NCBI RefSeq assembly: GCF_000724545.1
Contig: NZ_JHBV01000039.1
Coordinates: 186,001 to 250,000, forward strand
Origin: Aureispira sp. CCB-QB1
GTDB lineage: Bacteria; Bacteroidota; Bacteroidia; Chitinophagales; Saprospiraceae
Direction: 5' to 3'
DNA: 64,000 nt
The notes below the pieces were generated by a model. It was not told where the DNA came from, did not search any database, and worked only from the letters and a program-made list of their open reading frames with translations. How positions within the stretch are numbered: the first letter of the stretch is position 1; each line of letters opens with the position of its first letter. This document shows, one piece after another, positions 1 to 64,000 of the stretch. Made by a program: the position numbers and the translations under genes.

Positions 1-3000
1 AATTGTGCAGATGGTACTGGTGCTGTAGATATTACCGTTTTTACAACTAGTGGACCAATTACTTACTTGTGGTCAAATGGAGCAACAATGCAAGATATTA
101 GTGGCTTATCGGCAGGATCTTATGCCGTTACGGTGACAGATGCTATTAATTGTGTGGATACGATGAGTTTTAACATTATCAATCAAGCAAGTGGCTTGAG
201 TATAGCATCGATGAATGTGACGAATGAGTTCTGTGGTAATGGTTCTGGAGCTATTGATGCAACAATATCAGGAGGTTCTTTGCCATATACTTATTTGTGG
301 TCAAATGGTGCGACAACCCAAGATCTTTCGAATGTTGCGGCAGGAGCTTATACGTTGACAGTAACCGATGGAAATGGCTGTCGTTATGTAGATAATGCCA
401 CTGTTGTTAACAATACAGGTGGTTTTGTTCAAACATTTGGGAATGCAGTAGATGAAGTTTGTTCTAATGGACAAGGTTCTATTGATATTTTATTTAGTGG
501 TGGTCAAACGCCTTATTCTTACTTGTGGTCAAATGGGGCAACAACAGAAGATTTGATAGGAATTAGTGCAGGAACGTACACTTGTACTGTAACCGATAAT
601 GCAGGATGTGTGCTCATTACACCAAGTTATGTCGTTAATAACAATGCAGGTGGTTTGACATTTAATAACATAGATGTTGACAATGAAACTTGTGCCAACG
701 GGCAAGGAGAGATTACCTTGAGTATTACTGGCGGACAAGCACCTTATACCTATGCTTGGAATACAGGAGCTAACACAGCAGCCATAACTGGTTTGTCAGC
801 AGGAGCGTATACTGCAACGGTAACCGATAATAGTGGTTGTGCTATTTTTACCAACACCTTGAACTTAGCGAACAATAGTGGTAACCTTTCTTTAGATGCA
901 GTACAAGTGATGGACGAAACGTGTGGTAGCGGAACTGGTAGTGTAGATATTACGGTATCAGGAAATACAGGTCCGTTGAGTTTTGCATGGAGTAATAGCT
1001 CTGCTTCTGAAGATTTATCCAACTTATCGGCAGGAAATTATAATTGTACGATTACAGATTCTGTCGGTTGTGCAGTATATGCCAATGCAACGGTCAACAA
1101 TGATCCAGGAGCCTTGAGTATTGATAATACAATTATCAGCGATGAAACTTGTGGTCAAAATGATGGTTCGGTAACTATTATTGTTTCTGGAGCCAATGCA
1201 CCTGCCACTTATGCATGGTCAAATGCTAGTGCGACACAAAATCTATCTAACATCGCAGCTGGAACATATAGTGTAACAGTAACCGATGCTATTGGCTGTA
1301 CGGTAACATCTAATGCTAATATTCAAAATAATACAGGAACGCTAGCTTTAGCAGGACAAGTATTAACGAATGAAGTTTGTGGGAATGGACAAGGGGCGAT
1401 TGATATTAGTATAACGGGGGGAACCGCTCCACTAACTTATTTGTGGTCTAATAACGCCACAACAGAAGATGTATCAGGTTTGACATCAGGAACGTATACT
1501 TGTACAATTTCAGATGCGTCAGGTTGTGATTTGATTGCAGGTCCTTACGTTATTAATAATAGTTCAGGAACATTAACACAAGGAACGCATCTAGTAACAG
1601 ATGAAACGTGTGGGAATGGACAAGGGGCGATTGATATTACTGTAACAGGTGGAACGGCACCATTGACTTATTTATGGTCTAATAATGCCACAACAGAAGA
1701 TTTGACCAACTTGTCAGCAGGAACGTATACTGGTACGGTTAGTGATGCTTCGGGTTGTTCGTTAATTATTACAAGAACAGTGAACAACAACGCTGGTGGA
1801 TTGACGATCTCGAATGCTCAAGTCGTAGATGAAAACTGTACAGACGGACAAGGGTCAATTGATATCACAATTGCTGGTGGTACTCCTACCTATACCTATG
1901 CATGGTCAAACTCAGCAACGACAGAAGATTTGACAACTTTAAGTGCTGGAACATATAGCGTAACGGTGACCGATGCCAATGGTTGTGCTGTTTCTAATAG
2001 TTATACAGTTAATAATAATTCTGCCAACTTCCAATTGGCTAACATCAATACGACAAATGAAAATTGTGGAGATGGAACAGGGGCTATTGATGTGACCTTC
2101 ACTGGAGGACAGGCACCCCTTGTATATGTATGGTCAAATGGCGCAACAACCGAGGATTTAACAGGATTAAATGCAGGCGTGTATGCTGCAACAGTAACAG
2201 ATGCCAATGGCTGTGTAATTACACATTCTTCTAGCATCCAAAACGATCCAGGGTCATTAACAGTTTCTAATGATAGTATTGTTGATGCAACTTGTGGAGC
2301 AGTTAATGGAGCTGTTTTCCTCACGATAAGTAACGGTACACCAGGATATACTTATCAATGGTCGAATGGTGCTACTACTCAAAACTTGACAGGCTTGTCA
2401 GGAGGGACGTATACTTGTGTCATTACGGATGCAAACGGATGTACGACAAACTATACGGGAACAGTACAGGATTTGGGCGGTAATTTGCAAATTGCTAATA
2501 GTTCTACTGTAGACGATGCTTGTAATCAAGGAACTGGTTCTATTACAACAACCGTGACAGGTGGTGGACTGCCGTATACTTATAATTGGTCAACGGTCTC
2601 ATCTAATCCATGTTGCAACTATGAGCTGCATATGTTTGATTTAAATGGCAATGGATGGGGAGGTACACCTGCTCCATTTGTAAATGTATATGTCAATAAT
2701 AATTTAATTGGTGCCTATACAGTGCCAATAGGTCCAGGAAACTCATTCAATAGCGTTGCTATACCCGTATGTACAGGAGATGTCATTGCTGTTGAATACG
2801 TTGCTGCGGCTCAAAATGGTAATAATGCCTACTTATTGCTAAATGCTGCTGGCGATACTGTATTCCAAGATGGTCCTAATCCATTCTCGGGAGGAATTGC
2901 CTATACAGGAAATGTAACTTGTTCTATCAATGGTCAAGGAACCAATAGTATTTCCAACTTATCGGCTGGAAATTATGGTTTAACGGTTACGGATAATTAC

Positions 3001-5904
3001 GGTTGTTCTGTAACACAAGCCTACACGATTAATAACTCTAGTGGAGCAATTAATATTAGTTTGAATAATCAAGTCGATGAAACTTGTGGTCTAGGAAATG
3101 GAGCACTTGATGTCACCGTAGGAGGGGCAGCGAATCCAACTTACTTGTGGTCGAATGGTGCAACAACAGAGGATATTACAGGTTTGTCTGCGGGAGCATA
3201 TACAATGACTGCAACAGACCCAAGTAATGGCTGTACAACAGTAGGAAGTTATACGATTGTCAACAATGCCAATGGCTTGGTGGTTACAGATACCTTAGTT
3301 ACAAATGAAACTTGTGGGAATGGGCAAGGAGCAATTGACCTTACAGTTAGTGGAGGGGCAACACCTTATTCATTTGCATGGTCGAATGGATCAGGAACAG
3401 AGGATATTATTCTGTTATCAGCGGGTACTTATATAGTTACTATTACAGATAATACTGGCTGTGATTTAGTAGAAACGTATACCGTTATCAATAATGCCAA
3501 TGGTATTACAGCATCAGCCGTTACAACAGACGAAACTTGTGGTGATGGAACAGGTGCTATTGATATGACAGTAACAGGAGGAACAACACCATATACTTTT
3601 GCATGGTCAAATGGCGCAACAACAGAGGACATTACAGGTCTATCTGCGGGCATATATAATACTACTATTACCGATGCCTCAGGATGTGTTATTGTCTTTG
3701 CGGATACAGTCAACAATACAACTAGTACCGTAACGATTACAAATGTAACGATCGATACTGCTTTCTGTGGTAATAATGATGGAGGCGTTACATTAGCTTT
3801 ATCTGGTGGTGCATTGCCATTGAGTTTTAATTGGAGTAATGGAGCAACGACTCAAAACCTTACCAATGTAACTCCTGGGACCTATACTTTAACTATAACA
3901 GAAGCCAATGGATGTATGTTGGTCGATTCTTTTGTAGTGGAGAACAATGCTTTCTTTGATGTGACTGCTACCGTTACCAACGAAGCCTGTGGTGATGGAA
4001 CGGGGGCTATTGATTTAACAATAGCAGCTGGAGGACCTCCTCCATCCTTTGTATGGTCAACAGGAGCAACAACAGAGGATTTAGCCAACCTTTCCGCAGG
4101 AACATATTCCGTAACCATGACGGTTAACTTTGGACCTGGCGGGGGTGGATGTACTCATGTGGAAACGTATCAGGTAATTAATGATTTAGGACCTGTTAAT
4201 ATAGATAGCTTAGTTGTTACCGATGAAACGTGTAATCAAGCGAATGGTGAAATTGATGCGTATACGTCGATCGATAGTTTCTGTAACTATACCTTGAATT
4301 TGTATGATGGCTTTGGCTTTGGTTGGCAAGGTTCAAGTGTGACTGTTATCGTTGATGGAGTAAATGTAGGAAACTATACTGCGACAGCGGCTGTTTCTTC
4401 CTTTACGATCAAAGTTCCTAGCGGGCAAAGCATTCAATTTATTTATAATGAAAGTCCATTTGCACCAGGGCAAGATAGTTATGATGTAGTCTTAAACGGA
4501 ACGACCGAATTTATTTCAGGGCTAAATCCAGTAAATGGCTCTGGGTATACAACTACTTGTACCAGTCCTACGACCTCTGTAACTAGTTTTACCTACTTAT
4601 GGTCAACAGGAGCAACAACTCAAAGTATTTCTGCTTTATCAGCAGGTACGTACACCTTATCTATAACCGATAATAATGGTTGTGTAACAATTGATTCCGT
4701 CTCTATCCAAAACAACACATTCGGATTTGGTATTGCTGGTGCATTGCTGACAGACGAACAATGTGGTGACGGTACTGGTGCCATTGATTTGACAATAGGA
4801 GGCGGAGCGAGTCCATATACTTTTGTTTGGAGCAATGGAGCAACAACAGAAGATTTGACAGGTCTTTCAGCTGGAAGCTATGATGTTACGGTAACAGATA
4901 ACTTAGGTTGTGCCTTGGTACAATCGTATGTTATTAATAATAATACCAATAATTTTGGAGTTACTGGAACAACAACAGCGGCTAACTGTGCGGCAGCGGA
5001 TGGTAGTGTAGATATTACAGTAACTGGAGGAACAAGCCCTTACACTTATGCGTGGAGCAATGGAGCAACAACAGAAGACGTGAGTGCCGTTGTTTCTGGT
5101 ACCTATGCTGTAACGATAACAGATGCAGCAGGTTGCATTATTAATGCTACTTATACTGTTGGAAATACAGGTGGTGGTTTAGGATTGACCTCTACACCAA
5201 CAGCTGCAACTTGTAATCAGGCAAATGGCGGTATGATCTTAAATGTAACAGGGGGAACAAGTCCTTATACTTATGCATGGAGCAATGGAGCGACAGGAGC
5301 TAGTATTTCGGGTGTATTGGCTGGAAATTATGGTGCAACTATAACTGATGCCAATGGCTGTCAATTATCTGTACCAATTGTAATTCCAAATATCGGAACT
5401 CCTGTAGACTTTATTTCTGGAGATACAACTTCAACGTCTTGTTCTAGTTGTAGCGATGGTGCGGTTGACTTAACTCTAGGAGGAGCTGGTGCACCTTATA
5501 CCTTTGTTTGGAGCAATGGAGCAACAACTGAAGATTTAATAAATGTTGTTCCTGGAGTCTATAATGTAACGATTACAAACGTGGATGGTTGTACAATGGA
5601 TACTGTATTTACAGTTGATTTCTCTACGGCAATAGTGGAATTAGAGGGCATGGAACTGAGTGTGTATCCAAACCCATCTAATGGAAGCATTTATGTAGAA
5701 TTTGCACAACTACCAATGGAGCCAATCCAAATTGAAGTGTTCAATGCACTTGGACAACGTGTTATGGAGCGTACTTATGCTCCTCAGTTGATTCAAGAAC
5801 GTATTCATGTAGATGTACAAAATGCCAGTACTGGAACTTATATGATGAAAATCTCTTCTGCTGGAAAATACATTACCAAACGAGTGGTTATTTTGAAAGA
5901 GTAG
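1..5904 (+). CDS. Giant SprB-repeat surface protein with T9SS type A sorting domain (5' end missing)
   Basis: The frame is open from base 1 with no start, so the N terminus and signal peptide lie outside the window; 1,967 residues are visible. They form about 22 SprB-type repeats of 75-80 residues: each opens with a Cys followed by a GxGxID-like stretch, has a central YxWSNGATTEDL-like core, then LSAGxY and a closing TDxxGC, giving two cysteines per repeat. Two foreign domains with a DxxGxGWxG motif interrupt the array (2611-2925 and 4279-4560). The last 80 residues are a type A T9SS sorting domain (YPNPSNG, later NALGQRV, GTYMMKI, ending in KE). By family knowledge it is exported across the outer membrane by the T9SS and surface-displayed or released; SprB-like proteins act as adhesins in gliding. 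Cargo role is confident, the exact function (gliding, attachment, prey capture) is inference. Confidence 0.9.
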   Translation, partial: NCADGTGAVDITVFTTSGPITYLWSNGATMQDISGLSAGSYAVTVTDAINCVDTMSFNIINQASGLSIASMNVTNEFCGNGSGAIDATISGGSLPYTYLWSNGATTQDLSNVAAGAYTLTVTDGNGCRYVDNATVVNNTGGFVQTFGNAVDEVCSNGQGSIDILFSGGQTPYSYLWSNGATTEDLIGISAGTYTCTVTDNAGCVLITPSYVVNNNAGGLTFNNIDVDNETCANGQGEITLSITGGQAPYTYAWNTGANTAAITGLSAGAYTATVTDNSGCAIFTNTLNLANNSGNLSLDAVQVMDETCGSGTGSVDITVSGNTGPLSFAWSNSSASEDLSNLSAGNYNCTITDSVGCAVYANATVNNDPGALSIDNTIISDETCGQNDGSVTIIVSGANAPATYAWSNASATQNLSNIAAGTYSVTVTDAIGCTVTSNANIQNNTGTLALAGQVLTNEVCGNGQGAIDISITGGTAPLTYLWSNNATTEDVSGLTSGTYTCTISDASGCDLIAGPYVINNSSGTLTQGTHLVTDETCGNGQGAIDITVTGGTAPLTYLWSNNATTEDLTNLSAGTYTGTVSDASGCSLIITRTVNNNAGGLTISNAQVVDENCTDGQGSIDITIAGGTPTYTYAWSNSATTEDLTTLSAGTYSVTVTDANGCAVSNSYTVNNNSANFQLANINTTNENCGDGTGAIDVTFTGGQAPLVYVWSNGATTEDLTGLNAGVYAATVTDANGCVITHSSSIQNDPGSLTVSNDSIVDATCGAVNGAVFLTISNGTPGYTYQWSNGATTQNLTGLSGGTYTCVITDANGCTTNYTGTVQDLGGNLQIANSSTVDDACNQGTGSITTTVTGGGLPYTYNWSTVSSNPCCNYELHMFDLNGNGWGGTPAPFVNVYVNNNLIGAYTVPIGPGNSFNSVAIPVCTGDVIAVEYVAAAQNGNNAYLLLNAAGDTVFQDGPNPFSGGIAYTGNVTCSINGQGTNSISNLSAGNYGLTVTDNYGCSVTQAYTINNSSGAINISLNNQVDETCGLGNGALDVTVGGAANPTYLWSNGATTEDITGLSAGAYTMTATDPSNGCTTVGSYTIVNNANGLVVTDTLVTNETCGNGQGAIDLTVSGGATPYSFAWSNGSGTEDIILLSAGTYIVTITDNTGCDLVETYTVINNANGITASAVTTDETCGDGTGAIDMTVTGGTTPYTFAWSNGATTEDITGLSAGIYNTTITDASGCVIVFADTVNNTTSTVTITNVTIDTAFCGNNDGGVTLALSGGALPLSFNWSNGATTQNLTNVTPGTYTLTITEANGCMLVDSFVVENNAFFDVTATVTNEACGDGTGAIDLTIAAGGPPPSFVWSTGATTEDLANLSAGTYSVTMTVNFGPGGGGCTHVETYQVINDLGPVNIDSLVVTDETCNQANGEIDAYTSIDSFCNYTLNLYDGFGFGWQGSSVTVIVDGVNVGNYTATAAVSSFTIKVPSGQSIQFIYNESPFAPGQDSYDVVLNGTTEFISGLNPVNGSGYTTTCTSPTTSVTSFTYLWSTGATTQSISALSAGTYTLSITDNNGCVTIDSVSIQNNTFGFGIAGALLTDEQCGDGTGAIDLTIGGGASPYTFVWSNGATTEDLTGLSAGSYDVTVTDNLGCALVQSYVINNNTNNFGVTGTTTAANCAAADGSVDITVTGGTSPYTYAWSNGATTEDVSAVVSGTYAVTITDAAGCIINATYTVGNTGGGLGLTSTPTAATCNQANGGMILNVTGGTSPYTYAWSNGATGASISGVLAGNYGATITDANGCQLSVPIVIPNIGTPVDFISGDTTSTSCSSCSDGAVDLTLGGAGAPYTFVWSNGATTEDLINVVPGVYNVTITNVDGCTMDTVFTVDFSTAIVELEGMELSVYPNPSNGSIYVEFAQLPMEPIQIEVFNALGQRVMERTYAPQLIQERIHVDVQNASTGTYMMKISSAGKYITKRVVILKE
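2611..2925 (+). other. Domain inserted into a SprB repeat (first copy)
   Basis: About 105 residues start at a double Cys (CCNYELHMFDLNGNGWGG) and end at VTC, replacing the usual NGATTEDL loop of one repeat; the repeat resumes with NSISNLSAGNYG. The NY-x-L-x-(L/M)-x-D-x-x-G-x-G-W start, the alternating hydrophobic pattern and the flanking Cys pair suggest a compact beta-sandwich closed by a disulfide. The motif is common in Bacteroidota secreted proteins; ligand unknown. Confidence 0.7.
4279..4560 (+). other. Domain inserted into a SprB repeat (second copy)
   Basis: A second, diverged copy of the same fold (starts FCNYTLNLYDGFGFGWQG, ends TTTC) sits at a different place in its host repeat, between the EIDAYTS strand and the FTYLWSTGATT core. 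It shares the NYxLxLYDxxGxGWxG signature and the Cys at each end with the copy at 2611-2925. Confidence 0.7.
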
Positions 5905-5918
5905 AGTAATTTATAAAT

Positions 5919-5972
5919 GCCATTTCTAAACATAGGCTAACCTTTTATAGTTGGATTATGTTTGGGAATGGC
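5919..5972 (+). terminator. Hairpin after the first giant gene
   Basis: A 16-bp stem (5919-5934 with 5957-5972, two G-T wobbles) begins 15 bases after the stop codon and has a smaller nested stem in its loop. It is followed by TTATTTATTC rather than a clean T-run, so efficiency is uncertain. Confidence 0.55.
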
Positions 5973-6091
5973 TTATTTATTCAAAACAACACATTGTCCC
6001 CACCTTTGTTATGAAGTTATTTGAGAATTAATTTTTTTTAAATAAGTTCAACTCATCAACTATTTGTAATGCAAATGTTGCCCAAAAAACA

Positions 6092-6099
6092 TACTTTTG
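6092..6099 (+). promoter_or_regulatory. Candidate -7 element for the second giant gene
   Basis: TACTTTTG fits the Bacteroidota TAnnTTTG -7 consensus. The nearest TTTG upstream (6063-6066) is 25 bases away, longer than usual. It would leave a leader of about 280 bases before the start codon at 6385. The rest of the 480-base gap (5905-6384) holds the hairpin at 5919-5972 and otherwise nothing I can recognise. Confidence 0.35.
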
Positions 6100-6384
6100 T
6101 GGCGTAAAATTCGAGCAATACGTTTTTCTAGTATATGCTTGGGATGCTTATATCTTATTTTAGAAGAATAAGATGGGGGGATCTTTAAATTATGTAGTAT
6201 TGATTATGAGAAAGAACTTGCTTTTTAACTTAAAATAAGTTGTTCTTATCTAAGAAGGAGGAATTGAATTTAAGTCATTTTGGCAAAATATTACTCTGAA
6301 AAACGAAAACAACAATGTGTTAAGTCAAAGAAAGTTCAATAACAAAACAAAAGAGTCAACCATTCATTATAAAAAACAATTAAA

Positions 6385-9300
6385 ATGAAATTTTTCATTA
6401 AATGCTGTTTGTTGTTAGTCCTTGTGTGGTCATTCAACACTCAAACAAAGGCACAAGCAATTATAACAGTAGATACCATTATTAATGCAACATGTAATGC
6501 TTCGGCAGATGGAGCCATTCAGATTAGTGTTGCAGGAGTACCACCATTTACCTATCAATGGAGTAATGGAGCAACTACAGAAGATGTAACAGGTTTGTTT
6601 TCTGGTTCCTTTGTTGTGACTGTTACCGATGGTTTAAGTGGGGTAACCGTCTCTAACGTCCTAACGGTTACAGCACCACCTGTTATTAATGTTGTAGCAG
6701 ACACGATTATTAATATCTTATGTGCAGGTGATTCGACGGGATCTGTTGATTTATCCGTATCGGGAGGTGTACCTGGATATACTTACATTTGGGACAATGG
6801 AGCAACCACACAGGATGTGTCAGGTTTGCCCGCAGGACCAATGAATGTAACGGTAACCGACGCCAATGGATGTACGGCTTCGGCTAAAGCAATTGGAATA
6901 GATAGTGTACCTCCGATTATTGTGACTTTGGATTCTATCGACAATGTTACTTGTAATGGAGCAGCCAATGGAGGTGTTTTTATTAGTGTGACAGGAGGAA
7001 GAGGAGGAACCTACAACTATTTGTGGAGCAATGGAGCGACTACACAAAATATAACGGGTCTTAGTGGCGGTGCCTATTCGGTGACAGTGACTGATTCTAG
7101 CAATTGCGTCATGCTTTCGGGACCACATATTGTGAACGAACCGAATATACTTGCGGTAACGTTTGATTCATTGCAAAATGTAGATTGTAATGGAAATGGT
7201 AATGGAGCCGTTTTTATAACTGTAACAGGAGGAACTGCGAATTATAATTTTAATTGGTCGAATGGAGCAACAACAGAAGATATTACAGGATTATCTGGAG
7301 GTACTTATTCTGTTGTGGTAACGGATGCCAATGGTTGTGTAGATAGCACAGGACCTCATACTGTAAATGAACCAGCTGTTTTAACGTTGACCCTAGATTC
7401 TATTCAGCATATAGACTGTAACGGTGATGCTGATGGAGCTGTCTTTGTAACCGTGACAGGGGGGACTACCAATTATACTTATGCTTGGTCAAACTCAGCC
7501 ACGACTCAAGATATTACAGGGCTAAATGGAGGAAATTACACCATTACAGTAACGGATGCGAATGGTTGTACAGTAAGTGATACAGCTTATGTTGTAAATG
7601 AACCACCTGTATTAGTGGCTACTTTAGATTCTATTGTAGATGTGAGCTGTAATGGTTTTGGAGATGGAGGTGTCTTTATTAGTGTAACAGGAGGAACGAC
7701 GAATTATAACTTCTTATGGAGTAATGGAGTAACAACAGAAGATAATCCCAACATAGGAGGAGGTAGTTATACCGTTACGATCACGGATGCCAATGGTTGT
7801 TCTGTTACATCTGGTCCACATATCGTTGTGGAGCCAGCAGGAATGACGTTGACCTTAGATTCTATTAACAATGTGAGTTGTAATGGGGCAAATGATGGAG
7901 GCGTGTTCATTACAGTAACAGGAGGAGCACCAAACTATACTTATTTGTGGTCGAATACAGCAACAACAGAAGATATTACAGGTTTAAGTGGAGGTAGTTA
8001 TATTATTACGGTAACGGATGCGAATGGTTGTACGGTTAGTTCAGGACCTCATGTAGTAACCGAAGCCCCTGCCTTGGTCATCACTTTAGACTCTATCGAC
8101 AATGTAAGTTGTAATGGAGCAAATGATGGAGCCGTATTTATCACAGCAACAGGCGGCACAGGTGGGTATACCTATGCATGGTCGAATACAGCAAGCAGTC
8201 AAAACATTACAGGTTTAGGCGGTGGTTCATACACCGTTACAGTAACAGATGCGGCAGGCTGTACGGCAGTATCAGGACCACACGTTGTGACGGAACCTAC
8301 GCAACTAGTAGCGACTTTGGATTCTATTAATAATGTCAGTTGTAATGGCTTGAGTGATGGTGGTGTATTTGTAAGTATTACAGGTGGAACAGTACCATTC
8401 AGTTATTTATGGAGCAATGGAGCGACGACAGAAGATGCAACAGGTTTAATTGCAGGATCGTATACCTTAACCGTAACGGATACCAATGGTTGTACGGCAA
8501 CAACAGGACCACATATAGTAACAGAGCCAACTGCTTTGGTTATCACCTTAGATTCTATCGATAATGTAAGTTGTAATGGAGCAGCTGACGGAGGTGTGTT
8601 TATCACAGCAACAGGCGGAACAGGAGCATATACTTATGCATGGTCGAATACAGGCAGTAGCCAAAACATCACAGGTTTGAGTGGCGGTTCGTACACCGTA
8701 ACGGTAACAGATGCCAATGGATGTACAGCGGTATCAGGACCACATGTAGTAACCGAAGCCCCTGCCTTGGTCATCACTTTAGACTCTATCGACAATGTAA
8801 GTTGTAATGGAGCAAATGATGGAGCCGTATTTATCACAGCAACAGGCGGCACAGGTGGGTATACCTATGCATGGTCGAATACAGCAAGCAGTCAAAACAT
8901 TACAGGTTTAGGCGGTGGTTCATACACCGTTACAGTAACAGATGCGGCAGGCTGTACGGCAGTATCAGGACCACACGTTGTGACGGAACCTACGCAACTA
9001 GTAGCGACTTTGGATTCTATTAATAATGTCAGTTGTAATGGCTTGAGTGATGGTGGTGTATTTGTAAGTATTACAGGTGGAACAGTACCATTCAGTTATT
9101 TATGGAGCAATGGAGCGACGACAGAAGATGCAACAGGTTTAATTGCAGGATCGTATACCTTAACCGTAACGGATACCAATGGTTGTACGGCAACAACAGG
9201 ACCACATGTAGTAACAGAGCCAACTGCTTTGGTTATCACCTTAGATTCTATCGACAATGTAAGTTGTAATGGAGCAGCTGACGGAGGTGTGTTTATCACA

Positions 9301-11178
9301 GCAACAGGCGGAACAGGAGCATATACTTATGCATGGTCAAATACAGGCAGTAGCCAAAACATCACAGGTTTGAGTGGCGGTTCGTACACCGTAACGGTAA
9401 CGGATGCCAATGGATGTACACAGACAAGTGGACCTCTTAGTGTAAGTGAACCTACAACTTTAGATATTGTCATAGATAGTTTTAAAAATGAAAGCTGTTT
9501 TGGTATTATTGATGGATTTATCAGTACGACAGCTACAGGAGGAACAGCGCCATATAGCTACTTATGGAATACAGGTGCTACCGTAGATGATCTTACGAAC
9601 TTAATAGCAGGAACGTATACCATTACAGTAACCGATACCAATGGCTGTACTGCTATAGATACTGTTACGATTAATGATATTCCTACAATAACCGTTACAC
9701 TAGATGGAATTGATTCAGTTTCTTGTAATGGATTGAGCGATGGAGCTGTTTCTATAACAACGACTTTAGGCGCACCTGGCTACACTTGGTTGTGGAGTAC
9801 AGGAGCAACGACGGAAGACTTAAGTGGCGTTTCAATAGGAAATTATACCTTAACTGTAACAGATGCATTGGGTTGTACCATAACCGCTGGAGCTTATACG
9901 GTGGAGGAACCAGCCATTCTGGCAATTACGTTAGACAATAGTACTGATGTCAGTTGTAATGGGGCTGCAGATGGTGCTGTCATGATGACAACAACAGGGG
10001 GAACAAGTACCTACACGTATGCTTGGTCTAATGGTCAAGTGACAGAAGACATTACAGGATTAAGTGGTAGCTCTAATACGGTGACCGTAACGGATTTTAA
10101 TGGTTGTACCGCAACATCAGGACCACATATTGTAAATGAGGCAAGCGCAATTGTTGTCACAATAGACAATATTGATTCGGTAAGCTGTAATGGAGCAGCG
10201 GATGGAGCGATTGCTATTTCCGTATCAGGAGGAACACCTGCTTATTCTTACAACTGGGATAACGGAGGAGGAACAACTGAAGATTTGACGAATTTGAGTG
10301 GTAATACTTATACTGTAACGGTGACGGATGGAGCTAATTGTACGGTAACATCAGGACCGCATGTTGTCTTAGAACCAGCAGCATTAAATGTAGCAATAAC
10401 AGCAACTGTTCCTTTGGAAGGGTGTCTGGGAGAACCATTTGGTGCTTTGGATGCAGCGGCATCAGGCGGAACGGGAACCGCTACTTATCAGTGGTCAAAT
10501 AGTATAACAACGGCATCTAATGCAGGTTTAAATACAGGAATTTATACTGTTACAGTAACGGATGCGAATGGTTGTACTGCAACAGCGGTAGATTCTATAC
10601 AAGACCCTGTTCGACCAGTTGTCAATCCATTTGTTGGGCAAGCATCTGTAACCGATACGACAGTTAATTGGGGAGATATTATTAATATTAATGCAGGAAA
10701 TGACCAGACATCAAACGGTGTTAATTATACTTGGGAAGATGTTACTAATTTGGGTGATGTGAATTTTGGTAGTAATACAGTGCCTGCCACAAGTATTCGA
10801 CCAGAACCAACAACATCAGGAACATATACTTTATTAGTAACAGCAACATCAGCCGATGGTTGTGTGGATACAGGTTCGGTTTATGTGACTGTTAATATCA
10901 ATGATTTGTTGGGAATTCCAACTGCTTTTACTCCTAATGGAGACGGTGTTAATGATTATTTCCGACCAGCAAACTTAGATCCACAATTTATTGTAGAATA
11001 CAAGATTTATAATCGTTGGGGACAATTGCTCTTTGACGATACGAATACAACGAATCAGTGGGATGGTCGTTTTAATGGAGTCGATCAGCCGACAGAAGTA
11101 TACATTTATTTATTGCGTTATCAGGTTCCAGGGCAAGATGCGCGTATATTGAGAGGCGAGTTTACATTACTTCGATAA
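6385..11178 (+). CDS. SprB-repeat giant protein with T9SS type B (gliding-associated) C-terminal domain
   Basis: 1,597 residues. Signal peptide in residues 1-24 (KCCLLLVLVWSF core, TKAQA cleavage region). Eighteen repeats of about 77 residues follow, each starting near SCNGxxDGxVF, with a core YxYxWSNGATTEDITGL, then GGSYTVTVTDANGCT and a linker SGPHVVTEP. After a PKD/Ig-like stretch (about residues 1410-1510), the last 85 residues form a type B sorting domain (IPTAFTPNGDGVNDYF, YNRWGQLLF, WDG, GEFTLLR), the class linked to gliding motility proteins. By family knowledge this is a T9SS-exported, surface-attached adhesin. Repeats 8-10 are duplicated almost exactly as 11-13. The repeat family is the same as in the upstream gene but the linkers and the sorting-domain class differ, so the genes are not simple copies. 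Confidence 0.9.
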   Translation: MKFFIKCCLLLVLVWSFNTQTKAQAIITVDTIINATCNASADGAIQISVAGVPPFTYQWSNGATTEDVTGLFSGSFVVTVTDGLSGVTVSNVLTVTAPPVINVVADTIINILCAGDSTGSVDLSVSGGVPGYTYIWDNGATTQDVSGLPAGPMNVTVTDANGCTASAKAIGIDSVPPIIVTLDSIDNVTCNGAANGGVFISVTGGRGGTYNYLWSNGATTQNITGLSGGAYSVTVTDSSNCVMLSGPHIVNEPNILAVTFDSLQNVDCNGNGNGAVFITVTGGTANYNFNWSNGATTEDITGLSGGTYSVVVTDANGCVDSTGPHTVNEPAVLTLTLDSIQHIDCNGDADGAVFVTVTGGTTNYTYAWSNSATTQDITGLNGGNYTITVTDANGCTVSDTAYVVNEPPVLVATLDSIVDVSCNGFGDGGVFISVTGGTTNYNFLWSNGVTTEDNPNIGGGSYTVTITDANGCSVTSGPHIVVEPAGMTLTLDSINNVSCNGANDGGVFITVTGGAPNYTYLWSNTATTEDITGLSGGSYIITVTDANGCTVSSGPHVVTEAPALVITLDSIDNVSCNGANDGAVFITATGGTGGYTYAWSNTASSQNITGLGGGSYTVTVTDAAGCTAVSGPHVVTEPTQLVATLDSINNVSCNGLSDGGVFVSITGGTVPFSYLWSNGATTEDATGLIAGSYTLTVTDTNGCTATTGPHIVTEPTALVITLDSIDNVSCNGAADGGVFITATGGTGAYTYAWSNTGSSQNITGLSGGSYTVTVTDANGCTAVSGPHVVTEAPALVITLDSIDNVSCNGANDGAVFITATGGTGGYTYAWSNTASSQNITGLGGGSYTVTVTDAAGCTAVSGPHVVTEPTQLVATLDSINNVSCNGLSDGGVFVSITGGTVPFSYLWSNGATTEDATGLIAGSYTLTVTDTNGCTATTGPHVVTEPTALVITLDSIDNVSCNGAADGGVFITATGGTGAYTYAWSNTGSSQNITGLSGGSYTVTVTDANGCTQTSGPLSVSEPTTLDIVIDSFKNESCFGIIDGFISTTATGGTAPYSYLWNTGATVDDLTNLIAGTYTITVTDTNGCTAIDTVTINDIPTITVTLDGIDSVSCNGLSDGAVSITTTLGAPGYTWLWSTGATTEDLSGVSIGNYTLTVTDALGCTITAGAYTVEEPAILAITLDNSTDVSCNGAADGAVMMTTTGGTSTYTYAWSNGQVTEDITGLSGSSNTVTVTDFNGCTATSGPHIVNEASAIVVTIDNIDSVSCNGAADGAIAISVSGGTPAYSYNWDNGGGTTEDLTNLSGNTYTVTVTDGANCTVTSGPHVVLEPAALNVAITATVPLEGCLGEPFGALDAAASGGTGTATYQWSNSITTASNAGLNTGIYTVTVTDANGCTATAVDSIQDPVRPVVNPFVGQASVTDTTVNWGDIININAGNDQTSNGVNYTWEDVTNLGDVNFGSNTVPATSIRPEPTTSGTYTLLVTATSADGCVDTGSVYVTVNINDLLGIPTAFTPNGDGVNDYFRPANLDPQFIVEYKIYNRWGQLLFDDTNTTNQWDGRFNGVDQPTEVYIYLLRYQVPGQDARILRGEFTLLR
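8051..9420 (+). repeat. 693-bp near-identical tandem duplication (three SprB repeats)
   Basis: Bases 8051-8727 recur at 8744-9420 with a constant offset of 693 bp (231 codons, three protein repeats). Reading both copies side by side I see about four substitutions, all in the last third; the first 460 or so bases look identical. Frame is kept. Confidence 0.95.
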
Positions 11179-11205
11179 CTGTAAATTTTATAAATCTCTT
11201 AAATT

Positions 11206-11239
11206 AAGAAGCCATTTCTCATCTGAGAAATGGCTTCTT
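11206..11239 (+). terminator. Rho-independent terminator
   Basis: A perfect 15-bp stem (11206-11220 with 11225-11239) around loop ATCT, followed by GTTTTATT, lies 27 bases after the stop of the giant gene. It also lies beyond the end of the convergent peroxiredoxin gene and could serve both strands. Confidence 0.9.
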
Positions 11240-11335
11240 GTTTTATTAGAATCAATTAAAAAATCAACGGAGCATTAACAATCAAAAGATATAGTAACTG
11301 TTCTCATAACTTTTTACATGTATAACCTTTTATAT

Positions 11336-12178
11336 TTATAGCTGTTTCAACAAGTCTAGATATTGGCTAGGTTCTGGTCGCAAGCGATAATTATCCGTTA
11401 GGTCTGCAAAACGAATGATTCCTTCCTTATCTGTAACAACCAGTGTTGGCAAAACATTGTCAGAGTCGTATCCTAATACCTCAAAGCCAGCAGGAGTACC
11501 CTTTGAGTGAAACAAACCAAGTTTTTGGGCGGCTTTTAAATCTTCATCAATTAAAAATTGAGCTGGGATGTCAAACTTTTTAGCTAAACTTTTGGTGTGT
11601 TTAGGAGACTGAGGGCTGATAAAAACTAAAGCAGCACCTTGAGCTTTTATTTGCTGATACTCTTGTGCCAATTCTTTGATTTGTGCCATGCAGAACGGAC
11701 ACCAGTTGCCACGATAGAATAGAAAAATAGCTGGAGCTCCCAAGAATTGTTGGATAGAAACTTCAGCGCCTTCTGGGGTTTTAAACGAAACCAAAGGCAT
11801 TTTTTTCCCAATTTTGAGTAAGGTTTTGTCTCGACTAGAAAAATCTGTTGCCCAATATGTATACAAGCACCAACAGCCCAACATACATACATTTAAAATT
11901 AGTGCCCAATAATTACTCGAGAGGGCTATGGTGCTGTATATGACCAAACTAGTTCCTAATAATAGCAATAACCAAGTCGACCACATATTTTTACTTGTTC
12001 TTGGTGTGGCAACTAGGTAAATACCTGCAAAATAAATGGAGCCTGTACCAAAACTAATAAGATTACCAAGCCAAGCTAGTTGATTGGTATGAGTTAGATA
12101 TGTATAGCCAGAATAGAGTGTGCCAATGACAATAAAAGTGACGCTGAGGCTAATAAAAAGACCTTTTAAAGAATCCAT
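11336..12178 (-). CDS. Membrane-anchored peroxiredoxin-like (AhpC/TSA family) protein
   Basis: 280 residues. The N-terminal half (about 5-110) has four hydrophobic segments; the C-terminal half (about 120-280) is a thioredoxin-fold AhpC/TSA domain. The active site is YRGNWCPFC, with Cys160 in the peroxidatic position and Cys163 completing a CxxC pair; later stretches such as LVFISPQSPKHTKSLAKKF and the TLVVTDKEGIIRFAD strand fit the family. It probably reduces peroxides or exchanges disulfides at the inner membrane. Which side the domain faces cannot be settled by eye, and the fusion of four membrane segments to this domain is less common than the soluble form. It stands alone on the minus strand, convergent with the giant gene. 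Start ATG at 12178. Confidence 0.8.
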   Translation of the reverse strand: MDSLKGLFISLSVTFIVIGTLYSGYTYLTHTNQLAWLGNLISFGTGSIYFAGIYLVATPRTSKNMWSTWLLLLLGTSLVIYSTIALSSNYWALILNVCMLGCWCLYTYWATDFSSRDKTLLKIGKKMPLVSFKTPEGAEVSIQQFLGAPAIFLFYRGNWCPFCMAQIKELAQEYQQIKAQGAALVFISPQSPKHTKSLAKKFDIPAQFLIDEDLKAAQKLGLFHSKGTPAGFEVLGYDSDNVLPTLVVTDKEGIIRFADLTDNYRLRPEPSQYLDLLKQL

Positions 12179-12441
12179 AAAATCTCTGATTTAAATTGCG
12201 TTATAACTTGCTAGGAAAATAAATTTACTTTATTGAGCATCAAAGTACACCAAAAAAATTGTATTTTGCATCTTAATACTTGAATAGACTACAAAAAATA
12301 GTAATTCAATCTGTTGAGATGAATTATGATAATGGGCAAAATTAAAAGAAGAATTGTAAGTCTAGGAATAATACTCTACTGTTGACCTTAAAACCACCAC
12401 AATTTGTTTTGGGTTAATAGCATCATTTAAAACGAAATCAT

Positions 12442-12981
12442 TTGACGGAGCAAGAACTCATAGAAAGATGTAAGCGCAACGATAGGTTGGCGCAAAAGGC
12501 TTTGTACGAGCGGTTCTCTTCCAAAATGTTTGGGGTCTGTAGGCGTTATGTCAAAACAGTCGAAAACACAGAGGAAGTGTTAATGTTAGCTTTTTGCAAA
12601 GTGTTTAAAAAAATTGATACCTACTCAGGCAATGGAAGCTTTGAGGGGTGGATCAGACGTGTAATGGTAAATGAATCATTGATGTTTTTGCGAAAAAATT
12701 ATCGTTTTAATGAGCATGCTGATATTAGCGAATTGCCTGTGAAGGCAGTGGAAGTAAATGTAGAAGATGAATTAGCAGCACAAGATATTTTGAACTTATT
12801 GGAACAATTGCCTACTGGGTACAGAACCGTCTTTAACTTGTACGTTATAGAAGGATTCAAGCATAGAGAAATTGCAGAACAACTTGGCATTAGTATTAAT
12901 ACATCTAAATCGCAGTTGATTTTGGCGAAAAAGAAACTACAGGAAATGATTAAAAAATCAGAACAATTGGGAAGCAATTAA
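12442..12981 (+). CDS. RNA polymerase ECF sigma factor (TTG start)
   Basis: 179 residues. Region 2 covers about residues 8-85 (LIERCKRNDRLAQKALYERFSS, then GWIRRVMVNESLMFLRK) and region 4 about 110-170 (LEQLPTGYRTVFNLYVIEGFKHREIAEQLGIS with the helix-turn-helix, then SKSQLILAKKKL). The start must be the TTG at 12442: the next in-frame ATG (MFGVCRRY) would remove the first helices of region 2. The next gene, 140 bases on, has a single membrane span and is probably its anti-sigma partner. The promoters it controls cannot be told from the window. Confidence 0.88.
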   Translation: MTEQELIERCKRNDRLAQKALYERFSSKMFGVCRRYVKTVENTEEVLMLAFCKVFKKIDTYSGNGSFEGWIRRVMVNESLMFLRKNYRFNEHADISELPVKAVEVNVEDELAAQDILNLLEQLPTGYRTVFNLYVIEGFKHREIAEQLGISINTSKSQLILAKKKLQEMIKKSEQLGSN

Positions 12982-13121
12982 AAAAATTAAAAAATAAGAA
13001 GATTCAGAAACATATTACAAATAAATTGGGTTTGAACCCATAAAGGAAATAAACATCAACTTGTTAGACAAGAATAGAACTAAATGATTAAAAGAAACCA
13101 ACCAAAGATAATTAATTAATT

Positions 13122-14444
13122 ATGAGCAGAGATGATTACATTTCTAAACTGTTTATAAAAAATCAGGACAAGCTAGAACAACCGCCTTCTAACGACCTTT
13201 GGTCTAAATTAGAAATGCAGTTAGATCAAGAGCTACCTGTCACTGAAAACACAACTGGAGGTGCCACTTCGGCTACTAAGGTGATCGGTTTATCAAAGTA
13301 TTTAGCAGCAGCCTCTGTATTGGTTGTTTTGGCTAGTGTCGCTTATATGTTCCGATCTATAGAAACTTCTAATATGGATCAAAAAACCTTAGAAGCTCCC
13401 TTGGCAATTTATACAGATGTGGAAGAGGAGACAGAAGAAGAACCTTACGAGTCGTACAAAGATTTTCCTGCTAAAACAGAAGCAGAAAAAGCAAAGGAGG
13501 AAGTACAACAAGCAGAAAAAATTGTAGAAGCGGTGAACGAAAAAGTATTGAAGGAAAATATTGTGGTTCCTAATACAGTGAAAAATTCTACTTCTTCTTC
13601 TAAGAAAATTGAATTGGACGATATTGAAATTGTAGATGAAAAAGAAGTCAATGACTTGATTGTCATCGAACCTGAAATACCTGATGAAACAGTTTTGGCA
13701 AGAACGACAAACATACCAACGAATACTAGAGCAGATTTGTACCAAAATGATGTTCCTGTGGAGCAAGAGGATTTAAATTACAACAGAAATTATATTCCTC
13801 AAATTGCTAACACGATAGACAATAATAGCGTTGTGGAAGAGGTCTTGAATCAATCAAAAGATAAAGAAACGATTAGTGCTACGAAAAAATTTAAGTCAAG
13901 TACTCGAAAAAGAGGTGCAGGAAGGGGAAAAATTGTCGGAAAAGAAAAGAAGGCAGTAAAGAAAATAAAATCTCCGATGGCATCAGCCCACCAACGTTTA
14001 TATCCTTTTGGATTTTTGTTGGGTAAATGGGAGGACGATAATGAGATAGGAGGGAAGTCTTACGAAATGTGGACACTTAAAAACTCGACCACTCTAGTTG
14101 GCAAAGGATATAAATTGTCTAACAGCGCAGAACGAATTTTTGAAGAAGTTATGCGAATCGAATTTAGAGACAATCAAATCTTTTTAGTAATGAGCCTAGA
14201 TGAAGATAAAACAACTGTAGATTATATGCTGTCTACTTTTGATAATGAACGCTTTATTTTTGAACAGCAGATGTCTAAAAATTATCCAGATAAAGTAATT
14301 ATTCAGAAAAGTGGTTTGGATGGTTATTCGGTTATTATTACCAATAATCATAATTTTCTAACAACCGACCAACAACGCTATTTGGAGAACCGAAATAGAG
14401 TATCGAATGTTCAGTCTATGCGGACCATGCATTATAAAGATTAG
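13122..14444 (+). CDS. Probable anti-sigma membrane protein with C-terminal DUF6265-like domain
   Basis: 440 residues. The N-terminal 45 residues (SRDDYISKLFIKNQDKLEQPPSNDLW) look like the cytoplasmic N-terminal part of Bacteroidota anti-sigma proteins. A single membrane span follows (about residues 60-77, YLAAASVLVVLASVAYMF), then a long low-complexity acidic and basic linker (about 95-290). The last 150 residues resemble DUF6265, a lipocalin-like fold: FLLGKWEDD, EMWTLKNSTTLVGKGY, then FIFEQQMSKNYPDKVIIQ. Order and spacing after the sigma gene suggest co-transcription and a sigma/anti-sigma pair with the lipocalin-like domain as an extracytoplasmic sensor; the pairing is inference. A palindrome-like TGGGTT-TG-AACCCA lies at 13027-13040 between the two genes. 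Confidence 0.65.
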   Translation: MSRDDYISKLFIKNQDKLEQPPSNDLWSKLEMQLDQELPVTENTTGGATSATKVIGLSKYLAAASVLVVLASVAYMFRSIETSNMDQKTLEAPLAIYTDVEEETEEEPYESYKDFPAKTEAEKAKEEVQQAEKIVEAVNEKVLKENIVVPNTVKNSTSSSKKIELDDIEIVDEKEVNDLIVIEPEIPDETVLARTTNIPTNTRADLYQNDVPVEQEDLNYNRNYIPQIANTIDNNSVVEEVLNQSKDKETISATKKFKSSTRKRGAGRGKIVGKEKKAVKKIKSPMASAHQRLYPFGFLLGKWEDDNEIGGKSYEMWTLKNSTTLVGKGYKLSNSAERIFEEVMRIEFRDNQIFLVMSLDEDKTTVDYMLSTFDNERFIFEQQMSKNYPDKVIIQKSGLDGYSVIITNNHNFLTTDQQRYLENRNRVSNVQSMRTMHYKD

Positions 14445-14480
14445 GTTCATGCAATACTAAATTATTAAATATACTCGTTT

Positions 14481-14519
14481 TACAAAAGTTGTTATCTTTC
14501 TGAGATAACAACTTTTGTA
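14481..14519 (+). terminator. Terminator hairpin
   Basis: A perfect 17-bp stem (14481-14497 with 14503-14519) around a 5-base loop, followed by TATTTTAG, lies 36 bases after the preceding stop codon. Confidence 0.85.
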
Positions 14520-14645
14520 TTTTAGGACGTTGCGCATTTCCTCCTCAATAAAAAACTAAGCTTGTACTTTCTGCCCCTGAATGATTATAATTAATGGGTG
14601 ATTATATAAAAAGTCTATAGGCTTTTTTTGCTGTATAAAATTACG

Positions 14646-14653
14646 TAACTTTG
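14646..14653 (+). promoter_or_regulatory. -7 element of the second ECF sigma gene
   Basis: TAACTTTG matches TAnnTTTG exactly and sits 50 bases before the start codon, predicting a leader of about 43 bases. A TTTG at 14627-14630 may act as the -33 element, though the 15-base spacer is short. Confidence 0.5.
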
Positions 14654-14702
14654 AAGCTTTATAGTTTATTACAGTTAGTCTTGTAAGTACCTAATTCACT
14701 AA

Positions 14703-15275
14703 ATGACACAAGAGAATAATAACGACTTATTACGACGTTTAAAAGAGAATGATAAGACTGCTTTGAAAGAAATATTTCAAGAGCATTATCCTATTGTATA
14801 TCGTACCATATTTCGGATTGTATCTGACCAGGGAATAGCAGAAGATTTGGCTCAAGATGTATTTATGCGATTATGGGAAAAGCGGGATAGGATTGATATT
14901 CAAGGAGCATTGGGTGCTTATATTCGCAGAATGGCAGTAAACGAGGCATTGGGGTATTTACGTAAAAATAAAAAATACACCATAGAGGAAGTGGCGGATT
15001 ATCACAGCCCTCTAACAATTAGTGGTGAGGATACTTATCTTGATAACGAGTTGCAGGCAGAAGTTAATAGGGCAATCGAAACCTTACCGCCAAGGTGCAA
15101 AGCGGTATTTATGTTAAGTCGCTTTGAGGAATTGTCTTACAAAGAAATTAGCCAAAAATTAGACATTTCTCCTAAAACTGTCGAAAATCAAATTTCAAAA
15201 GCTTTAAAAACGTTACGAAAAGCCTTAAAAAGCTATTTAAGTAGTTTTTTAATTTTTTGTATGTGGTATTTTTAG
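14703..15275 (+). CDS. ECF sigma factor, FecI-like Bacteroidota type
   Basis: 190 residues. Region 2 spans about 10-80 (LLRRLKENDKTALKEIFQEHYP, GIAEDLAQDVFMRLWEKR, YIRRMAVNEALGYLRKN) and region 4 about 118-175 (TLPPRCKAVFMLSRFEELSYKEIS, LDISPKTVENQISKALKTL). The protein ends in a hydrophobic tail (LSSFLIFCMWYF), often seen in this Bacteroidota family. It is followed at 186 bases by a FecR-type anti-sigma gene and then an STN-domain protein, the classic order for cell-surface signalling in which an outer-membrane event releases the sigma factor through the inner-membrane FecR protein. The regulon is unknown but probably includes the downstream genes. Confidence 0.92.
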   Translation: MTQENNNDLLRRLKENDKTALKEIFQEHYPIVYRTIFRIVSDQGIAEDLAQDVFMRLWEKRDRIDIQGALGAYIRRMAVNEALGYLRKNKKYTIEEVADYHSPLTISGEDTYLDNELQAEVNRAIETLPPRCKAVFMLSRFEELSYKEISQKLDISPKTVENQISKALKTLRKALKSYLSSFLIFCMWYF

Positions 15276-15460
15276 CAATTGCCTCAACCTTACGTTACGC
15301 ATTTTACACTTCTTTTTACTCTTTGGCATCCTTACCAGCACATTTGACTTCCCACTACATTAGATAAAACTATAAAAAAGTATTTTTTTTCTAAAAAAAA
15401 TATTTTGATGTAGGGGGGAGGGCTGAAAATAGCATCATCATTAATAGAAAGCAGAAAAAT

Positions 15461-16465
15461 ATGGACTCTAACAATAACAAATATCTTACACTCCTTAGCA
15501 AAGTACTAACAAAAAGCGCCTCTTTAGAAGAGAAGGAGCAGTTAGAGCAATGGGCAAATGAGAATGATGCACAAAAAGCATTTGTAGAGGAAACGCTAGA
15601 AGTTTGGAATTTATCTAAAAATTATGCAGAAGATTTGCCAGTCGATACCAATCGTGCTTGGGATAAATTGGAAGCAAAATTAGAAGTTAAAACACCTCAA
15701 CCTACTATATGGCGAAGTTTGGCTTCTTATTGGAAGGCTGCGGTAATCGCTGGTTTGGTAGCAACGTCTGTATTTTGGATTGCTTCTCGGAATGCGGTAA
15801 GTGTGGAAACTGTTTTGGAAATTGTAGAAACAGGAGAGCAAGAGCAAAAAGAATTAATTCTGCCCGATGGATCGTTGGTGTTGTTGAATGAAAACTCTTC
15901 TTTGGCTTATGCTAAAGATTTTAAGGTTCGAACAGTTGATTTAAAAGGAGAGGCATTTTTTGATGTGACAAAAAAGAACGGTCAGTCGTTTGAAATTAAT
16001 ACAAGCACTACAAAAACTAAAGTGTTGGGTACGTCGTTTAATATACGTGCTTATGACCAAACTCCAGTGGAGGTAGCTGTCGTGACAGGAAAAGTTGCTG
16101 TAGAAAGCGTTCAAGAAGGAAACAAAGAGTCGGTTCTGTTACTGCCAAATGAAACGGTTGTTTATGATGCAACAGTTAAAAAAATGGTGAAAACGGTTGA
16201 ACCAACCAATAATTCAGTGGCTTGGAAAACACAAGAACTAGTTTTTGATAATACGGAATTGGGGAGTGTGATTAAAACGTTGGAACGTTATTTTGAAGTA
16301 AAAATTGAGGGAGATCCTAAGATATTAAATTGTCATTATACAGGAACCTTCAAAGAACCAAAACTAGGAGAAGTATTTAATACCATAGCTTTTACGTTTC
16401 CAACTGATTTGGAAATCAAGAAAGTAGATGAGAAATATATCCTTATTGGTCAAGGATGTGAATAA
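15461..16465 (+). CDS. FecR-type anti-sigma regulator (FecR and DUF4974 domains)
   Basis: 334 residues. N-terminal cytoplasmic helical part (1-85, with LEEKEQLEQWANENDAQKAF), one membrane span (about 91-109), a periplasmic FecR beta domain (about 112-225, with ELILPDGSLVLLNENSSLAY and VLGTSFNIRAYD) and a C-terminal DUF4974 domain (about 250-330, with LVFDNTELGSVIKTLERYF and YTGTFKEPKLGEVFNTIAF). It should sequester the sigma factor encoded just upstream and relay a signal from an outer-membrane STN-domain partner. The STN-domain gene starts 25 bases after its stop, so the pair is almost certainly co-transcribed. Confidence 0.93.
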   Translation: MDSNNNKYLTLLSKVLTKSASLEEKEQLEQWANENDAQKAFVEETLEVWNLSKNYAEDLPVDTNRAWDKLEAKLEVKTPQPTIWRSLASYWKAAVIAGLVATSVFWIASRNAVSVETVLEIVETGEQEQKELILPDGSLVLLNENSSLAYAKDFKVRTVDLKGEAFFDVTKKNGQSFEINTSTTKTKVLGTSFNIRAYDQTPVEVAVVTGKVAVESVQEGNKESVLLLPNETVVYDATVKKMVKTVEPTNNSVAWKTQELVFDNTELGSVIKTLERYFEVKIEGDPKILNCHYTGTFKEPKLGEVFNTIAFTFPTDLEIKKVDEKYILIGQGCE

Positions 16466-16490
16466 AATTTTACGAGAAACAAGCATTCAC

Positions 16491-18344
16491 ATGATTAATA
16501 AGAAAAATATAGTAACAGTAGTTTTGCTGTTATCTTTTTTGGGATTGTATGCACAGAAACCCTCTGATGCACAGAGGGTTAATGTGCATTTTTCAAAAGT
16601 TTCTTTAAAAGAAATTTTGGCGCAAATTAGTGCTGATTATCAGGTACATTTTTCATATGGAAATGACCATTTAGCACTCAATGAAAAAATATCGTTTCAC
16701 AGCGAAGGTAAAAGCCTAGAAAAAACCTTAGAACAGTTATTTGAGGATAATAATATCATATACAGAACTATTGGTTCTCAATTGGTACTCAAACCTGGCT
16801 CGAATAAAAATAAAAAAAGAAACGAACGCAAGAAACGTAAAAAAAGAAGAGAAGCGATACGAGAAGAACGGGATAAAGAAACTCTAGAAAGGGGAACACT
16901 GTTTGATTTTGATATTCATTCTGAAATCATTGGAAACAAAGATTTATCCTTAGAGGAAGAAGAGCTTCGTAGAAGCCCTATTCCTACCGATCCTATTCAG
17001 GCAATTAATACAGAGGAGATAAATGGGGTTTATTATCGAGATACGCTACAAAAAGAAGAGCCTAACCATGTAGACCCAGGTAAATACCGAAACACAAAAA
17101 CTTCCTTTGGGCAATTTTCTGTATTGCCTTTTTTGTCTAGCAATAGACATCGAAGCCGATTTAATGTTTTCTCATTTAATTTGATTTGGGGCATTAATGG
17201 TGGTGTGAATGGATTTGAATTTGGTCTAGTTGGAAATAGTATTAAGCGTCACGTACACGGTTTGCAAATCGGAGGCTTTTTTAACAATGCAGAAGGGCAT
17301 TTGTATGGAGCGCAAGCTTCAGCTATTCTAAATGTTGTTAAAGGCGATATTGTCGGGCTTCAATTTGCAGGGTTGTGGAATTTGGGAGGAAATATATATG
17401 GATCTCAAGTCAGTATTTTAGGTAATATAGCTAGAGATTTGTATGGTATGCAGTTTGGAGGATTGAGTAATATCGCAACCGATGTATATGGTTTCCAAGT
17501 TTCAGGTTTGTTCAACTTTGCGAATGGTAAATTGTACGGGTCGCAAATTGCTGGCTTTGGCAACATTGCATGGGGAGGGAAAAGTGCTGTTCAGTTTGCA
17601 GGTTTGTTTAACATTAGTGCCAAAGCACAATTTCAAATAGGTGGCTTTTTTAATTCTGCTCAATCGGTTGATGGGGCGCAATTAGGAGGTTTGAATATCG
17701 GAAAAAATGTTAAAGGGGTGCAAATGGGGGTTATTAATACCACCAAAGAACTGGAAGGTTTCCAAATTGGATTAATTAACCATGCCAAAAAAGCTCAAGG
17801 TTTGATGCTTGGCTTAATCAATATAGCAGATAGTATTAAAGGAGCTCCTATTGGACTCATTAATATTGTCAATAAGAACGGATACAACCGAATAGAAGTA
17901 TTTGGTACGGATGCGATGTATGTTAACTTAGGAGCAAAATTTGGCTTCGAACGTTATTATCATATTTTACAAATAGGATGGCGAGTGAGTGCTGATAATG
18001 TTTTTACTTGGACGGCTGGCGTAGGTGTTGGTACCAAACTTAATTTAAACAAAGCGCTACATCTTAATTTTGAATTACTTACTTCTCATGTCAATGAGAA
18101 TGACTTATGGACGAAAGAACTCAATTTACTCAATCAGTTTAAAACAACCTTAGATGTTCGAGTTCGAGATCGAGTTAGCTTTTTTGTAGGACCTGTTTTT
18201 AATGCATTAGTCTCTGGTTTATACAATGAAGAAACACAACGATATGGCTCTAATATCATGCCTTACACTTTGTTTGACCAAACGAACCAAAAAGGAACCA
18301 ATCTTAAATTATGGATAGGTCTTACTGCTGGATTAAGATTCTAA
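16491..18344 (+). CDS. STN-domain protein with LA_2272-type surface repeats and probable C-terminal barrel
   Basis: 617 residues from ATG 16491, chosen because the signal peptide begins there (NIVTVVLLLSFLGLYAQ); an earlier in-frame ATG at 16428 would overlap the FecR gene. Residues 31-102 are a secretin/TonB N-terminal (STN) domain (VHFSKVSLKEILAQISADY, SLEKTLEQLFEDNNI), the module that contacts FecR. A very basic stretch follows (105-130, rich in K and R). Residues 250-450 hold about nine imperfect units of the form YGxQxxGxxNIA, resembling the LA_2272 surface repeat. The last 165 residues (GAKFGFERYYHILQIGWRV and beyond) look like outer-membrane beta strands ending in F. No TonB-dependent receptor plug is visible. 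I infer an outer-membrane sensor for the FecI/FecR pair; the signal is unknown. Confidence 0.8.
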   Translation: MINKKNIVTVVLLLSFLGLYAQKPSDAQRVNVHFSKVSLKEILAQISADYQVHFSYGNDHLALNEKISFHSEGKSLEKTLEQLFEDNNIIYRTIGSQLVLKPGSNKNKKRNERKKRKKRREAIREERDKETLERGTLFDFDIHSEIIGNKDLSLEEEELRRSPIPTDPIQAINTEEINGVYYRDTLQKEEPNHVDPGKYRNTKTSFGQFSVLPFLSSNRHRSRFNVFSFNLIWGINGGVNGFEFGLVGNSIKRHVHGLQIGGFFNNAEGHLYGAQASAILNVVKGDIVGLQFAGLWNLGGNIYGSQVSILGNIARDLYGMQFGGLSNIATDVYGFQVSGLFNFANGKLYGSQIAGFGNIAWGGKSAVQFAGLFNISAKAQFQIGGFFNSAQSVDGAQLGGLNIGKNVKGVQMGVINTTKELEGFQIGLINHAKKAQGLMLGLINIADSIKGAPIGLINIVNKNGYNRIEVFGTDAMYVNLGAKFGFERYYHILQIGWRVSADNVFTWTAGVGVGTKLNLNKALHLNFELLTSHVNENDLWTKELNLLNQFKTTLDVRVRDRVSFFVGPVFNALVSGLYNEETQRYGSNIMPYTLFDQTNQKGTNLKLWIGLTAGLRF

Positions 18345-18592
18345 GTATATTCCATCGTAATAGTAGCAGTGCATAACTATTGTGACTTAGAAATATCTTG
18401 TTAGCCAGTAGGTATATTTTGTAGCATAATTACATCTGTTCATTGATCCTAAGACACTACTAAAACTTGTTGTAAAGTAATGTTAAAGTAGATTTTTTAA
18501 AATCTGCTAATGGGAAAGCTATGCCCTAAAGGGACTTATTAAAAGAAAATAAGGACTTGGTAGGGAATTATGAATTATAAAATATATAAAAT

Positions 18593-19036
18593 ATGGGAAG
18601 GAGAACAAAAATAGACATCTACATAACACTATTGTTGCTATTAATAACGGGAGTTGGTATGGCGCAAGTAGGGCAGGATGTCAACTTTACGATTCAAGTA
18701 ACAGGATTTCAGCAAAATGCTGGACAAATTAGAATTGCTGTATATAATAATGAAAATGGCTTTTTAACACCAGAACGTGTTTATAAAAAGATTGTATTGG
18801 ATGTTAACAACAGTATTTTAAGGCATACGGTACAACTTCCAAAAGGAAACTATGCTGTGGCTTTGTATCACGATAATAATTCGAATGGTATTTGTGACAA
18901 AAACGTATTTGGTATTCCAACAGAACGTTATGGTTTTTCTAATAACATTCGACCCATCCTAAGTGCGCCTTCTTTTAAAAGTACCGTCATCGAAGTAAAA
19001 AAAGATTTGGAAATAGAAATTGCCTTACTCAAATAA
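18593..19036 (+). CDS. DUF2141 family secreted protein
   Basis: 147 residues with a signal peptide (about 1-24, IYITLLLLLITGVGMAQ). The body matches DUF2141: a beta-rich start (IQVTGFQQNAGQIRIAVYN), LPKGNYAVALYHDNNSNGICD and the hallmark GIPTERYGFSNN. The family is small, periplasmic or outer-membrane associated, and of unknown biochemical role. It lies 248 bases downstream of the STN protein, and the next gene starts 64 bases on, so it may belong to the same regulated group. Confidence 0.88.
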   Translation: MGRRTKIDIYITLLLLLITGVGMAQVGQDVNFTIQVTGFQQNAGQIRIAVYNNENGFLTPERVYKKIVLDVNNSILRHTVQLPKGNYAVALYHDNNSNGICDKNVFGIPTERYGFSNNIRPILSAPSFKSTVIEVKKDLEIEIALLK

Positions 19037-19100
19037 AAGGTAGTAAGGAGATTGGTTGAGAAGAATTTATCAGCCAGTTGATTGGTTAAAAAATAACAAT

Positions 19101-19751
19101 ATGAGATGCTTAGCGACTGGCTTGTGCTTATTATGGACAACTTTATTTTGTCATGCTCAAGACGCAAGAGAATTTTTTACTTCTGTTGATGCCGAGGTGG
19201 AATTTATTGGTTTGGACTTTTCGGAGGCAAAAATGGTGGGGTTAAACACCAAAAATGCTCCCCAAGAAATTAAGGTAAAGTATTTTAAAGCTTGGAATGA
19301 CTTGTTGATTAAAGAAGCCAGAAAATATGATGTTAAGAGAGCATTTATGAAACAAAACCTAAGCTATAATTTTGATGTTGTCGATCATTTGAATCAACAG
19401 ACAAAATCAGAAACGCTACTTACCAATGCCTCGCCACAATCTTTTTCTGAAAAAAAATTACAGGGCATTGTCAACCAATACAATACCCAAACAATGAAAA
19501 GCCAATATGGCGTTTCGTTTGTCATTCACAGTTTTAATCAGTTTCGAGAACGAGCCTATGTATATATCGTTATTTTTGATGTAGCAACTAAAGAGGTTCT
19601 GTTCTCCGCTCAAACATCGGGAGAAGCAGGAGGGTTTGGTTTTCGGAACTATTGGGCAAGGACAATTTATAATATTTTGGAAGATATTAGAGATTATAAA
19701 TTTAGAAGATGGAAAGAAGAAATAAGAAGGCAACCTTTTGCAAAAAAATAA
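19101..19751 (+). CDS. Secreted protein of unknown function
   Basis: 216 residues from ATG 19101, preferred over an upstream TTG at 19056 because a signal peptide begins there (CLATGLCLLWTTLFCHAQ). I do not recognise the family. The mature part starts DAREFFTSVDAEVEFIGLDF, contains the strand-rich VSFVIHSFNQFRERAYVYIV and ends in a basic tail (RRWKEEIRRQPFAKK). No lipobox, membrane span or sorting domain is visible, so it is probably periplasmic. It follows the DUF2141 gene by 64 bases and is the last gene before a 784-base gap. Confidence 0.65.
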   Translation: MRCLATGLCLLWTTLFCHAQDAREFFTSVDAEVEFIGLDFSEAKMVGLNTKNAPQEIKVKYFKAWNDLLIKEARKYDVKRAFMKQNLSYNFDVVDHLNQQTKSETLLTNASPQSFSEKKLQGIVNQYNTQTMKSQYGVSFVIHSFNQFRERAYVYIVIFDVATKEVLFSAQTSGEAGGFGFRNYWARTIYNILEDIRDYKFRRWKEEIRRQPFAKK

Positions 19752-20032
19752 ATCTCAAAATGCTCAAAAAAAATGATTTAAAGCTATCTTTTATGGCAAA
19801 AAAATTAATGTGTTAACGCTTTTTTTAGTAGAAAAAAATAGGTGTTTTGTCTATAAAATTTTTAGACTGATAATTAGTTTTACCTTGTTTTTGTTTGAAA
19901 AAACGCACTTTTAAAGTGAAAAAGTACGATTCAAGTTGGATACAAAAACTAAATAAATGTTATAGAATTATTAAAGTTCAAAAAAAAGTATTCAAAGACT
20001 GCCTTTTTTAACCTAGAATTAAATTTTAATTG

Positions 20033-20040
20033 TACATTTG
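20033..20040 (+). promoter_or_regulatory. -7 element upstream of a candidate small RNA
   Basis: TACATTTG matches TAnnTTTG and lies 163 bases before the terminator hairpin at 20203, with no open reading frame between. The stretch before it (19752-20032) is very AT-rich and shows nothing else. Confidence 0.55.
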
Positions 20041-20045
20041 TCGAT

Positions 20046-20235
20046 ATGAATATCACTACCAAAAATCTAAAAGAGACCTCCCGACACTGGGTCGGTTTCG
20101 GAAGGTAATAAAAATGTACCCTATACATTTCATTAATACCCCAAGAACCTAACCTTGAGTTTTAAATAAAAACAGTTTGCACACTTGTCAGGAGCTATAT
20201 AGAGTTGCTACTTTTGAAGTAGCAGCTTTTTTTTT
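20046..20235 (+). ncRNA. Candidate structured small RNA (family unassigned)
   Basis: The segment lacks coding potential but has a consensus -7 element at its start and a strong intrinsic terminator at its end, predicting a transcript of about 190 bases. Internal pairing includes CCGAC/GTCGG in the 5' part (about 20079-20094), an AAATGTA/TACATTT stem with loop CCCTA (20112-20130), and the terminator. The size fits the 6S RNA class, represented in Bacteroidota by motifs such as Bacteroidales-1, but I cannot see a diagnostic 6S consensus. It could also be a regulatory RNA or a leader. SRP RNA and tmRNA signatures were looked for and not seen. Confidence 0.5.
20203..20235 (+). terminator. Intrinsic terminator of the small RNA
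   Basis: An 11-bp stem (20203-20213 with 20217-20227, one G-T pair) with a 3-base loop is followed by an uninterrupted run of T to 20235. Confidence 0.9.
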
Positions 20236-20361
20236 GTATTTCTGCGAACAATTTGGCTTGTATGGCATTAATAATAAGAATATTCAAAAATAAGAGGTGA
20301 CTAAAAACAAGTGTGCTTTAGAATATTGGCTTATTTTTAAACAACTTAAATAATAATGTAG

Positions 20362-20369
20362 TAGCTTTG
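20362..20369 (+). promoter_or_regulatory. -7 element for the ferredoxin gene
   Basis: TAGCTTTG fits TAnnTTTG; transcription from here gives a leader of about 160 bases before the ATG at 20536. No clear -33 TTTG is present. A small inverted repeat (AGCTCTTCAATTGAGC) lies just before the start codon. Confidence 0.45.
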
Positions 20370-20535
20370 CAGCCTTAAATGAGTTTTATGAATAAAATAA
20401 AGCTTTAAATGGTTCTTTGGAGAAGATGGTCGGATACCAATTGGTTCTACAAAGAATATTATTTTTGGAGCATGGTTACGCTTATCCTAATAATGGACGT
20501 TAAACTAGCTCTTCAATTGAGCATATACATACAAA

Positions 20536-20880
20536 ATGGCAATAGTAAGATTTAAATTTGAAGATAAGAATATCCCAACACAAGAAGTGAAAGGAATGGT
20601 TGGGGATAATATATTGGATTTGGCAGAAGATAATGGGATGCACATTAACAGTAACTGCGGAATGGTTTGTGCTTGTAGCACTTGCCATGTTTATATTGAG
20701 AAAGGAGAGGATTTTCTGACAGAGATTTCTGACAAAGAAGAAGATTTTATTGATCGTGCTTTAGATCCTCGTATCGAATCTCGTTTATCTTGTCAATGCA
20801 ACCTTTTGGAAGACGATGACAATGTGGTTATAGAGGTATTGGTGCCTGATCAATCTAGAATTATTGGACACGAACATTAA
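20536..20880 (+). CDS. [2Fe-2S] ferredoxin, adrenodoxin/Isc type
   Basis: 114 residues, the usual size. Cluster ligands are Cys41, Cys47, Cys50 (C-x5-C-x2-C within NCGMVCACSTC) and Cys86 (LSCQC), with the 35-residue spacing between the third and fourth typical of adrenodoxin-type ferredoxins. Such proteins supply electrons for iron-sulfur cluster assembly. An IscX gene follows closely, which supports that role rather than a redox role in hydroxylation. Start ATG 20536 lies just after AACAAA-type A-rich leader sequence. Confidence 0.92.
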   Translation: MAIVRFKFEDKNIPTQEVKGMVGDNILDLAEDNGMHINSNCGMVCACSTCHVYIEKGEDFLTEISDKEEDFIDRALDPRIESRLSCQCNLLEDDDNVVIEVLVPDQSRIIGHEH

Positions 20881-20987
20881 TTAGTTGGATAGGAAGAAAT
20901 GAGCGTGCCAATGCTCTAATAAGAGGTTTGACCGCACTTGAAAGATAGTGTCGGACTATTATGATAAAACACTATAAAAAATTTAAA

Positions 20988-21227
20988 ATGAGTTTTGAAT
21001 TAAACTTGCCCATTCACTGGTCAGATCATGAAGACATTGCAATGGGATTGTATGAGAAATTTGGAGATGAATTTACAGAATCCAAAATTTATCGTATTCG
21101 TTTCACAGATTTGTTGGAATGGATTTTATCCCTGCCCAACTTTGAAGGTAAAAGAGAAGATTGCAACGAAAATCACTTAGAGCAAATCCAAGCAAAATGG
21201 GTTTATGAGTGGCGTGACAATCAATAG
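20988..21227 (+). CDS. iscX: IscX (iron-sulfur assembly protein)
   Basis: 79 residues from ATG 20988; an earlier in-frame ATG at 20961 would add nine basic residues not typical of the family. The sequence shows the IscX pattern: HWSDHEDIAMGLYEKFGDEF, then YRIRFTDLLEWILSLPNFEG and the acidic C-terminal IQAKWVYEWRD. IscX binds IscS and iron and modulates cluster assembly. It sits 107 bases after the ferredoxin gene, as in isc operons, but iscS, iscU, hscA and hscB are not here. Confidence 0.88.
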   Translation: MSFELNLPIHWSDHEDIAMGLYEKFGDEFTESKIYRIRFTDLLEWILSLPNFEGKREDCNENHLEQIQAKWVYEWRDNQ

Positions 21228-21317
21228 CCAAACTATTTGCAAACGATTGGTAATTTTTAACTTTATCAGGATTCGTGTGTAACTTGTTGTACGCGAGTTG
21301 TTAATATTGATCTCTTA

Positions 21318-21860
21318 ATGTCTTTCTTAGATAAATTACATGATATTGACACCATTATTTTAGATGTGGATGGTGTGCTGACGGATAGTTCTGTCTATAT
21401 TTTTGAGGATGGTGTACTAATGCGTAAAATGAACGTACGAGATGGCTATGCGATTAAGTATGCCATTAGTAAGGGATACCGCCTTATTATCATTACGGGA
21501 GGAAAATCAGAAGGGGTTATCAAGCGTTTGCAAAACTTGGGTGTCCAAGAAATTTATAGTGGCATGCAAGACAAATTAGAAGCGATGGATGAGTTGATAG
21601 AAATTTATGGCTTGGATTTGTCTTCTACCGTTTATATGGGGGATGATTTGCCAGATTACGAACCGCTTCGTCTAGTCCATTTGCCTACCTGCCCTGCGAA
21701 TGCTGCTCCTGAAATTCGAGAAATTTGCCAATATATTTCTCCTTTCAAAGGAGGCGAAGGCTGTGTTAGGGATTTGATTGAGAAAATATTAAAAGTACAG
21801 GGCAAATGGATTGAAACCGATGTGGTCAATTTGACGAAAGACAAACCCAGCGAATTTTAA
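21318..21860 (+). CDS. kdsC: KdsC-like HAD phosphatase (3-deoxy-D-manno-octulosonate 8-phosphate phosphatase)
   Basis: 180 residues, the usual length for the capless C0 subclass of HAD phosphatases. Motif I is ILDVDGVLTD (nucleophile Asp and acid Asp), motif II IIITGGKSEGV, motif III includes the Lys in QDKLEAM, and motif IV GDDLPDYEPL. KdsC removes phosphate from KDO-8-phosphate to give KDO for lipopolysaccharide. Enzymes of this clade can act on related sugar acids, such as N-acylneuraminate-9-phosphate, so substrate is inferred. No other KDO gene is adjacent. Confidence 0.85.
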   Translation: MSFLDKLHDIDTIILDVDGVLTDSSVYIFEDGVLMRKMNVRDGYAIKYAISKGYRLIIITGGKSEGVIKRLQNLGVQEIYSGMQDKLEAMDELIEIYGLDLSSTVYMGDDLPDYEPLRLVHLPTCPANAAPEIREICQYISPFKGGEGCVRDLIEKILKVQGKWIETDVVNLTKDKPSEF

Positions 21861-22221
21861 CGAAGGCTTCCTTGGTACTTTGTTAAAAGTCAGGTTAGTA
21901 TGTTTTTTTTGCCAATGGTTTATATAGAATCTTTTAAGATGAAATGCCAATGGGTTCTATTTTGGATGTCCAATTGTTAAGAATTTGGACGCTCCTTCTT
22001 ATTTCGTTCCGCCGATTGGAAAATACTACCTTCCTTTTGTAGCAACTTGATGACAAGAAAGTTATCAAACCTCTCCTTTGGTGCCTACCAACTTAAAAAT
22101 AAAAGTACTTCCATTTGGCAAAACCTTTTGGGAAATATCTTTGTTCTTAGCAATATAAATTGTATTCAAATCCAACTTATTTGAGGAAGGAAACAATTCC
22201 TGATTACACAACCAACATATT
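21861..22221 (+). other. 361-base gap without a confirmed gene
   Basis: No terminator or consensus promoter was recognised. The minus strand is open from 22268 to 22065 with protein-like composition, overlapping the start of the next gene; this is discussed as a possible gene remnant. Confidence 0.4.
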
Positions 22222-23346
22222 ATGCTCAAAATACTAGGAACCATATTGCTTTCTTTACTAATTCTCATAGTTGTTTTAATTATAATACTAATGATCTTTG
22301 TGAAATTTGCGAAAGTATTTGGAGGAAAGCCAACAAAAGAACAAAAACAAAAATATAGTCAATATCCGAATCATAAGAAAGGAAAATTTACAAATCTGAT
22401 GCCACAGTTTATGGTAACAGAAGCACCAGATTTTATAGATGATTCGTTGCATCCCAAGTCAACACGACGACCAAATTTTGATATTCCTTACGTCAAAATA
22501 GACCCAAAATCTTTGGAACAAAAACCAAAACACACTCGAGTAACTTGGTTTGGGCATTCCACCTTGTTGTTGGAAATGGATGGCAAAAATATTTTAATTG
22601 ATCCTATGTTTGGAGATGTACCGTCGCCTGTATCTTTTATTGGCGATAAACGTTACAGCAAAGGATTGCCACTAACGATAGAAGAATTACCAACGATTGA
22701 CGCTGTATTAATGACACACGATCATTATGATCATTTAGACTATCCCTCTATTCTCAAATTAAAGGATAAAGTAAAGAAGTTTTATATGCCTTTGGGAATG
22801 AACATTCATTTTAGAACATGGGACGTACCTGTTTCCAAAATTGAAGAATTAAATTGGCATGAGACAGCAACCTTAGATAGCATTTCATTCACTTTGACAC
22901 CTTCGCACCATTACTCTGGTCGTAGTTTGAATGATCGTTTTGAATCGCTGTGGGGAGGATGGGTTATAAAAGGAAGTTTGGATAATATTTATTTGAGTGG
23001 AGATGGTGGATATGGACCACATTTTAAACAAATAGGAGCTGAGTATGGACCGTTTGACTTTGCACTAATAGAATGTGGTCAATACAGCCGTTATTGGCGC
23101 CAAAATCATTTGTTTCCAGAGCAATCAGTTCGTGTTGCAGAGGATGTTAATGCGAAATTAATTATGCCAATTCATTGGGGAGCATTTACACTGGCCATGC
23201 ACAGTTGGACGTCACCCGTAGAGCGTTTTTTAGCAAAGGCGAAAGAGTTTGATATTCCTGCAACGACACCAATGATAGGAGAGCAAATTGTGTTGGGAAA
23301 AGCAACAGCAACATATCCTACCAAAGCTTGGTGGGAAAATAAGTGA
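22222..23346 (+). CDS. MBL-fold metallohydrolase (NAPE-PLD/RomA-like), membrane-anchored
   Basis: 374 residues. One N-terminal membrane span (about 6-30, very rich in I, L and V) is followed by a metallo-beta-lactamase fold. Metal ligands are visible: THDHYDH (His166, His168, Asp170, His171), the early WFGHSTLLLEMDGKNILIDPMF strand pair, SPSHHYSGR-like region near residue 230, LSGDGGYG (Asp) and MPIHWGAF (His). The arrangement matches the family of N-acyl-phosphatidylethanolamine phospholipase D and bacterial RomA-like proteins. Substrate is unknown; a membrane lipid is plausible given the anchor. It converges with the DUF5686 gene 50 bases on. Confidence 0.85.
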   Translation: MLKILGTILLSLLILIVVLIIILMIFVKFAKVFGGKPTKEQKQKYSQYPNHKKGKFTNLMPQFMVTEAPDFIDDSLHPKSTRRPNFDIPYVKIDPKSLEQKPKHTRVTWFGHSTLLLEMDGKNILIDPMFGDVPSPVSFIGDKRYSKGLPLTIEELPTIDAVLMTHDHYDHLDYPSILKLKDKVKKFYMPLGMNIHFRTWDVPVSKIEELNWHETATLDSISFTLTPSHHYSGRSLNDRFESLWGGWVIKGSLDNIYLSGDGGYGPHFKQIGAEYGPFDFALIECGQYSRYWRQNHLFPEQSVRVAEDVNAKLIMPIHWGAFTLAMHSWTSPVERFLAKAKEFDIPATTPMIGEQIVLGKATATYPTKAWWENK

Positions 23347-23396
23347 TATTGTTTGTTCCCCAATTTCAACAAACTACTACAATTAAAACCCATGCT

Positions 23397-25922
23397 TTAG
23401 AATTTGGGAACAATGCTAATATTGACACCAAAAGGACGCACCTCAGGTGCATCCAGTTGTGTTAAACGCCACATAAAATCTACTCGAAGTATTTTTAAAA
23501 TATTCTCAATACCAAAACCAATTTCTGCATAATAGTTAGGTGCAGAGATTCCTTGCGGAATATCATAAGGATTGTTGTTATCACTAGACATGACGCCATA
23601 CAAGCCTTTAAAAATAAAAATAGACCGCAGTTTTAGTTTTTTGATCAAAGGAATGCTGTTAAAAATCCACCCATCAAAATGGTGGGTAATCCAAATAGAA
23701 GCATAGGCATCGCTAACAAACTCAAATTCATTCATCATCGCATAAGCAAATCGGTTGCCCATAATTGATTCATTCCCTAAGTGTACGGTCATAACAGGGT
23801 AGGGAGCTTCCCCGAATATTTTGCTGGCTTGCAATTGATATTTGGTATAACCAATTAGTGAACTCAAGCGTTGTTTGATGCTGAAATCTAGTTTGTGATA
23901 ATTATAATCACTTTCAAAAATTCCTTCTACACCAGCGGTATATTCTAATTCAAGAATAGGAAAAGGAGTACCCAAAGGCTCTCTGCGAAAGCCAGCATTA
24001 TCCGTCCAAAAACGTTCTTGATGTCCCCAGTGTAGTTTCACTTTAAACTCAGAAGTAGTAAAAGAAGCAACAGGAAATTCGCCATTATTTTGAGTAAATT
24101 GAAAGCCTCCTTGAGTAGAGTAAAAACGCCGCCAGCGATAATCTATTTTGCTGTAGAAACCCATGAACCAATCTCGTTCATAACTAAGCTCTGCTTCTCG
24201 AATTTTCATCAAGCGATCCATAGGAGTAGCCCGAGATAAAGAATTCATAATATTATCGTGCTGCATAGAAATCTTACGTTGCCCCATCATCTGAAAATCA
24301 TACTGATAATTTGCTGAGAGCATATTCCATTTTCTATTTTTGGAAGGGAGATGTACATTGAAACCAGAACCATATTTCCACTCTTTATCTCTCAAACCAT
24401 AGGCAGCATAACCGTGTACTTGGATTTTATCACTAAGGGATTTGGTTGTTCTTAAACCCATTTTGAACCGAACGCCCTCTATTTCATTCCAACTTACAAA
24501 CTCAGGATATTCTCCAAATTCAATAGGACCAACTTTGATGTAAGAGGTTATCATTGTATAGACAATGGCATCCATTGTTTTGTAAAAGCGAGTGCGCTGT
24601 ATGGAATCAATCATTTCGTAAACTCCCAAACTCATGCTATCTAGGGGAATGGGGCGAATAGAGTCCCATGTTTCGTCGCTTAACTCGGCTGATTGTTCGG
24701 CAAACTGTACGTCTTCAACTTGAAAAGCATCTGCTTCAAATACAGGATTGATAGCCACTTCGTGTCGAGATAGTTTTTTGCGAATCCTCATTTGATTTTT
24801 GCGTTTTTTAGCTTTTTTTCTACCAAAATCAAAAAAATCAATGGCTACGGTAGCTGTTAAGTTTTCAGTTGTTTTTACCCAAACACCTTGCTCCGTTGGT
24901 GTGTAGTATTGAACCGCATTTAATTTTTGAATAAAGTTAAGGGCAATGTAGGGCGAGATTTCAAGATCAATGGACTCTATAGCAGAGGTTGGCTTGTGAA
25001 TCCATGCACCTCCTAAAAACGTATAATCCTGCTGGCGTTTTCCAACAAATGTTAGCAAGTAATATTGATCACCATTACGTTCTACACTATCGGTAATAAA
25101 GAAATTATAATTAATATTTGCAGTAGCAGCAAAAGGACTTACAAAAGACTTTCCTGTTAAGATAATCATGTCTTTGTACGGGTCTATTTCATCCAACTCA
25201 TTTCCAATGAAATCGGAGAGAGATTCGTTGTCAATCCCAGAAAAACGATCGGCGATAATTTTTACTTTCTTGTCCTTTGGTTCTTTTTGATACTTAACCT
25301 CTTTAATCGTTTCTTTCATCAAGACAGGCAAAAAAGGCTCTCCCGTATCCTCTGTTCGGATATAATCATTGATAACACTAAAGGGCTTTTGTAAGAATTT
25401 TAGTTTGACAATGTTAGGATCAGGATTGTACCAATCAAAGCCAGTTTGGATGTAGTCCTTGTATTGATAACTGGTTGCATTATCTATACTATTGGTACTT
25501 CTATTAGCTACAACATTGCGCCACAATGCAATGGCTGCGGTATCTTTCTTGGATTTGCCTCGTTTTGCTGTAACAGTAGCTGTGACTAGATTTAAACTAG
25601 ATTCAGAAAGCTGAACATTAATTTCTTGTGTTGTATTGGTCGTGATGCGCAAATGTTTGCGTTGGTATCCCAAATAAGAAAAGCCAATGCTATCGACAGG
25701 TTCCTTGGTGGTTAGGACAAAGTAGCCATTTATGTCAGAGGTGCTTCCAATGTCAGTTCCAACAAAAAATACATCTACAAATGGTAAAACTTCCCCTGTC
25801 TCTGCATCTTTAACAACACCAGAAACCTTTGTATTAGGGATTAGATCTTGCCCCAATACTGTTTGGAGAAGGCTGCTTAAGATGAAGTAAAAGCAAAAGA
25901 AGTGTCTTTTTTGAAGATTCAT
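23397..25922 (-). CDS. DUF5686 outer-membrane protein with carboxypeptidase-regulatory-like domain
   Basis: 841 residues. Signal peptide about 1-24 (FFCFYFILSSLLQTVLGQ). Residues 32-115 form a CarboxypepD_reg-like beta-sandwich (VSGVVKDAETGEVLPFVDVFF, FSYLGYQRK, SLNLVTATVTAKRG). The remainder is the DUF5686 body: a periplasmic domain (KDTAAIALWRNVVANRSTNS) and a long series of alternating beta strands ending in GVNISIVPKF, a C-terminal Phe typical of outer-membrane barrels. The family is widespread in Bacteroidota; function unknown, with TonB-receptor-like architecture but no plug. It is separated by 193 bases from the upstream acyltransferase gene on the same strand. Confidence 0.88.
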   Translation of the reverse strand: MNLQKRHFFCFYFILSSLLQTVLGQDLIPNTKVSGVVKDAETGEVLPFVDVFFVGTDIGSTSDINGYFVLTTKEPVDSIGFSYLGYQRKHLRITTNTTQEINVQLSESSLNLVTATVTAKRGKSKKDTAAIALWRNVVANRSTNSIDNATSYQYKDYIQTGFDWYNPDPNIVKLKFLQKPFSVINDYIRTEDTGEPFLPVLMKETIKEVKYQKEPKDKKVKIIADRFSGIDNESLSDFIGNELDEIDPYKDMIILTGKSFVSPFAATANINYNFFITDSVERNGDQYYLLTFVGKRQQDYTFLGGAWIHKPTSAIESIDLEISPYIALNFIQKLNAVQYYTPTEQGVWVKTTENLTATVAIDFFDFGRKKAKKRKNQMRIRKKLSRHEVAINPVFEADAFQVEDVQFAEQSAELSDETWDSIRPIPLDSMSLGVYEMIDSIQRTRFYKTMDAIVYTMITSYIKVGPIEFGEYPEFVSWNEIEGVRFKMGLRTTKSLSDKIQVHGYAAYGLRDKEWKYGSGFNVHLPSKNRKWNMLSANYQYDFQMMGQRKISMQHDNIMNSLSRATPMDRLMKIREAELSYERDWFMGFYSKIDYRWRRFYSTQGGFQFTQNNGEFPVASFTTSEFKVKLHWGHQERFWTDNAGFRREPLGTPFPILELEYTAGVEGIFESDYNYHKLDFSIKQRLSSLIGYTKYQLQASKIFGEAPYPVMTVHLGNESIMGNRFAYAMMNEFEFVSDAYASIWITHHFDGWIFNSIPLIKKLKLRSIFIFKGLYGVMSSDNNNPYDIPQGISAPNYYAEIGFGIENILKILRVDFMWRLTQLDAPEVRPFGVNISIVPKF

Positions 25923-25983
25923 AAATTAAAATAATTTTCAAGGACTGTGTGGCTCAACTATTTGTTATTCTAGTATTTATGCT

Positions 25984-26009
25984 AACAATAACCACCGAAC
26001 TACTATACT
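25984..26009 (+). repeat. Shortest copy of a dispersed intergenic repeat
   Basis: AACAATA followed almost at once by ACCGAACTACTATACT, the two ends of the longer repeat at 39380-39607 with nearly all of the interior missing. It lies between two minus-strand genes. Confidence 0.6.
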
Positions 26010-26115
26010 AAGGAATGAATGAATAAACGGTTGAGGCGGTAATTCAAATTTAAACCTTAGAATTAATACAGCATTGAAAACTATTTGTTTAGAACTTTTG
26101 AAAATTAATTTGTTT

Positions 26116-27456
26116 TTAAAGGTTTTTTTGGTCTTGAGATGAGGTTGAGAGATTTGATAAAATAAGATACTCGGTAGCGACAGCTAAGGCTTTTCTTTCG
26201 GTTTGCAAAGATTGTATTTGTTGAGGTTGTTGTTGTAATAATTGGCGATAGGTTCTGTTATTAAGAAATTCACTTAGGTACTCTTGGTGTAAAAAAGAAA
26301 TATATTGTAATACGACCAAAAGTGGTGGAATCAAAATAGCTTTCCAATCGAAGAAAAAAGCACCCAAAAAAGCAATAAATAGGCTATATACCAACCAAGT
26401 AAGTAAGCTAAATATCATAGCCATTGCTGCCCAGAATTGAGGATCTTCAACATTCTGATTGCGCAAATATCGGGCACTAGTAACAGGAAGAAAGCCACCC
26501 ATCCACCCCAGTAAAGCAAGAGGAGCTAATAGGACACTCCTTAAAAAATTCGACCAAGAGAATTGCCCTTTTTGTTGCACAGCTTGGTCGGTTAGTTGGA
26601 GTTGTTTGAGTTGTGCAAAATAATGATTGGTTTGTTGGCTCAGTTCTATTTTTTGAGATTTAGACAATTGGTTACAAGTGGTAGCAACACTTTGCTCTAG
26701 TCGCAATCGGTGAGGATGGGTATTATAAAAAGAATCATGATAATGTTGTTTTTCGTTGCGCATTAGAATAAGCAACTGCTCAGTCAAAGCCTCGTCTTCT
26801 TTAGAATCAATAATGATTACCTCTTGGGCAATGGCTGCCTTTAAATCTTTGGTCAACTGTTGAGCTGCAAGAGAAGGACTTTTATGATATAAGGTTTGAT
26901 AATTTTTTAGAGGGATAGGAGTGCCAAAATGAAGCATTACTTCACTCCTAAAATCACAATGATAGGTATAGTTCACGCCAGTAGGGCTGATGAAAACCTC
27001 TCTTTCAAAATCATGCTCTGCTGCTGCTAATAGAGCTAACCTAGCTGTTCCCGTTTTAAAAGGACGCAGGCGTTTTTCAGGAACAGAGTTGCCCTCAGGG
27101 GCAATAAAGAATAAGTTGCCTTTTAAAAGTATCTCTTTAGAGTCTTTGAAAATTTGTTGGTTCTGTTGCATCTTTTTGAGACCTTCTTGTGGACGCCAAA
27201 TAGGTATTAAATGAACTTGGCGAAATAACTTTGGAAAACTCCATTTTTCCTCAAAAACAGAGCCTCTTGCCCAAAAAAATACAGAACGTTTCTGTAATCC
27301 TGCGACCAAAATTTGCTCTATAAAGGCGGTAGAATGGTTGCTGGCAATAATTGTGGGGGCTTGAGAGGGCAATGCTGCTTTTCCTGTGATGTAAATTCTC
27401 TTATAAAAAACAAAAAAAAGAATAACCAACGGGAATCTAAGTAGTTGATAAAGCAT
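26116..27456 (-). CDS. PlsC-type lysophospholipid/glycerol-phosphate acyltransferase
   Basis: 446 residues. The acyltransferase domain fills about residues 1-230: ASNHSTAFIEQ (motif I), WARGSVFEE, FFIAPEGNSVPEKRL (motif III with Glu121-Gly122) and a product-side VFISPTGVNYTY (motif IV). Motif I is unusual: His41 is followed by Glu six positions later (H-x5-E) rather than H-x4-D or H-x5-D. The C-terminal part has a helical region and two to three membrane spans (about 305-390). The family acylates glycerol-3-phosphate or lysophosphatidic acid at the inner membrane. Whether the altered motif I is active is open; the rest of the fold appears complete. Confidence 0.8.
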   Translation of the reverse strand: MLYQLLRFPLVILFFVFYKRIYITGKAALPSQAPTIIASNHSTAFIEQILVAGLQKRSVFFWARGSVFEEKWSFPKLFRQVHLIPIWRPQEGLKKMQQNQQIFKDSKEILLKGNLFFIAPEGNSVPEKRLRPFKTGTARLALLAAAEHDFEREVFISPTGVNYTYHCDFRSEVMLHFGTPIPLKNYQTLYHKSPSLAAQQLTKDLKAAIAQEVIIIDSKEDEALTEQLLILMRNEKQHYHDSFYNTHPHRLRLEQSVATTCNQLSKSQKIELSQQTNHYFAQLKQLQLTDQAVQQKGQFSWSNFLRSVLLAPLALLGWMGGFLPVTSARYLRNQNVEDPQFWAAMAMIFSLLTWLVYSLFIAFLGAFFFDWKAILIPPLLVVLQYISFLHQEYLSEFLNNRTYRQLLQQQPQQIQSLQTERKALAVATEYLILSNLSTSSQDQKNL

Positions 27457-27558
27457 AAAAGTTGATTTTTATAAATTGAACATTTGTTTAGTTTATAAAT
27501 AATTGATTCAATAATCATTCAATTTATTATAAATGCCAACACCTTAACAACCTTTTAA

Positions 27559-27594
27559 CAAAAAAAAACGCTTTCTCTTTTGAGAAAGCGTTTT
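27559..27594 (-). terminator. Terminator of the lipoprotein gene
   Basis: On the minus strand a 13-bp stem (27594-27582 with 27577-27565, 4-base loop) is followed by a run of T (the A-run 27559-27568 on the plus strand). It lies 28 bases beyond the stop at 27622. Confidence 0.92.
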
Positions 27595-27621
27595 GAAAAT
27601 AACCAAGTTATTTTAAGTATA

Positions 27622-28191
27622 TTATTCTACAATTTGAATGGCACGATTCAATTCACGTCCAGCGTCATCTTTGATACGGAAGTTGTAAGTTCCTTTATCT
27701 AAAGAAGAAACGTTAAGTGCTTTGTAGTTTTGTCCTTCGTTGATTTTGAAGGCATTATTAGCTACCAAAGAGAAACCTTCCTCATCACGCATTTCTAAGA
27801 TAAGTTCTTTAGCATCATCTGTTTCAATACCAAAAATGAACATGCCATTTTCAATTGGTTCGTCAGACATTGTAAAATTGACATCTAATAATTGAGCTTC
27901 TTTTTCTGCTCCCATCAATTTTTGATTGACATTCATAATGTCCATTGCATCTTGATCTTCTGCGCTCATTTTTTCAGAGATGTTGATGATATCATCCATT
28001 TTGATGGAAATAATTTGACCACCAAAATTTACATCCATAGTAGCTACTTCTGCTTTTACTTCTCCACCAGCTCTTACTTGAGTTGGGTTTTTAATTTTTA
28101 GATCTTTTTTATCATCTGTGTTAGGACCACAAGATACAGCCATTACAACAATAGCTAGACCTAATAGAAATACATTTGCAAATTTTTTCAT
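27622..28191 (-). CDS. Small lipoprotein of unknown function
   Basis: 189 residues with a lipoprotein signal (hydrophobic LLGLAIVVMAVS then Cys21). After a short polar linker, about residues 55-110 are helical and acidic (IINISEKMSAEDQDAMDIMN) and 110-189 are beta-rich, ending NVSSLDKGTYNFRIKDDAGRE, which resembles the closing strands of T9SS sorting domains but has no NPxxG start, so I read it as an Ig-like fold. It is probably anchored in the periplasm or on the outer membrane. It has its own promoter and terminator, so it is a single-gene unit. Confidence 0.75.
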   Translation of the reverse strand: MKKFANVFLLGLAIVVMAVSCGPNTDDKKDLKIKNPTQVRAGGEVKAEVATMDVNFGGQIISIKMDDIINISEKMSAEDQDAMDIMNVNQKLMGAEKEAQLLDVNFTMSDEPIENGMFIFGIETDDAKELILEMRDEEGFSLVANNAFKINEGQNYKALNVSSLDKGTYNFRIKDDAGRELNRAIQIVE

Positions 28192-28369
28192 AATATTGTT
28201 TTTGTGGTTTTAATTTAGACTAAGGAATGTTGTTCTATGTAAAAAACATTAAAAATGTTACCTTCAAACAACATTTGTTTATTATCTGAAATTTGATTTT
28301 CTATAAAAAGGAAAAAAGATAAACCCAAGCACTTCGCAAACTGGAAGTTATCTCGAATTTTAAGGATCG

Positions 28370-28377
28370 CAAAGGTA
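28370..28377 (-). promoter_or_regulatory. -7 element of the lipoprotein gene
   Basis: On the minus strand TACCTTTG, a strong TAnnTTTG match followed by CGATCC, predicts a start near 28363 and a leader of about 170 bases. A matching -33 TTTG is not obvious. The rest of the gap 28192-28628 shows nothing else. Confidence 0.6.
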
Positions 28378-28628
28378 CAGATAATAATGTTAGTATTTGA
28401 AATTAATAGCCTGCTTATTTTTTAGTTTTAAAGCCCTTTGCATTCAACGGTTATTGCGTTGACTGTCGGTGTGCTAAGAAAAAGTAACATTGTATAGTGA
28501 TAAATTTATTGATAATGAATGCTTTAAAGTAAGTAGATGCCTTGTTGCTTATCAACGATGCAACATTAATACTATACCAAAAATATTCTCAATAGACCAA
28601 CCACCAAATTTATTAAAATAAAAGAAAC

Positions 28629-29090
28629 ATGATTCAATCTATAGAATTAAAACATACCAATCCCTCTATGGGACCTTATGAGCGCATTATAAGTTACAGT
28701 TTAGAAAATGCAGCCTTGCATAAGACGGAGTTTGAGCGTTTATTAAACGAAACAAAAGTAAATGGGAGGTATGATTTAAAGGAATTTTTAATAGCCTACA
28801 AAAACAAGGACAAAACAATGATACAACAAGTTCTGAATTTGAATTCCAATAAAGATTTAAGACAGGGCGAAACGATTTCGGTATTAAGTATCACTTTAAT
28901 CGGAGGTGTTGTTGTTCAAATACCAGATTTGAGAGTGACAGAATTATCAGGATATTACCCTGATTTTATCCGATATTTGGTTGAACATGGGAATCGGTTT
29001 GAATTTTCAGAAGGAGATATTGGTTCTATGATGAAAAAAGAAAGCAAACAGGGATTGGATAATATAGGCGATACAGATATTTCGATTTAA
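28629..29090 (+). CDS. Hypothetical protein, 153 residues
   Basis: I do not recognise the family. The protein has no signal peptide or membrane span and looks soluble and cytoplasmic. The N-terminal half is mixed (IELKHTNPSMGPYERIISY) with two helices (ENAALHKTEFERLLNET); a central hydrophobic strand (TISVLSITLIGGVVVQIPDL) is followed by ELSGYYPDFIRYLVEHGNRF and a polar tail. The ATG at 28629 follows an A-rich leader. It precedes the molybdenum gene cluster by 79 bases on the same strand, so co-transcription is possible but nothing ties it to molybdenum. Confidence 0.6.
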   Translation: MIQSIELKHTNPSMGPYERIISYSLENAALHKTEFERLLNETKVNGRYDLKEFLIAYKNKDKTMIQQVLNLNSNKDLRQGETISVLSITLIGGVVVQIPDLRVTELSGYYPDFIRYLVEHGNRFEFSEGDIGSMMKKESKQGLDNIGDTDISI

Positions 29091-29169
29091 AAAATCCATG
29101 ATCAACAGAATCTAGTGCGCTTATCTAGCGCCGTATTAACTTTTGTTACAGGGTAAAAAATTCTATAGA

Positions 29170-30339
29170 ATGATAGAAGTAGCCAAGGCAAAATCCATTG
29201 TCAGAGCATTAACATATACACCAAAGACAGTTCAATTGCCACTCCATGCATCGCTTGGTTATGTATTGAGTGTCCCTATTTATTCACCAATTCATATGCC
29301 GCCATTTGATCAATCTGCAATGGATGGTTATGCTTTGAAATTAGGGGAGGAATTACGTTATACAATAGTTGGCGAAGTACAGGCGGGCAGCGCAAAAAAT
29401 CCTTCTATGAAAAAGGGGGAAGCAGTGCGTATTTTTACAGGAGCGGCAGTTCCAAGCGATGCAGATGCCGTTATCATGCAAGAAAAAACAACCGTAGAGG
29501 GTGAGCAACTGGTTTTGGAAGAACAACCTTTAGTTGCGGCTAATATTCGTCCACTAGGAGAGCAAATAAAAAAAGGAGCCATTGCTTTAGAAAAGGGAAC
29601 TGAACTTAGTCCTGCGGCAATTGGTTTTTTAGCTGGTTTAGGTATATCAGAGGTACAGGTATATCAAAAACCTGCGGTTGCTATTGTTGTAACAGGGGAT
29701 GAGTTGGTGGCATCAGGGCAAAATTTGGAACGAGGACAGATTTATGAGAGTAATGGCATTATGTTGTTAAACGCATTACAAAAAACAGGGTTTGATGCTG
29801 CTGTTGTTCCTGTAAAGGACGATTATACCGCTACAAAATTGTTGTTGAAAGACTTGTTAGAAACACGGGATTTTGTAATTATTTCTGGCGGAATTTCTGT
29901 CGGTGATTATGATTTTGTTGGCAAGGCATTATTGGAATTGGGAGTAGAGCAACTTTTTTATAAAGTACGTCAAAAACCAGGCAAACCCATGTTTTTTGGG
30001 AAAACAGCTACTAGCGTCGTCTTTGCTTTGCCAGGAAATCCTGCGGCAGCATTGTCTTGTTATTATCAATATGTTCTAATCGCTCTAAAACAAGCAATGG
30101 GCATTGAGAATTATCATTTGAAGCAGCTGCATTTACCTTTGGAAGAGGCATATCATAAAAAAGGCGATCGAGCACATTTTTTGAAAGCACAATTAACTTC
30201 TAATGGCGTAAAAATATTGCATGGGCAGAGTTCCGCCATGTTGTTTTCTTTTGCTTATGCAGACGCACTAATTTATATTCCACACGATCAAATGCATACA
30301 GCAGCAGGCGCATTGGTCGAAGTACATTTGCTGCCTTAG
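29170..30339 (+). CDS. moeA: Molybdopterin molybdenumtransferase MoeA
   Basis: 389 residues from ATG 29170 (a TTG at 29143 would add nine residues outside the family pattern). MoeA landmarks: PPFDQSAMDGYAL near the N terminus, GEAVRIFTGAAVPSDADAVIMQE, the central VAIVVTGDEL and ISGGISVGDYDFV of the MoCF-binding domain, and KPGKPMFFGK with FALPGNPAAALSCYY. It inserts molybdate into adenylated molybdopterin to form the cofactor. It heads a run of molybdenum genes: modA starts 18 bases after its stop. Confidence 0.95.
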   Translation: MIEVAKAKSIVRALTYTPKTVQLPLHASLGYVLSVPIYSPIHMPPFDQSAMDGYALKLGEELRYTIVGEVQAGSAKNPSMKKGEAVRIFTGAAVPSDADAVIMQEKTTVEGEQLVLEEQPLVAANIRPLGEQIKKGAIALEKGTELSPAAIGFLAGLGISEVQVYQKPAVAIVVTGDELVASGQNLERGQIYESNGIMLLNALQKTGFDAAVVPVKDDYTATKLLLKDLLETRDFVIISGGISVGDYDFVGKALLELGVEQLFYKVRQKPGKPMFFGKTATSVVFALPGNPAAALSCYYQYVLIALKQAMGIENYHLKQLHLPLEEAYHKKGDRAHFLKAQLTSNGVKILHGQSSAMLFSFAYADALIYIPHDQMHTAAGALVEVHLLP

Positions 30340-30357
30340 TAAGTTAAAGAATTTGTA

Positions 30358-31110
30358 ATGAGGAATTATTTTTTAGGACTGTTCTGTATCATACTATTGG
30401 GCGGATGTCAGACATTGACACCTAAAAAACAGACTATAAAAATAGCTGCCGCTGCTTCTACACAGTATGTTTTAGATGCTTTGATAAAGGCGTATAATGC
30501 ACCAGATAGCATTCAGATAGAAACTATCATTAGTTCTTCTGGAAAATTGACCGCTCAAATTGAACAAGGCGCGCCTTATGACCTTTTCATTTCTGCCGAT
30601 ACCATGTATCCTAACTATTTGTATCAAAAAGGGCTTGGGCTTGCAAAGCCTGTTGTTTATGCTTATGGGCAGTTGGTATTGTGGACCTTAGAATCTTATG
30701 ACTTAAGCCAAGGGCTGCGTGTTTTGGAGGATGAAGCAGTTGAGAAAATAGCTTTGGCAGACCCTAAAACTGCTCCTTATGGAGAACTGAGCAAGGCTTA
30801 TCTAAACGAAGCAGGAATATACGAAACGTTGAGCCCCAAACTAGTTTTGGGAGAAAGTATCGGACAGGTGAATCAGTATATTCATACTCGAACGGTAGAG
30901 ATTGGTTTGACAGCCAAATCTGTTGTCATGGCTCCTCAATTAAAGGAAAAAGGTCAATTTGTGACCTTACAAGGCGCTCAACTAGCACAAGCGATGTTGT
31001 TACTAAGAAAAGCCACCTCATCAAAAGCAACAATGAGCTTTTATGAATTTTTGCAATCATCCAAAGCAAAAGAAATTTTTAAGCATTATGGCTACGTTTA
31101 TCAATCGTAG
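30358..31110 (+). CDS. modA: Molybdate ABC transporter substrate-binding lipoprotein ModA
   Basis: 250 residues. Lipoprotein signal with LLGGC (Cys17). The body is a type II periplasmic binding protein of the ModA family: IKIAAAASTQYVLDALIKAY at the start, then ISSSGKLTAQIEQGAPYDLFISAD, LADPKTAPYGELSKAYL and the closing FYEFLQSSKAKEIFKHYGYV. The SSSGKL and ADPxxAPYG segments are the usual oxyanion-binding regions. It delivers molybdate (or tungstate) to the ModB/ModC transporter encoded next. Confidence 0.93.
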   Translation: MRNYFLGLFCIILLGGCQTLTPKKQTIKIAAAASTQYVLDALIKAYNAPDSIQIETIISSSGKLTAQIEQGAPYDLFISADTMYPNYLYQKGLGLAKPVVYAYGQLVLWTLESYDLSQGLRVLEDEAVEKIALADPKTAPYGELSKAYLNEAGIYETLSPKLVLGESIGQVNQYIHTRTVEIGLTAKSVVMAPQLKEKGQFVTLQGAQLAQAMLLLRKATSSKATMSFYEFLQSSKAKEIFKHYGYVYQS

Positions 31111-31276
31111 ATATTGGTTTTCGTTGGAAAAAAATATGCTTTCCTTTAATGTTTTTTAATAACGCTCCGTTGATTATTTAGTTTAGCTGTGTTGCTACTA
31201 GGTGGTTTCAATGGAGCAATATTTGAAACAAATAATAATTTATTGTAGTGTACTCCGATTAATTAATCTTAAAAAA

Positions 31277-31951
31277 ATGGATTGGTCACCTTTATTATTG
31301 TCCTTGCAATTGGCTTTTATAACAACACTTTGTTTGTTAATTATAGGAATTCCTATCGCAACAAAATTAGCCTTTAGTTCTGCTCGATATAAGTTCTTGG
31401 TAGAAGCTGTGGTTAGCTTGCCTTTGGTTTTGCCACCAACTGTTTTGGGATTTTATTTATTAATTGCATTTTCTAAACATGGCGTTTTGGGGAGCTTTTT
31501 GGATCGTATGTTTGATATTCAGTTAGTATTCTCGTTTGGAGGATTGGTCATCGCATCTATTCTATACAGTCTGCCATTTATGATACAACCGATACAAGCA
31601 GGGTTACAAAACTTGCCTGCTTCTTTTAGAGAAGCCGCTTATACGATGGGAAAGACTCGTAGAGAGGTGCTTTGGCGGGTATTGTTACCCAATATAAAAC
31701 CTGCGTTATTAACAGGAGTAGTATTAAGTTTTGCGCATACGATAGGAGAATTTGGTGTTGTATTGATGATAGGAGGACGAATTCCTGGTCAGACCTTGGT
31801 GGCGTCTATTGCGATTTATGATGAAGTAGAGTCTTTAAATTATACGCAAGCGAATGTTTATGCTTTGGTTTTGTTGTGTACAAGTTTTATCATCCTAGGA
31901 ATTACTTATTATATTAATGCGCAAGCTGACTCCAAAAGGAAAAACCACTAA
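31277..31951 (+). CDS. modB: Molybdate ABC transporter permease ModB
   Basis: 224 residues from ATG 31277, which begins the usual DWSPLLLSLQLAFITTL; upstream in-frame starts at 31202 add a non-conserved segment. Five to six membrane spans are visible, with the permease EAA loop EAAYTMGKTRREVLWRVLLP (about 143-162) that docks on ModC, and GEFGVVLMIGG near the C terminus, a hallmark of ModB. It lies between modA (166-base gap) and modC (8-base gap). Confidence 0.93.
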   Translation: MDWSPLLLSLQLAFITTLCLLIIGIPIATKLAFSSARYKFLVEAVVSLPLVLPPTVLGFYLLIAFSKHGVLGSFLDRMFDIQLVFSFGGLVIASILYSLPFMIQPIQAGLQNLPASFREAAYTMGKTRREVLWRVLLPNIKPALLTGVVLSFAHTIGEFGVVLMIGGRIPGQTLVASIAIYDEVESLNYTQANVYALVLLCTSFIILGITYYINAQADSKRKNH

Positions 31952-31959
31952 AAAAAGAG

Positions 31960-32814
31960 ATGTTATTAAAAATAGCCTTAGAAAAAAGGATAACACCAAC
32001 AAGGAGACTTCAGGTAGACTTGAAGTTAGAACGAGGGGATTTTGTCGCTATTTATGGAAAATCTGGTATAGGAAAAACAACCTTGTTGCGTATGATTGCT
32101 GGTTTGAGTCAAGCGGATTCGGGGATGTTGTCGGTGGGGCAGAAAACTTGGTTTGATAGCAAAAAGAATATTAATTTACCTCCACAGAATAGAAAAGTAG
32201 GTTTTGTATTTCAAGATTATGCTTTATTTCCCAATATGACTGTTGCCGAAAATTTGCAATTTGCGAATAATAATCCTGCTTTAATTCAAAAACTATTACA
32301 ACAAACCAACTTAGCACCATTAAAAAACAAGAAGCCCAATCATCTTTCTGGAGGTCAACAGCAGCGGGTTGCTTTAGCCAGAGCCTTGATGGTAGAATCG
32401 TCTATTTTATTATTGGATGAGCCTCTTTCTGCTTTGGATTATGGTTTGCGACGAGAAATGCAACATTTGATTGCTGATTTACACGTTCAGTATCAACGAA
32501 CAACATTGATGGTCAGCCACGATGTTCCCGAAATTATTAACTTGGCGAATAAATTGTTGGTTATTGATGATAATAAGGTAGCCTTATATAGAAATCCAAA
32601 ATTGTATTTCGAAGAACAAGAACTGTTGGATGAGGTGCTAGAAGAAGGCGTTGTGCTGGAAATCAATGAGAATGAATTGCTCCTTCGTATAGGTGAGAAA
32701 CGGCGAAAGCTACCTTATCTAAAGGGGGATTTAAAAAACATAAATGTAGGCGATACCTTAACTGTTAAACGTTGGGTACTTCCGTCTGATATGTATAAAA
32801 TAGAACCTAAATGA
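31960..32814 (+). CDS. modC: Molybdate ABC transporter ATP-binding protein ModC
   Basis: 284 residues. Walker A GKSGIGKTT (33-41), Q-loop FVFQDYALFP, signature LSGGQQQRVALARAL (129 on), Walker B SSILLLDEPLSALD and the switch His in MVSHDVPEI. The C-terminal 60 residues are a short regulatory extension rather than a full mop domain. It energises molybdate import with ModB. The stop overlaps the start of mobA by four bases (ATGA), so translation is coupled. Confidence 0.93.
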   Translation: MLLKIALEKRITPTRRLQVDLKLERGDFVAIYGKSGIGKTTLLRMIAGLSQADSGMLSVGQKTWFDSKKNINLPPQNRKVGFVFQDYALFPNMTVAENLQFANNNPALIQKLLQQTNLAPLKNKKPNHLSGGQQQRVALARALMVESSILLLDEPLSALDYGLRREMQHLIADLHVQYQRTTLMVSHDVPEIINLANKLLVIDDNKVALYRNPKLYFEEQELLDEVLEEGVVLEINENELLLRIGEKRRKLPYLKGDLKNINVGDTLTVKRWVLPSDMYKIEPK

Positions 32815-33392
32815 TTGCTAAGGACAAGATAACGACTGTAATTTTAGCAGGAGGAAAGAGTCGAAGGATGGGAGAGGACAAAGCTTTTTTGGACTTTAAT
32901 GGTCAGACATTCTTAGAGCATATTTTAGAAAATGCAAAAGGATTGACAGCTGAGACTATGATTATAGGTGATCCCCAAAAATACAGCACTTTTGGAGTCG
33001 AAGTATATTCTGATGTTGTAATGGATAAGGGACCTGTTGGTGGAATATATACTGCTATGACGATTGTACCAACACCGTATTTGCTGGTGTTAAGCTGTGA
33101 TGTTCCCTTGCTTAGAAGGGAGTTGTTGGCGTATTTAATCCAAAATAGTATGGTTAATAAGATGAATTTATTGATGCTAGAAGATGTTTGGCAGCCTTTG
33201 ACAGCAATCTATTGTAAAGAACAATTACCTATTTTTGAAAATGCATTAAACGCTAATCAACTTCGATTGCGTACCGTACTAAGTTCACTGCAATTAAATA
33301 AAATACAATGTCCCCAAAATTGGGAGTTTTGTTTGAGTAATATTAATACACCTATCGATTTAAAAAAAATTAGAAATGGATATCGCAATTAA
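32811..33392 (+). CDS. mobA: Molybdenum cofactor guanylyltransferase MobA
   Basis: 193 residues. The nucleotide-binding signature VILAGGKSRRMGEDKAFLDF lies at residues 10-30, followed by DKGPVGGIYTAM and LVLSCDVPLLRRELLAYL, all typical of MobA. It converts Mo-molybdopterin to the guanine dinucleotide form used by DMSO-reductase-family enzymes, which implies such an enzyme elsewhere in the genome. Its start overlaps modC by four bases and its end overlaps moaD by 17, so it is in the middle of one transcript. Confidence 0.92.
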   Translation: MIAKDKITTVILAGGKSRRMGEDKAFLDFNGQTFLEHILENAKGLTAETMIIGDPQKYSTFGVEVYSDVVMDKGPVGGIYTAMTIVPTPYLLVLSCDVPLLRRELLAYLIQNSMVNKMNLLMLEDVWQPLTAIYCKEQLPIFENALNANQLRLRTVLSSLQLNKIQCPQNWEFCLSNINTPIDLKKIRNGYRN

Positions 33393-33615
33393 ATATTTTG
33401 GTCAACTGGCTGAGGCAATGGGAAAAGAGGTGTCTACTGTAACTGTAGTCGACCATTGTTCGGTTCAAGAATTAAAAAGTACTTTGTTGAGTATTTATCC
33501 TGCTTTGGAAGGAAAGGAATTCAAGGTTGCTGTTAATAAAGCTATCGTCACTGATAAAGCAATTTTGCTGCCTACAGATGAGGTTGCTCTATTGCCTCCT
33601 TTTGCTGGTGGGTAA
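33376..33615 (+). CDS. moaD: Molybdopterin synthase small subunit MoaD
   Basis: 79 residues, a ubiquitin-like beta-grasp protein (IAIKYFGQLAEAMGKE, AVNKAIVTDKAIL, DEVALLPPFAGG). The C-terminal Gly-Gly is present; it is thiocarboxylated and supplies sulfur to precursor Z in molybdopterin synthase. Its start lies inside the end of mobA. The partner MoaE, and moaA and moaC, are not in this window. Confidence 0.93.
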   Translation: MDIAIKYFGQLAEAMGKEVSTVTVVDHCSVQELKSTLLSIYPALEGKEFKVAVNKAIVTDKAILLPTDEVALLPPFAGG

Positions 33616-33820
33616 GAAGGCATTTTTCTAGGGAAAAATCAACAATTATAGATCAGCAAAATGGCTCATTTATATGACAAGAATTAAAATTATAGAGTTA
33701 AAAAAGTATGGTTTTTTGCTTGATAAAATAAGCCAAAACTAACCAAGATAGGCATTAAAAATTGCTTATCAAAATGATTTTAAGAAAAACCTTTCTTGAC
33801 GAGTTTTTTGTAAAAAGGAC

Positions 33821-33891
33821 TTGTTTTTTTACTTTTTTTGTTGTACATTGTCTCGTCTAGTAAAATCAACCTGAACCGCCTGTTTAGGTTG
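33821..33891 (+). promoter_or_regulatory. Promoter and leader hairpin of the 843-residue protein gene
   Basis: TTG at 33821-33823 and TACATTG at 33844-33850 are separated by 20 bases, close to the TTTG-N19/21-TAnnTTTG arrangement. Downstream, a 10-bp stem (33867-33876 with 33882-33891, one wobble) around a 5-base loop lies within the predicted leader, about 80 bases before the start codon. The rest of the 356-base gap (33616-33971) shows nothing else. Confidence 0.45.
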
Positions 33892-33971
33892 GTTAAAGAC
33901 ATACTATTACTATATAACACATACACATTCTATGTTGCGTACAAACGGAACAAATCTTAAAAATACAAACT

Positions 33972-36503
33972 ATGCCAACTAGTAATTTGTCATCAGAAGC
34001 TGCAAAGGAACTCTTGGATTTCCAAAAGGAATTGCGCCGATTTTTGAAACAATTTGAAAAACTTGAAAAGGGGGGGGCAGAACGCAGTCAATATTTATCA
34101 AATGCTAGAAATGCAAAGGATTTGTACTTAGCACTTGATTTTCTAGACCTTAAGGATATTGTTAAGTCAGCTAAAAAGAAAGTTGTTGACGAGGTAGAAG
34201 AAAATGGAGACGAAGCACCCAAAACAAAAAAAGAAGAACGAAAAGCTCGTCGTGAAGCACGTAAAAAAGCACGCAAAGATAATCGAGAGAAACGTAGAGC
34301 AGAACGAAGAGTGAAATCTGTAGAACGAAAAAAACAGAGCAAAGATAAGTCTGGTGCTAAAGAAGAAAGTCAGTTCCGTTATGATAGCCTGAAAGCTTTG
34401 TGGGATGCGTATAAATTTGATGAAATTACATCAGATTTTAGAGACTACTTAGATAAGGGAGAGCAGTTTTTGACAGATGCGCAGAATTTTATCGATTTTG
34501 CACAAACTTTTGCTCCTGGTATTTATATCAAAGAAATTGAAGAGATTGAAGAGCTTATTGAAAAAGCACAAAGCTTCTTGGCAGTTGCTCGCAATGTAAG
34601 CAAACAAGTTGATCGTTATGCAAAATTGGCGCAAGATGTAGTTAATATTACGTTGAGTTTGCCGTCAAAAGCAGAGGACTTGAAAGATGGAATTGTAGAG
34701 GAGGCAACCAAAATATTTGCAGCAGCTAAGAGCTTCATTGCTACAGCAGACGTGACCGATGATGAGATTGAGTTGAATGTTGAAACATTGCAAAAGTATT
34801 TGGCACGAGGAGAGGAAAAACTAGGAAAGCTAGAAGTTTTGTTGGGAGCTGTAATAGGAGACGAAGATGGCGACAATCTTCCTGATTGGTACAATAGACT
34901 AGAGGCTAAATTTAATGAGTTATTAGGTGATTCAACTGATTTGATTCCTGGAACTAAGATTGATGATAAGCTTTTGATTCAAATAACGGGACTCAAAAGA
35001 TCAGTAGATCAATTTATAGCTGCGGCTTCAGATAAAGTAGAAGAATTAGGATTAAAAGAAAAAATACAAAATGCACAACAATGGTTGGGCAAATTGAGTG
35101 AATTTACGCAAGCAATTACAGGGTTTGTTGAAAATGTAAAAGAAGGAGACTTAGCGAATATTTACGAAGATTTGAAGGACTTCAAAAACTTTATTGATTC
35201 AGATGAAGATATTTTGAAGGGAACAGATATAGATGATAAAATCAAGAAAAAGCTTCAAGAGCATAGCGAAAAAGCAAGAACTTGGTTAATGAATAAGTTA
35301 ACAGGAGGGGATGCGAGCAAAGAAGGAGAAGTGCGTGAGATTTTGGGAGCTATTGATAAGATTATCTTGAGTACAGGTGGAGTAGTAGATCATTCGTCTA
35401 AGTATGAGAAAGATAAAAATAGAATTACGATTCCTAATATTACAGATGTTGCTACCAATGTAATGCGTAATGTATTGGCTCAATATGGGATTCGAAAAAA
35501 AGATGCCTCTTTTGAAGGTATTCTTTCTGATATGAAAGATCAAGCAGACGATGTAAAAGCTGCTGTTGGTCATAAGTTCAAGGATGCTGTAACACGTGGA
35601 GCGCAAGCTTCAGATGCTTTTAGAGATGCCAAAGATGAATATGACCAAGCCGTTAAAAAACACAACGATTACTTTAAAGCAACCAATACATTAGCTAAGA
35701 AAATTATTAATGGGTTGTTGTCTGTAGCTGGTGTTGCAGCTAACTCATTTGCTCCAGGTTCTGGATCTATTATTAATGCTGTAGGTGCTGCTTTATTGGG
35801 CGAGTTTGATGCTGTTAATGATCAAATTGATGATTTAATGCCTGATGGTTTAGAATTTATTGGCGATTTAGCAAAAGATGTGCTTCCTGGCGTATTGCCT
35901 CAGTGGGGAAGTGAGCGAGGTATTATTCAAATAGAAGGAAAAGAGTTGTTGGAAGGATTAAATGAGTTGTATATAAATGGAGTTTCTTCTAGGTATCAAG
36001 AGGTCATAAGCATATTAAATTTAATGAAAGCAAAGTCTAGAAATCTAGGGAAAAATTTGCGTTCGTTGGAACAAGCAGAGACTGTTGATCAAGAGGCTTT
36101 AGAAGCTATCAAGAAAAAGGTAATTATCTTAGAACTGAAATGGTCGGGACTAAAGAAAGATGTTAAGAAGAAATACATTGACTTGCCGTTTCCTCCCATC
36201 AATCAGCAAAAAGCTTACCATAATGCAAGCCGTTACTTGTATTCTGTATGGTTGATTCGATTCCCTAAAAAAGAGATTCGTATTGCCAATGCCATGATTG
36301 ACCAGTTAGAAAAATTTGGAATTATGTCTGAAGCCAAAGCAGAATGGGATACTGGTTTCTGGGCTGGAGTGGGACGAGGCTTCTTCGGATTCTTTGGTGG
36401 CGATCCTTTTGATTACAGAGGAGAATTGAAGAAAATGAAAAGATGGGCTGCAAAAGAAAGTGATGCTCTTAAATCAACAAAAGCTTGGGCAGAAGTATTC
36501 TAA
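33972..36503 (+). CDS. Large helical protein of unknown function with Gly/Ala hydrophobic hairpin
   Basis: 843 residues; family not recognised. No signal peptide and no T9SS sorting domain. The N-terminal 70 residues are helical; residues 84-130 are extremely basic (many KAR/KKARK repeats). The bulk is predicted helix or coiled coil, with two related segments 89 residues apart (DLIPGTKIDDKLLIQI and DILKGTDIDDKIKKKL). A DEDGDNLPDWY calcium-loop-like motif lies at about residue 297. Residues 573-613 form the only hydrophobic region (IINGLLSVAGVAANSFAPGS then IINAVGAALLGEF), shaped like a membrane-inserting hairpin. The C terminus is aromatic and Gly-rich (FWAGVGRGFFGFFGGDPFD). It is a single-gene unit with its own promoter, leader hairpin and terminator. 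A contact-delivered effector, pore-former or structural protein are all possible; none is shown. Confidence 0.7.
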   Translation: MPTSNLSSEAAKELLDFQKELRRFLKQFEKLEKGGAERSQYLSNARNAKDLYLALDFLDLKDIVKSAKKKVVDEVEENGDEAPKTKKEERKARREARKKARKDNREKRRAERRVKSVERKKQSKDKSGAKEESQFRYDSLKALWDAYKFDEITSDFRDYLDKGEQFLTDAQNFIDFAQTFAPGIYIKEIEEIEELIEKAQSFLAVARNVSKQVDRYAKLAQDVVNITLSLPSKAEDLKDGIVEEATKIFAAAKSFIATADVTDDEIELNVETLQKYLARGEEKLGKLEVLLGAVIGDEDGDNLPDWYNRLEAKFNELLGDSTDLIPGTKIDDKLLIQITGLKRSVDQFIAAASDKVEELGLKEKIQNAQQWLGKLSEFTQAITGFVENVKEGDLANIYEDLKDFKNFIDSDEDILKGTDIDDKIKKKLQEHSEKARTWLMNKLTGGDASKEGEVREILGAIDKIILSTGGVVDHSSKYEKDKNRITIPNITDVATNVMRNVLAQYGIRKKDASFEGILSDMKDQADDVKAAVGHKFKDAVTRGAQASDAFRDAKDEYDQAVKKHNDYFKATNTLAKKIINGLLSVAGVAANSFAPGSGSIINAVGAALLGEFDAVNDQIDDLMPDGLEFIGDLAKDVLPGVLPQWGSERGIIQIEGKELLEGLNELYINGVSSRYQEVISILNLMKAKSRNLGKNLRSLEQAETVDQEALEAIKKKVIILELKWSGLKKDVKKKYIDLPFPPINQQKAYHNASRYLYSVWLIRFPKKEIRIANAMIDQLEKFGIMSEAKAEWDTGFWAGVGRGFFGFFGGDPFDYRGELKKMKRWAAKESDALKSTKAWAEVF

Positions 36504-36528
36504 AAACAATATACTATATTATTATACT

Positions 36529-36560
36529 AAGAGCTCCAACTCAACTGAGTTGGAGCTCTT
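36529..36560 (+). terminator. Bidirectional terminator
   Basis: A 15-bp perfect inverted repeat (36529-36543 with 36546-36560) with almost no loop lies 25 bases after the large helical gene and 18 bases beyond the end of convergent dapB. Base composition after it is AT-rich on both sides. Confidence 0.85.
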
Positions 36561-36578
36561 AATATTTAAAAACAAACC

Positions 36579-37307
36579 TTAACTTAGTTGCAGTAAATCA
36601 CTCATACCAAAAACACCTTGTTTTCCTATTAACCAATGAGCCGCCATAATAGCTCCAGAAGCAAAACCTTCTCTACCTTTGGCAGTGTGTTTAATTTCTA
36701 GTTCATCAATAGATGAATGATATTGAATAACATGTGTTCCTGGAGTATCTCCAATACGTTTGGAGGCAATGGGAATGCAATTGTCTGGAGTGTTTAGATT
36801 ATCTTCTTGCAATTGATATTCTTGTAAAGTATCTATTTTTTCTAAAATTCCCTCTGCTAAAGTAACTGCTGTTCCACTAGGTGCATCTAACTTTTGAGTG
36901 TGATGAATTTCTTCCATCCTTACTTGGTAAGCGGGGTGTTTGCTCATGATAGCAGCTAAGTGCTTGTTGAGCTCAAAGAAAATATTAACTCCTACACTAA
37001 AATTAGAAGCATAGAAAAAGGCACCATTGTTATTTGAGCACCAGTCTTTGACCATTTCAAATTTGTCTAACCATGCGGTAGTACCTGATACAACGGGCAA
37101 ACCTGCTTTAAGACAAGTCATGATATTTTTGTAGGCAACATCTGGTTGTGAGAATTCAATGGCAACATCTGCTTGCTGTAAGTTTTCAGTTGTAAATGCA
37201 TCTAAATTGTCGGCATTAATTTTTAGGACAACCTCGTGTCCTTGCTTGGTTGCTAAATGCTCAATGGTACGCCCCATTTTGCCATAGCCAATCATTGCTA
37301 TTTTCAT
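36579..37307 (-). CDS. dapB: 4-hydroxy-tetrahydrodipicolinate reductase DapB
   Basis: 242 residues. The Rossmann start KIAMIGYGKMGRTIE, the VVSGTTAW segment and the catalytic signature EIHHTQKLDAPSGTAVTLAE (His pair and Lys) identify DapB. It makes tetrahydrodipicolinate from hydroxy-THDP with NAD(P)H in lysine and meso-diaminopimelate synthesis in the cytoplasm. The closing GAIMAAHWLIGKQGVFGMSD is typical. Other dap genes are not adjacent. Confidence 0.95.
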   Translation of the reverse strand: MKIAMIGYGKMGRTIEHLATKQGHEVVLKINADNLDAFTTENLQQADVAIEFSQPDVAYKNIMTCLKAGLPVVSGTTAWLDKFEMVKDWCSNNNGAFFYASNFSVGVNIFFELNKHLAAIMSKHPAYQVRMEEIHHTQKLDAPSGTAVTLAEGILEKIDTLQEYQLQEDNLNTPDNCIPIASKRIGDTPGTHVIQYHSSIDELEIKHTAKGREGFASGAIMAAHWLIGKQGVFGMSDLLQLS

Positions 37308-37344
37308 ACTTTTTATAAAAAGTTTTGTGGCACAAATATTAAAT

Positions 37345-37384
37345 TAAGAATAGTGTACCCAATCTATTAGGTACACTATTCTTA
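37345..37384 (-). terminator. Hairpin between pruA-like gene and dapB
   Basis: A perfect 15-bp stem (37345-37359 with 37370-37384) with a 10-base loop lies 60 bases beyond the dehydrogenase stop on the minus strand and 38 bases before dapB. The T-run on the minus side is weak, so read-through is possible. Confidence 0.65.
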
Positions 37385-37443
37385 TTGAAAAAAACTTTAA
37401 ATTTTGTTGAGAAACTTCTGTCTCTTGGCTAAAAGTTTTTTAT

Positions 37444-39075
37444 TTAAGCCTCGTCTAAAAAAGGGTAGCGGTAATCTGTTGGTGGTACAAAGGTTTCTTT
37501 GATCGTACGAGGAGAAACCCAACGCAACAGATTTAAAACAGAACCTGCTTTATCATTGGTACCAGATGCACGACCACCACCAAATGGTTGTTGACCAACA
37601 ACCGCACCTGTTGGCTTGTCGTTGATGTAGAAATTACCAGCTGTATGACGCAAGCGATGAGCTGCTTTTTCAATAACTTGGCGATCTACGGCAAATAACG
37701 CTCCTGTCAAGGCATAAGGAGAAGAAGCGTCTAAAATATCCATTGTTTCTTCAAATTTATCATCTTCGTAGACATAAATTGTCAAAACAGGTCCAAATAA
37801 CTCTTCACACATAGTTGTGTACTTAGGATCTTCTACTTTTAAAACCGTTGGATCAATGAAGTAACCTTCAGATTTGTCATAAGTACCACCAGCAACTACT
37901 TCTACATTATCATCTTCGTTTGCACGATCAATATAGGCTGCTAATTTATCAAATGAGGTTTCGCTGATAACAGCATTTACAAAGTTAGAAAAGTCTTCTA
38001 CTGTTCCTACCTTCATGGAAGCCAAATCTTTTACCAAACTCTCTTTGATACTTGGCCACAAGCTTTGTGGAATATAAGCACGAGATGCAGCTGAGCATTT
38101 TTGCCCTTGGTACTCAAACGCCCCACGAGATAGTGCTGTTGCTACTTCGTTGGCATTTGCTGTTGGATGAGCAATGACATAATCCTTTCCACCTGTTTCT
38201 CCAACAATACGTGGATAAGACTTGTATTTAGAGATATTATTACCAATTGTTCTCCATAAATTTTGGAAAACACCTGTTGAACCTGTAAAATGAAGACCAG
38301 CAAATTCTCTATGATTGAAAATAACGTCTCCTGTTGCAGGACCATCTGCCAAAACTAAGTTGATGACACCATCAGGAAGTCCCGCATCTTTGAACAAGTC
38401 CATAATAACTTTTGCTGAATAGATTTGAGTCTCAGCAGGTTTCCAAACGACAACATTTCCCATCATAGCAGGAGCTGCACATAAGTTAGCACAAATAGAA
38501 GTGAAGTTAAATGGAGTAATTGCAAAAACAAAACCTTCTAAAGGACGGTGTTCTAAGCGATTCCACATACCTGGGTTCGAATCTGGTTGTTCACTGTACA
38601 ACTCTGTCATGTATTGTACATTGTAACGGAAAAAGTCAATCAACTCACAGGCAGCATCAATTTCTGCTTGGAAAGCATTTTTAGATTGTGCTAGCATAGT
38701 AGCAGCATTTATCTTAGCACGGTATGGACCAGCTAATAATTCTGCAGCTTTTAAGAAAATAGCAGCACGATGCTCCCAAGAGGTATTTTCCCAAGCTTCT
38801 TTTGCTGCCAATGCAGCATCAATAGCGTCTTTTACATGAGAGGCGTTACCTTTGCTGTAATGTCCTAAAACATGTTTTCTTTCATGAGGAGGATGCATCG
38901 ATACTTTATTATCAGTATGCACTTCCTTTCCATTTATAATCATAGGCACATCAATTTGAGTTGCCTTATAGACAGCCAATTGTGCTTTTAATTCTGCTCT
39001 TTCTTTGCTACCAGGAGCATAGCTTTTTACGGGTTCGTTAATCGGTGTAGGCACCTTAAAGAATGCATTAGCCAT
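37444..39075 (-). CDS. pruA: L-glutamate gamma-semialdehyde (1-pyrroline-5-carboxylate) dehydrogenase
   Basis: 543 residues, the length of stand-alone P5C dehydrogenases of the ALDH4 group. Catalytic Glu293 (VGETGGKDYVI) and Cys327 (YQGQKCSAASRAYIP), the FAITPFNFTSICANL segment, NAD-binding HFTGSTGVF and the closing QQPFGGGRASGTNDKAGS are all in place. It oxidises glutamate semialdehyde from proline breakdown to glutamate with NAD. Proline dehydrogenase is not adjacent. A strong promoter lies just upstream. Confidence 0.95.
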   Translation of the reverse strand: MANAFFKVPTPINEPVKSYAPGSKERAELKAQLAVYKATQIDVPMIINGKEVHTDNKVSMHPPHERKHVLGHYSKGNASHVKDAIDAALAAKEAWENTSWEHRAAIFLKAAELLAGPYRAKINAATMLAQSKNAFQAEIDAACELIDFFRYNVQYMTELYSEQPDSNPGMWNRLEHRPLEGFVFAITPFNFTSICANLCAAPAMMGNVVVWKPAETQIYSAKVIMDLFKDAGLPDGVINLVLADGPATGDVIFNHREFAGLHFTGSTGVFQNLWRTIGNNISKYKSYPRIVGETGGKDYVIAHPTANANEVATALSRGAFEYQGQKCSAASRAYIPQSLWPSIKESLVKDLASMKVGTVEDFSNFVNAVISETSFDKLAAYIDRANEDDNVEVVAGGTYDKSEGYFIDPTVLKVEDPKYTTMCEELFGPVLTIYVYEDDKFEETMDILDASSPYALTGALFAVDRQVIEKAAHRLRHTAGNFYINDKPTGAVVGQQPFGGGRASGTNDKAGSVLNLLRWVSPRTIKETFVPPTDYRYPFLDEA

Positions 39076-39130
39076 AGTGTGTTATTGTTTTTTTTATTCT
39101 AAAATAATACATAACAAATTCTAAGAAGCT

Positions 39131-39160
39131 CAAAGGTAAGAAATGGAGTGCGAATTCAAA
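39131..39160 (-). promoter_or_regulatory. Promoter of the P5C dehydrogenase gene
   Basis: On the minus strand TTTG (39160-39157), an 18-base spacer and TACCTTTG (39138-39131) make the best match in the window to the Bacteroidota consensus. Start is expected near 39125, giving a leader of about 50 bases. Confidence 0.75.
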
Positions 39161-39379
39161 AATTATAACTTAGTTTGAATCTGTTGTAGTTTGTGAGGGG
39201 AGAAGATTTTGTCGTATGTTATAGACAAAAATATTTATATCGGTGGTTTGATTTTGTAGCAAACAGTATAAAAGTTTTGAGTATAGAATTGCCATATAAA
39301 TTTTGTATTATTGTAGTTGTATAAAACAATATTTCTAAAAAGGCTCTGTTTGGTTCTTTTTTGAGCAAATGATTACTAA

Positions 39380-39607
39380 CAATAGTTCGTTGAAACCACG
39401 CAGTAGCAGCGAAGCTAAACTTTATTAGTTTACTTCGTGAGTGCTGCGCAGTTGATAATCAATAGGTTGTAGATTTGTTGCGTTTTGTGTTAAGATTTTG
39501 ATTATCAAATTAATATAAATGTGCTTTTTTGTCTTTTTAGTAAAAAAGTAAAAAACTAAGCTTGCGCCCTCATGAGCGTAGCGAACTAATCAACGAACTA
39601 CTATACT
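39380..39607 (+). repeat. Long copy of a dispersed intergenic repeat
   Basis: The left end (CAATAGTTCGTTG) and right end (CAACGAACTACTAT) are near-inverted repeats. Interior blocks, including AAACTAAGCTTGCG and GTGCTTTTTTGTCTTTTTAG, recur in inverse orientation at 52777-52920, and the left block (GAAACCACGCAGTAGCAGCG) recurs at 58766 and, partly, at 50059. No open frame of note. It ends 24 bases before the insertion sequence. The remaining gap between pruA and here shows only the promoter. Confidence 0.7.
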
Positions 39608-39624
39608 AAATAAAACCATATATT

Positions 39625-39630
39625 TTATGC
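39625..39630 (+). repeat. Left target-site duplication
   Basis: TTATGC directly abuts the left end of the insertion sequence and is repeated at 40996-41001 directly after the right end. Confidence 0.88.
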
Positions 39631-40995
39631 CAATACTTCGTTGAAGTATTAAGCGGCAATTTTGCCTTTGTTATATAATTGAATAATACGAGGGTTATTT
39701 TTTATCACGTTAGGGGAAATCCCAGAAACCGAAATAAATAAATCAAAAGCCTCGTCTAGTAAAAGTTTATTGACATATTGGGTTTTAATATCTGCCATTG
39801 AAAAGGGTTTTACATCGGTTTCAAATGGAAGGTAGTGCATCGCTTTAGCAATATTTATGGTTGTCAAACTCATATTAATATGAAAATCAATTTTCTCTTC
39901 TTTCGTAGATTGGCAATGTTGCAAACCTACATGCTGTTTGGCATCTCTAAACAAAAATTCTTGTTGGAATCTCAGCCGATAGTAAAGTAATATATCTATT
40001 CCCATTCGATTGAGATTGGTAGAAAAGTAAACTTTTGCACTGCTGATACGACCATCTTCTTTTAATCTGTGAACTACCAAAACTCGAACTTTTCTTTTCA
40101 ATGCTTTGCTATACACAACAGCTTCATAGCCACGTTCATTTTCATCAGCATAGCATAGTTGAAAATATTGCTGAGATAAATTTTTAGTATTTACTCTTCC
40201 ATCAAATTTTTTAGGACATCCTCCACCAGAACCTTTGCCTTTACCTAAGTTTTTGCCCTTGCCTCCTCGTTGTGGTCCAGCGTACAAATAACATAAAGCT
40301 ACATCGCTTCGAAAACGACTGATAAATTCAAAATTTTGCGCTGTCACCGCTTGAACAAAGGGAGCTTTTGAGAAAAAGGCATCTGCTACAAGGATTGATG
40401 AAATAGAATGTAATTGCTGCTTCTCATCCAATATCAATTTGTAGTAAAATTCCAACATTTCTTCTTTTTTCAAACCATTTGGTGTTTGTTTTGCCAAATA
40501 ATGCATTGATGTTTGTTGTTTTATATCGACAGCTGCAAGACTGCTTATTTCCATACCCCATTTTCTAGATTTTGCACAACCAGACCAAAAATAACCAACA
40601 TGGGCTGTCTTTTTGCCGCTTTTGCTAATGAAACAAGGGTCAAATGCCCAGATTATCTCATCACTTAAATAGCTTTGAATAAGTTCGAAATTAAACTTTG
40701 CTAGTTCATGAGATTTTCCAGCATTTCTTCGATAAGTACTTTCTACATAACTTCCATAACGTCCCATGTTTAGATAGGTGTAACGAGATGGTAAACTTAG
40801 ATAAAGTACAAAAAGATGAACTAAAAAATCGTTATACCATTTTCCTTTTTCAGATATTTTACTCAATATTGCTCTTGTGAATGTTTCAGCATTCATAGGG
40901 TAAATGTTTTGGTTTGCTAATCGTAAGACAATTTTCAAACTTAAAAACTTTTACCCATTTTTATTTAAACCTATTAATACTTCAACGAAGTATTG
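39631..40995 (-). mobile_element. Intact 1,365-bp IS4-superfamily insertion sequence
   Basis: Bounded by 22-bp perfect terminal inverted repeats (39631-39652 and 40974-40995), each of which is itself almost palindromic (AATACTTC, 3 bases, GAAGTATT). A 6-bp direct repeat TTATGC flanks the element. It carries one transposase gene on the minus strand whose stop codon lies inside the left inverted repeat. All parts needed for mobility appear intact, so this is a fairly recent insertion. Confidence 0.93.
39649..40896 (-). CDS. IS4-superfamily DDE transposase
   Basis: 415 residues from ATG 40896; an upstream in-frame TTG at 40938 would add 14 residues. DDE acids are visible: Asp in WAFDPCFISKSGKKT, Asp in SSILVADAFFSKAPF and Glu in YYRLRFQQEFLFRDAKQH. 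The last has the exact IS4 signature Y-x2-R-x3-E-x6-K. A basic Gly/Lys-rich loop (RGGKGKNLGKGKGSGGG) lies before the third strand group. The enzyme cuts and joins the 22-bp ends of its own element. The frame is complete, with no frameshift or stop. Confidence 0.93.
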   Translation of the reverse strand: MNAETFTRAILSKISEKGKWYNDFLVHLFVLYLSLPSRYTYLNMGRYGSYVESTYRRNAGKSHELAKFNFELIQSYLSDEIIWAFDPCFISKSGKKTAHVGYFWSGCAKSRKWGMEISSLAAVDIKQQTSMHYLAKQTPNGLKKEEMLEFYYKLILDEKQQLHSISSILVADAFFSKAPFVQAVTAQNFEFISRFRSDVALCYLYAGPQRGGKGKNLGKGKGSGGGCPKKFDGRVNTKNLSQQYFQLCYADENERGYEAVVYSKALKRKVRVLVVHRLKEDGRISSAKVYFSTNLNRMGIDILLYYRLRFQQEFLFRDAKQHVGLQHCQSTKEEKIDFHINMSLTTINIAKAMHYLPFETDVKPFSMADIKTQYVNKLLLDEAFDLFISVSGISPNVIKNNPRIIQLYNKGKIAA

Positions 40996-41001
40996 TTATG
41001 C
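40996..41001 (+). repeat. Right target-site duplication, containing the next gene's ATG
   Basis: TTATGC, identical to 39625-39630. Bases 40998-41000 are the ATG of the downstream secreted protein. Confidence 0.88.
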
Positions 41002-42464
41002 GCAACTTTACAAAAATAATTACAATTCTTTTATTGAGCAGCTTCTATTGTTTGGGCGTAAAGGCGCAAATAGCAGATTTTAAAGCTGATCTTACCTACA
41101 CTTGTGTAGGAACTGTACAATTTGAAGATTTATCAACGAATGCACCTACAAGTTGGTTGTGGCAATTTGGAGATGGCGGTTTGTCTACGCAGCAAAACCC
41201 AACCTATACTTATGCCAATAGTGGCGTTTATACTGTTACCTTACAGACAACCAATAGTCAGGGGGCTGATACAATTGTCAAAACAGGATATATAAGGGTA
41301 GAAAAAGCAAAGGTCACCTCTGTTACCAATGCCGAAACTTGTGTTAATACATCGACTACTCTTTCCGCAACGAATGGTACGGGAGTATTAAGATGGTATG
41401 ATGGTGCCAATACATTGGTACATACAGGCAATACATTTACAACACCTACTTTGACGACAAATACTACGTATTTTGTAGAAGATGTAACAACTACCGATGT
41501 GACCGAATATGCGGGACCAATAGATGGGAGTTCTGTGGGAAATGGAGGTTATCATGGAGGAAATTTTACTGGAGGGGTCAACTTTACAGCTTATCAAGCG
41601 TTTGACATTGTTTCTCTATGGGTCGATGCCGATGGGGCAGGACCTAGAACTATTTATTTATACAATGGACATGTTCTTAATGGTAATAATGTTAATAATA
41701 CAGTTATTAGTCAAGTGACGGTTTATATTCCCGATGGTCAATCTAGAGTCCAAGTCAATTTACAAGTTCCAGGAGCTGGAGATTATTCATTGGCAGGAAA
41801 TGATATGGATTTGTTTAGAAACAACAATGGCTCTGCGGTTTACCCTTATAGCTTGGCAGGAGTAGTAGATATGGTTAGTGCAACGACTACAAGCGTTGGG
41901 TTCTATTATTATTTTTATAATTGGGAATTGAATTTATCAACAGAATGTGTTAGTGCAAGAGAAACAGTAGAGGCAAAAGTAGTTGATGCGAATTTTACAA
42001 GTGTTATCAATGGAGGAACAGCTAGCTTTTCAGATGCATCTATTGGAGCGACTAGTTGGCTGTGGGATTTTGGAGATGGGACAACATCTACACAGCAAAA
42101 TCCTACTCATACGTATACAACCAATAATGGTCCGCACATGGTTCGCCTAACAGTCAATGGCATTTGCTCCTTTTCTGATTCTGTAACGGTTTCTGTTGGA
42201 ATAGAGCGATTGGGGAACGATATGACGTTAAGTATTGCTCCTAATCCTGCAAAGGGGTATACCAATTTATCCTTTAGTCAACAACTACCTGAAGACCTAA
42301 CGATGGAATTGATTGGCATGGACGGAAGACTTATTAAAAAAGAAATTCTTTTGGAAGGAACCACAGATTATACCTTGGATGTAAGCAATCTGAGTTCTGC
42401 TTTATACTTGATGCGTTTATCAACAAAGGAAATGACCGAAATTCGGAAGATTATAATTAAATAA
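40998..42464 (+). CDS. PKD-domain secreted protein with T9SS type A sorting domain
   Basis: 488 residues from ATG 40998, where a good signal peptide begins (KIITILLLSSFYCLGVKAQ); a TTG at 40914 lies inside the insertion sequence and is not credible. Domains: PKD 1 (about 24-105, SWLWQFGDGGLSTQQNPTYT), an Ig-like segment (about 110-165, CVNTSTTLSATNGTGVLRWY), a beta-rich domain (about 170-315), PKD 2 (about 335-405, SWLWDFGDGTTSTQQNPTHT) and a type A sorting domain (about 413-488, IAPNPAKGYTNLSF, ending IIIK). Probably an exported, surface-held or released binding protein. The whole layout matches the C-terminal half of the next gene's product. The insertion sequence separates its coding region from its original leader and promoter. 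Confidence 0.87.
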   Translation: MRNFTKIITILLLSSFYCLGVKAQIADFKADLTYTCVGTVQFEDLSTNAPTSWLWQFGDGGLSTQQNPTYTYANSGVYTVTLQTTNSQGADTIVKTGYIRVEKAKVTSVTNAETCVNTSTTLSATNGTGVLRWYDGANTLVHTGNTFTTPTLTTNTTYFVEDVTTTDVTEYAGPIDGSSVGNGGYHGGNFTGGVNFTAYQAFDIVSLWVDADGAGPRTIYLYNGHVLNGNNVNNTVISQVTVYIPDGQSRVQVNLQVPGAGDYSLAGNDMDLFRNNNGSAVYPYSLAGVVDMVSATTTSVGFYYYFYNWELNLSTECVSARETVEAKVVDANFTSVINGGTASFSDASIGATSWLWDFGDGTTSTQQNPTHTYTTNNGPHMVRLTVNGICSFSDSVTVSVGIERLGNDMTLSIAPNPAKGYTNLSFSQQLPEDLTMELIGMDGRLIKKEILLEGTTDYTLDVSNLSSALYLMRLSTKEMTEIRKIIIK

Positions 42465-42548
42465 TCCAAATATTTTAGTACCATAGTTCAAGGAACTATT
42501 GTTAGTAGATATTACTACTTGATACAACGGTCAACAATGACTTTATAG

Positions 42549-42576
42549 AGCCTTCTTACTCAAGAAGGCTTTTTTT
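42549..42576 (+). terminator. Rho-independent terminator
   Basis: A 9-bp GC-rich stem (42549-42557 with 42562-42570), 4-base loop and seven T end the PKD-protein transcript. Confidence 0.93.
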
Positions 42577-42635
42577 ATGGGGCATTAAAACATAGAACCG
42601 TTAATTTTACAAAAAACTGAATGGTTTTCCTACTA

Positions 42636-42643
42636 TAATTTTG
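42636..42643 (+). promoter_or_regulatory. -7 element of the subtilase gene
   Basis: TAATTTTG matches TAnnTTTG and lies 88 bases before the start codon, giving a leader of about 80 bases. No clear -33 element is present. Confidence 0.45.
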
Positions 42644-42730
42644 TATTATTATGAATGTTTAAAATTTTATTTTCAATAAGAAGCTATAGATTGTAGAAAA
42701 ATCTATACTTTCTACTCAAAAAAACTGTAT

Positions 42731-45700
42731 ATGAACCGTATTTCTATCTTAACAATGGCATTGATAGGAATATTGATGGGGAACCTACACGCACAGGATT
42801 ACACCATTAATTTTCTCAAAGGTGCCAAACACTTTGAGTCCAATATATCGGACTTCAAGTCTATTCGCCAACTGAATCAGAACGAAATTTTTTCAAACCG
42901 CTTTTATCGTTTTGTTCAATTTAATGCAATTCCTACACCTTCTTTACAAAAGCAATTGGCTGCTGCCGATATAAGATTATTGGAGTACATACCCAATAAG
43001 GTATATGTAGCCTCTATCCCCATCGGAATAGATATAAATCAGTTGCAAAAACTGAATATTAGAAGTATCGTACCAATCGAAAAAACGTATAAAATAGGAC
43101 AGCGCTTAGAGGATGAAGATTATCCTGATTGGGCAATGGAAGGAAATTATATTACGGTCACAATACAATACTATCAAGACATTAAGCCTTCTACGGCTAA
43201 AGAGGAGATGAAAAAACTAGGCTTGAGTATCAATCAATCAATGGATCATGCCCAAATGGTTGTTGCTCAATTATTGCCTACTCAGATCAGCAAAGTAGTG
43301 GATGCTTCTTTTATTCGTTATGTGGATATTATGTCAGAACCAGGAAAACCAGAGTCTGATGATGGTCGCCATTTGCATCGTGCGAATGCAATTGATGGCG
43401 ATTTTTCAGGAGCTAGAAACTACGATGGGACAGGAGTGACCTTTGCTGTTAATGATGATGGTTTTGTAGGACCTCATATTGATTTTAAAGGACGTACCAA
43501 TCAACAGGATGTAGCTGGTGATTTTGCAGGAGACCATGGGGATATGGTAGCAGGAATTGCTGGTGGTGCTGGAAATTTAGATCCTCTTATGCGTGGGATG
43601 GCAACGGGGTCTTATATGCATATTCGTCAATATGTAGCTTCGATGGCAGGAACACTTCCCTTGCATCAAGATAGTGCCGTGTTGATTTTTTCCTCTTCTT
43701 ATAGTAATGGTTGTAATGGAGGGTACACCAACACAACTGTTTTGGTAGATCAAGAAATTTATAACAACCCCACCTTAATGCAAACGTTTTCGGCAGGAAA
43801 TAGCAACAATCAAGATTGTGGTTATGGTGCAGGAACGCAGTGGGGAAACATTACTGGTGGGCATAAAATCGGTAAGAATGTTATTGCGACAGCAAATTTA
43901 AATGCTTCAGACGGGATTGCAAACAGTAGTAGCCGTGGTCCTGCATCAGATGGGCGCATCAAACCAGATATTTCTGCACATGGTGTTTCACATATGTCTA
44001 CCGACCCTAATAATGCCTATGCACCAGGAGGTGGAACGTCTGCTGCTGCTCCAGGAATTTGTGGTGTAATGGCACAGATGCATCATGCTTATCGTGATTT
44101 GAATGGAGGAAACATTGCACCATCGGCTTTGCTAAAAGCTGCCTTACTAAATACAGCGAATGATTTGGGCAACGATGGACCTGATTTTATTTTTGGTTGG
44201 GGAAAAGTGAATGGTCTCAAGGCTGTTCAACTGCTAGAAGACAATCGTTATTTTAATGCAACATTAACCCAAGGGGGGACGAATAGTCATTCGATTGCAA
44301 TACCAGCAGGAGTACAACGTGCAAAAATTATGATTTACTGGGCAGACAGAGAAGCATCTACCGCTGCGGCAACGGCATTGGTGAATGATTTGGATGCAAC
44401 TGTTACCGATCCTAGTGCAACGGTACATTTGCCTTGGTTATTAGATCATACGCCTAACGCAACAACGTTGGGTTTACCAGCAACCAAAGGTGCAGACCAT
44501 TTGAACAATGTAGAACAAATAGCAATTGATAACCCGGCAGCAGGTACCTATACATTGGATGTAGCAGGAACAACCATACCTATGGGAACACAGGAGTATT
44601 ATGTTGTGTACGAATTTTTGATGGACGACATTACGGTAATTCATCCAATGGGAGGAGAAGGATTAATCCCTGGCGCTAACGATAGAATTCACTGGGATGC
44701 TTATGGGACATCAGGTACGTTTTTGATAGAATATACAACTGATAATGGAGCAACTTGGACAACTATTGCTGCTGCTGCACCTGGTACTAGCCGATTTCTA
44801 AATTGGACAATTCCTGCAACGATAACAGGAGAAGCAAGAGTACGCATATCAAGATCTGGCGTAACAGATGAAAGTGATGCGAACTTTACGATTATAGAGC
44901 GACCTCAAAACATACGTGTCAACCGAGTGTGTCCAAATGTAAATGAAATTCAATTGGCTTGGGATGCGGTGCCAGGAGCAACGGGATACGATGTATTTTT
45001 ATTAGGACAAAAATTCATGGATTCAATAGGAACCACCACAGCATTGACCTATAATGTGGCTGTAACTGACATCAACGATCCTCAATGGTTCTCTGTTCGA
45101 GCTGTTGGGTCCAATGGAATAAGAGGCTTACGCCAAATTGCTGTTAATTATGCAGGTGCTTCTGGTGGCACTTCTGTTTGTTTCTTGTCTTGTTCTGGTG
45201 ATAATGATGCTGGAGTAGCGAGTTTGGACGCCCCTAGTTCTATTTTGGAAACTTGTGGAGGGGTTTCAACGGCAACGGTTTCTATGACAGTAGAAAATAT
45301 TGGCTTGTTTACAGAATCTAACTTTCCTGTTTATTATCAATTTGGAAACGATCCTATGGTAACAGAAACCTATACGGCTAATCTAGCAGCAGGAGGTTCG
45401 GCAAGTTTCTCCTTTACAACACCGATTAATATTCCAACAGCAGGAGTCTATGAGTTAAAAGTCTGGACAGGATTGAGTGCTGATAGTACGCATTGTAACG
45501 ATACGATTACACAAATGATAACGGTGTTGGATCCTTTGGGCAGCTTCCCTTATGCAGAAGATTTTGATGGTGGAACGTTTCCTCCTCCTTCTTCTTATAT
45601 TATAAATGGGGATAATGATAGAACATGGGAATTGGTCACGACGACAGGAGCAGCAGGAGGAAATACAGCTGCTATGTTTGTGAATAACTTTTCTTATAAT

Positions 45701-47479
45701 GCTCCAGGACAGGAAGATATTTTCAGTTTTGTAACTTTAGACATGACCCAAGCTCCTGCGACAGCTAGTGCTATGCTTACCTTTGACGTGGCTTACCGTC
45801 GTTTTAGTGCAAATTTGTCCGATGATTTACGCATTGATTTGTCAACAGATTGTGGGCAAACTTTTTCTCAAGTATACTTTAAGGGAGGAGCAGCTTTAGC
45901 AACAGGACCTGATGCAGGACAAACATGGCAGCCTAATGCAGCAAGTGACTGGAGAAATGATACGGTGGATTTGTCGGCTTATTTAGGTAGTAATGTAGTA
46001 TTGAGGTTTGTTAATATTAATGGGTATGGTAATAATTTGTATGTTGATAATATCAATGTAGATGTACTAGGCGCATTGCCGCCTGTAGCCGATTTTTCTT
46101 CTAATTTGTTGTACACTTGTGATGGAACAATTGAATTTAAAGATGAATCAGGAAATCAACCTTCGCAGTGGTTGTGGACGTTTGGAGATGGCGGTGTTTC
46201 TACGCAAGCAAACCCAACCCATACTTATGCATCAAGTGGAACATACAATGTGTCTTTGCAAGTAACCAATAGTTTGGGAGTGGATACCGAAGTTAAAAAT
46301 GCTTATATCGTGGTAGAATATCCTGAAGTAACCTCTACTAATAATGGTGCTGGATGTCCTAATACGTCTATAGCTTTATCTGCAACGAATAATAATGGGA
46401 CCTTGCATTGGTACGATGGAGCCAATAGTTTGGTACACGTAGGAGATACTTTCAACACTCCTACATTGGTAGCAACAACGAATTATCAAGTACAAAATAT
46501 TATTCTTACACCTACTTTGAATGCAGGTCCTGCTAATGGAACTGCTGTAGGTGGTGGTGGATATCACGGTAGTGGTTTCTATGGGGTTATCAACTTTACA
46601 GCTTACAATAGTTTTGAATTGATTTCAGTATGGGTAGATGCTGATGGAGCAGGACCAAGAACCTTCACATTGTGGGATGGTTCTATTGCCAACGGCGGTG
46701 CAGCACCCACGAATACTGTTTTGGCGCAAACAACAGTTAATTTAGTAAATGGAGGGCAACGTATTTTATTAAATTTCCAAGTGCCAGGACCAGGGGATTA
46801 TAGTATAGGAGGAAATAATATGGATTTGTATAGAAATAATACAGGAACAGCTTACCCATATACACTCCCCAATGTATTGACCATGACAAGTTCTGCTGCA
46901 AATAATCCAACAGATTTTTATTACTATCTATACGATTGGGAAGTACGTTTGGATTCTTGTGCAGGTGCTTTGTCAACCGTAACGGCAGAAATTGTAGAGG
47001 CTCAATTTACAGCAGTTACTAGCGGCGGAACAGCTGCGTTTACAGATGCATCAACAGGGGCAACTAGTTGGTTGTGGAATTTTGGAGATGGAAATACTTC
47101 TACACAGCAAAATCCAACCCATACATATACTAGCAATGGCCCTCATTATGTTACTCTAACAATTAATAATGGTGCTTGTTCCTTTGCAGATTCCGTTTCA
47201 GTTTCTGTTGGTATAGAAGAAATTAGTAATAATATGAACCTCGTCATTTTGCCCAATCCTGCTACTTCAGAAACAACACTTCGCCTTAGCGAAGTATTGC
47301 CAACAGAATTAATGGTAGAGGTGATTGCAGTTAATGGAAAGGTTTTATTGGAGACTCAAATTCCAGCAGGAGTGACTAATAAAACACTAGATGTAAGCCA
47401 TTTGCCACCAGCAATGTATTTGATTCGATTGAGTACAGATGCTGTTGTTGACGTTCGAAAATTGATTATTAGCAAATAA
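42731..47479 (+). CDS. S8 (subtilisin-like) serine protease with FN3, PKD and T9SS sorting domains
   Basis: 1,582 residues. Signal peptide 1-22. After a prodomain-like region (about 25-205) comes the peptidase domain: Asp242 or Asp243 (GVTFAVNDDGF), His269 (GDHGDMVAGIAGG), oxyanion Asn357 (FSAGN) and Ser437 (GGGTSAAAPG), with SRGPASDGRIKPDISAHG before the serine. Then a pre-peptidase-like beta domain, an Ig-like segment, FN3 (about 735-815), a CARDB-like domain, a MAM/jelly-roll-like domain (about 940-1115), PKD, Ig-like and PKD again, and a type A sorting domain (ILPNPATSETTLRL, ending LIISK). It should be exported by the T9SS as an extracellular protease. The last 465 residues are paralogous to the preceding PKD protein. 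Confidence 0.92.
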   Translation: MNRISILTMALIGILMGNLHAQDYTINFLKGAKHFESNISDFKSIRQLNQNEIFSNRFYRFVQFNAIPTPSLQKQLAAADIRLLEYIPNKVYVASIPIGIDINQLQKLNIRSIVPIEKTYKIGQRLEDEDYPDWAMEGNYITVTIQYYQDIKPSTAKEEMKKLGLSINQSMDHAQMVVAQLLPTQISKVVDASFIRYVDIMSEPGKPESDDGRHLHRANAIDGDFSGARNYDGTGVTFAVNDDGFVGPHIDFKGRTNQQDVAGDFAGDHGDMVAGIAGGAGNLDPLMRGMATGSYMHIRQYVASMAGTLPLHQDSAVLIFSSSYSNGCNGGYTNTTVLVDQEIYNNPTLMQTFSAGNSNNQDCGYGAGTQWGNITGGHKIGKNVIATANLNASDGIANSSSRGPASDGRIKPDISAHGVSHMSTDPNNAYAPGGGTSAAAPGICGVMAQMHHAYRDLNGGNIAPSALLKAALLNTANDLGNDGPDFIFGWGKVNGLKAVQLLEDNRYFNATLTQGGTNSHSIAIPAGVQRAKIMIYWADREASTAAATALVNDLDATVTDPSATVHLPWLLDHTPNATTLGLPATKGADHLNNVEQIAIDNPAAGTYTLDVAGTTIPMGTQEYYVVYEFLMDDITVIHPMGGEGLIPGANDRIHWDAYGTSGTFLIEYTTDNGATWTTIAAAAPGTSRFLNWTIPATITGEARVRISRSGVTDESDANFTIIERPQNIRVNRVCPNVNEIQLAWDAVPGATGYDVFLLGQKFMDSIGTTTALTYNVAVTDINDPQWFSVRAVGSNGIRGLRQIAVNYAGASGGTSVCFLSCSGDNDAGVASLDAPSSILETCGGVSTATVSMTVENIGLFTESNFPVYYQFGNDPMVTETYTANLAAGGSASFSFTTPINIPTAGVYELKVWTGLSADSTHCNDTITQMITVLDPLGSFPYAEDFDGGTFPPPSSYIINGDNDRTWELVTTTGAAGGNTAAMFVNNFSYNAPGQEDIFSFVTLDMTQAPATASAMLTFDVAYRRFSANLSDDLRIDLSTDCGQTFSQVYFKGGAALATGPDAGQTWQPNAASDWRNDTVDLSAYLGSNVVLRFVNINGYGNNLYVDNINVDVLGALPPVADFSSNLLYTCDGTIEFKDESGNQPSQWLWTFGDGGVSTQANPTHTYASSGTYNVSLQVTNSLGVDTEVKNAYIVVEYPEVTSTNNGAGCPNTSIALSATNNNGTLHWYDGANSLVHVGDTFNTPTLVATTNYQVQNIILTPTLNAGPANGTAVGGGGYHGSGFYGVINFTAYNSFELISVWVDADGAGPRTFTLWDGSIANGGAAPTNTVLAQTTVNLVNGGQRILLNFQVPGPGDYSIGGNNMDLYRNNTGTAYPYTLPNVLTMTSSAANNPTDFYYYLYDWEVRLDSCAGALSTVTAEIVEAQFTAVTSGGTAAFTDASTGATSWLWNFGDGNTSTQQNPTHTYTSNGPHYVTLTINNGACSFADSVSVSVGIEEISNNMNLVILPNPATSETTLRLSEVLPTELMVEVIAVNGKVLLETQIPAGVTNKTLDVSHLPPAMYLIRLSTDAVVDVRKLIISK

Positions 47480-47500
47480 AGATCTTATAAAAATGGATAG

Positions 47501-47541
47501 AATGACTGCTTTGAAGTACTTTCAGGGCAGTCATTTTTTTG
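47501..47541 (+). terminator. Terminator of the protease gene
   Basis: AATGACTGC (47501-47509) pairs with GCAGTCATT (47527-47535), with a smaller TGAA/TTCA pairing inside, followed by a T-run. The rest of the gap to 47813 shows no further element. Confidence 0.75.
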
Positions 47542-47813
47542 TATAATAATTCAAGTTTTAACAATAAAAACTAGCATCTTCGTTAATTATCCATTATTTT
47601 ATGACTTTTACCAGAGTTCCCCACGCAAACTTCGTGTATTAGCTTCTGATACCTTATTGACAAACTATGATAAGTTGTGTCTATATGTAAATCGAATTTA
47701 TTGATGATTGCATTCAGACTAAACTACTTGCAAGGCGTCTGCTTAAGTTGTCTATGTTCTGATAGGCTTGCCATGGAGTAAAATATAAACATAATTTCAA
47801 CTCAATTTACGTT

Positions 47814-50021
47814 ATGAAGTACGTTTTATTAATGGGTGTTTTTTTATTCCCAATCCTAACTTTTGCCCAACCTACTCGGTTAATGGTCCCCTTTGAATCT
47901 GCTAGTGGTGATGTCTACGAATACGCACTTACGGGAGGTTTGACCAATCCTCAGTTTTCAGAAATAGACTTAGATGGAGATGGAGATCAAGATTTAGTGT
48001 ATTTTGATCGCGTTGGATTTGCAGTGGTTCCTTTTTTAAATGGAGGAACACCAAATACGGTGGACTATACATTTGCACCAGAATATGCCTATCGGTTTCC
48101 AAAAGTAGAAAACTGGATGTTGTTACGAGATTATAATTGTGATAATTTAGAAGATTTGTTTGCGTATAAATACGACAATACAACAGGTGTGGTCAGTATT
48201 ACCGTTTATCGAGCGAGTCGAGATGCGCAAAATAAAGTACAATTTTCTTTGGTCAAAAATACAATTGAATACACTTTAAAAGGACAAAATCAAGGGTATA
48301 ACTTATTTAATTCAACCGTTGACTTGCCTGCTGTAGATGATATTGATGGAGATGGAGATATGGACATTCTCAATTTTAACTCATCTGGAGGGTATATTGA
48401 AATGTTCAGAAACGAATCTCAAGAAAATGGTTGGGGATGTGACAGTTTGAATTATGTCTATTATGATAACTGCTGGGGGCGTATGTACGAAAGTGGAATA
48501 ACAGAGACGATTGATTTGAGTCCTAGAATAGATAGTTGTGCAGGATACCCCAATTGGAATCCTGTTAGAAGTGGTCGTCATGCAGGATCAACTATTTTGA
48601 CTTTGGATATGAATAATGATGGGGTCAAAGAAATTATTTTGGGCGATTTATCTTTTTCTAATCTAAACTTATTGACCAATGGAGGGAATAAAGATACAGC
48701 GCATTTAACAGCACAAGAAACCTTCTTTCCAATGAACTCTATTTCTGCTGATGTTGAAATTTTTCCAGCTGCTTTTTATGTAGATGTGAACAATGATGGC
48801 GCAAAGGATCTGATCGCAGCACCTAATATTTTAGGAAATTCTAAAAACTTAGAAAATTGGTATTACAAAAATACTGGAACGGCGAATTTTCCTGTGTTTA
48901 CTTACGAAGAGAATCATTTTTTGGTGGACGAAATGATTGATTTAGGAACAGGGGCAGCACCTGTTTTTTGGGATTATAATGGAGATGGTTTGATGGACAT
49001 TGTGGTCGGAAATTATAATAAATATGTTAGTGTAGCCAATCAAGGCTGCTATTTGAGTTTGTATGAAAATGTAGGCTCAATTACTCAACCAGCTTATCGA
49101 TTGGTCGATGATGATTTGGCAAGTATGAAGCAGTTTAATTTGCGTCGTTTGGTACCGACTTTTGCCGATTTGGATGGCGATAATGATAAAGATATGCTAT
49201 TGGGCGATCAAGATGGGCTATTGATTTATGTAGAAAACCAAGGAACAGTTTCTAGTCCCAGTTTTACAAGTTGGGTGCCCAATTATGCGAACATTGACGT
49301 GGGGCAAAATGCAACCCCTCAATTGGTCGATGTCAACAGAGATGGAAAAATTGATTTATTGGTAGGCGAACGAAATGGGAATACCAATTATTTTGAAAAT
49401 ACAGGTACACCAACGGCACCTGCTTTTTCTAGTACTGCCACGAGCGAAACATTTGGACTTATAGATGCCAAATTACCAGGAACAATTGAGGGGAATTCTG
49501 CGCCGCATTTGGTGGATATTAATGGAGAGTACCACTTGTTTATGGGAAATGAAGCAGGAGAGGTGTGGCAATATACCAATATTGACAACAACTTGCAGGG
49601 AGCTTTTACTAGAATAAACAGTGTGCTAGATACGATAGACGAAGGAGAAGAGTCTATTATTAGTGTTGCCAACATTAATAACGATGGACAATATGAGTTT
49701 TTGATTGGCAACAAACGTGGTGGATTGGGGTTGTATACGGAATATATCTTATCTTCTATTGAGGCAATAGAAAAGAATACCAATTCGTTTACAATTGCCC
49801 CTAATCCTACTTCTGAACAAATAAATATTCAGTTTGATCAACTACTTAATGAAGAAGTTATGATTCGAGTAACCAATGCCTTAGGTCAAGTAGTGCTTGA
49901 TCAAAAGGAGTGGTTGGAGCAAAATACGACTCTAAATCTTCGCTCTCTACCAACAGGAACATATATTTTAAGCATCGAAACAGAAAAAGAACGTTATATT
50001 AGCAAATTGGTCAAACAATAA
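47814..50021 (+). CDS. VCBS/FG-GAP repeat secreted protein with T9SS type A sorting domain (first of three)
   Basis: 735 residues with a signal peptide (YVLLMGVFLFPILTFAQ). At least five calcium-loop repeats typical of FG-GAP/VCBS blades are visible: DLDGDGDQDLVYFDR, DIDGDGDMDILNF, DVNNDGAKDLIAA, DYNGDGLMDIVVGNY, DLDGDNDKDMLLGDQDG and DVNRDGKIDLLVGERNG. This suggests a beta-propeller binding protein. A type A sorting domain closes it (IAPNPTSEQINIQF, NALGQVVLDQ, GTYILSI). It is more diverged than the two paralogues that follow. Ligand unknown. Confidence 0.88.
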   Translation: MKYVLLMGVFLFPILTFAQPTRLMVPFESASGDVYEYALTGGLTNPQFSEIDLDGDGDQDLVYFDRVGFAVVPFLNGGTPNTVDYTFAPEYAYRFPKVENWMLLRDYNCDNLEDLFAYKYDNTTGVVSITVYRASRDAQNKVQFSLVKNTIEYTLKGQNQGYNLFNSTVDLPAVDDIDGDGDMDILNFNSSGGYIEMFRNESQENGWGCDSLNYVYYDNCWGRMYESGITETIDLSPRIDSCAGYPNWNPVRSGRHAGSTILTLDMNNDGVKEIILGDLSFSNLNLLTNGGNKDTAHLTAQETFFPMNSISADVEIFPAAFYVDVNNDGAKDLIAAPNILGNSKNLENWYYKNTGTANFPVFTYEENHFLVDEMIDLGTGAAPVFWDYNGDGLMDIVVGNYNKYVSVANQGCYLSLYENVGSITQPAYRLVDDDLASMKQFNLRRLVPTFADLDGDNDKDMLLGDQDGLLIYVENQGTVSSPSFTSWVPNYANIDVGQNATPQLVDVNRDGKIDLLVGERNGNTNYFENTGTPTAPAFSSTATSETFGLIDAKLPGTIEGNSAPHLVDINGEYHLFMGNEAGEVWQYTNIDNNLQGAFTRINSVLDTIDEGEESIISVANINNDGQYEFLIGNKRGGLGLYTEYILSSIEAIEKNTNSFTIAPNPTSEQINIQFDQLLNEEVMIRVTNALGQVVLDQKEWLEQNTTLNLRSLPTGTYILSIETEKERYISKLVKQ

Positions 50022-50058
50022 GCTTTTTCCTTCTTGCAAAAAAGAAATAGAGGAACGT

Positions 50059-50093
50059 GCAATCGTTCGTTGTAACCACACAGTACACCGAAG
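50059..50093 (+). repeat. Partial copy of the dispersed intergenic repeat
   Basis: CAATCGTTCGTTGTAACCAC and the following CAGTAC block align with the left end of the copy at 39380; the right end is not evident. It lies in the 231-base gap before the second VCBS gene, which otherwise shows nothing. Confidence 0.45.
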
Positions 50094-50252
50094 ATCATCA
50101 AAGAGCTACTAAACGGGATAAAATAATTAAAAACAGGAATCCAAGAATTGGCATTGTGGAGTGTTTTATTGTTTGAATGCAGGAAGCGAAAGTAGCTTGA
50201 CCTTCGTTATAAGGGAAACCTATTAATTGTTATACAAATACTAAAATTAACT

Positions 50253-52529
50253 ATGAAAACAGTATTACTTTTTATGGTCTTGTTTTGGGGGGCAAATGTT
50301 GTTGCACAATATACCCCAATGGACATTCCTCTTGTTAAAAATGGAACGAACATGCGCAATGCTTGGGCAGGAGGACTTAATTTACCCCAATTTTCACCAG
50401 TAGACCTCAATAATGATGGAATCAAAGATTTAGTTGCTTTTGACCGAGATGGTCGAGTAGGCACTGCATTTATCAATCACGGAACGCCAGGGATCGTAGA
50501 CTACGAACATGCACCAGCTTATACGAAACGCTTGCCGAAAGACATACAGAATTTTATGCTTTTTAGAGATTATAACTGTGATGGCATTGAAGACATCTTT
50601 GGTATGTATTCTGTTTATGGACAAGGATTAGGAGTGGCTATTTGGGAAGGAAGTTATGATGTCAACGATACCATTCAATATACTTTGGTTAAAGAGCAAG
50701 TACGTTATGATGTGCCAGGAAATAATCCATTTGATTATAAAATGTTTGTATACAATACAGACTTGCCTTCCATAGACGATGTTGATGGTGATGGCGATCT
50801 AGATATTTTAGCATTTACTTTAGATATATGCTTTCCAACGAATGTATTTTGGTATAGAAATATGTCTGTAGAAAATGGCCATAGTTGCGATTCGATTCAA
50901 TTTTATTTAGAATCTGAATGTTGGGGATTGTTTCAAGAGTCAGGAGATAGTAGTAAAGTAAACTTTGGACCAAGTACAGATAGCTGTTATAATAATCCTT
51001 GGTTTAATCAACGATTGGATGTGCAACCTGATAGAACAGGAAGTGTTCATAGTGTGAGTAATGGTAGAAATGCACGACATGTAGGTGCCAATGTTACAAC
51101 ATTAGATTTTAATGGTGATAATGTTCGGGATATGGCTTTGGGTGGTGTAACCTTTAAGAATGTGAATATGGTTAATGGTACCGAAATTAATGACACGATT
51201 CTTATTACGACACAAGATTACCATTATCCTGTTTATGACAAACCTGTTGATATTTACACCTTTCCAGCGACATTTTTTATGGATGTGAACAACGATGGAT
51301 TAACGGATATGTTAGCAACACCTTCTGAAATGGGAGTAGGAGAAGCCGTAATGGATAGCGTTGCTTGGTTTTATCAAAACACAGGAAGTAATGCTAATAT
51401 GATTTTTGATTTTCAACAAAAAGACTTTTTAGTAGGTGAAATGTTGGATGTTGGACAATATGCTTTTCCTGTGTTGTTAGATTATAATGCCGATGGTTTG
51501 ATGGATATGATAATAGGGGGCTATGGTCGTTGCCAAGATGGAGGTAGTTATGATTATGGAATGACATTGCTAGAAAATACGGGGACACTGACAAGTCCAG
51601 CTTTTGAATATGTGACTAATGATTATGCGGGGACCAATGCTTTGCAAATGAATAGTTTGTACCCAACGGTGGGTGATCTTGATGGAGATGGAGATATGGA
51701 TATGATTTGTGGACGGCAAGATGGTAGATTGACTTTCTTTGAAAATACAGCAGGTCCTGGTAATCCAGTTGCTTGGAGTGCGCCTTCTAACTTCTTTTTT
51801 AATATTGATGTAGGCGACAAAAGCACTCCTCAATTGGTTGATTTGGATCGAGATCTAGATTTAGATTTGGTTATTGGACGTTATGGTGGCATGATTCACT
51901 ATTATGAAAATACAGGCAATGCAACTAGCCCTAACTTCTCGTCTACTCCTACGTCAACTATGTTGGGAGGATATAGTGTGCAAAACTTTAGCCGTACGCC
52001 AATGCCATTTGTTTATGATAACAATGGCTCTTACGAATTATTTATAGGACACCAAGTAGGGAATATCATTCAGTTAGGGAATATTGATGGGAATATTCTA
52101 GGTACTTACGATACTTTATCCGAAAATTATAATAATTTCTACGAAGGTTGGAATACCAATATGTCTATAGCAGATCTAAATAATGATGGTAAGTTGGATT
52201 ATATCTTTGGAACTGGACGAGGAGGTGTTGTAGTTTTGGAAGAAAAAGATACAATAACAACTGTTCTGCAACCTGAAACAACACAAAAAGTAGTGCACCT
52301 TTATCCAAATCCAGCACAAAATTCTTTAAATATTAGCTTTTTGACTCCCAATACAGAAACTTTACACTTAACGGTTTACAATGCCTTAGGTCAAGTCGTT
52401 TTACAACAGACGACAACAAGCAATGATCAACAGTATGAGTTGGATATTACTAGTTTAGCAGCAGGAGTTTTGTTCTTAGATATTCGAACAGATACTTATC
52501 AAGAAGTCGTTCGATTTGTTAAGAAATAA
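50253..52529 (+). CDS. VCBS/FG-GAP repeat secreted protein with T9SS type A sorting domain (second of three)
   Basis: 758 residues, signal peptide about 1-19 (LLFMVLFWGANVVAQ). Calcium-loop repeats include DLNNDGIKDLVAFDRDG, DVDGDGDLDILAFT, DFNGDNVRDMALGG, DVNNDGLTDMLATP, DYNADGLMDMIIGGYG, DLDGDGDMDMICGRQDG and DLDRDLDLDLVIGRYGG. The sorting domain begins VHLYPNPAQNSLNISF and ends VRFVKK. Very close to the next gene's product along the full length (shared PMDIPLVKNG, MRNAWAGGLNLPQFS), so the two arose by tandem duplication. By family it is a surface or secreted beta-propeller protein; ligand unknown. Confidence 0.9.
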   Translation: MKTVLLFMVLFWGANVVAQYTPMDIPLVKNGTNMRNAWAGGLNLPQFSPVDLNNDGIKDLVAFDRDGRVGTAFINHGTPGIVDYEHAPAYTKRLPKDIQNFMLFRDYNCDGIEDIFGMYSVYGQGLGVAIWEGSYDVNDTIQYTLVKEQVRYDVPGNNPFDYKMFVYNTDLPSIDDVDGDGDLDILAFTLDICFPTNVFWYRNMSVENGHSCDSIQFYLESECWGLFQESGDSSKVNFGPSTDSCYNNPWFNQRLDVQPDRTGSVHSVSNGRNARHVGANVTTLDFNGDNVRDMALGGVTFKNVNMVNGTEINDTILITTQDYHYPVYDKPVDIYTFPATFFMDVNNDGLTDMLATPSEMGVGEAVMDSVAWFYQNTGSNANMIFDFQQKDFLVGEMLDVGQYAFPVLLDYNADGLMDMIIGGYGRCQDGGSYDYGMTLLENTGTLTSPAFEYVTNDYAGTNALQMNSLYPTVGDLDGDGDMDMICGRQDGRLTFFENTAGPGNPVAWSAPSNFFFNIDVGDKSTPQLVDLDRDLDLDLVIGRYGGMIHYYENTGNATSPNFSSTPTSTMLGGYSVQNFSRTPMPFVYDNNGSYELFIGHQVGNIIQLGNIDGNILGTYDTLSENYNNFYEGWNTNMSIADLNNDGKLDYIFGTGRGGVVVLEEKDTITTVLQPETTQKVVHLYPNPAQNSLNISFLTPNTETLHLTVYNALGQVVLQQTTTSNDQQYELDITSLAAGVLFLDIRTDTYQEVVRFVKK

Positions 52530-52600
52530 ATGGATAAGGAGCGAATTACTAGATTGCTCTATCTATGGTAGTTGGTACCAACTATCTTTAAACTTAATGC

Positions 52601-52644
52601 CTCACGATCAAAGGAAGCTAATTCTCCTTTGGTCGTGAGTTTTA
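52601..52644 (+). terminator. Terminator of the second VCBS gene
   Basis: A 15-bp stem (52601-52615 with 52625-52639, one G-T pair) and a 9-base loop are followed by TTTTAT. A separate palindrome TAGTTGGTACCAACTA lies at 52569-52584. Confidence 0.8.
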
Positions 52645-52776
52645 TGCTTGTGGTTTTGTTTCTAAGCTATAAAAACTACTTTTTTGAAGGCATCTATTGT
52701 TCAACTCAGGATAGAAGCCACAATTCCTAGCTTGATTTTAACCAATCATTTATAGGATTTAATAGCGACTCTATAA

Positions 52777-52920
52777 TAATAGTAGTTAGCTACGCTGCTA
52801 CTTCGTGGTCGTTGATTAGCTACGTTGCTACTTCGTGAGATCGCAAGCTTAGTTACCAAAAAGACAAAAAAGCACATTTATATTATTTTACTTCGTGAGT
52901 GCGCAGCTGACTATTGTAAT
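52777..52920 (-). repeat. Inverted copy of the dispersed intergenic repeat
   Basis: On this strand order the block GCAAGCTTAGTT...AAAAAGACAAAAAAGCAC...ATTTATATTA matches the reverse complement of the copy at 39380-39607; ends are AATAGTAGTTAGC and GACTATTGT. A phrase TAGCTACG(C/T)TGCTACTTCGTG occurs twice inside. The copy ends 49 bases before the next start codon and so forms part of its leader. Confidence 0.65.
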
Positions 52921-52969
52921 AATAGAAAGCCACTTGTTTATTCCCTTCCTCTACAAACTTCCTTCAGTT

Positions 52970-55252
52970 ATGAGAATACTAATTTTATTTATAACCACTT
53001 TTTTAACTGTTCATGCATTTGCTCAATATGTTCCAATGGATATACCTCTTGTTAAGAATGGAATCAACATGCGGAATGCTTGGGCGGGAGGACTTAATTT
53101 GCCTCAATTTTCAGAAGTAGATTTAAACAATGATGGTATTAAAGACTTAGTTGTGTATGATCGTGAAGAATCTATAGCATCTACTTTTATTAATAATGGT
53201 ACTGCTGGTCAAGTTGATTATACTTATGCACCTGCTTATATGAAACGTCTTCCTCAGCGTTTGGCGCGTAATTTTATGTTATTGAGAGATTATAACTGCG
53301 ATGGGATTGAAGATGTTTTTATGTATAATGCAACCCTACAAGGATTAGGGCTAGCTGTTTGGGAGGGAAGTTACGATGCGAATGACACCATTCAGTATAC
53401 GTTGGTAGTTGATAGATTGATGTATAGCAAAAAAAGTGGCAATCCATTTCCTTCACAGCTGTTTATTTATAATGGAGATTTGCCTGCTATCGATGATGTC
53501 GATGGAGATGGAGACATTGATATATTAGCTTTTACTTTGTCATCACGTTTCCCTTTTAATATTCATTGGTATAGAAATATGTCTATGGAAAATAGTGGTA
53601 ATTGTGATTCCTTAGAATATGTATTGGAGTCAGAGTGTTGGGGCTTGTTCCAAGAATCAGGAGATAGTAATAAAGTAAGTGTTAGCCCTAGTGTTGATAG
53701 TTGTTATAACAATCCTTATTTTAATTTAATGCAACGAGTATCTACCCATATTACCCAAGACCTACAAAGTATGGCTTCTAACTCAAGAAGTGCGAGAGAT
53801 GTTGGTGCAAGTTTGACGTTGATAGACTTTAATGGAGATGGAGTAAAAGATATGATTTTGGGTGGAAATGATTATACTACGGCTAATATGATTAGTGGAG
53901 TAGAAATTAACGATACAATTTTGATAACAACACAGCACAATTTTTATCCAACATACGATGCGTCAATAGATATTTATACATTTCCCGGTATGTATTTCTT
54001 AGATGTAAACAACGATGGGAAAAAAGATATGTTGGCAGCTCCTTCCAAGACTGCTCCTGGTGGCTCTATCAAGGATAGTGTGGCGTGGTATTATCAAAAT
54101 ACAGGCACCAATGCCAATATGATTTTTGACTTTCAACAAAAAGACTTTTTAGTAGGGGAGATGTTGGACGTTGGTGAGGATGCGTATCCTGTGTTGCTAG
54201 ATTATAATGCAGATGGATTGATGGATCTATTAATTGGTGGCTTGGGACGTTGTCAATATGGAGGAAATTATGAGTATGGAATGACATTACTAGAAAATAC
54301 AGGAACATTAAGTAGTCCCTCTTTCGAATACATTACCAATAATTATGCAGGAACAGATTCGCTACAAAAAAATGGTTTGTATCCAACAATAGGCGATCTA
54401 GATGGGGATGGCGATATGGATATGATTTGCGGAATGCAAGATGGAACACTTAGTTATTTTGAAAATACCGCAGGTGTTGGGAATCCTATCGTTTTAAATG
54501 CGCCGGTACATTCGTTTTTTAATATTGATGTAGGTGGCCGAAGTACTCCCCAATTGGTAGATTTAGATCGAGATTTGGATTTAGATTTAGTCATTGGGCG
54601 CCGTGGAGGAACAATTCATTATTACGAGAATACAGGAACATCAACTAATCCTGTTTTTTCCTCTAGCCCAACAACCAATACTTTAGGTGGTTACAGCTTA
54701 CAAGGCTACAGCGATGACCCGATGCCTTTTGTCTATGATAATAATGGTACTTATGAGCTGTTTATTGGGCATTGGATTGGTGGCAATATCATTCAGTTAG
54801 GAAATATAGAGGGTAATATATTGGGAACATATGATACGCTATCTCAAAATTACAAGGATTTTTATCAAGGGTGGAGTACGCATTTTTCGATGGCTGATTT
54901 GAACAATGATAATAAGCTAGATTATATAATGGGAACTAGCCGTGGTGGAGTGATTATACTAGAAGAAAAGGATACTATAACTACTGTTTTGCAACCTAAA
55001 ATAATACAAAAAGTAGTACATCTTTATCCAAATCCAGCCAAAGAAACGGTGCATATTCGTTGGCTAGAAGACAATGCTCAATCGATAGAATTACGGGTTT
55101 ACAATGCATTGGGACAACTAATTTTAGAGCGGGAAGTTGCTAGTGGAGACAATCAATACGTATTGGATGTTTCAAGCCTAGCCGCAGGTGTGTTGTTTTT
55201 AGAAGTTAGAGCAGGTGATTATCAAGAAACATTGCCTTTTGTTAAGGAATAG
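52970..55252 (+). CDS. VCBS/FG-GAP repeat secreted protein with T9SS type A sorting domain (third of three)
   Basis: 760 residues from ATG 52970, where the signal peptide begins (RILILFITTFLTVHAFAQ); an in-frame ATG at 52895 lies inside the dispersed repeat. Same layout as the preceding gene: PMDIPLVKNG start, calcium loops DLNNDGIKDLVVYDRE, DVDGDGDIDILAFT, DFNGDGVKDMILGG, DVNNDGKKDMLAAP, DYNADGLMDLLIGGLG and DLDGDGDMDMICGMQDG, and a sorting domain (VHLYPNPAKETVHIRW, ending LPFVKE). Divergence from its neighbour is spread evenly, with a few short indels, so the duplication is older than the SprB-repeat one. Confidence 0.9.
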   Translation: MRILILFITTFLTVHAFAQYVPMDIPLVKNGINMRNAWAGGLNLPQFSEVDLNNDGIKDLVVYDREESIASTFINNGTAGQVDYTYAPAYMKRLPQRLARNFMLLRDYNCDGIEDVFMYNATLQGLGLAVWEGSYDANDTIQYTLVVDRLMYSKKSGNPFPSQLFIYNGDLPAIDDVDGDGDIDILAFTLSSRFPFNIHWYRNMSMENSGNCDSLEYVLESECWGLFQESGDSNKVSVSPSVDSCYNNPYFNLMQRVSTHITQDLQSMASNSRSARDVGASLTLIDFNGDGVKDMILGGNDYTTANMISGVEINDTILITTQHNFYPTYDASIDIYTFPGMYFLDVNNDGKKDMLAAPSKTAPGGSIKDSVAWYYQNTGTNANMIFDFQQKDFLVGEMLDVGEDAYPVLLDYNADGLMDLLIGGLGRCQYGGNYEYGMTLLENTGTLSSPSFEYITNNYAGTDSLQKNGLYPTIGDLDGDGDMDMICGMQDGTLSYFENTAGVGNPIVLNAPVHSFFNIDVGGRSTPQLVDLDRDLDLDLVIGRRGGTIHYYENTGTSTNPVFSSSPTTNTLGGYSLQGYSDDPMPFVYDNNGTYELFIGHWIGGNIIQLGNIEGNILGTYDTLSQNYKDFYQGWSTHFSMADLNNDNKLDYIMGTSRGGVIILEEKDTITTVLQPKIIQKVVHLYPNPAKETVHIRWLEDNAQSIELRVYNALGQLILEREVASGDNQYVLDVSSLAAGVLFLEVRAGDYQETLPFVKE

Positions 55253-55290
55253 GAGTAAGGCAAGCAAGTAGTATTTTTAAAAATAAAGAA

Positions 55291-55818
55291 ATGAAGCAAA
55301 TTTTAGAGAAAATTTTTGAGCAAGCCAATGCTGCAAAAAGTTTAGAACCTACTGAACAAGCACCATCTTCTACATGGTTAGGCTTTTCACCCGCTACAGA
55401 AGCAGCAATTGTAGAAAAAGAAAATGAGCTTGGAGTAAGATTTCCAGACGACTATAGGGCATTTCTAAAACTTTGTAACGGTTATGCTAGGGTTTCAGAA
55501 TACGAGTCTCGTATGTTAAAAGTAAATGAGGTAAAACGATTAGAAGATGTTAGTGTCATAGGAATAGAAATCTGGAAATACAACAACCCAGAGGTCGAAG
55601 AACCAAAGATAGAACGAGGAATTGTTATAGGAGGAGAAATTGAAGACGGGTATATCGTCAATAAAAATGGCTATGTTTTATTGATTCCTCCTTTAAATGA
55701 AGGCGAGGACTGGGAATATTGGGGACTTACTTACCGAATGGCATATGAAGATGTTTATGAGAACTTAACAGGTTATTTTGAAGATGTTTTAGAGTTTATA
55801 ACAAAACATCCGACCTAA
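55291..55818 (+). CDS. SMI1/KNR4 (SUKH) family protein
   Basis: 175 residues, soluble. The SUKH pattern is clear: GFSPATEAAIVEKENELGVRFPDDYRAFLKLCNGY (residues about 31-65), then a beta-rich middle (IERGIVIGGEIEDGYIVNKN, YVLLIPPLNEGEDWEYWGL) and YENLTGYFEDVLEFI at the end. SUKH proteins are often immunity proteins against polymorphic toxins, but many are stand-alone. It starts 38 bases after the VCBS gene and may be read from the same transcript. No toxin is recognised next to it. Confidence 0.88.
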   Translation: MKQILEKIFEQANAAKSLEPTEQAPSSTWLGFSPATEAAIVEKENELGVRFPDDYRAFLKLCNGYARVSEYESRMLKVNEVKRLEDVSVIGIEIWKYNNPEVEEPKIERGIVIGGEIEDGYIVNKNGYVLLIPPLNEGEDWEYWGLTYRMAYEDVYENLTGYFEDVLEFITKHPT

Positions 55819-55851
55819 GGAATTGAAACCTATTCTATCTATACAATAAGA

Positions 55852-55895
55852 GAGACCACCTGATCAAAACTTATATCAGGTGGTCTCATTTTTTT
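55852..55895 (+). terminator. Bidirectional terminator
   Basis: A 13-bp stem (55852-55864 with 55875-55887) and a 10-base loop are followed by ATTTTTTTA. It lies 33 bases after the SUKH gene and 21 bases beyond the convergent topoisomerase gene. Confidence 0.92.
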
Positions 55896-55915
55896 ATTTA
55901 GGACAAATTGCTTAC

Positions 55916-58528
55916 TTAAAACAAAGTGTTTTGTTTGTCTTCTTCAGTAGCTTCCCTTTTAGAAGCTTTAGCCTTTGCTTTAGCATCATCATCTTCTTCC
56001 GAAGGTTCAATTTCTTTATGAATCGCTTTGACGCTAATAAGCTTGCTGTCACTTAATTTATTTCCTAAGGACTTCCATCCTTTTATATCAATGAAGTCCG
56101 TTAGTTTAAGTTCTCCTTCGATACTCTTAGAACGTCCCGCTCGAACTTTGTATTCTACAACAGGGTTGGGATGTAGAGAGCCAAAGAGCAATTTGGTGCT
56201 AACATATTCATTGGGTAGAAAGTTGAATTTTTGATTCAACGTATTGGTTTCAATATTAAAGCGCTTAACGTATGTAGATTTGCGTTCCCCATCGTAGTGT
56301 ATAGAGGAAACGACCATATCCTTATGCCATTTTCTGAGTTCGATAATTGTTTTGGGATCAAATCGATTGGTCAATTCATAATTGGTTAATTCATAGGACC
56401 CGTCTTGATACAATGCAATAATTTTATCTTCTTCCTCAAACGCACCAACGTATTTCCCATAAGCAGAAGAATTGATACGCCCAGTTGTATCATCATACCA
56501 AATTTTGATAGCTCCTAGCGTTGAAGTTCCCTGTTGTGTAACTTTGATTTTTCGAATTGGATACTTAGTAATAATGTTTCCCCTAGAACTGCGACCTTTG
56601 ACTGCTAATTCTGCAAAGTCATATTCAAATTCTTTCTTTTTGGCGCTACAGCTCTGAGTCAATTGCACACTGATAATCTCAGCTTCACCATTAGGATTGG
56701 CAGAAAAATGCAGCACTTTGGACTTTTCTATTTTAGAGGCAACAGGATATTGTTTGTCTCTAGTAATAGCGGAAACATTGAAGCGTTTGGCATAGTTGAC
56801 CCCTTTGTTGAGATCCGCATAAACCATATTATAAACCATTCGTTTGTCTCCCTTTTTCCAAATGGCGACATGAAGAGGATGTTTACCAATAAACACCTTG
56901 TCAGCAATACGAACAACTTTGTAACTACCATCTTTGTAGAATACAATCACATCATCAATATCAGAACACTCTGAAATAAACTCATCTTTTTTGAGACCAT
57001 AGCCCATAAAACCTTCGGCTCTATTGATATAGAGTTTGGCATTATTAACGACCACACTTGCCGCGTTAATGGTTCCAAAATTGGTGATTTCTGTTTTGCG
57101 TTCTCTACCTTTCCCATACTTTTGCAAAAGGTCTTTGTAATAAGCAATTGTATATTCAACAATATGAATTAAATGATGTTCAACTTCTTTTAATTCCTCT
57201 TCAATGGCTTTGAGTAGCTCATCAGCTTTGAATTTATTGTATTTAGAGATACGCTTGATTTTAATTTCAGTCAATCGAATCAAGTCATCTTCAACCACCT
57301 CTCGCTTTAGGTTCTTTATAAATGGCTTTAGGCCATTATCAATCGCCTCTAGTACTTCTTCCCAAGATTCACAATCCTCAATGTCTTGATAAATTTTATT
57401 CTCAATAAAGATTTTTTCCAAGCTTGACTGATGCCATTTATCTTCTAATTCCTTTTTGCGAATTTTCAATTCCCATTCTAACAAAAATTGAGTTTGATCG
57501 GTACAAATTTGTAACAATTCCTCAACAGTAGTAAATACAGGAGTGTCCTCATTAATAGTACATGCATTGGGCGAAATAGAAATTTCACAATCGGTAAAGG
57601 CATATAGCGCATCCATGGTCATTTCAGGAGAAGCTCCAGATGGCAATTCAACCGAGATTTCCACATCAGCCGCCGTATTATCAATGACCTTTTTAATTTT
57701 AATTTTATTCTTATTATTAGCTTTGATAATACTATCTATAACACCTGTCGTAGTCGTGCCATAAGGGATTTCTGTGATAGTCAAGTGCCTTTTATCAATG
57801 ATATTAATTTTGGCACGAACACGAACTTTACCGCCTCGTTTACCACCATTATAGTTAGAGAAGTCAGCTAGCCCTCCAGTATGGAAATCAGGGAAGATTT
57901 GAACTTTTTTGCCTTTTAGTAAACTAATAGAAGCTTTTATTAATTCGACAAAATTATGAGGCAGTATCTTGGTCGAAAGTCCGACAGCAATACCCTCTAC
58001 ACCTTGTGCTAGTAACAATGGAAACTTCATAGGAAGCATGATCGGCTCCTTTTTTCGACCATCGTAGGACAATTGAAAATTAGTTGTCTTAGGGTTAAAT
58101 GCAATATCTAGTGCAAATTTTGATAAACGAGCCTCGATGTAACGAGAAGCCGCTGCACGGTCTCCTGTTCTGACATCTCCCCAGTTCCCTTGACAATCAA
58201 TCATTAGGTCTTTTTGACCAATATGAACCAAAGCATCTCCAATCGCAGCATCACCATGTGGATGAAATTGCATTGTTTGCCCAATAATATTAGCAACTTT
58301 ATGAAAACGACCATCATTCATTAAGAACATAGAATGCAAAATCCTTCTCTGAACAGGTTTTAGACCATCCTGTGCGGTAGGTATGGCACGTTCTAAAATA
58401 ACATAGGAGGCATAATCTAGAAAGTAATCCTTATACATATCCTCAATAACATCTATTTGTGTCACTTTAGAGGCGTCTATTTCATTTTCTTCTAAATTAT
58501 CGTCTAAGTTTTCGTTGTTTTCTTCCAT
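55916..58528 (-). CDS. parC: DNA topoisomerase IV subunit A
   Basis: 870 residues. Breakage-reunion domain with YVILERAIPTAQDGLKPVQRR (about 42-62), QFHPHGDAAIGDALVHIGQ and the active-site Tyr130 in RAAASRYIEARL; the tower/coiled-coil region lies at about 350-470 and the C-terminal part has degenerate beta-pinwheel blades. Family knowledge makes this the subunit that cuts DNA to decatenate chromosomes. Both GyrA and ParC share these motifs; I call ParC from the length, the absence of a canonical GyrA-box (QRRGGKG) and the Bacteroidota-typical tail (acidic, then KAKAKASKRE). parE is not adjacent. Confidence 0.88.
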   Translation of the reverse strand: MEENNENLDDNLEENEIDASKVTQIDVIEDMYKDYFLDYASYVILERAIPTAQDGLKPVQRRILHSMFLMNDGRFHKVANIIGQTMQFHPHGDAAIGDALVHIGQKDLMIDCQGNWGDVRTGDRAAASRYIEARLSKFALDIAFNPKTTNFQLSYDGRKKEPIMLPMKFPLLLAQGVEGIAVGLSTKILPHNFVELIKASISLLKGKKVQIFPDFHTGGLADFSNYNGGKRGGKVRVRAKINIIDKRHLTITEIPYGTTTTGVIDSIIKANNKNKIKIKKVIDNTAADVEISVELPSGASPEMTMDALYAFTDCEISISPNACTINEDTPVFTTVEELLQICTDQTQFLLEWELKIRKKELEDKWHQSSLEKIFIENKIYQDIEDCESWEEVLEAIDNGLKPFIKNLKREVVEDDLIRLTEIKIKRISKYNKFKADELLKAIEEELKEVEHHLIHIVEYTIAYYKDLLQKYGKGRERKTEITNFGTINAASVVVNNAKLYINRAEGFMGYGLKKDEFISECSDIDDVIVFYKDGSYKVVRIADKVFIGKHPLHVAIWKKGDKRMVYNMVYADLNKGVNYAKRFNVSAITRDKQYPVASKIEKSKVLHFSANPNGEAEIISVQLTQSCSAKKKEFEYDFAELAVKGRSSRGNIITKYPIRKIKVTQQGTSTLGAIKIWYDDTTGRINSSAYGKYVGAFEEEDKIIALYQDGSYELTNYELTNRFDPKTIIELRKWHKDMVVSSIHYDGERKSTYVKRFNIETNTLNQKFNFLPNEYVSTKLLFGSLHPNPVVEYKVRAGRSKSIEGELKLTDFIDIKGWKSLGNKLSDSKLISVKAIHKEIEPSEEDDDAKAKAKASKREATEEDKQNTLF

Positions 58529-58765
58529 TCTAGTTTATTAATTATAGAATATGATTTTTTGATATATTTAGTAGCTGATTAAATACATCATTTCATTTAA
58601 AGGGATTTTGAGAACACGAATATACAACTTTTTGTTTGTTTTTGCATAAAAAAGCAACAGAAAGTGTCACTTTTTTGTTTTATGTTTTCACTATTGTAAA
58701 CAAATAATAGATTTTAGGATGTGTGTTATAACAGTCTGCTTGTTGTTTGGCTAACGAATGTTTTT

Positions 58766-58823
58766 ACAATAGTTCGGTGAAACCATACAGTAGCAACGCA
58801 GTTAAACAACGAACTACTATTTT
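58766..58823 (+). repeat. Short copy of the dispersed intergenic repeat
   Basis: ACAATAGTTCGGTGAAACCA, CAGTAGCAACGCAGTTAAAC and AACGAACTACTAT are the left block and right end of the copy at 39380 joined directly, with the interior missing. The rest of the gap 58529-58996 is AT-rich with no recognised element. Confidence 0.65.
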
Positions 58824-58996
58824 TAAAGAAAAGAAATAAAATAAATAGGTGTTTTTTTTATACCAATAGATGATGGTATTATTTTATGAATATTAGTAAC
58901 TTATTGCAATAGATCATCGTATGATAATAAGATGTAATGATTAAGACCTCCCCTTATACTACAATATATTATTGTTAATTTAATCTTATTATACGA

Positions 58997-59776
58997 ATGA
59001 ACCGTCTCAAAAAATCAACAATTTTGTTCCTTATGTCAGCTGTTAGTATCGCTATGGTATCCTGTGCAGGGAATAAAGAAGTCGCTGAAAAATCAAATTA
59101 CAAAGAAAAAGGTGTTTTTGTACGAGGAGTAGATAGTCGACAGGATGAAACCTATAGCGTTATCAAAGGAAGCGTAAAACGCCTACACTCTATTATGTGT
59201 GGCAAATTTGTACAATACAACACAGCTTTAGATCCCGAAGGAAAAAAATATTCTACATGGCTAATTAATGAAGGGCAAGATAGTGTAGTTGTTTACCATT
59301 TGCCTGTTGGTAATCCTAACAAAGAAGGTTATTGGATGTACAATTGCCAAGTGATGACTAGTTTGCCCAATGAGCCCTTGCATGCAACCTTTTCTAAGTT
59401 GGTAGAAATTAATAGAGATACTATTCATGCGGTTTATTATGACCTACCAGAAGAGTTTGAAGCATCCTTGGAAGATATGTTGTCTAACCCTGAAAAAGCA
59501 TTTGAATCAGTTAATCTGCTAGAGTTGAAAGAATCGGAGGGGGCAGAAGTCGTTTATGTAAGAGAATCGCCCATACATTATAAAGGAGAAACTAGGTGGT
59601 TTGCTGACGAGCGAGAAAACAACGAGGGTGGTTTTGTAGCGACTTATTTTTTGGTTCGCCCACAAATGATGGTTTTTGGAAGGAATGTTTACAATAAAGA
59701 CAAGGAATATCTTGGACAAACGCAAGGAGAACGTTTAAGAAAAGATGCAATGATAAATCCAAGTTATTTGCGATAG
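58997..59776 (+). CDS. Lipoprotein, possibly CpcT/CpeT-like
   Basis: 259 residues with a lipoprotein signal (LFLMSAVSIAMVS, then Cys23). The remainder is a beta-rich soluble domain with LHSIMCGKFVQYNTALDPEG, VVYHLPVGNPNKEGYWMYN and LHATFSKLVEINRDTIHAVY, a run reminiscent of the CpcT/CpeT fold, but I see no decisive motif. Ends with GFVATYFLVRPQMMVFGRN and a polar tail. Probably anchored in the periplasm. The gene stands alone, with a small terminator-like hairpin after it. Confidence 0.6.
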   Translation: MNRLKKSTILFLMSAVSIAMVSCAGNKEVAEKSNYKEKGVFVRGVDSRQDETYSVIKGSVKRLHSIMCGKFVQYNTALDPEGKKYSTWLINEGQDSVVVYHLPVGNPNKEGYWMYNCQVMTSLPNEPLHATFSKLVEINRDTIHAVYYDLPEEFEASLEDMLSNPEKAFESVNLLELKESEGAEVVYVRESPIHYKGETRWFADERENNEGGFVATYFLVRPQMMVFGRNVYNKDKEYLGQTQGERLRKDAMINPSYLR

Positions 59777-59789
59777 CTATCAAATCTCT

Positions 59790-59807
59790 AGCCAGCTAAA
59801 GCTGGCT
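59790..59807 (+). terminator. Probable terminator hairpin
   Basis: AGCCAGC (59790-59796), loop TAAA, GCTGGCT (59801-59807), followed by TCTCTTGG; the T-run is poor. Confidence 0.5.
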
Positions 59808-59940
59808 TCTCTTGGTATCAAACGGTTAACAGTAATGTCTTATTTTGATAAAAAAAACAAGCTTTTCAAGGAAGTATTACTATAAATAATGTAATTTGTG
59901 CCCTCTTAAAATTTACTGTTTAGATTGATAACATAAAACA

Positions 59941-60663
59941 ATGGTGCCTGGTCAGAAATATGATTTTAAAGAAGGAGCAACTCTTTTAGTAGACAAGCCT
60001 TTAGAGTGGACTTCTTTTGATGTGGTTAATAAAATTCGTTACGCATTAAAAAAAGCATTGGGTGTACGCAAAATTAAAGTAGGACATGCTGGGACTTTAG
60101 ACCCGTTGGCTACCGGTTTGTTGATTATTTGTACAGGTAAGTTTACGAAGAAAATTGAAACCTACCAAAGCCAATATAAGGTATATGATGGAAGTATTCG
60201 TTTGGGGGCTACAACCCCTTCTTACGATGCAGAAACAGCTGTTAATGAGATTTTTACATTAGACAACATTACCCCTGAAATGATTGCGAATAATGTGCCA
60301 CATTTCGTGGGAGAAATAGAGCAAATTCCGCCAATGTTTTCTGCAATCAAAGTAGATGGTCAACCTTTGTATAAAAAAGCACGAAAAGGACAGGAAGTAA
60401 AGGTGAAATCGAGAAAAGTGACCATTCACGATTTTAAAATAACGAATATTCGTTTTCCTGACTTGGATTTTGAGGTGAAGTGCAGCAAAGGGACTTATAT
60501 CCGTTCTCTAGCGCATGATTTTGGACAAAAATTGGACAATGGTGCTTATTTAACAAAATTAAGACGCACACAAATAGGAGAGCACACTTTGAAAGATGCT
60601 TGGCAATTGGATGATTTAATTACACACATTCAAGAAAATTATCATCCAGAAGTGACAGAATAA
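59941..60663 (+). CDS. truB: tRNA pseudouridine(55) synthase TruB
   Basis: 240 residues. LLVDKPLEWTSFDVVNKIRY (motif I), the catalytic GHAGTLDPLATGLL with Asp54, FVGEIEQIPPMFSAIKVDGQPLYKKARKG, and VKCSKGTYIRSLAHDFGQ. It makes pseudouridine 55 in the T-loop of tRNAs. It lacks a long PUA domain, as in many Bacteroidota. It converges with the glycerophosphodiesterase gene, with only 10 bases between the stops and no terminator seen. Confidence 0.95.
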   Translation: MVPGQKYDFKEGATLLVDKPLEWTSFDVVNKIRYALKKALGVRKIKVGHAGTLDPLATGLLIICTGKFTKKIETYQSQYKVYDGSIRLGATTPSYDAETAVNEIFTLDNITPEMIANNVPHFVGEIEQIPPMFSAIKVDGQPLYKKARKGQEVKVKSRKVTIHDFKITNIRFPDLDFEVKCSKGTYIRSLAHDFGQKLDNGAYLTKLRRTQIGEHTLKDAWQLDDLITHIQENYHPEVTE

Positions 60664-60673
60664 ATTTTCACTT

Positions 60674-61501
60674 TTAGCGATATGCTTGCCATATTTCTGC
60701 TACTCTATCTGGATAATCCGAAATCAAACCATTGACCCCCATTTGGATTAATCGGTCAATATCTGCTTTTTCATTAACAGTCCAAGGAATAACTTGGATG
60801 TTATTGGCATTGGCGTAATCCATCATAGCGGCATCAATTTGCTTAAAATAAGGACCATAAACAGGTGGTTGGAAACCTAAGTCGGTCATGTTTTCTGCTA
60901 TACTTTTATCGTTATCAACCAAAAATGATAACCGTAGGTTTGGAGCTAATTGGCGTGCTATCTGCATACATTCGATATCAAAAGATTGAAATTGACTGCG
61001 ATGCAGCACATTTTTTTCTTTTAAAATATCAATGATTAAGGTAGTAAATTCGAGACCATTTGGATGAAATAGACCATCGTCTTTAGGGTGGCGTTTGACT
61101 TCGATATTGTAAGCGATTGGTAATAGACCATTTAGTGTCGTATATGCTTCCATGGCATCAATCATATCTCGCAACGAAGGTTTGTAGGTGCGCATTGGCT
61201 TTTGAGAGGGGAAACGAGGGTGTCCAATACTTCCACAATCAATTTGCTTTATTTGGGCATAGGTCATTTGGTACAAATTGTACTCTTTTTCATTGGAGGG
61301 ATTTAGCGCTTTACCATCAGGAGCCAAGCAAATTTCATGATTTAACCAAGGTTCATGGGAAACTAAAACTTCCTTGTCTTTAGTAACTACAACATCCATT
61401 TCTAAGAAATGACAGCCCATGTCAATTGCTTTGTAAAAAGCAGGAATTGTATTTTCGGGTAAATATCCTCTACAACCTCTATGTCCGTGTATTGTAAACA
61501 T
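60674..61501 (-). CDS. Glycerophosphodiester phosphodiesterase
   Basis: 275 residues from ATG 61501. Family residues: HGHRGCRGYLPENTIPAF (His of HRG, Glu-Asn-Thr), LEMDVVVTKD (Glu and Asp metal ligands), HEPWLNHE (second His) and NIEVKR. It hydrolyses glycerophosphodiesters to glycerol-3-phosphate and an alcohol. Longer starts at 61561 or 61585 are possible and would add a hydrophobic SFLSLILVAMF segment; I prefer the shorter start because family members usually begin close to the HRG motif and no cleavage site follows that segment, but export is not excluded. The ureohydrolase gene lies just upstream on the same strand. Confidence 0.87.
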   Translation of the reverse strand: MFTIHGHRGCRGYLPENTIPAFYKAIDMGCHFLEMDVVVTKDKEVLVSHEPWLNHEICLAPDGKALNPSNEKEYNLYQMTYAQIKQIDCGSIGHPRFPSQKPMRTYKPSLRDMIDAMEAYTTLNGLLPIAYNIEVKRHPKDDGLFHPNGLEFTTLIIDILKEKNVLHRSQFQSFDIECMQIARQLAPNLRLSFLVDNDKSIAENMTDLGFQPPVYGPYFKQIDAAMMDYANANNIQVIPWTVNEKADIDRLIQMGVNGLISDYPDRVAEIWQAYR

Positions 61502-61610
61502 TGCAACTAAGATTAATGATAAAAAAGAAGGGGTACTTTTGTTCTTTAAGTGCTTTGGCATATTGGGCATACTACTGATGCCCAATATATAATGTTTTTG
61601 TTGGGTAGAG

Positions 61611-62630
61611 CTACAAACAACGCCCCAACAGGACGGCTAATTTGTACAAAATGCGTGCCCCAACATTACCATCCCACTCACTAGCACTGCCCACTTCACA
61701 CAAATCAAAGCCAATAATGCGTCGACCACTATTGATAATTTGATGCAACAAATGGACAGCTTCCATATATTCTATCCCCTCAGGAACGGGAGTGCCTGTA
61801 TGAGGGCACAGTTTGGGATCTAACCCATCAATGTCAAAACTAATATATACTTTGGGCGGTAAGGAGTCAATGATTTGTTGGCAAATTTCGTGGTAAGTTT
61901 GAAATTGTGCATAAAGTTGCTCTCGAATATAATTAACTCCATATAGCGTGATTCTATCGTTATGGGCATGAGCATAGTCAAATTCTGCCTGACAAGCATC
62001 TCGTACCCCAACTTGTGTCAGTTGTGTGATTTGTGGAATTTGTTCCAAAGCATTATAAAAAATAGAGGCATGAGAATAGGTAAATCCCTCGTAAGCAGCA
62101 CGTAGGTCACAATGGGCATCAATTTGCAAAATACCAAATTCTCCTTCCTGTTCTGCTAATGCTTTTAGGTAGCCTAAAGGAACACTATGTTCGCCCCCAA
62201 CTAAGCCTACTTTTTTCCCTTTTTTTAAAAATGCTTTGCTTTGCTCGTAGACCCAATTGTTGAGTTGCTCTGAATTTTGATTGACTTGTTGTACTAAGTT
62301 GGGATCCGAAGCTTTTGCTTGCTCTAGATTGTCAATATGTTGCGTTGCCAATTGGCGAGTTGAGTCGCTCAATGCTTGTATGCTCGCATCTACTGGCATC
62401 ATATAAATGGGCGTCTCCCATGCATTGCCAAACTTCCAATCTACTAAGTCCAATTGATAAGAAGCCTCTAGAATATTGCTAGGTCCTAGAGCTGTTCCCG
62501 CAGCATAAGAAACCGTAGCTTCCCAAGGCACTGGAAGAAGTATAATTTTAGCGTTTTCTTGATCGTAAGGCAATCCAATAAAATTACCGTTTTTAATGGC
62601 ATAGCCACTAGGATCAAAGTCTTTTTGCAT
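61611..62630 (-). CDS. Ureohydrolase (agmatinase/arginase family)
   Basis: 339 residues from ATG 62630, which begins QKDFDPSGYA; in-frame starts up to 62705 add a stretch that does not fit the family. Manganese-binding motifs are complete: VGLVGGEHSVPLG (His), LQIDAHCDLR (Asp-x-His-x-x-Asp) and YISFDIDGLDPKLCP (two Asp). The family includes agmatinase, arginase, formimidoylglutamase and guanidinobutyrase; substrate cannot be fixed by eye, though the overall layout resembles Bacteroidota agmatinase-like proteins. An inserted helical region lies at about residues 95-125. Confidence 0.87.
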   Translation of the reverse strand: MQKDFDPSGYAIKNGNFIGLPYDQENAKIILLPVPWEATVSYAAGTALGPSNILEASYQLDLVDWKFGNAWETPIYMMPVDASIQALSDSTRQLATQHIDNLEQAKASDPNLVQQVNQNSEQLNNWVYEQSKAFLKKGKKVGLVGGEHSVPLGYLKALAEQEGEFGILQIDAHCDLRAAYEGFTYSHASIFYNALEQIPQITQLTQVGVRDACQAEFDYAHAHNDRITLYGVNYIREQLYAQFQTYHEICQQIIDSLPPKVYISFDIDGLDPKLCPHTGTPVPEGIEYMEAVHLLHQIINSGRRIIGFDLCEVGSASEWDGNVGARILYKLAVLLGRCL

Positions 62631-62764
62631 GAATATGAAATTTAATAATTGACGAAAATGAAAAAGTTGATAAAGTCTTTTATTTTTAAGTAGAGATATT
62701 GCCAAAGAACGGTAATAATCTTAATACTTGCAATCTAATTTAAAATTACTTTGTTAGATATTTA

Positions 62765-63046
62765 ATGGTTAATACATTAGAATTAGAAAGTATATCTACT
62801 GCTGGAAGTGTTGGCTTTTTATTGGTATTTGCTATTGTAAATTCGGTAGGTTTTAAGTTGTCCAATAAAACCAAAGGAAACGCTTTTGTTCCTGCTTTGG
62901 CTTGTGTGGCTTGTTTGGTAGCAATAATTGTCATGTTAGTACAGCATTATTCGACTAGCAAGTTAGATGTTTTTATCGCCTTGGGAGTGGTTGTCATTTG
63001 TTTTGTATTGGAATTTGTTTATAAGAAAATAGAACAAAAATCATAA
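62765..63046 (+). CDS. Orphan C-terminal part of an APC-type amino acid permease
   Basis: 93 residues with three hydrophobic segments (about 12-32, 42-60, 68-86) and a basic end (YKKIEQKS). The order GSVGFLLVFAIVNSVGFKLSNKT, ALACVACLVAIIVMLVQHY, and LDVFIALGVVVICFVLEFVY resembles the last helices of APC-family permeases (FLLVFAxVN is typical). A full permease has 12 spans, so this is either a truncated remnant or a small membrane protein that reuses the fold. The start ATG at 62765 has no close family start; the next gene begins 3 bases after its stop, so it is probably still transcribed. Confidence 0.6.
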   Translation: MVNTLELESISTAGSVGFLLVFAIVNSVGFKLSNKTKGNAFVPALACVACLVAIIVMLVQHYSTSKLDVFIALGVVVICFVLEFVYKKIEQKS

Positions 63047-63049
63047 GAG

Positions 63050-63892
63050 ATGGAAACTAGATATATCAAGACAAATGGCATTCAATTGCAAGTTAGAATG
63101 ATAGGTCCATCAGATGGAAAGCCTATCTTTTTACTGCATGGATTTCCTGATTTTTGGTTTACGTGGGAAAAGCAAATGGAAGCGCTTGCTGCCAGTGGCT
63201 TTAGAGTTATTGCACCGGATCAACGAGGATACAATCACAGTGATAAACCTCTAGAAAAAGAGGCGTACCGTCAGCGTATACTTGCAGCAGATATTATGGG
63301 CTTGGCGGATGCGTTAGGCTATGATACAATAAGTTTGGCCGGACATGATTTTGGGGGTATTGTTGCTTGGTCTATAGCAACTTTGTATCCAGCGCGAGTC
63401 CAAAAGCTGGCAATAATTAGTGCACCTCATTTTTTGGCTAGCATGAAATATAGCAGAACGAATACATCTCAAAAATTTAAAAGTTGGTATGTCTTATTTT
63501 TTCAATTACCTTTCTTGCCAGAACGATTGATCAAAGCATTTAACTACAGAGTGTTGCGAAAGAGCATGCCTAAATCTTTGTCACCTCAACTGTTAAAACG
63601 ATACTTGTCTGCTTGGTCACAACCCAATGCCATTCATACGATGGTCAATTGGTATCGAGGATTTGTAGATGGTGTTAAAAGTAGAGAAATACAGTATGGG
63701 CAAATTGACATTCCGACTCATATTTTGTGGGGCGAGCAGGATAAGTATCTAGAAGTAGGGTTGGCAGAATTGAGCTTAAAACAATGTACAGAAGGACGTT
63801 TGACAGTTTTTGATAAAACAAGTCATTGGGTAATGCACGAACGTTCAAATGAAGTTAATGCTATTTTGTTGAAGCATTTTAGTTCTTTGTAG
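63050..63892 (+). CDS. Alpha/beta hydrolase, epoxide-hydrolase-like
   Basis: 280 residues. Oxyanion region LLHGFPDFWFTWE, nucleophile Asp100 in LAGHDFGG, the acid Asp231 in GEQDKYL and His259 in SHWVMHE form the expected triad. DQRGYNHSDKP is typical of epoxide hydrolases and related haloalkane dehalogenase-like enzymes. A lid domain lies at about residues 130-205, with several aromatic residues. Asp as nucleophile favours epoxide hydrolase or dehalogenase over esterase. It follows the permease remnant by 3 bases. Confidence 0.88.
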   Translation: METRYIKTNGIQLQVRMIGPSDGKPIFLLHGFPDFWFTWEKQMEALAASGFRVIAPDQRGYNHSDKPLEKEAYRQRILAADIMGLADALGYDTISLAGHDFGGIVAWSIATLYPARVQKLAIISAPHFLASMKYSRTNTSQKFKSWYVLFFQLPFLPERLIKAFNYRVLRKSMPKSLSPQLLKRYLSAWSQPNAIHTMVNWYRGFVDGVKSREIQYGQIDIPTHILWGEQDKYLEVGLAELSLKQCTEGRLTVFDKTSHWVMHERSNEVNAILLKHFSSL

Positions 63893-64000
63893 TATTGAAT
63901 AAACTAGGTTACTATAATTGTATCAGGAACTTATTGGCTATACAGGACTCAAAAAATGGCACCGTAAATAAGTGGACAGACTGTGCCGCTTAAAATAAGT
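63893..64000 (+). other. Window end; possible edge of an insertion sequence
   Basis: The last 46 bases contain GGCACCGTAAATAAGTGGACAG and GTGCCGCTTAAAATAAGT, with AAATAAGT-like repeats; read on the other strand this gives TGTCCACTTATTT, similar in flavour to IS3/IS481-type ends. No transposase is visible inside the window. Confidence 0.3.

Follow-up and report, generated by a model that had tools for sequence, protein, structure and literature searches.

In the window, by which we mean the whole stretch of 64,000 nucleotides analysed from Aureispira sp. CCB-QB1 (Saprospiraceae), we identified a run of three genes encoding FecI, FecR and an STN-LA_2272 protein, which probably constitutes a cell-surface signalling system of the FecI-FecR type with an outer-membrane transducer other than a TonB-dependent receptor. 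In general, cell-surface signalling is attributed to TonB-dependent receptors. The genes and their parts are located as follows.

14703..15275, plus strand: FecI-like ECF sigma factor, 190 aa (TIGR02985, 1.5e-43; PF04542; PF08281)
15461..16465, plus strand: FecR-like anti-sigma factor, 334 aa (PF04773, residues 122-212, 7.7e-20; PF16344, residues 260-320, 7e-13)
15731..15787, plus strand: probable transmembrane helix of FecR, residues 91-109 (hydropathy maximum over 19-residue windows, mean 1.5)
16466..16490, plus strand: 25-base spacer between fecR and the transducer gene (sequence)
16491..18344, plus strand: STN-LA_2272 transducer, 617 aa (PF07660, NF047436)
16491..16556, plus strand: signal-peptide-like N-terminus, residues 1-22 (sequence inspected by eye)
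16557..16796, plus strand: STN domain, about residues 23-102 (PF07660, residues 21-62; PF16344, residues 33-97; purpose-built STN profile)
16806..16877, plus strand: Lys/Arg-rich run, residues 106-129 (15 K/R in 25 residues)
17034..17045, plus strand: YRDT, possible CarboxypepD_reg remnant (inferred from alignment with the consensus KxxYxDT)
17109..17900, plus strand: LA_2272 repeat region, units of about 15-16 residues (NF047436; unit spacing in relatives)
17901..18341, plus strand: C-terminal beta-rich region, possible barrel, with Phe at the end (alignment)

The window FecR consists of a cytosolic part, a probable transmembrane segment and the FecR and FecR_C domains and is encoded next to a FecI-type ECF sigma factor, a feature of FecIRA-type systems. 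The longest version of the third ORF begins at 16428 within fecR; the ATG at 16491 was preferred because of the signal-peptide-like start and the 25-base spacing from fecR, which ends at 16465, and the protein is probably exported. The gene order FecI, FecR, STN protein and the 25-base spacing given in a preliminary description of this DNA were thus borne out by domain matches and coordinates. The same description had proposed an STN domain combined with LA_2272 repeats in a protein lacking a TonB plug or a SusC barrel. Consistent with this, PF07660 matched at 6e-7 (29.6 bits against the Pfam cut-off of 28.4) and the LA_2272 model NF047436 matched six stretches at 4.5e-14 (52 bits; cut-off 25). 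At E ≤ 1, the window protein gave no match to the TonB plug (PF07715), the receptor barrel (PF00593) or the TolA/TonB models. The C-terminal residues are LRF; the domain extends to the C-terminus in 115 STN proteins, and 85 of these end in Phe. Judged from its sequence, a barrel is plausible for this region. The spacing of the LA_2272 units in relatives is most commonly 16 residues, followed by 15.

Relatives were collected in two surveys. The first, at E ≤ 1e-6, matched 77 of 298 genomes, and 70 regions were taken around those of the matches listed that reached the repeat domain, places with the STN segment only being left out. The second, at E ≤ 1e-15, matched 96 of 395 genomes, and 79 regions were taken from the matches listed, mostly ORFs of at least 550 aa plus shorter ones; neighbours were ignored when choosing, and some listed places, for example near-copies within one genus, were omitted. 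Together with the window slice 10001-24000, L003, L004, six plasmid regions and one unused 10-base placeholder, these 149 regions made up 159 sources, which yielded 119 ORFs combining STN and LA_2272 from 119 genomes and 82 genera. ORFs below 60 aa and domain matches with i-E ≥ 1e-3 were excluded. Six of the 119 (L049, L079, L080, L099, L163 and L176) are short, cut or broken, or have a domain that does not reach the C-terminus. The Pfam STN model matches 79 of the 119 at E ≤ 0.01, and the remaining 40 calls rest on our own iterated profile. Scans of viral contigs found no further relatives. Used as a genome probe, the 30-residue LA_2272 model matched 41 of 296 genomes at E ≤ 1e-5; as the window's own genome was not among them, this model misses much.

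The preliminary description had suggested searching for STN-LA_2272 fusions and tabulating their neighbours, and here the linkage emerged strongly. A fecR gene encoding 284-419 aa lies directly upstream on the same strand in 117 of the 119 ORFs, and fecI lies within 3.5 kb in 102; in two (L049 and L071) neither was found nearby. Of the 32 STN cassettes in the window's own family, 13 have no fecI in view; contig ends truncate two of them, which leaves 11 without a recognised sigma gene. Among the STN-less domain ORFs, a FecR-profile match directly upstream was detected in one of 75 (L106), where the upstream ORF is a split-off STN part and the annotated FecR gene is located one further up. Neither a TonB plug nor a TonB barrel was matched at E ≤ 0.01 in any of the 119 STN-LA_2272 ORFs (plug: 0/47 and 0/72). 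Because of the linkage to fecR and fecI and the absence of plug matches, a FecI-FecR cassette with a non-TonB partner is well supported by the sequence comparisons.

These counts also bear on the possibility that the window gene encodes an ordinary outer-membrane or surface protein which is regulated by FecI-FecR and retains STN as a structural relic without signalling. Such a reading could draw on lone LA_2272 proteins without upstream fecI or fecR, which are common: 25 were counted, plus 20 further stretches in which the domain is accompanied by neither STN nor fecR, 18 of the latter coming from outside the class. It could also draw on a quick tree of 131 domains (53 STN forms), in which 12 changes of the STN label are required, seven or more of them forced by starred branches, indicating that STN was gained or lost repeatedly. 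A relic would, however, not predict fecR directly upstream of nearly every STN-bearing form and of only a single STN-less one, and we regard this explanation as improbable.

The segment between STN and the repeats differs among relatives. The Lys/Arg-rich linker of the preliminary description is present in the window protein but did not hold as a feature of the class: 15-17 K/R per 25 residues occur only in three Aureispira sequences, whereas the next highest value of the 119 is 10 and the median 6, and most relatives carry CarboxypepD_reg. CarbopepD_reg_2 matches 90 of the 119 at E ≤ 0.01 (26/47 and 64/72), and the YRDT of the window protein may be the leftover of the CarboxypepD_reg domain found at that place in relatives. 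FecIR systems mostly serve uptake, and CarboxypepD_reg domains are typical of SusC proteins (PMC7782687). The repeat protein might accordingly be thought to import iron or a nutrient through its own barrel as part of a conventional uptake system. We consider this very improbable, as it is at odds with the missing plug and with the neighbouring genes: eight neighbour clusters recur in at least five loci, and the three with scanned members comprise a TonB-receptor-like cluster, a DUF2807 cluster and one of a small exported protein, none of them SusD-like by eye.

In 52 of the 119 cassettes, a TonB-receptor-like gene is present within 4.5 kb and in the same orientation. The STN-LA_2272 protein could therefore act as a signalling adaptor, in which case the separate receptor would bind the ligand and the STN protein would report the receptor state to FecR. 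In line with this, the two neighbouring receptor-like proteins that were scanned showed CarboxypepD_reg, a weak Plug and, in one, a TonB barrel, with an STN match in neither, and in VreA an STN protein that lacks a receptor barrel has a precedent (PMC2729926). Nevertheless, the enrichment over lone domains is weak (6 of 25 lone domains; Fisher p = 0.076), and a profile search of the window slice 10001-24000 detected no TonB-receptor-like gene, nor a DUF2807 neighbour, in the window's cassette. We therefore judge an adaptor role unlikely. Genes for DUF2807 proteins within 4.5 kb on the same strand were found in 52 of the 119 STN cassettes, in 9 of 10 Dma-like loci and in 1 of 25 lone domains. 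These Dma-like loci encode 10 proteins of two families (f3 and f14) with the same LA_2272 domain but without STN; in those that were read, a transmembrane segment and a long linker precede the domain. A sigma ORF lies directly upstream in nine of the 10, one being merely a 61-aa piece.

AlphaFold models reached a mean pLDDT of 33 for the full-length window protein and 44 for the repeat domain, so that neither the STN fold nor the barrel was confirmed by them. In the repeat-domain model, an 8-residue and a 2-residue strand recur every 15-16 residues, with a pLDDT of 60-74 over model residues 51-170. A Foldseek search with this model returned no PDB match at E ≤ 0.001, the weak top matches being mostly beta-helix tailspikes, from which we infer nothing about the fold, and the repeat-domain profile reached a best E of 0.1 against solved structures. 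The STN profile matched PilQ secretins best (best E = 0.0096), not transducers. Among the 194 ORFs, both anchors were located by pattern in 135, and the distance between them changes by increments of about 16 residues, odd as well as even counts occurring. We therefore doubt that each LA_2272 repeat contributes one antiparallel barrel strand; this pattern would be better explained by a solenoid or by repeats that each form a closed unit. Mirror-tree analysis of 99 complete cassettes gave no extra signal between the FecR C-terminus and STN (partial correlation 0.06); the comparisons of the FecR middle and of FecI with STN gave 0.24 and 0.41, respectively.

According to the mechanism we propose, the LA_2272 domain would be positioned in or on the outer membrane, and the STN domain would hang into the periplasm. 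There, by analogy to PupB and FoxA, it would bind FecR through the latter's STN-like C-terminal domain and keep FecR protease-resistant. Docking of the signalling domain is established for PupR/PupB (PMC7186176), as is protection by it for FoxR/FoxA (PMC11637429). A change in the outer-membrane domain, brought about by a ligand, a partner protein or envelope damage, would then alter the STN-FecR contact, upon which FecR would presumably be cut and the sigma factor freed. As for the signal, our best guess is the condition of the outer membrane or else a partner at the surface, for instance the DUF2807 head-GIN protein often encoded nearby in relatives. Since the same arrangement recurs across many Bacteroidota, the cassette appears to represent a separate mode of cell-surface sensing. 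More tentatively, it may belong to a large, so far undescribed TonB-independent signalling class in Bacteroidia, in which an LA_2272 outer-membrane sensor, often with a DUF2807 head-GIN partner, might be wired to an ECF sigma factor either via STN-FecR or by fusion to a membrane-anchored, Dma-like anti-sigma factor. Such a class would monitor the condition of the outer membrane or its surface and not a nutrient.

Compared to the FecIRA-type systems (FecI/FecR/FecA, PupR/PupB, FoxR/FoxA), the window cassette shares the ECF sigma factor, a FecR with FecR and FecR_C domains and an STN domain on a partner encoded beside fecR, but in this partner LA_2272 repeats take the place of a matching TonB plug or receptor barrel. 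The STN-bearing SusC receptors of loci under ECF control (PMC7782687) likewise share STN and, with most relatives of the window protein, CarboxypepD_reg, whereas plug and TonB barrel matches are absent from the window class; in the relative L042, STN precedes CarboxypepD_reg, while the order is reversed in SusC according to that paper. The VreI/VreR/VreA (PUMA3) system of Pseudomonas aeruginosa also employs an STN-bearing partner that is not a TonB receptor, but VreA (PMC2729926) is a small protein that lacks a barrel and ends in a TolA/TonB-like domain, in contrast to the large LA_2272 domain of the window protein. With the LA_2272 family of surface-repeat proteins (NF047436) the window protein shares the repeat model, to which it adds the STN domain and the FecI-FecR operon. 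If a widespread STN domain on a non-TonB surface protein holds true, it would separate signalling from import and would allow asking whether signalling needs TonB at all.

The Dma anti-sigma factors, which control vesiculation in Bacteroides (PMC13088901), resemble the window system in coupling an outer-membrane domain to an ECF sigma factor across the envelope, and the Dma-like layout occurs with LA_2272 in the 10 loci described above. One Dma polypeptide spans both membranes, whereas in the window the link is divided between FecR and the STN protein: the latter does not show the Dma architecture of anti-sigma, transmembrane segment, tether and barrel in one chain, but starts with the signal-peptide-like segment and STN, the anti-sigma factor being a separate FecR. 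A neighbouring sigma factor of group ECF21 is a further mark of Dma; for the window sigma factor, the family match is to TIGR02985. In a presumably Bacteroidaceae-like genome (family f31), we found one protein assigned to Dma by architecture alone, which is encoded beside an ECF sigma factor and carries PF13568, not LA_2272. BLASTP detected no similarity between this protein and one of the f3/f14 fused proteins. The latter are Dma-like in layout and were considered as possible true Dma orthologues; the f31 protein, the only one of Dma architecture found in such a genome, has a different barrel. Possessing one outer-membrane domain in two wirings, the LA_2272 proteins provide a natural comparison with the Dma factors.

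The preliminary description had placed an STN domain on an LA_2272 repeat protein, in place of a TonB receptor, and paired this protein with FecR. The genes concerned are the following:

14703-15275: FecI-like ECF sigma factor
15461-16465: FecR, with both FecR domains present
16491 (start): STN-LA_2272 protein, 617 residues, with a signal-peptide-like start

The spacing of 25 bases between the end of fecR and the start of the third gene was confirmed from the sequence, and the proposed arrangement of a FecI-like sigma factor and FecR preceding an STN/LA_2272 protein was borne out by domain matches for all members. In the third protein, STN was detected at residues 21-62 (Pfam, E = 6e-7) and the LA_2272 repeats by NCBIfam (E = 4.5e-14), and plug or TonB-barrel models gave no match at E ≤ 1, in agreement with the claim that both are missing. 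The strongest hydrophobic stretch of FecR begins at residue 91. The FecR_C model overlaps the STN region of the third protein as well (E = 2e-5), consistent with the report that in PupR, an anti-sigma factor, the C-terminal subdomain itself has the STN fold (PMC7186176). The closest two relatives of the third protein (86 and 83% identity) are both located in uncultured Aureispira contigs. The window genome carries a single full copy; a further match there, within a frame of 823 aa, is weak and partial (28% identity across residues 10-155 of the query).

FecI-FecR linkage in relatives had been named as a check on this arrangement. Within the order, 77 of 298 genomes gave a match to the protein query. 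With a repeat-domain profile (alignment A2), matches were obtained in 96 of 395 genomes from the class and in 64 of 296 from the phylum. Profiles built up from the FecI, FecR, STN and repeat domains of the window itself served to map the 149 usable stretches of the order and class searches, to which the window slice, six plasmid regions and the loci L003 and L004 were added. This set contained 194 repeat-domain ORFs, 119 with and 75 without STN. The former span 119 genomes, 82 genera and approximately 32 families, the window row being unlabelled in the genus and family tally. A fecR gene (284-419 aa) was present directly upstream on the same strand in 117 of the 119, at a gap of -143 to 268 bases (median 3, counted from the longest ORF), the exceptions being L049 and L071. 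fecI was found within 3.5 kb upstream in 102 of the 119, clearly supporting the linkage. The 17 loci without it are L003 and L004 at contig ends, 11 other Saprospiraceae loci without a recognisable sigma gene, L049, L071, L129 and L138; thus, fecI is absent from view in 13 of 32 own-family cassettes.

Among the 75 STN-less ORFs, only one showed a FecR-profile match directly upstream (L106, a Hymenobacter plasmid); this match is the STN part as an ORF of its own, with the annotated FecR gene one further up. Twenty-six of the 75, one of them a 70-aa fragment, follow a repeat-domain ORF of more than 500 aa at a distance of no more than 1.1 kb. STN-less LA_2272 proteins shortly downstream of the STN form were observed in L040, L042, L077, L078, L081, L087, L094, L096, L097 and others. 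Twenty more repeat-domain stretches (18 outside the class, two from family f31 inside it) contained neither STN nor fecR. A lone LA_2272 protein was also seen in L104 and L108 (Bacteroides plasmids), following genes for an AMP-binding protein and GDP-fucose genes, and in L170, where it is 66% identical to that of L104.

Pfam scans of all 119 STN+LA_2272 proteins in two batches (47 and 72; E ≤ 0.01) detected STN in 35 and 44 and CarbopepD_reg_2 in 26 and 64 members, respectively, and a TonB plug in none. LA_2272 was matched by 43 and 51 members. TIGR04056 (SusC) matched five and four members; in the one shown, the match is far under the cut-off and aligned solely within the CarboxypepD region. 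In the window protein a linker stands where relatives have the CarboxypepD domain. The Lys/Arg-rich character described for this linker was found in the window, but the basic run is confined to three Aureispira sequences among the 119. Its YRDT motif aligns with a conserved YxDT of relatives and, judged from this alignment, may be a remnant of the CarboxypepD domain.

AlphaFold, given an input of three near-identical sequences, produced no usable model of the whole third protein (mean pLDDT 33) and a poor one of the repeat domain (mean pLDDT 44). Since, in addition, the repeat number in relatives changes by single units of ~16 residues, we refrain from describing the repeat region as a barrel; the last 150 residues, ending in Phe, may form one. 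On a rapidly built tree of the domains, 12 changes of the STN label were required, at least seven of them forced by starred branches, indicating that the STN fusion was repeatedly gained or lost.

A second arrangement was found in ten proteins (nine from family f3, one from f14) that have the repeat domain but lack STN and fecR:

L053, L054, L060, L067, L070, L072, L075, L083, L088, L090: Dma-like LA_2272 loci

Those read consist of ~50 residues, a transmembrane segment, a long low-complexity stretch and the LA_2272 repeat domain. Nine of the ten are directly preceded by a sigma ORF, which in L054 amounts to just a 61-aa piece; the remaining one, L083, is truncated by its contig end. This layout is shared with that described for Dma anti-sigma factors (PMC13088901), and the ten may represent a novel type of Dma-like protein. 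In Phocaeicola, an antibacterial toxin is reported to induce, probably via envelope stress, a sigma/anti-sigma pair of similar kind, which includes a predicted outer-membrane barrel (PMC9308784).

The window itself contains a second ECF sigma gene followed by a gene for a 440-aa protein (12442-14444). This sigma factor shares 38% identity with that adjoining a Dma-architecture protein in L232, placing two sigma systems side by side. The 440-aa protein contains a single hydrophobic segment, at about residue 54, and towards the C-terminus matches DUF6265 just under the Pfam cut-off; BLASTP revealed no similarity to the L232 Dma-architecture protein. Elsewhere in the window are tandem large SprB-repeat proteins (67-5904 and 6385-11178) with differing type IX sorting domains, Por_Secre_tail and CHU_C, and a subtilase with PKD domains and Por_Secre_tail (42731-47479).

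Nine of the ten Dma-like loci have a same-strand DUF2807 (head-GIN) gene no more than 4.5 kb away, as do 52 of the 119 cassettes with STN and one of the 25 lone domains; the Fisher p-values against lone domains (1.4e-6 and 6.6e-5, respectively) are too small because the loci are related. TonB-receptor-like genes were nearby in 52 of 119 STN cassettes compared to 6 of 25 lone domains (p = 0.076). The window cassette has neither neighbour, and the two DUF2807 genes of its genome are located away from it. In Porphyromonas gingivalis, an adhesin role is reported for one DUF2807 protein (PMC10949514). Downstream of the window cassette, a DUF2141 protein and a 231-aa protein are encoded (18593-19751); inspection by eye of L003 ORFs above 90 aa revealed a relative of the latter and no DUF2141 protein. 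At Saprospiraceae loci (L034, L037, L038, L041, L044-L046, L048, L051 and L063) the cassette is followed by a small protein of ~200 aa with a signal-like start, the cluster of which comprises 18 loci; of two members scanned, one matched OMP_b-brl (0.0066, under the Pfam cut-off) and one had no match.

In known systems the receptor STN is reported to dock on the anti-sigma factor at its C-terminal part (PMC7186176); for Fox, such binding is described as shielding the anti-sigma factor from proteolysis until the signal arrives (PMC11637429). From gene order and domains, we predict that the window STN would contact the C-terminal part of FecR in the same manner. A mirror-tree comparison of 99 complete cassettes showed nothing specific. 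In view of the parallel with Dma and of the neighbouring DUF2807 genes, we favour the inference that the repeat domain would respond to the state of the outer membrane or to a surface partner.

A limited search of titles and abstracts of the open-licence literature did not retrieve a description of STN on an LA_2272 protein or of such a cassette. As plug and barrel, which define the TonB-receptor type, are missing, the cassette is not assigned to that type, and we judge it to be a new variant of cell-surface signalling. A precedent is reported in VreA, an STN partner that is not a receptor (PMC2729926).
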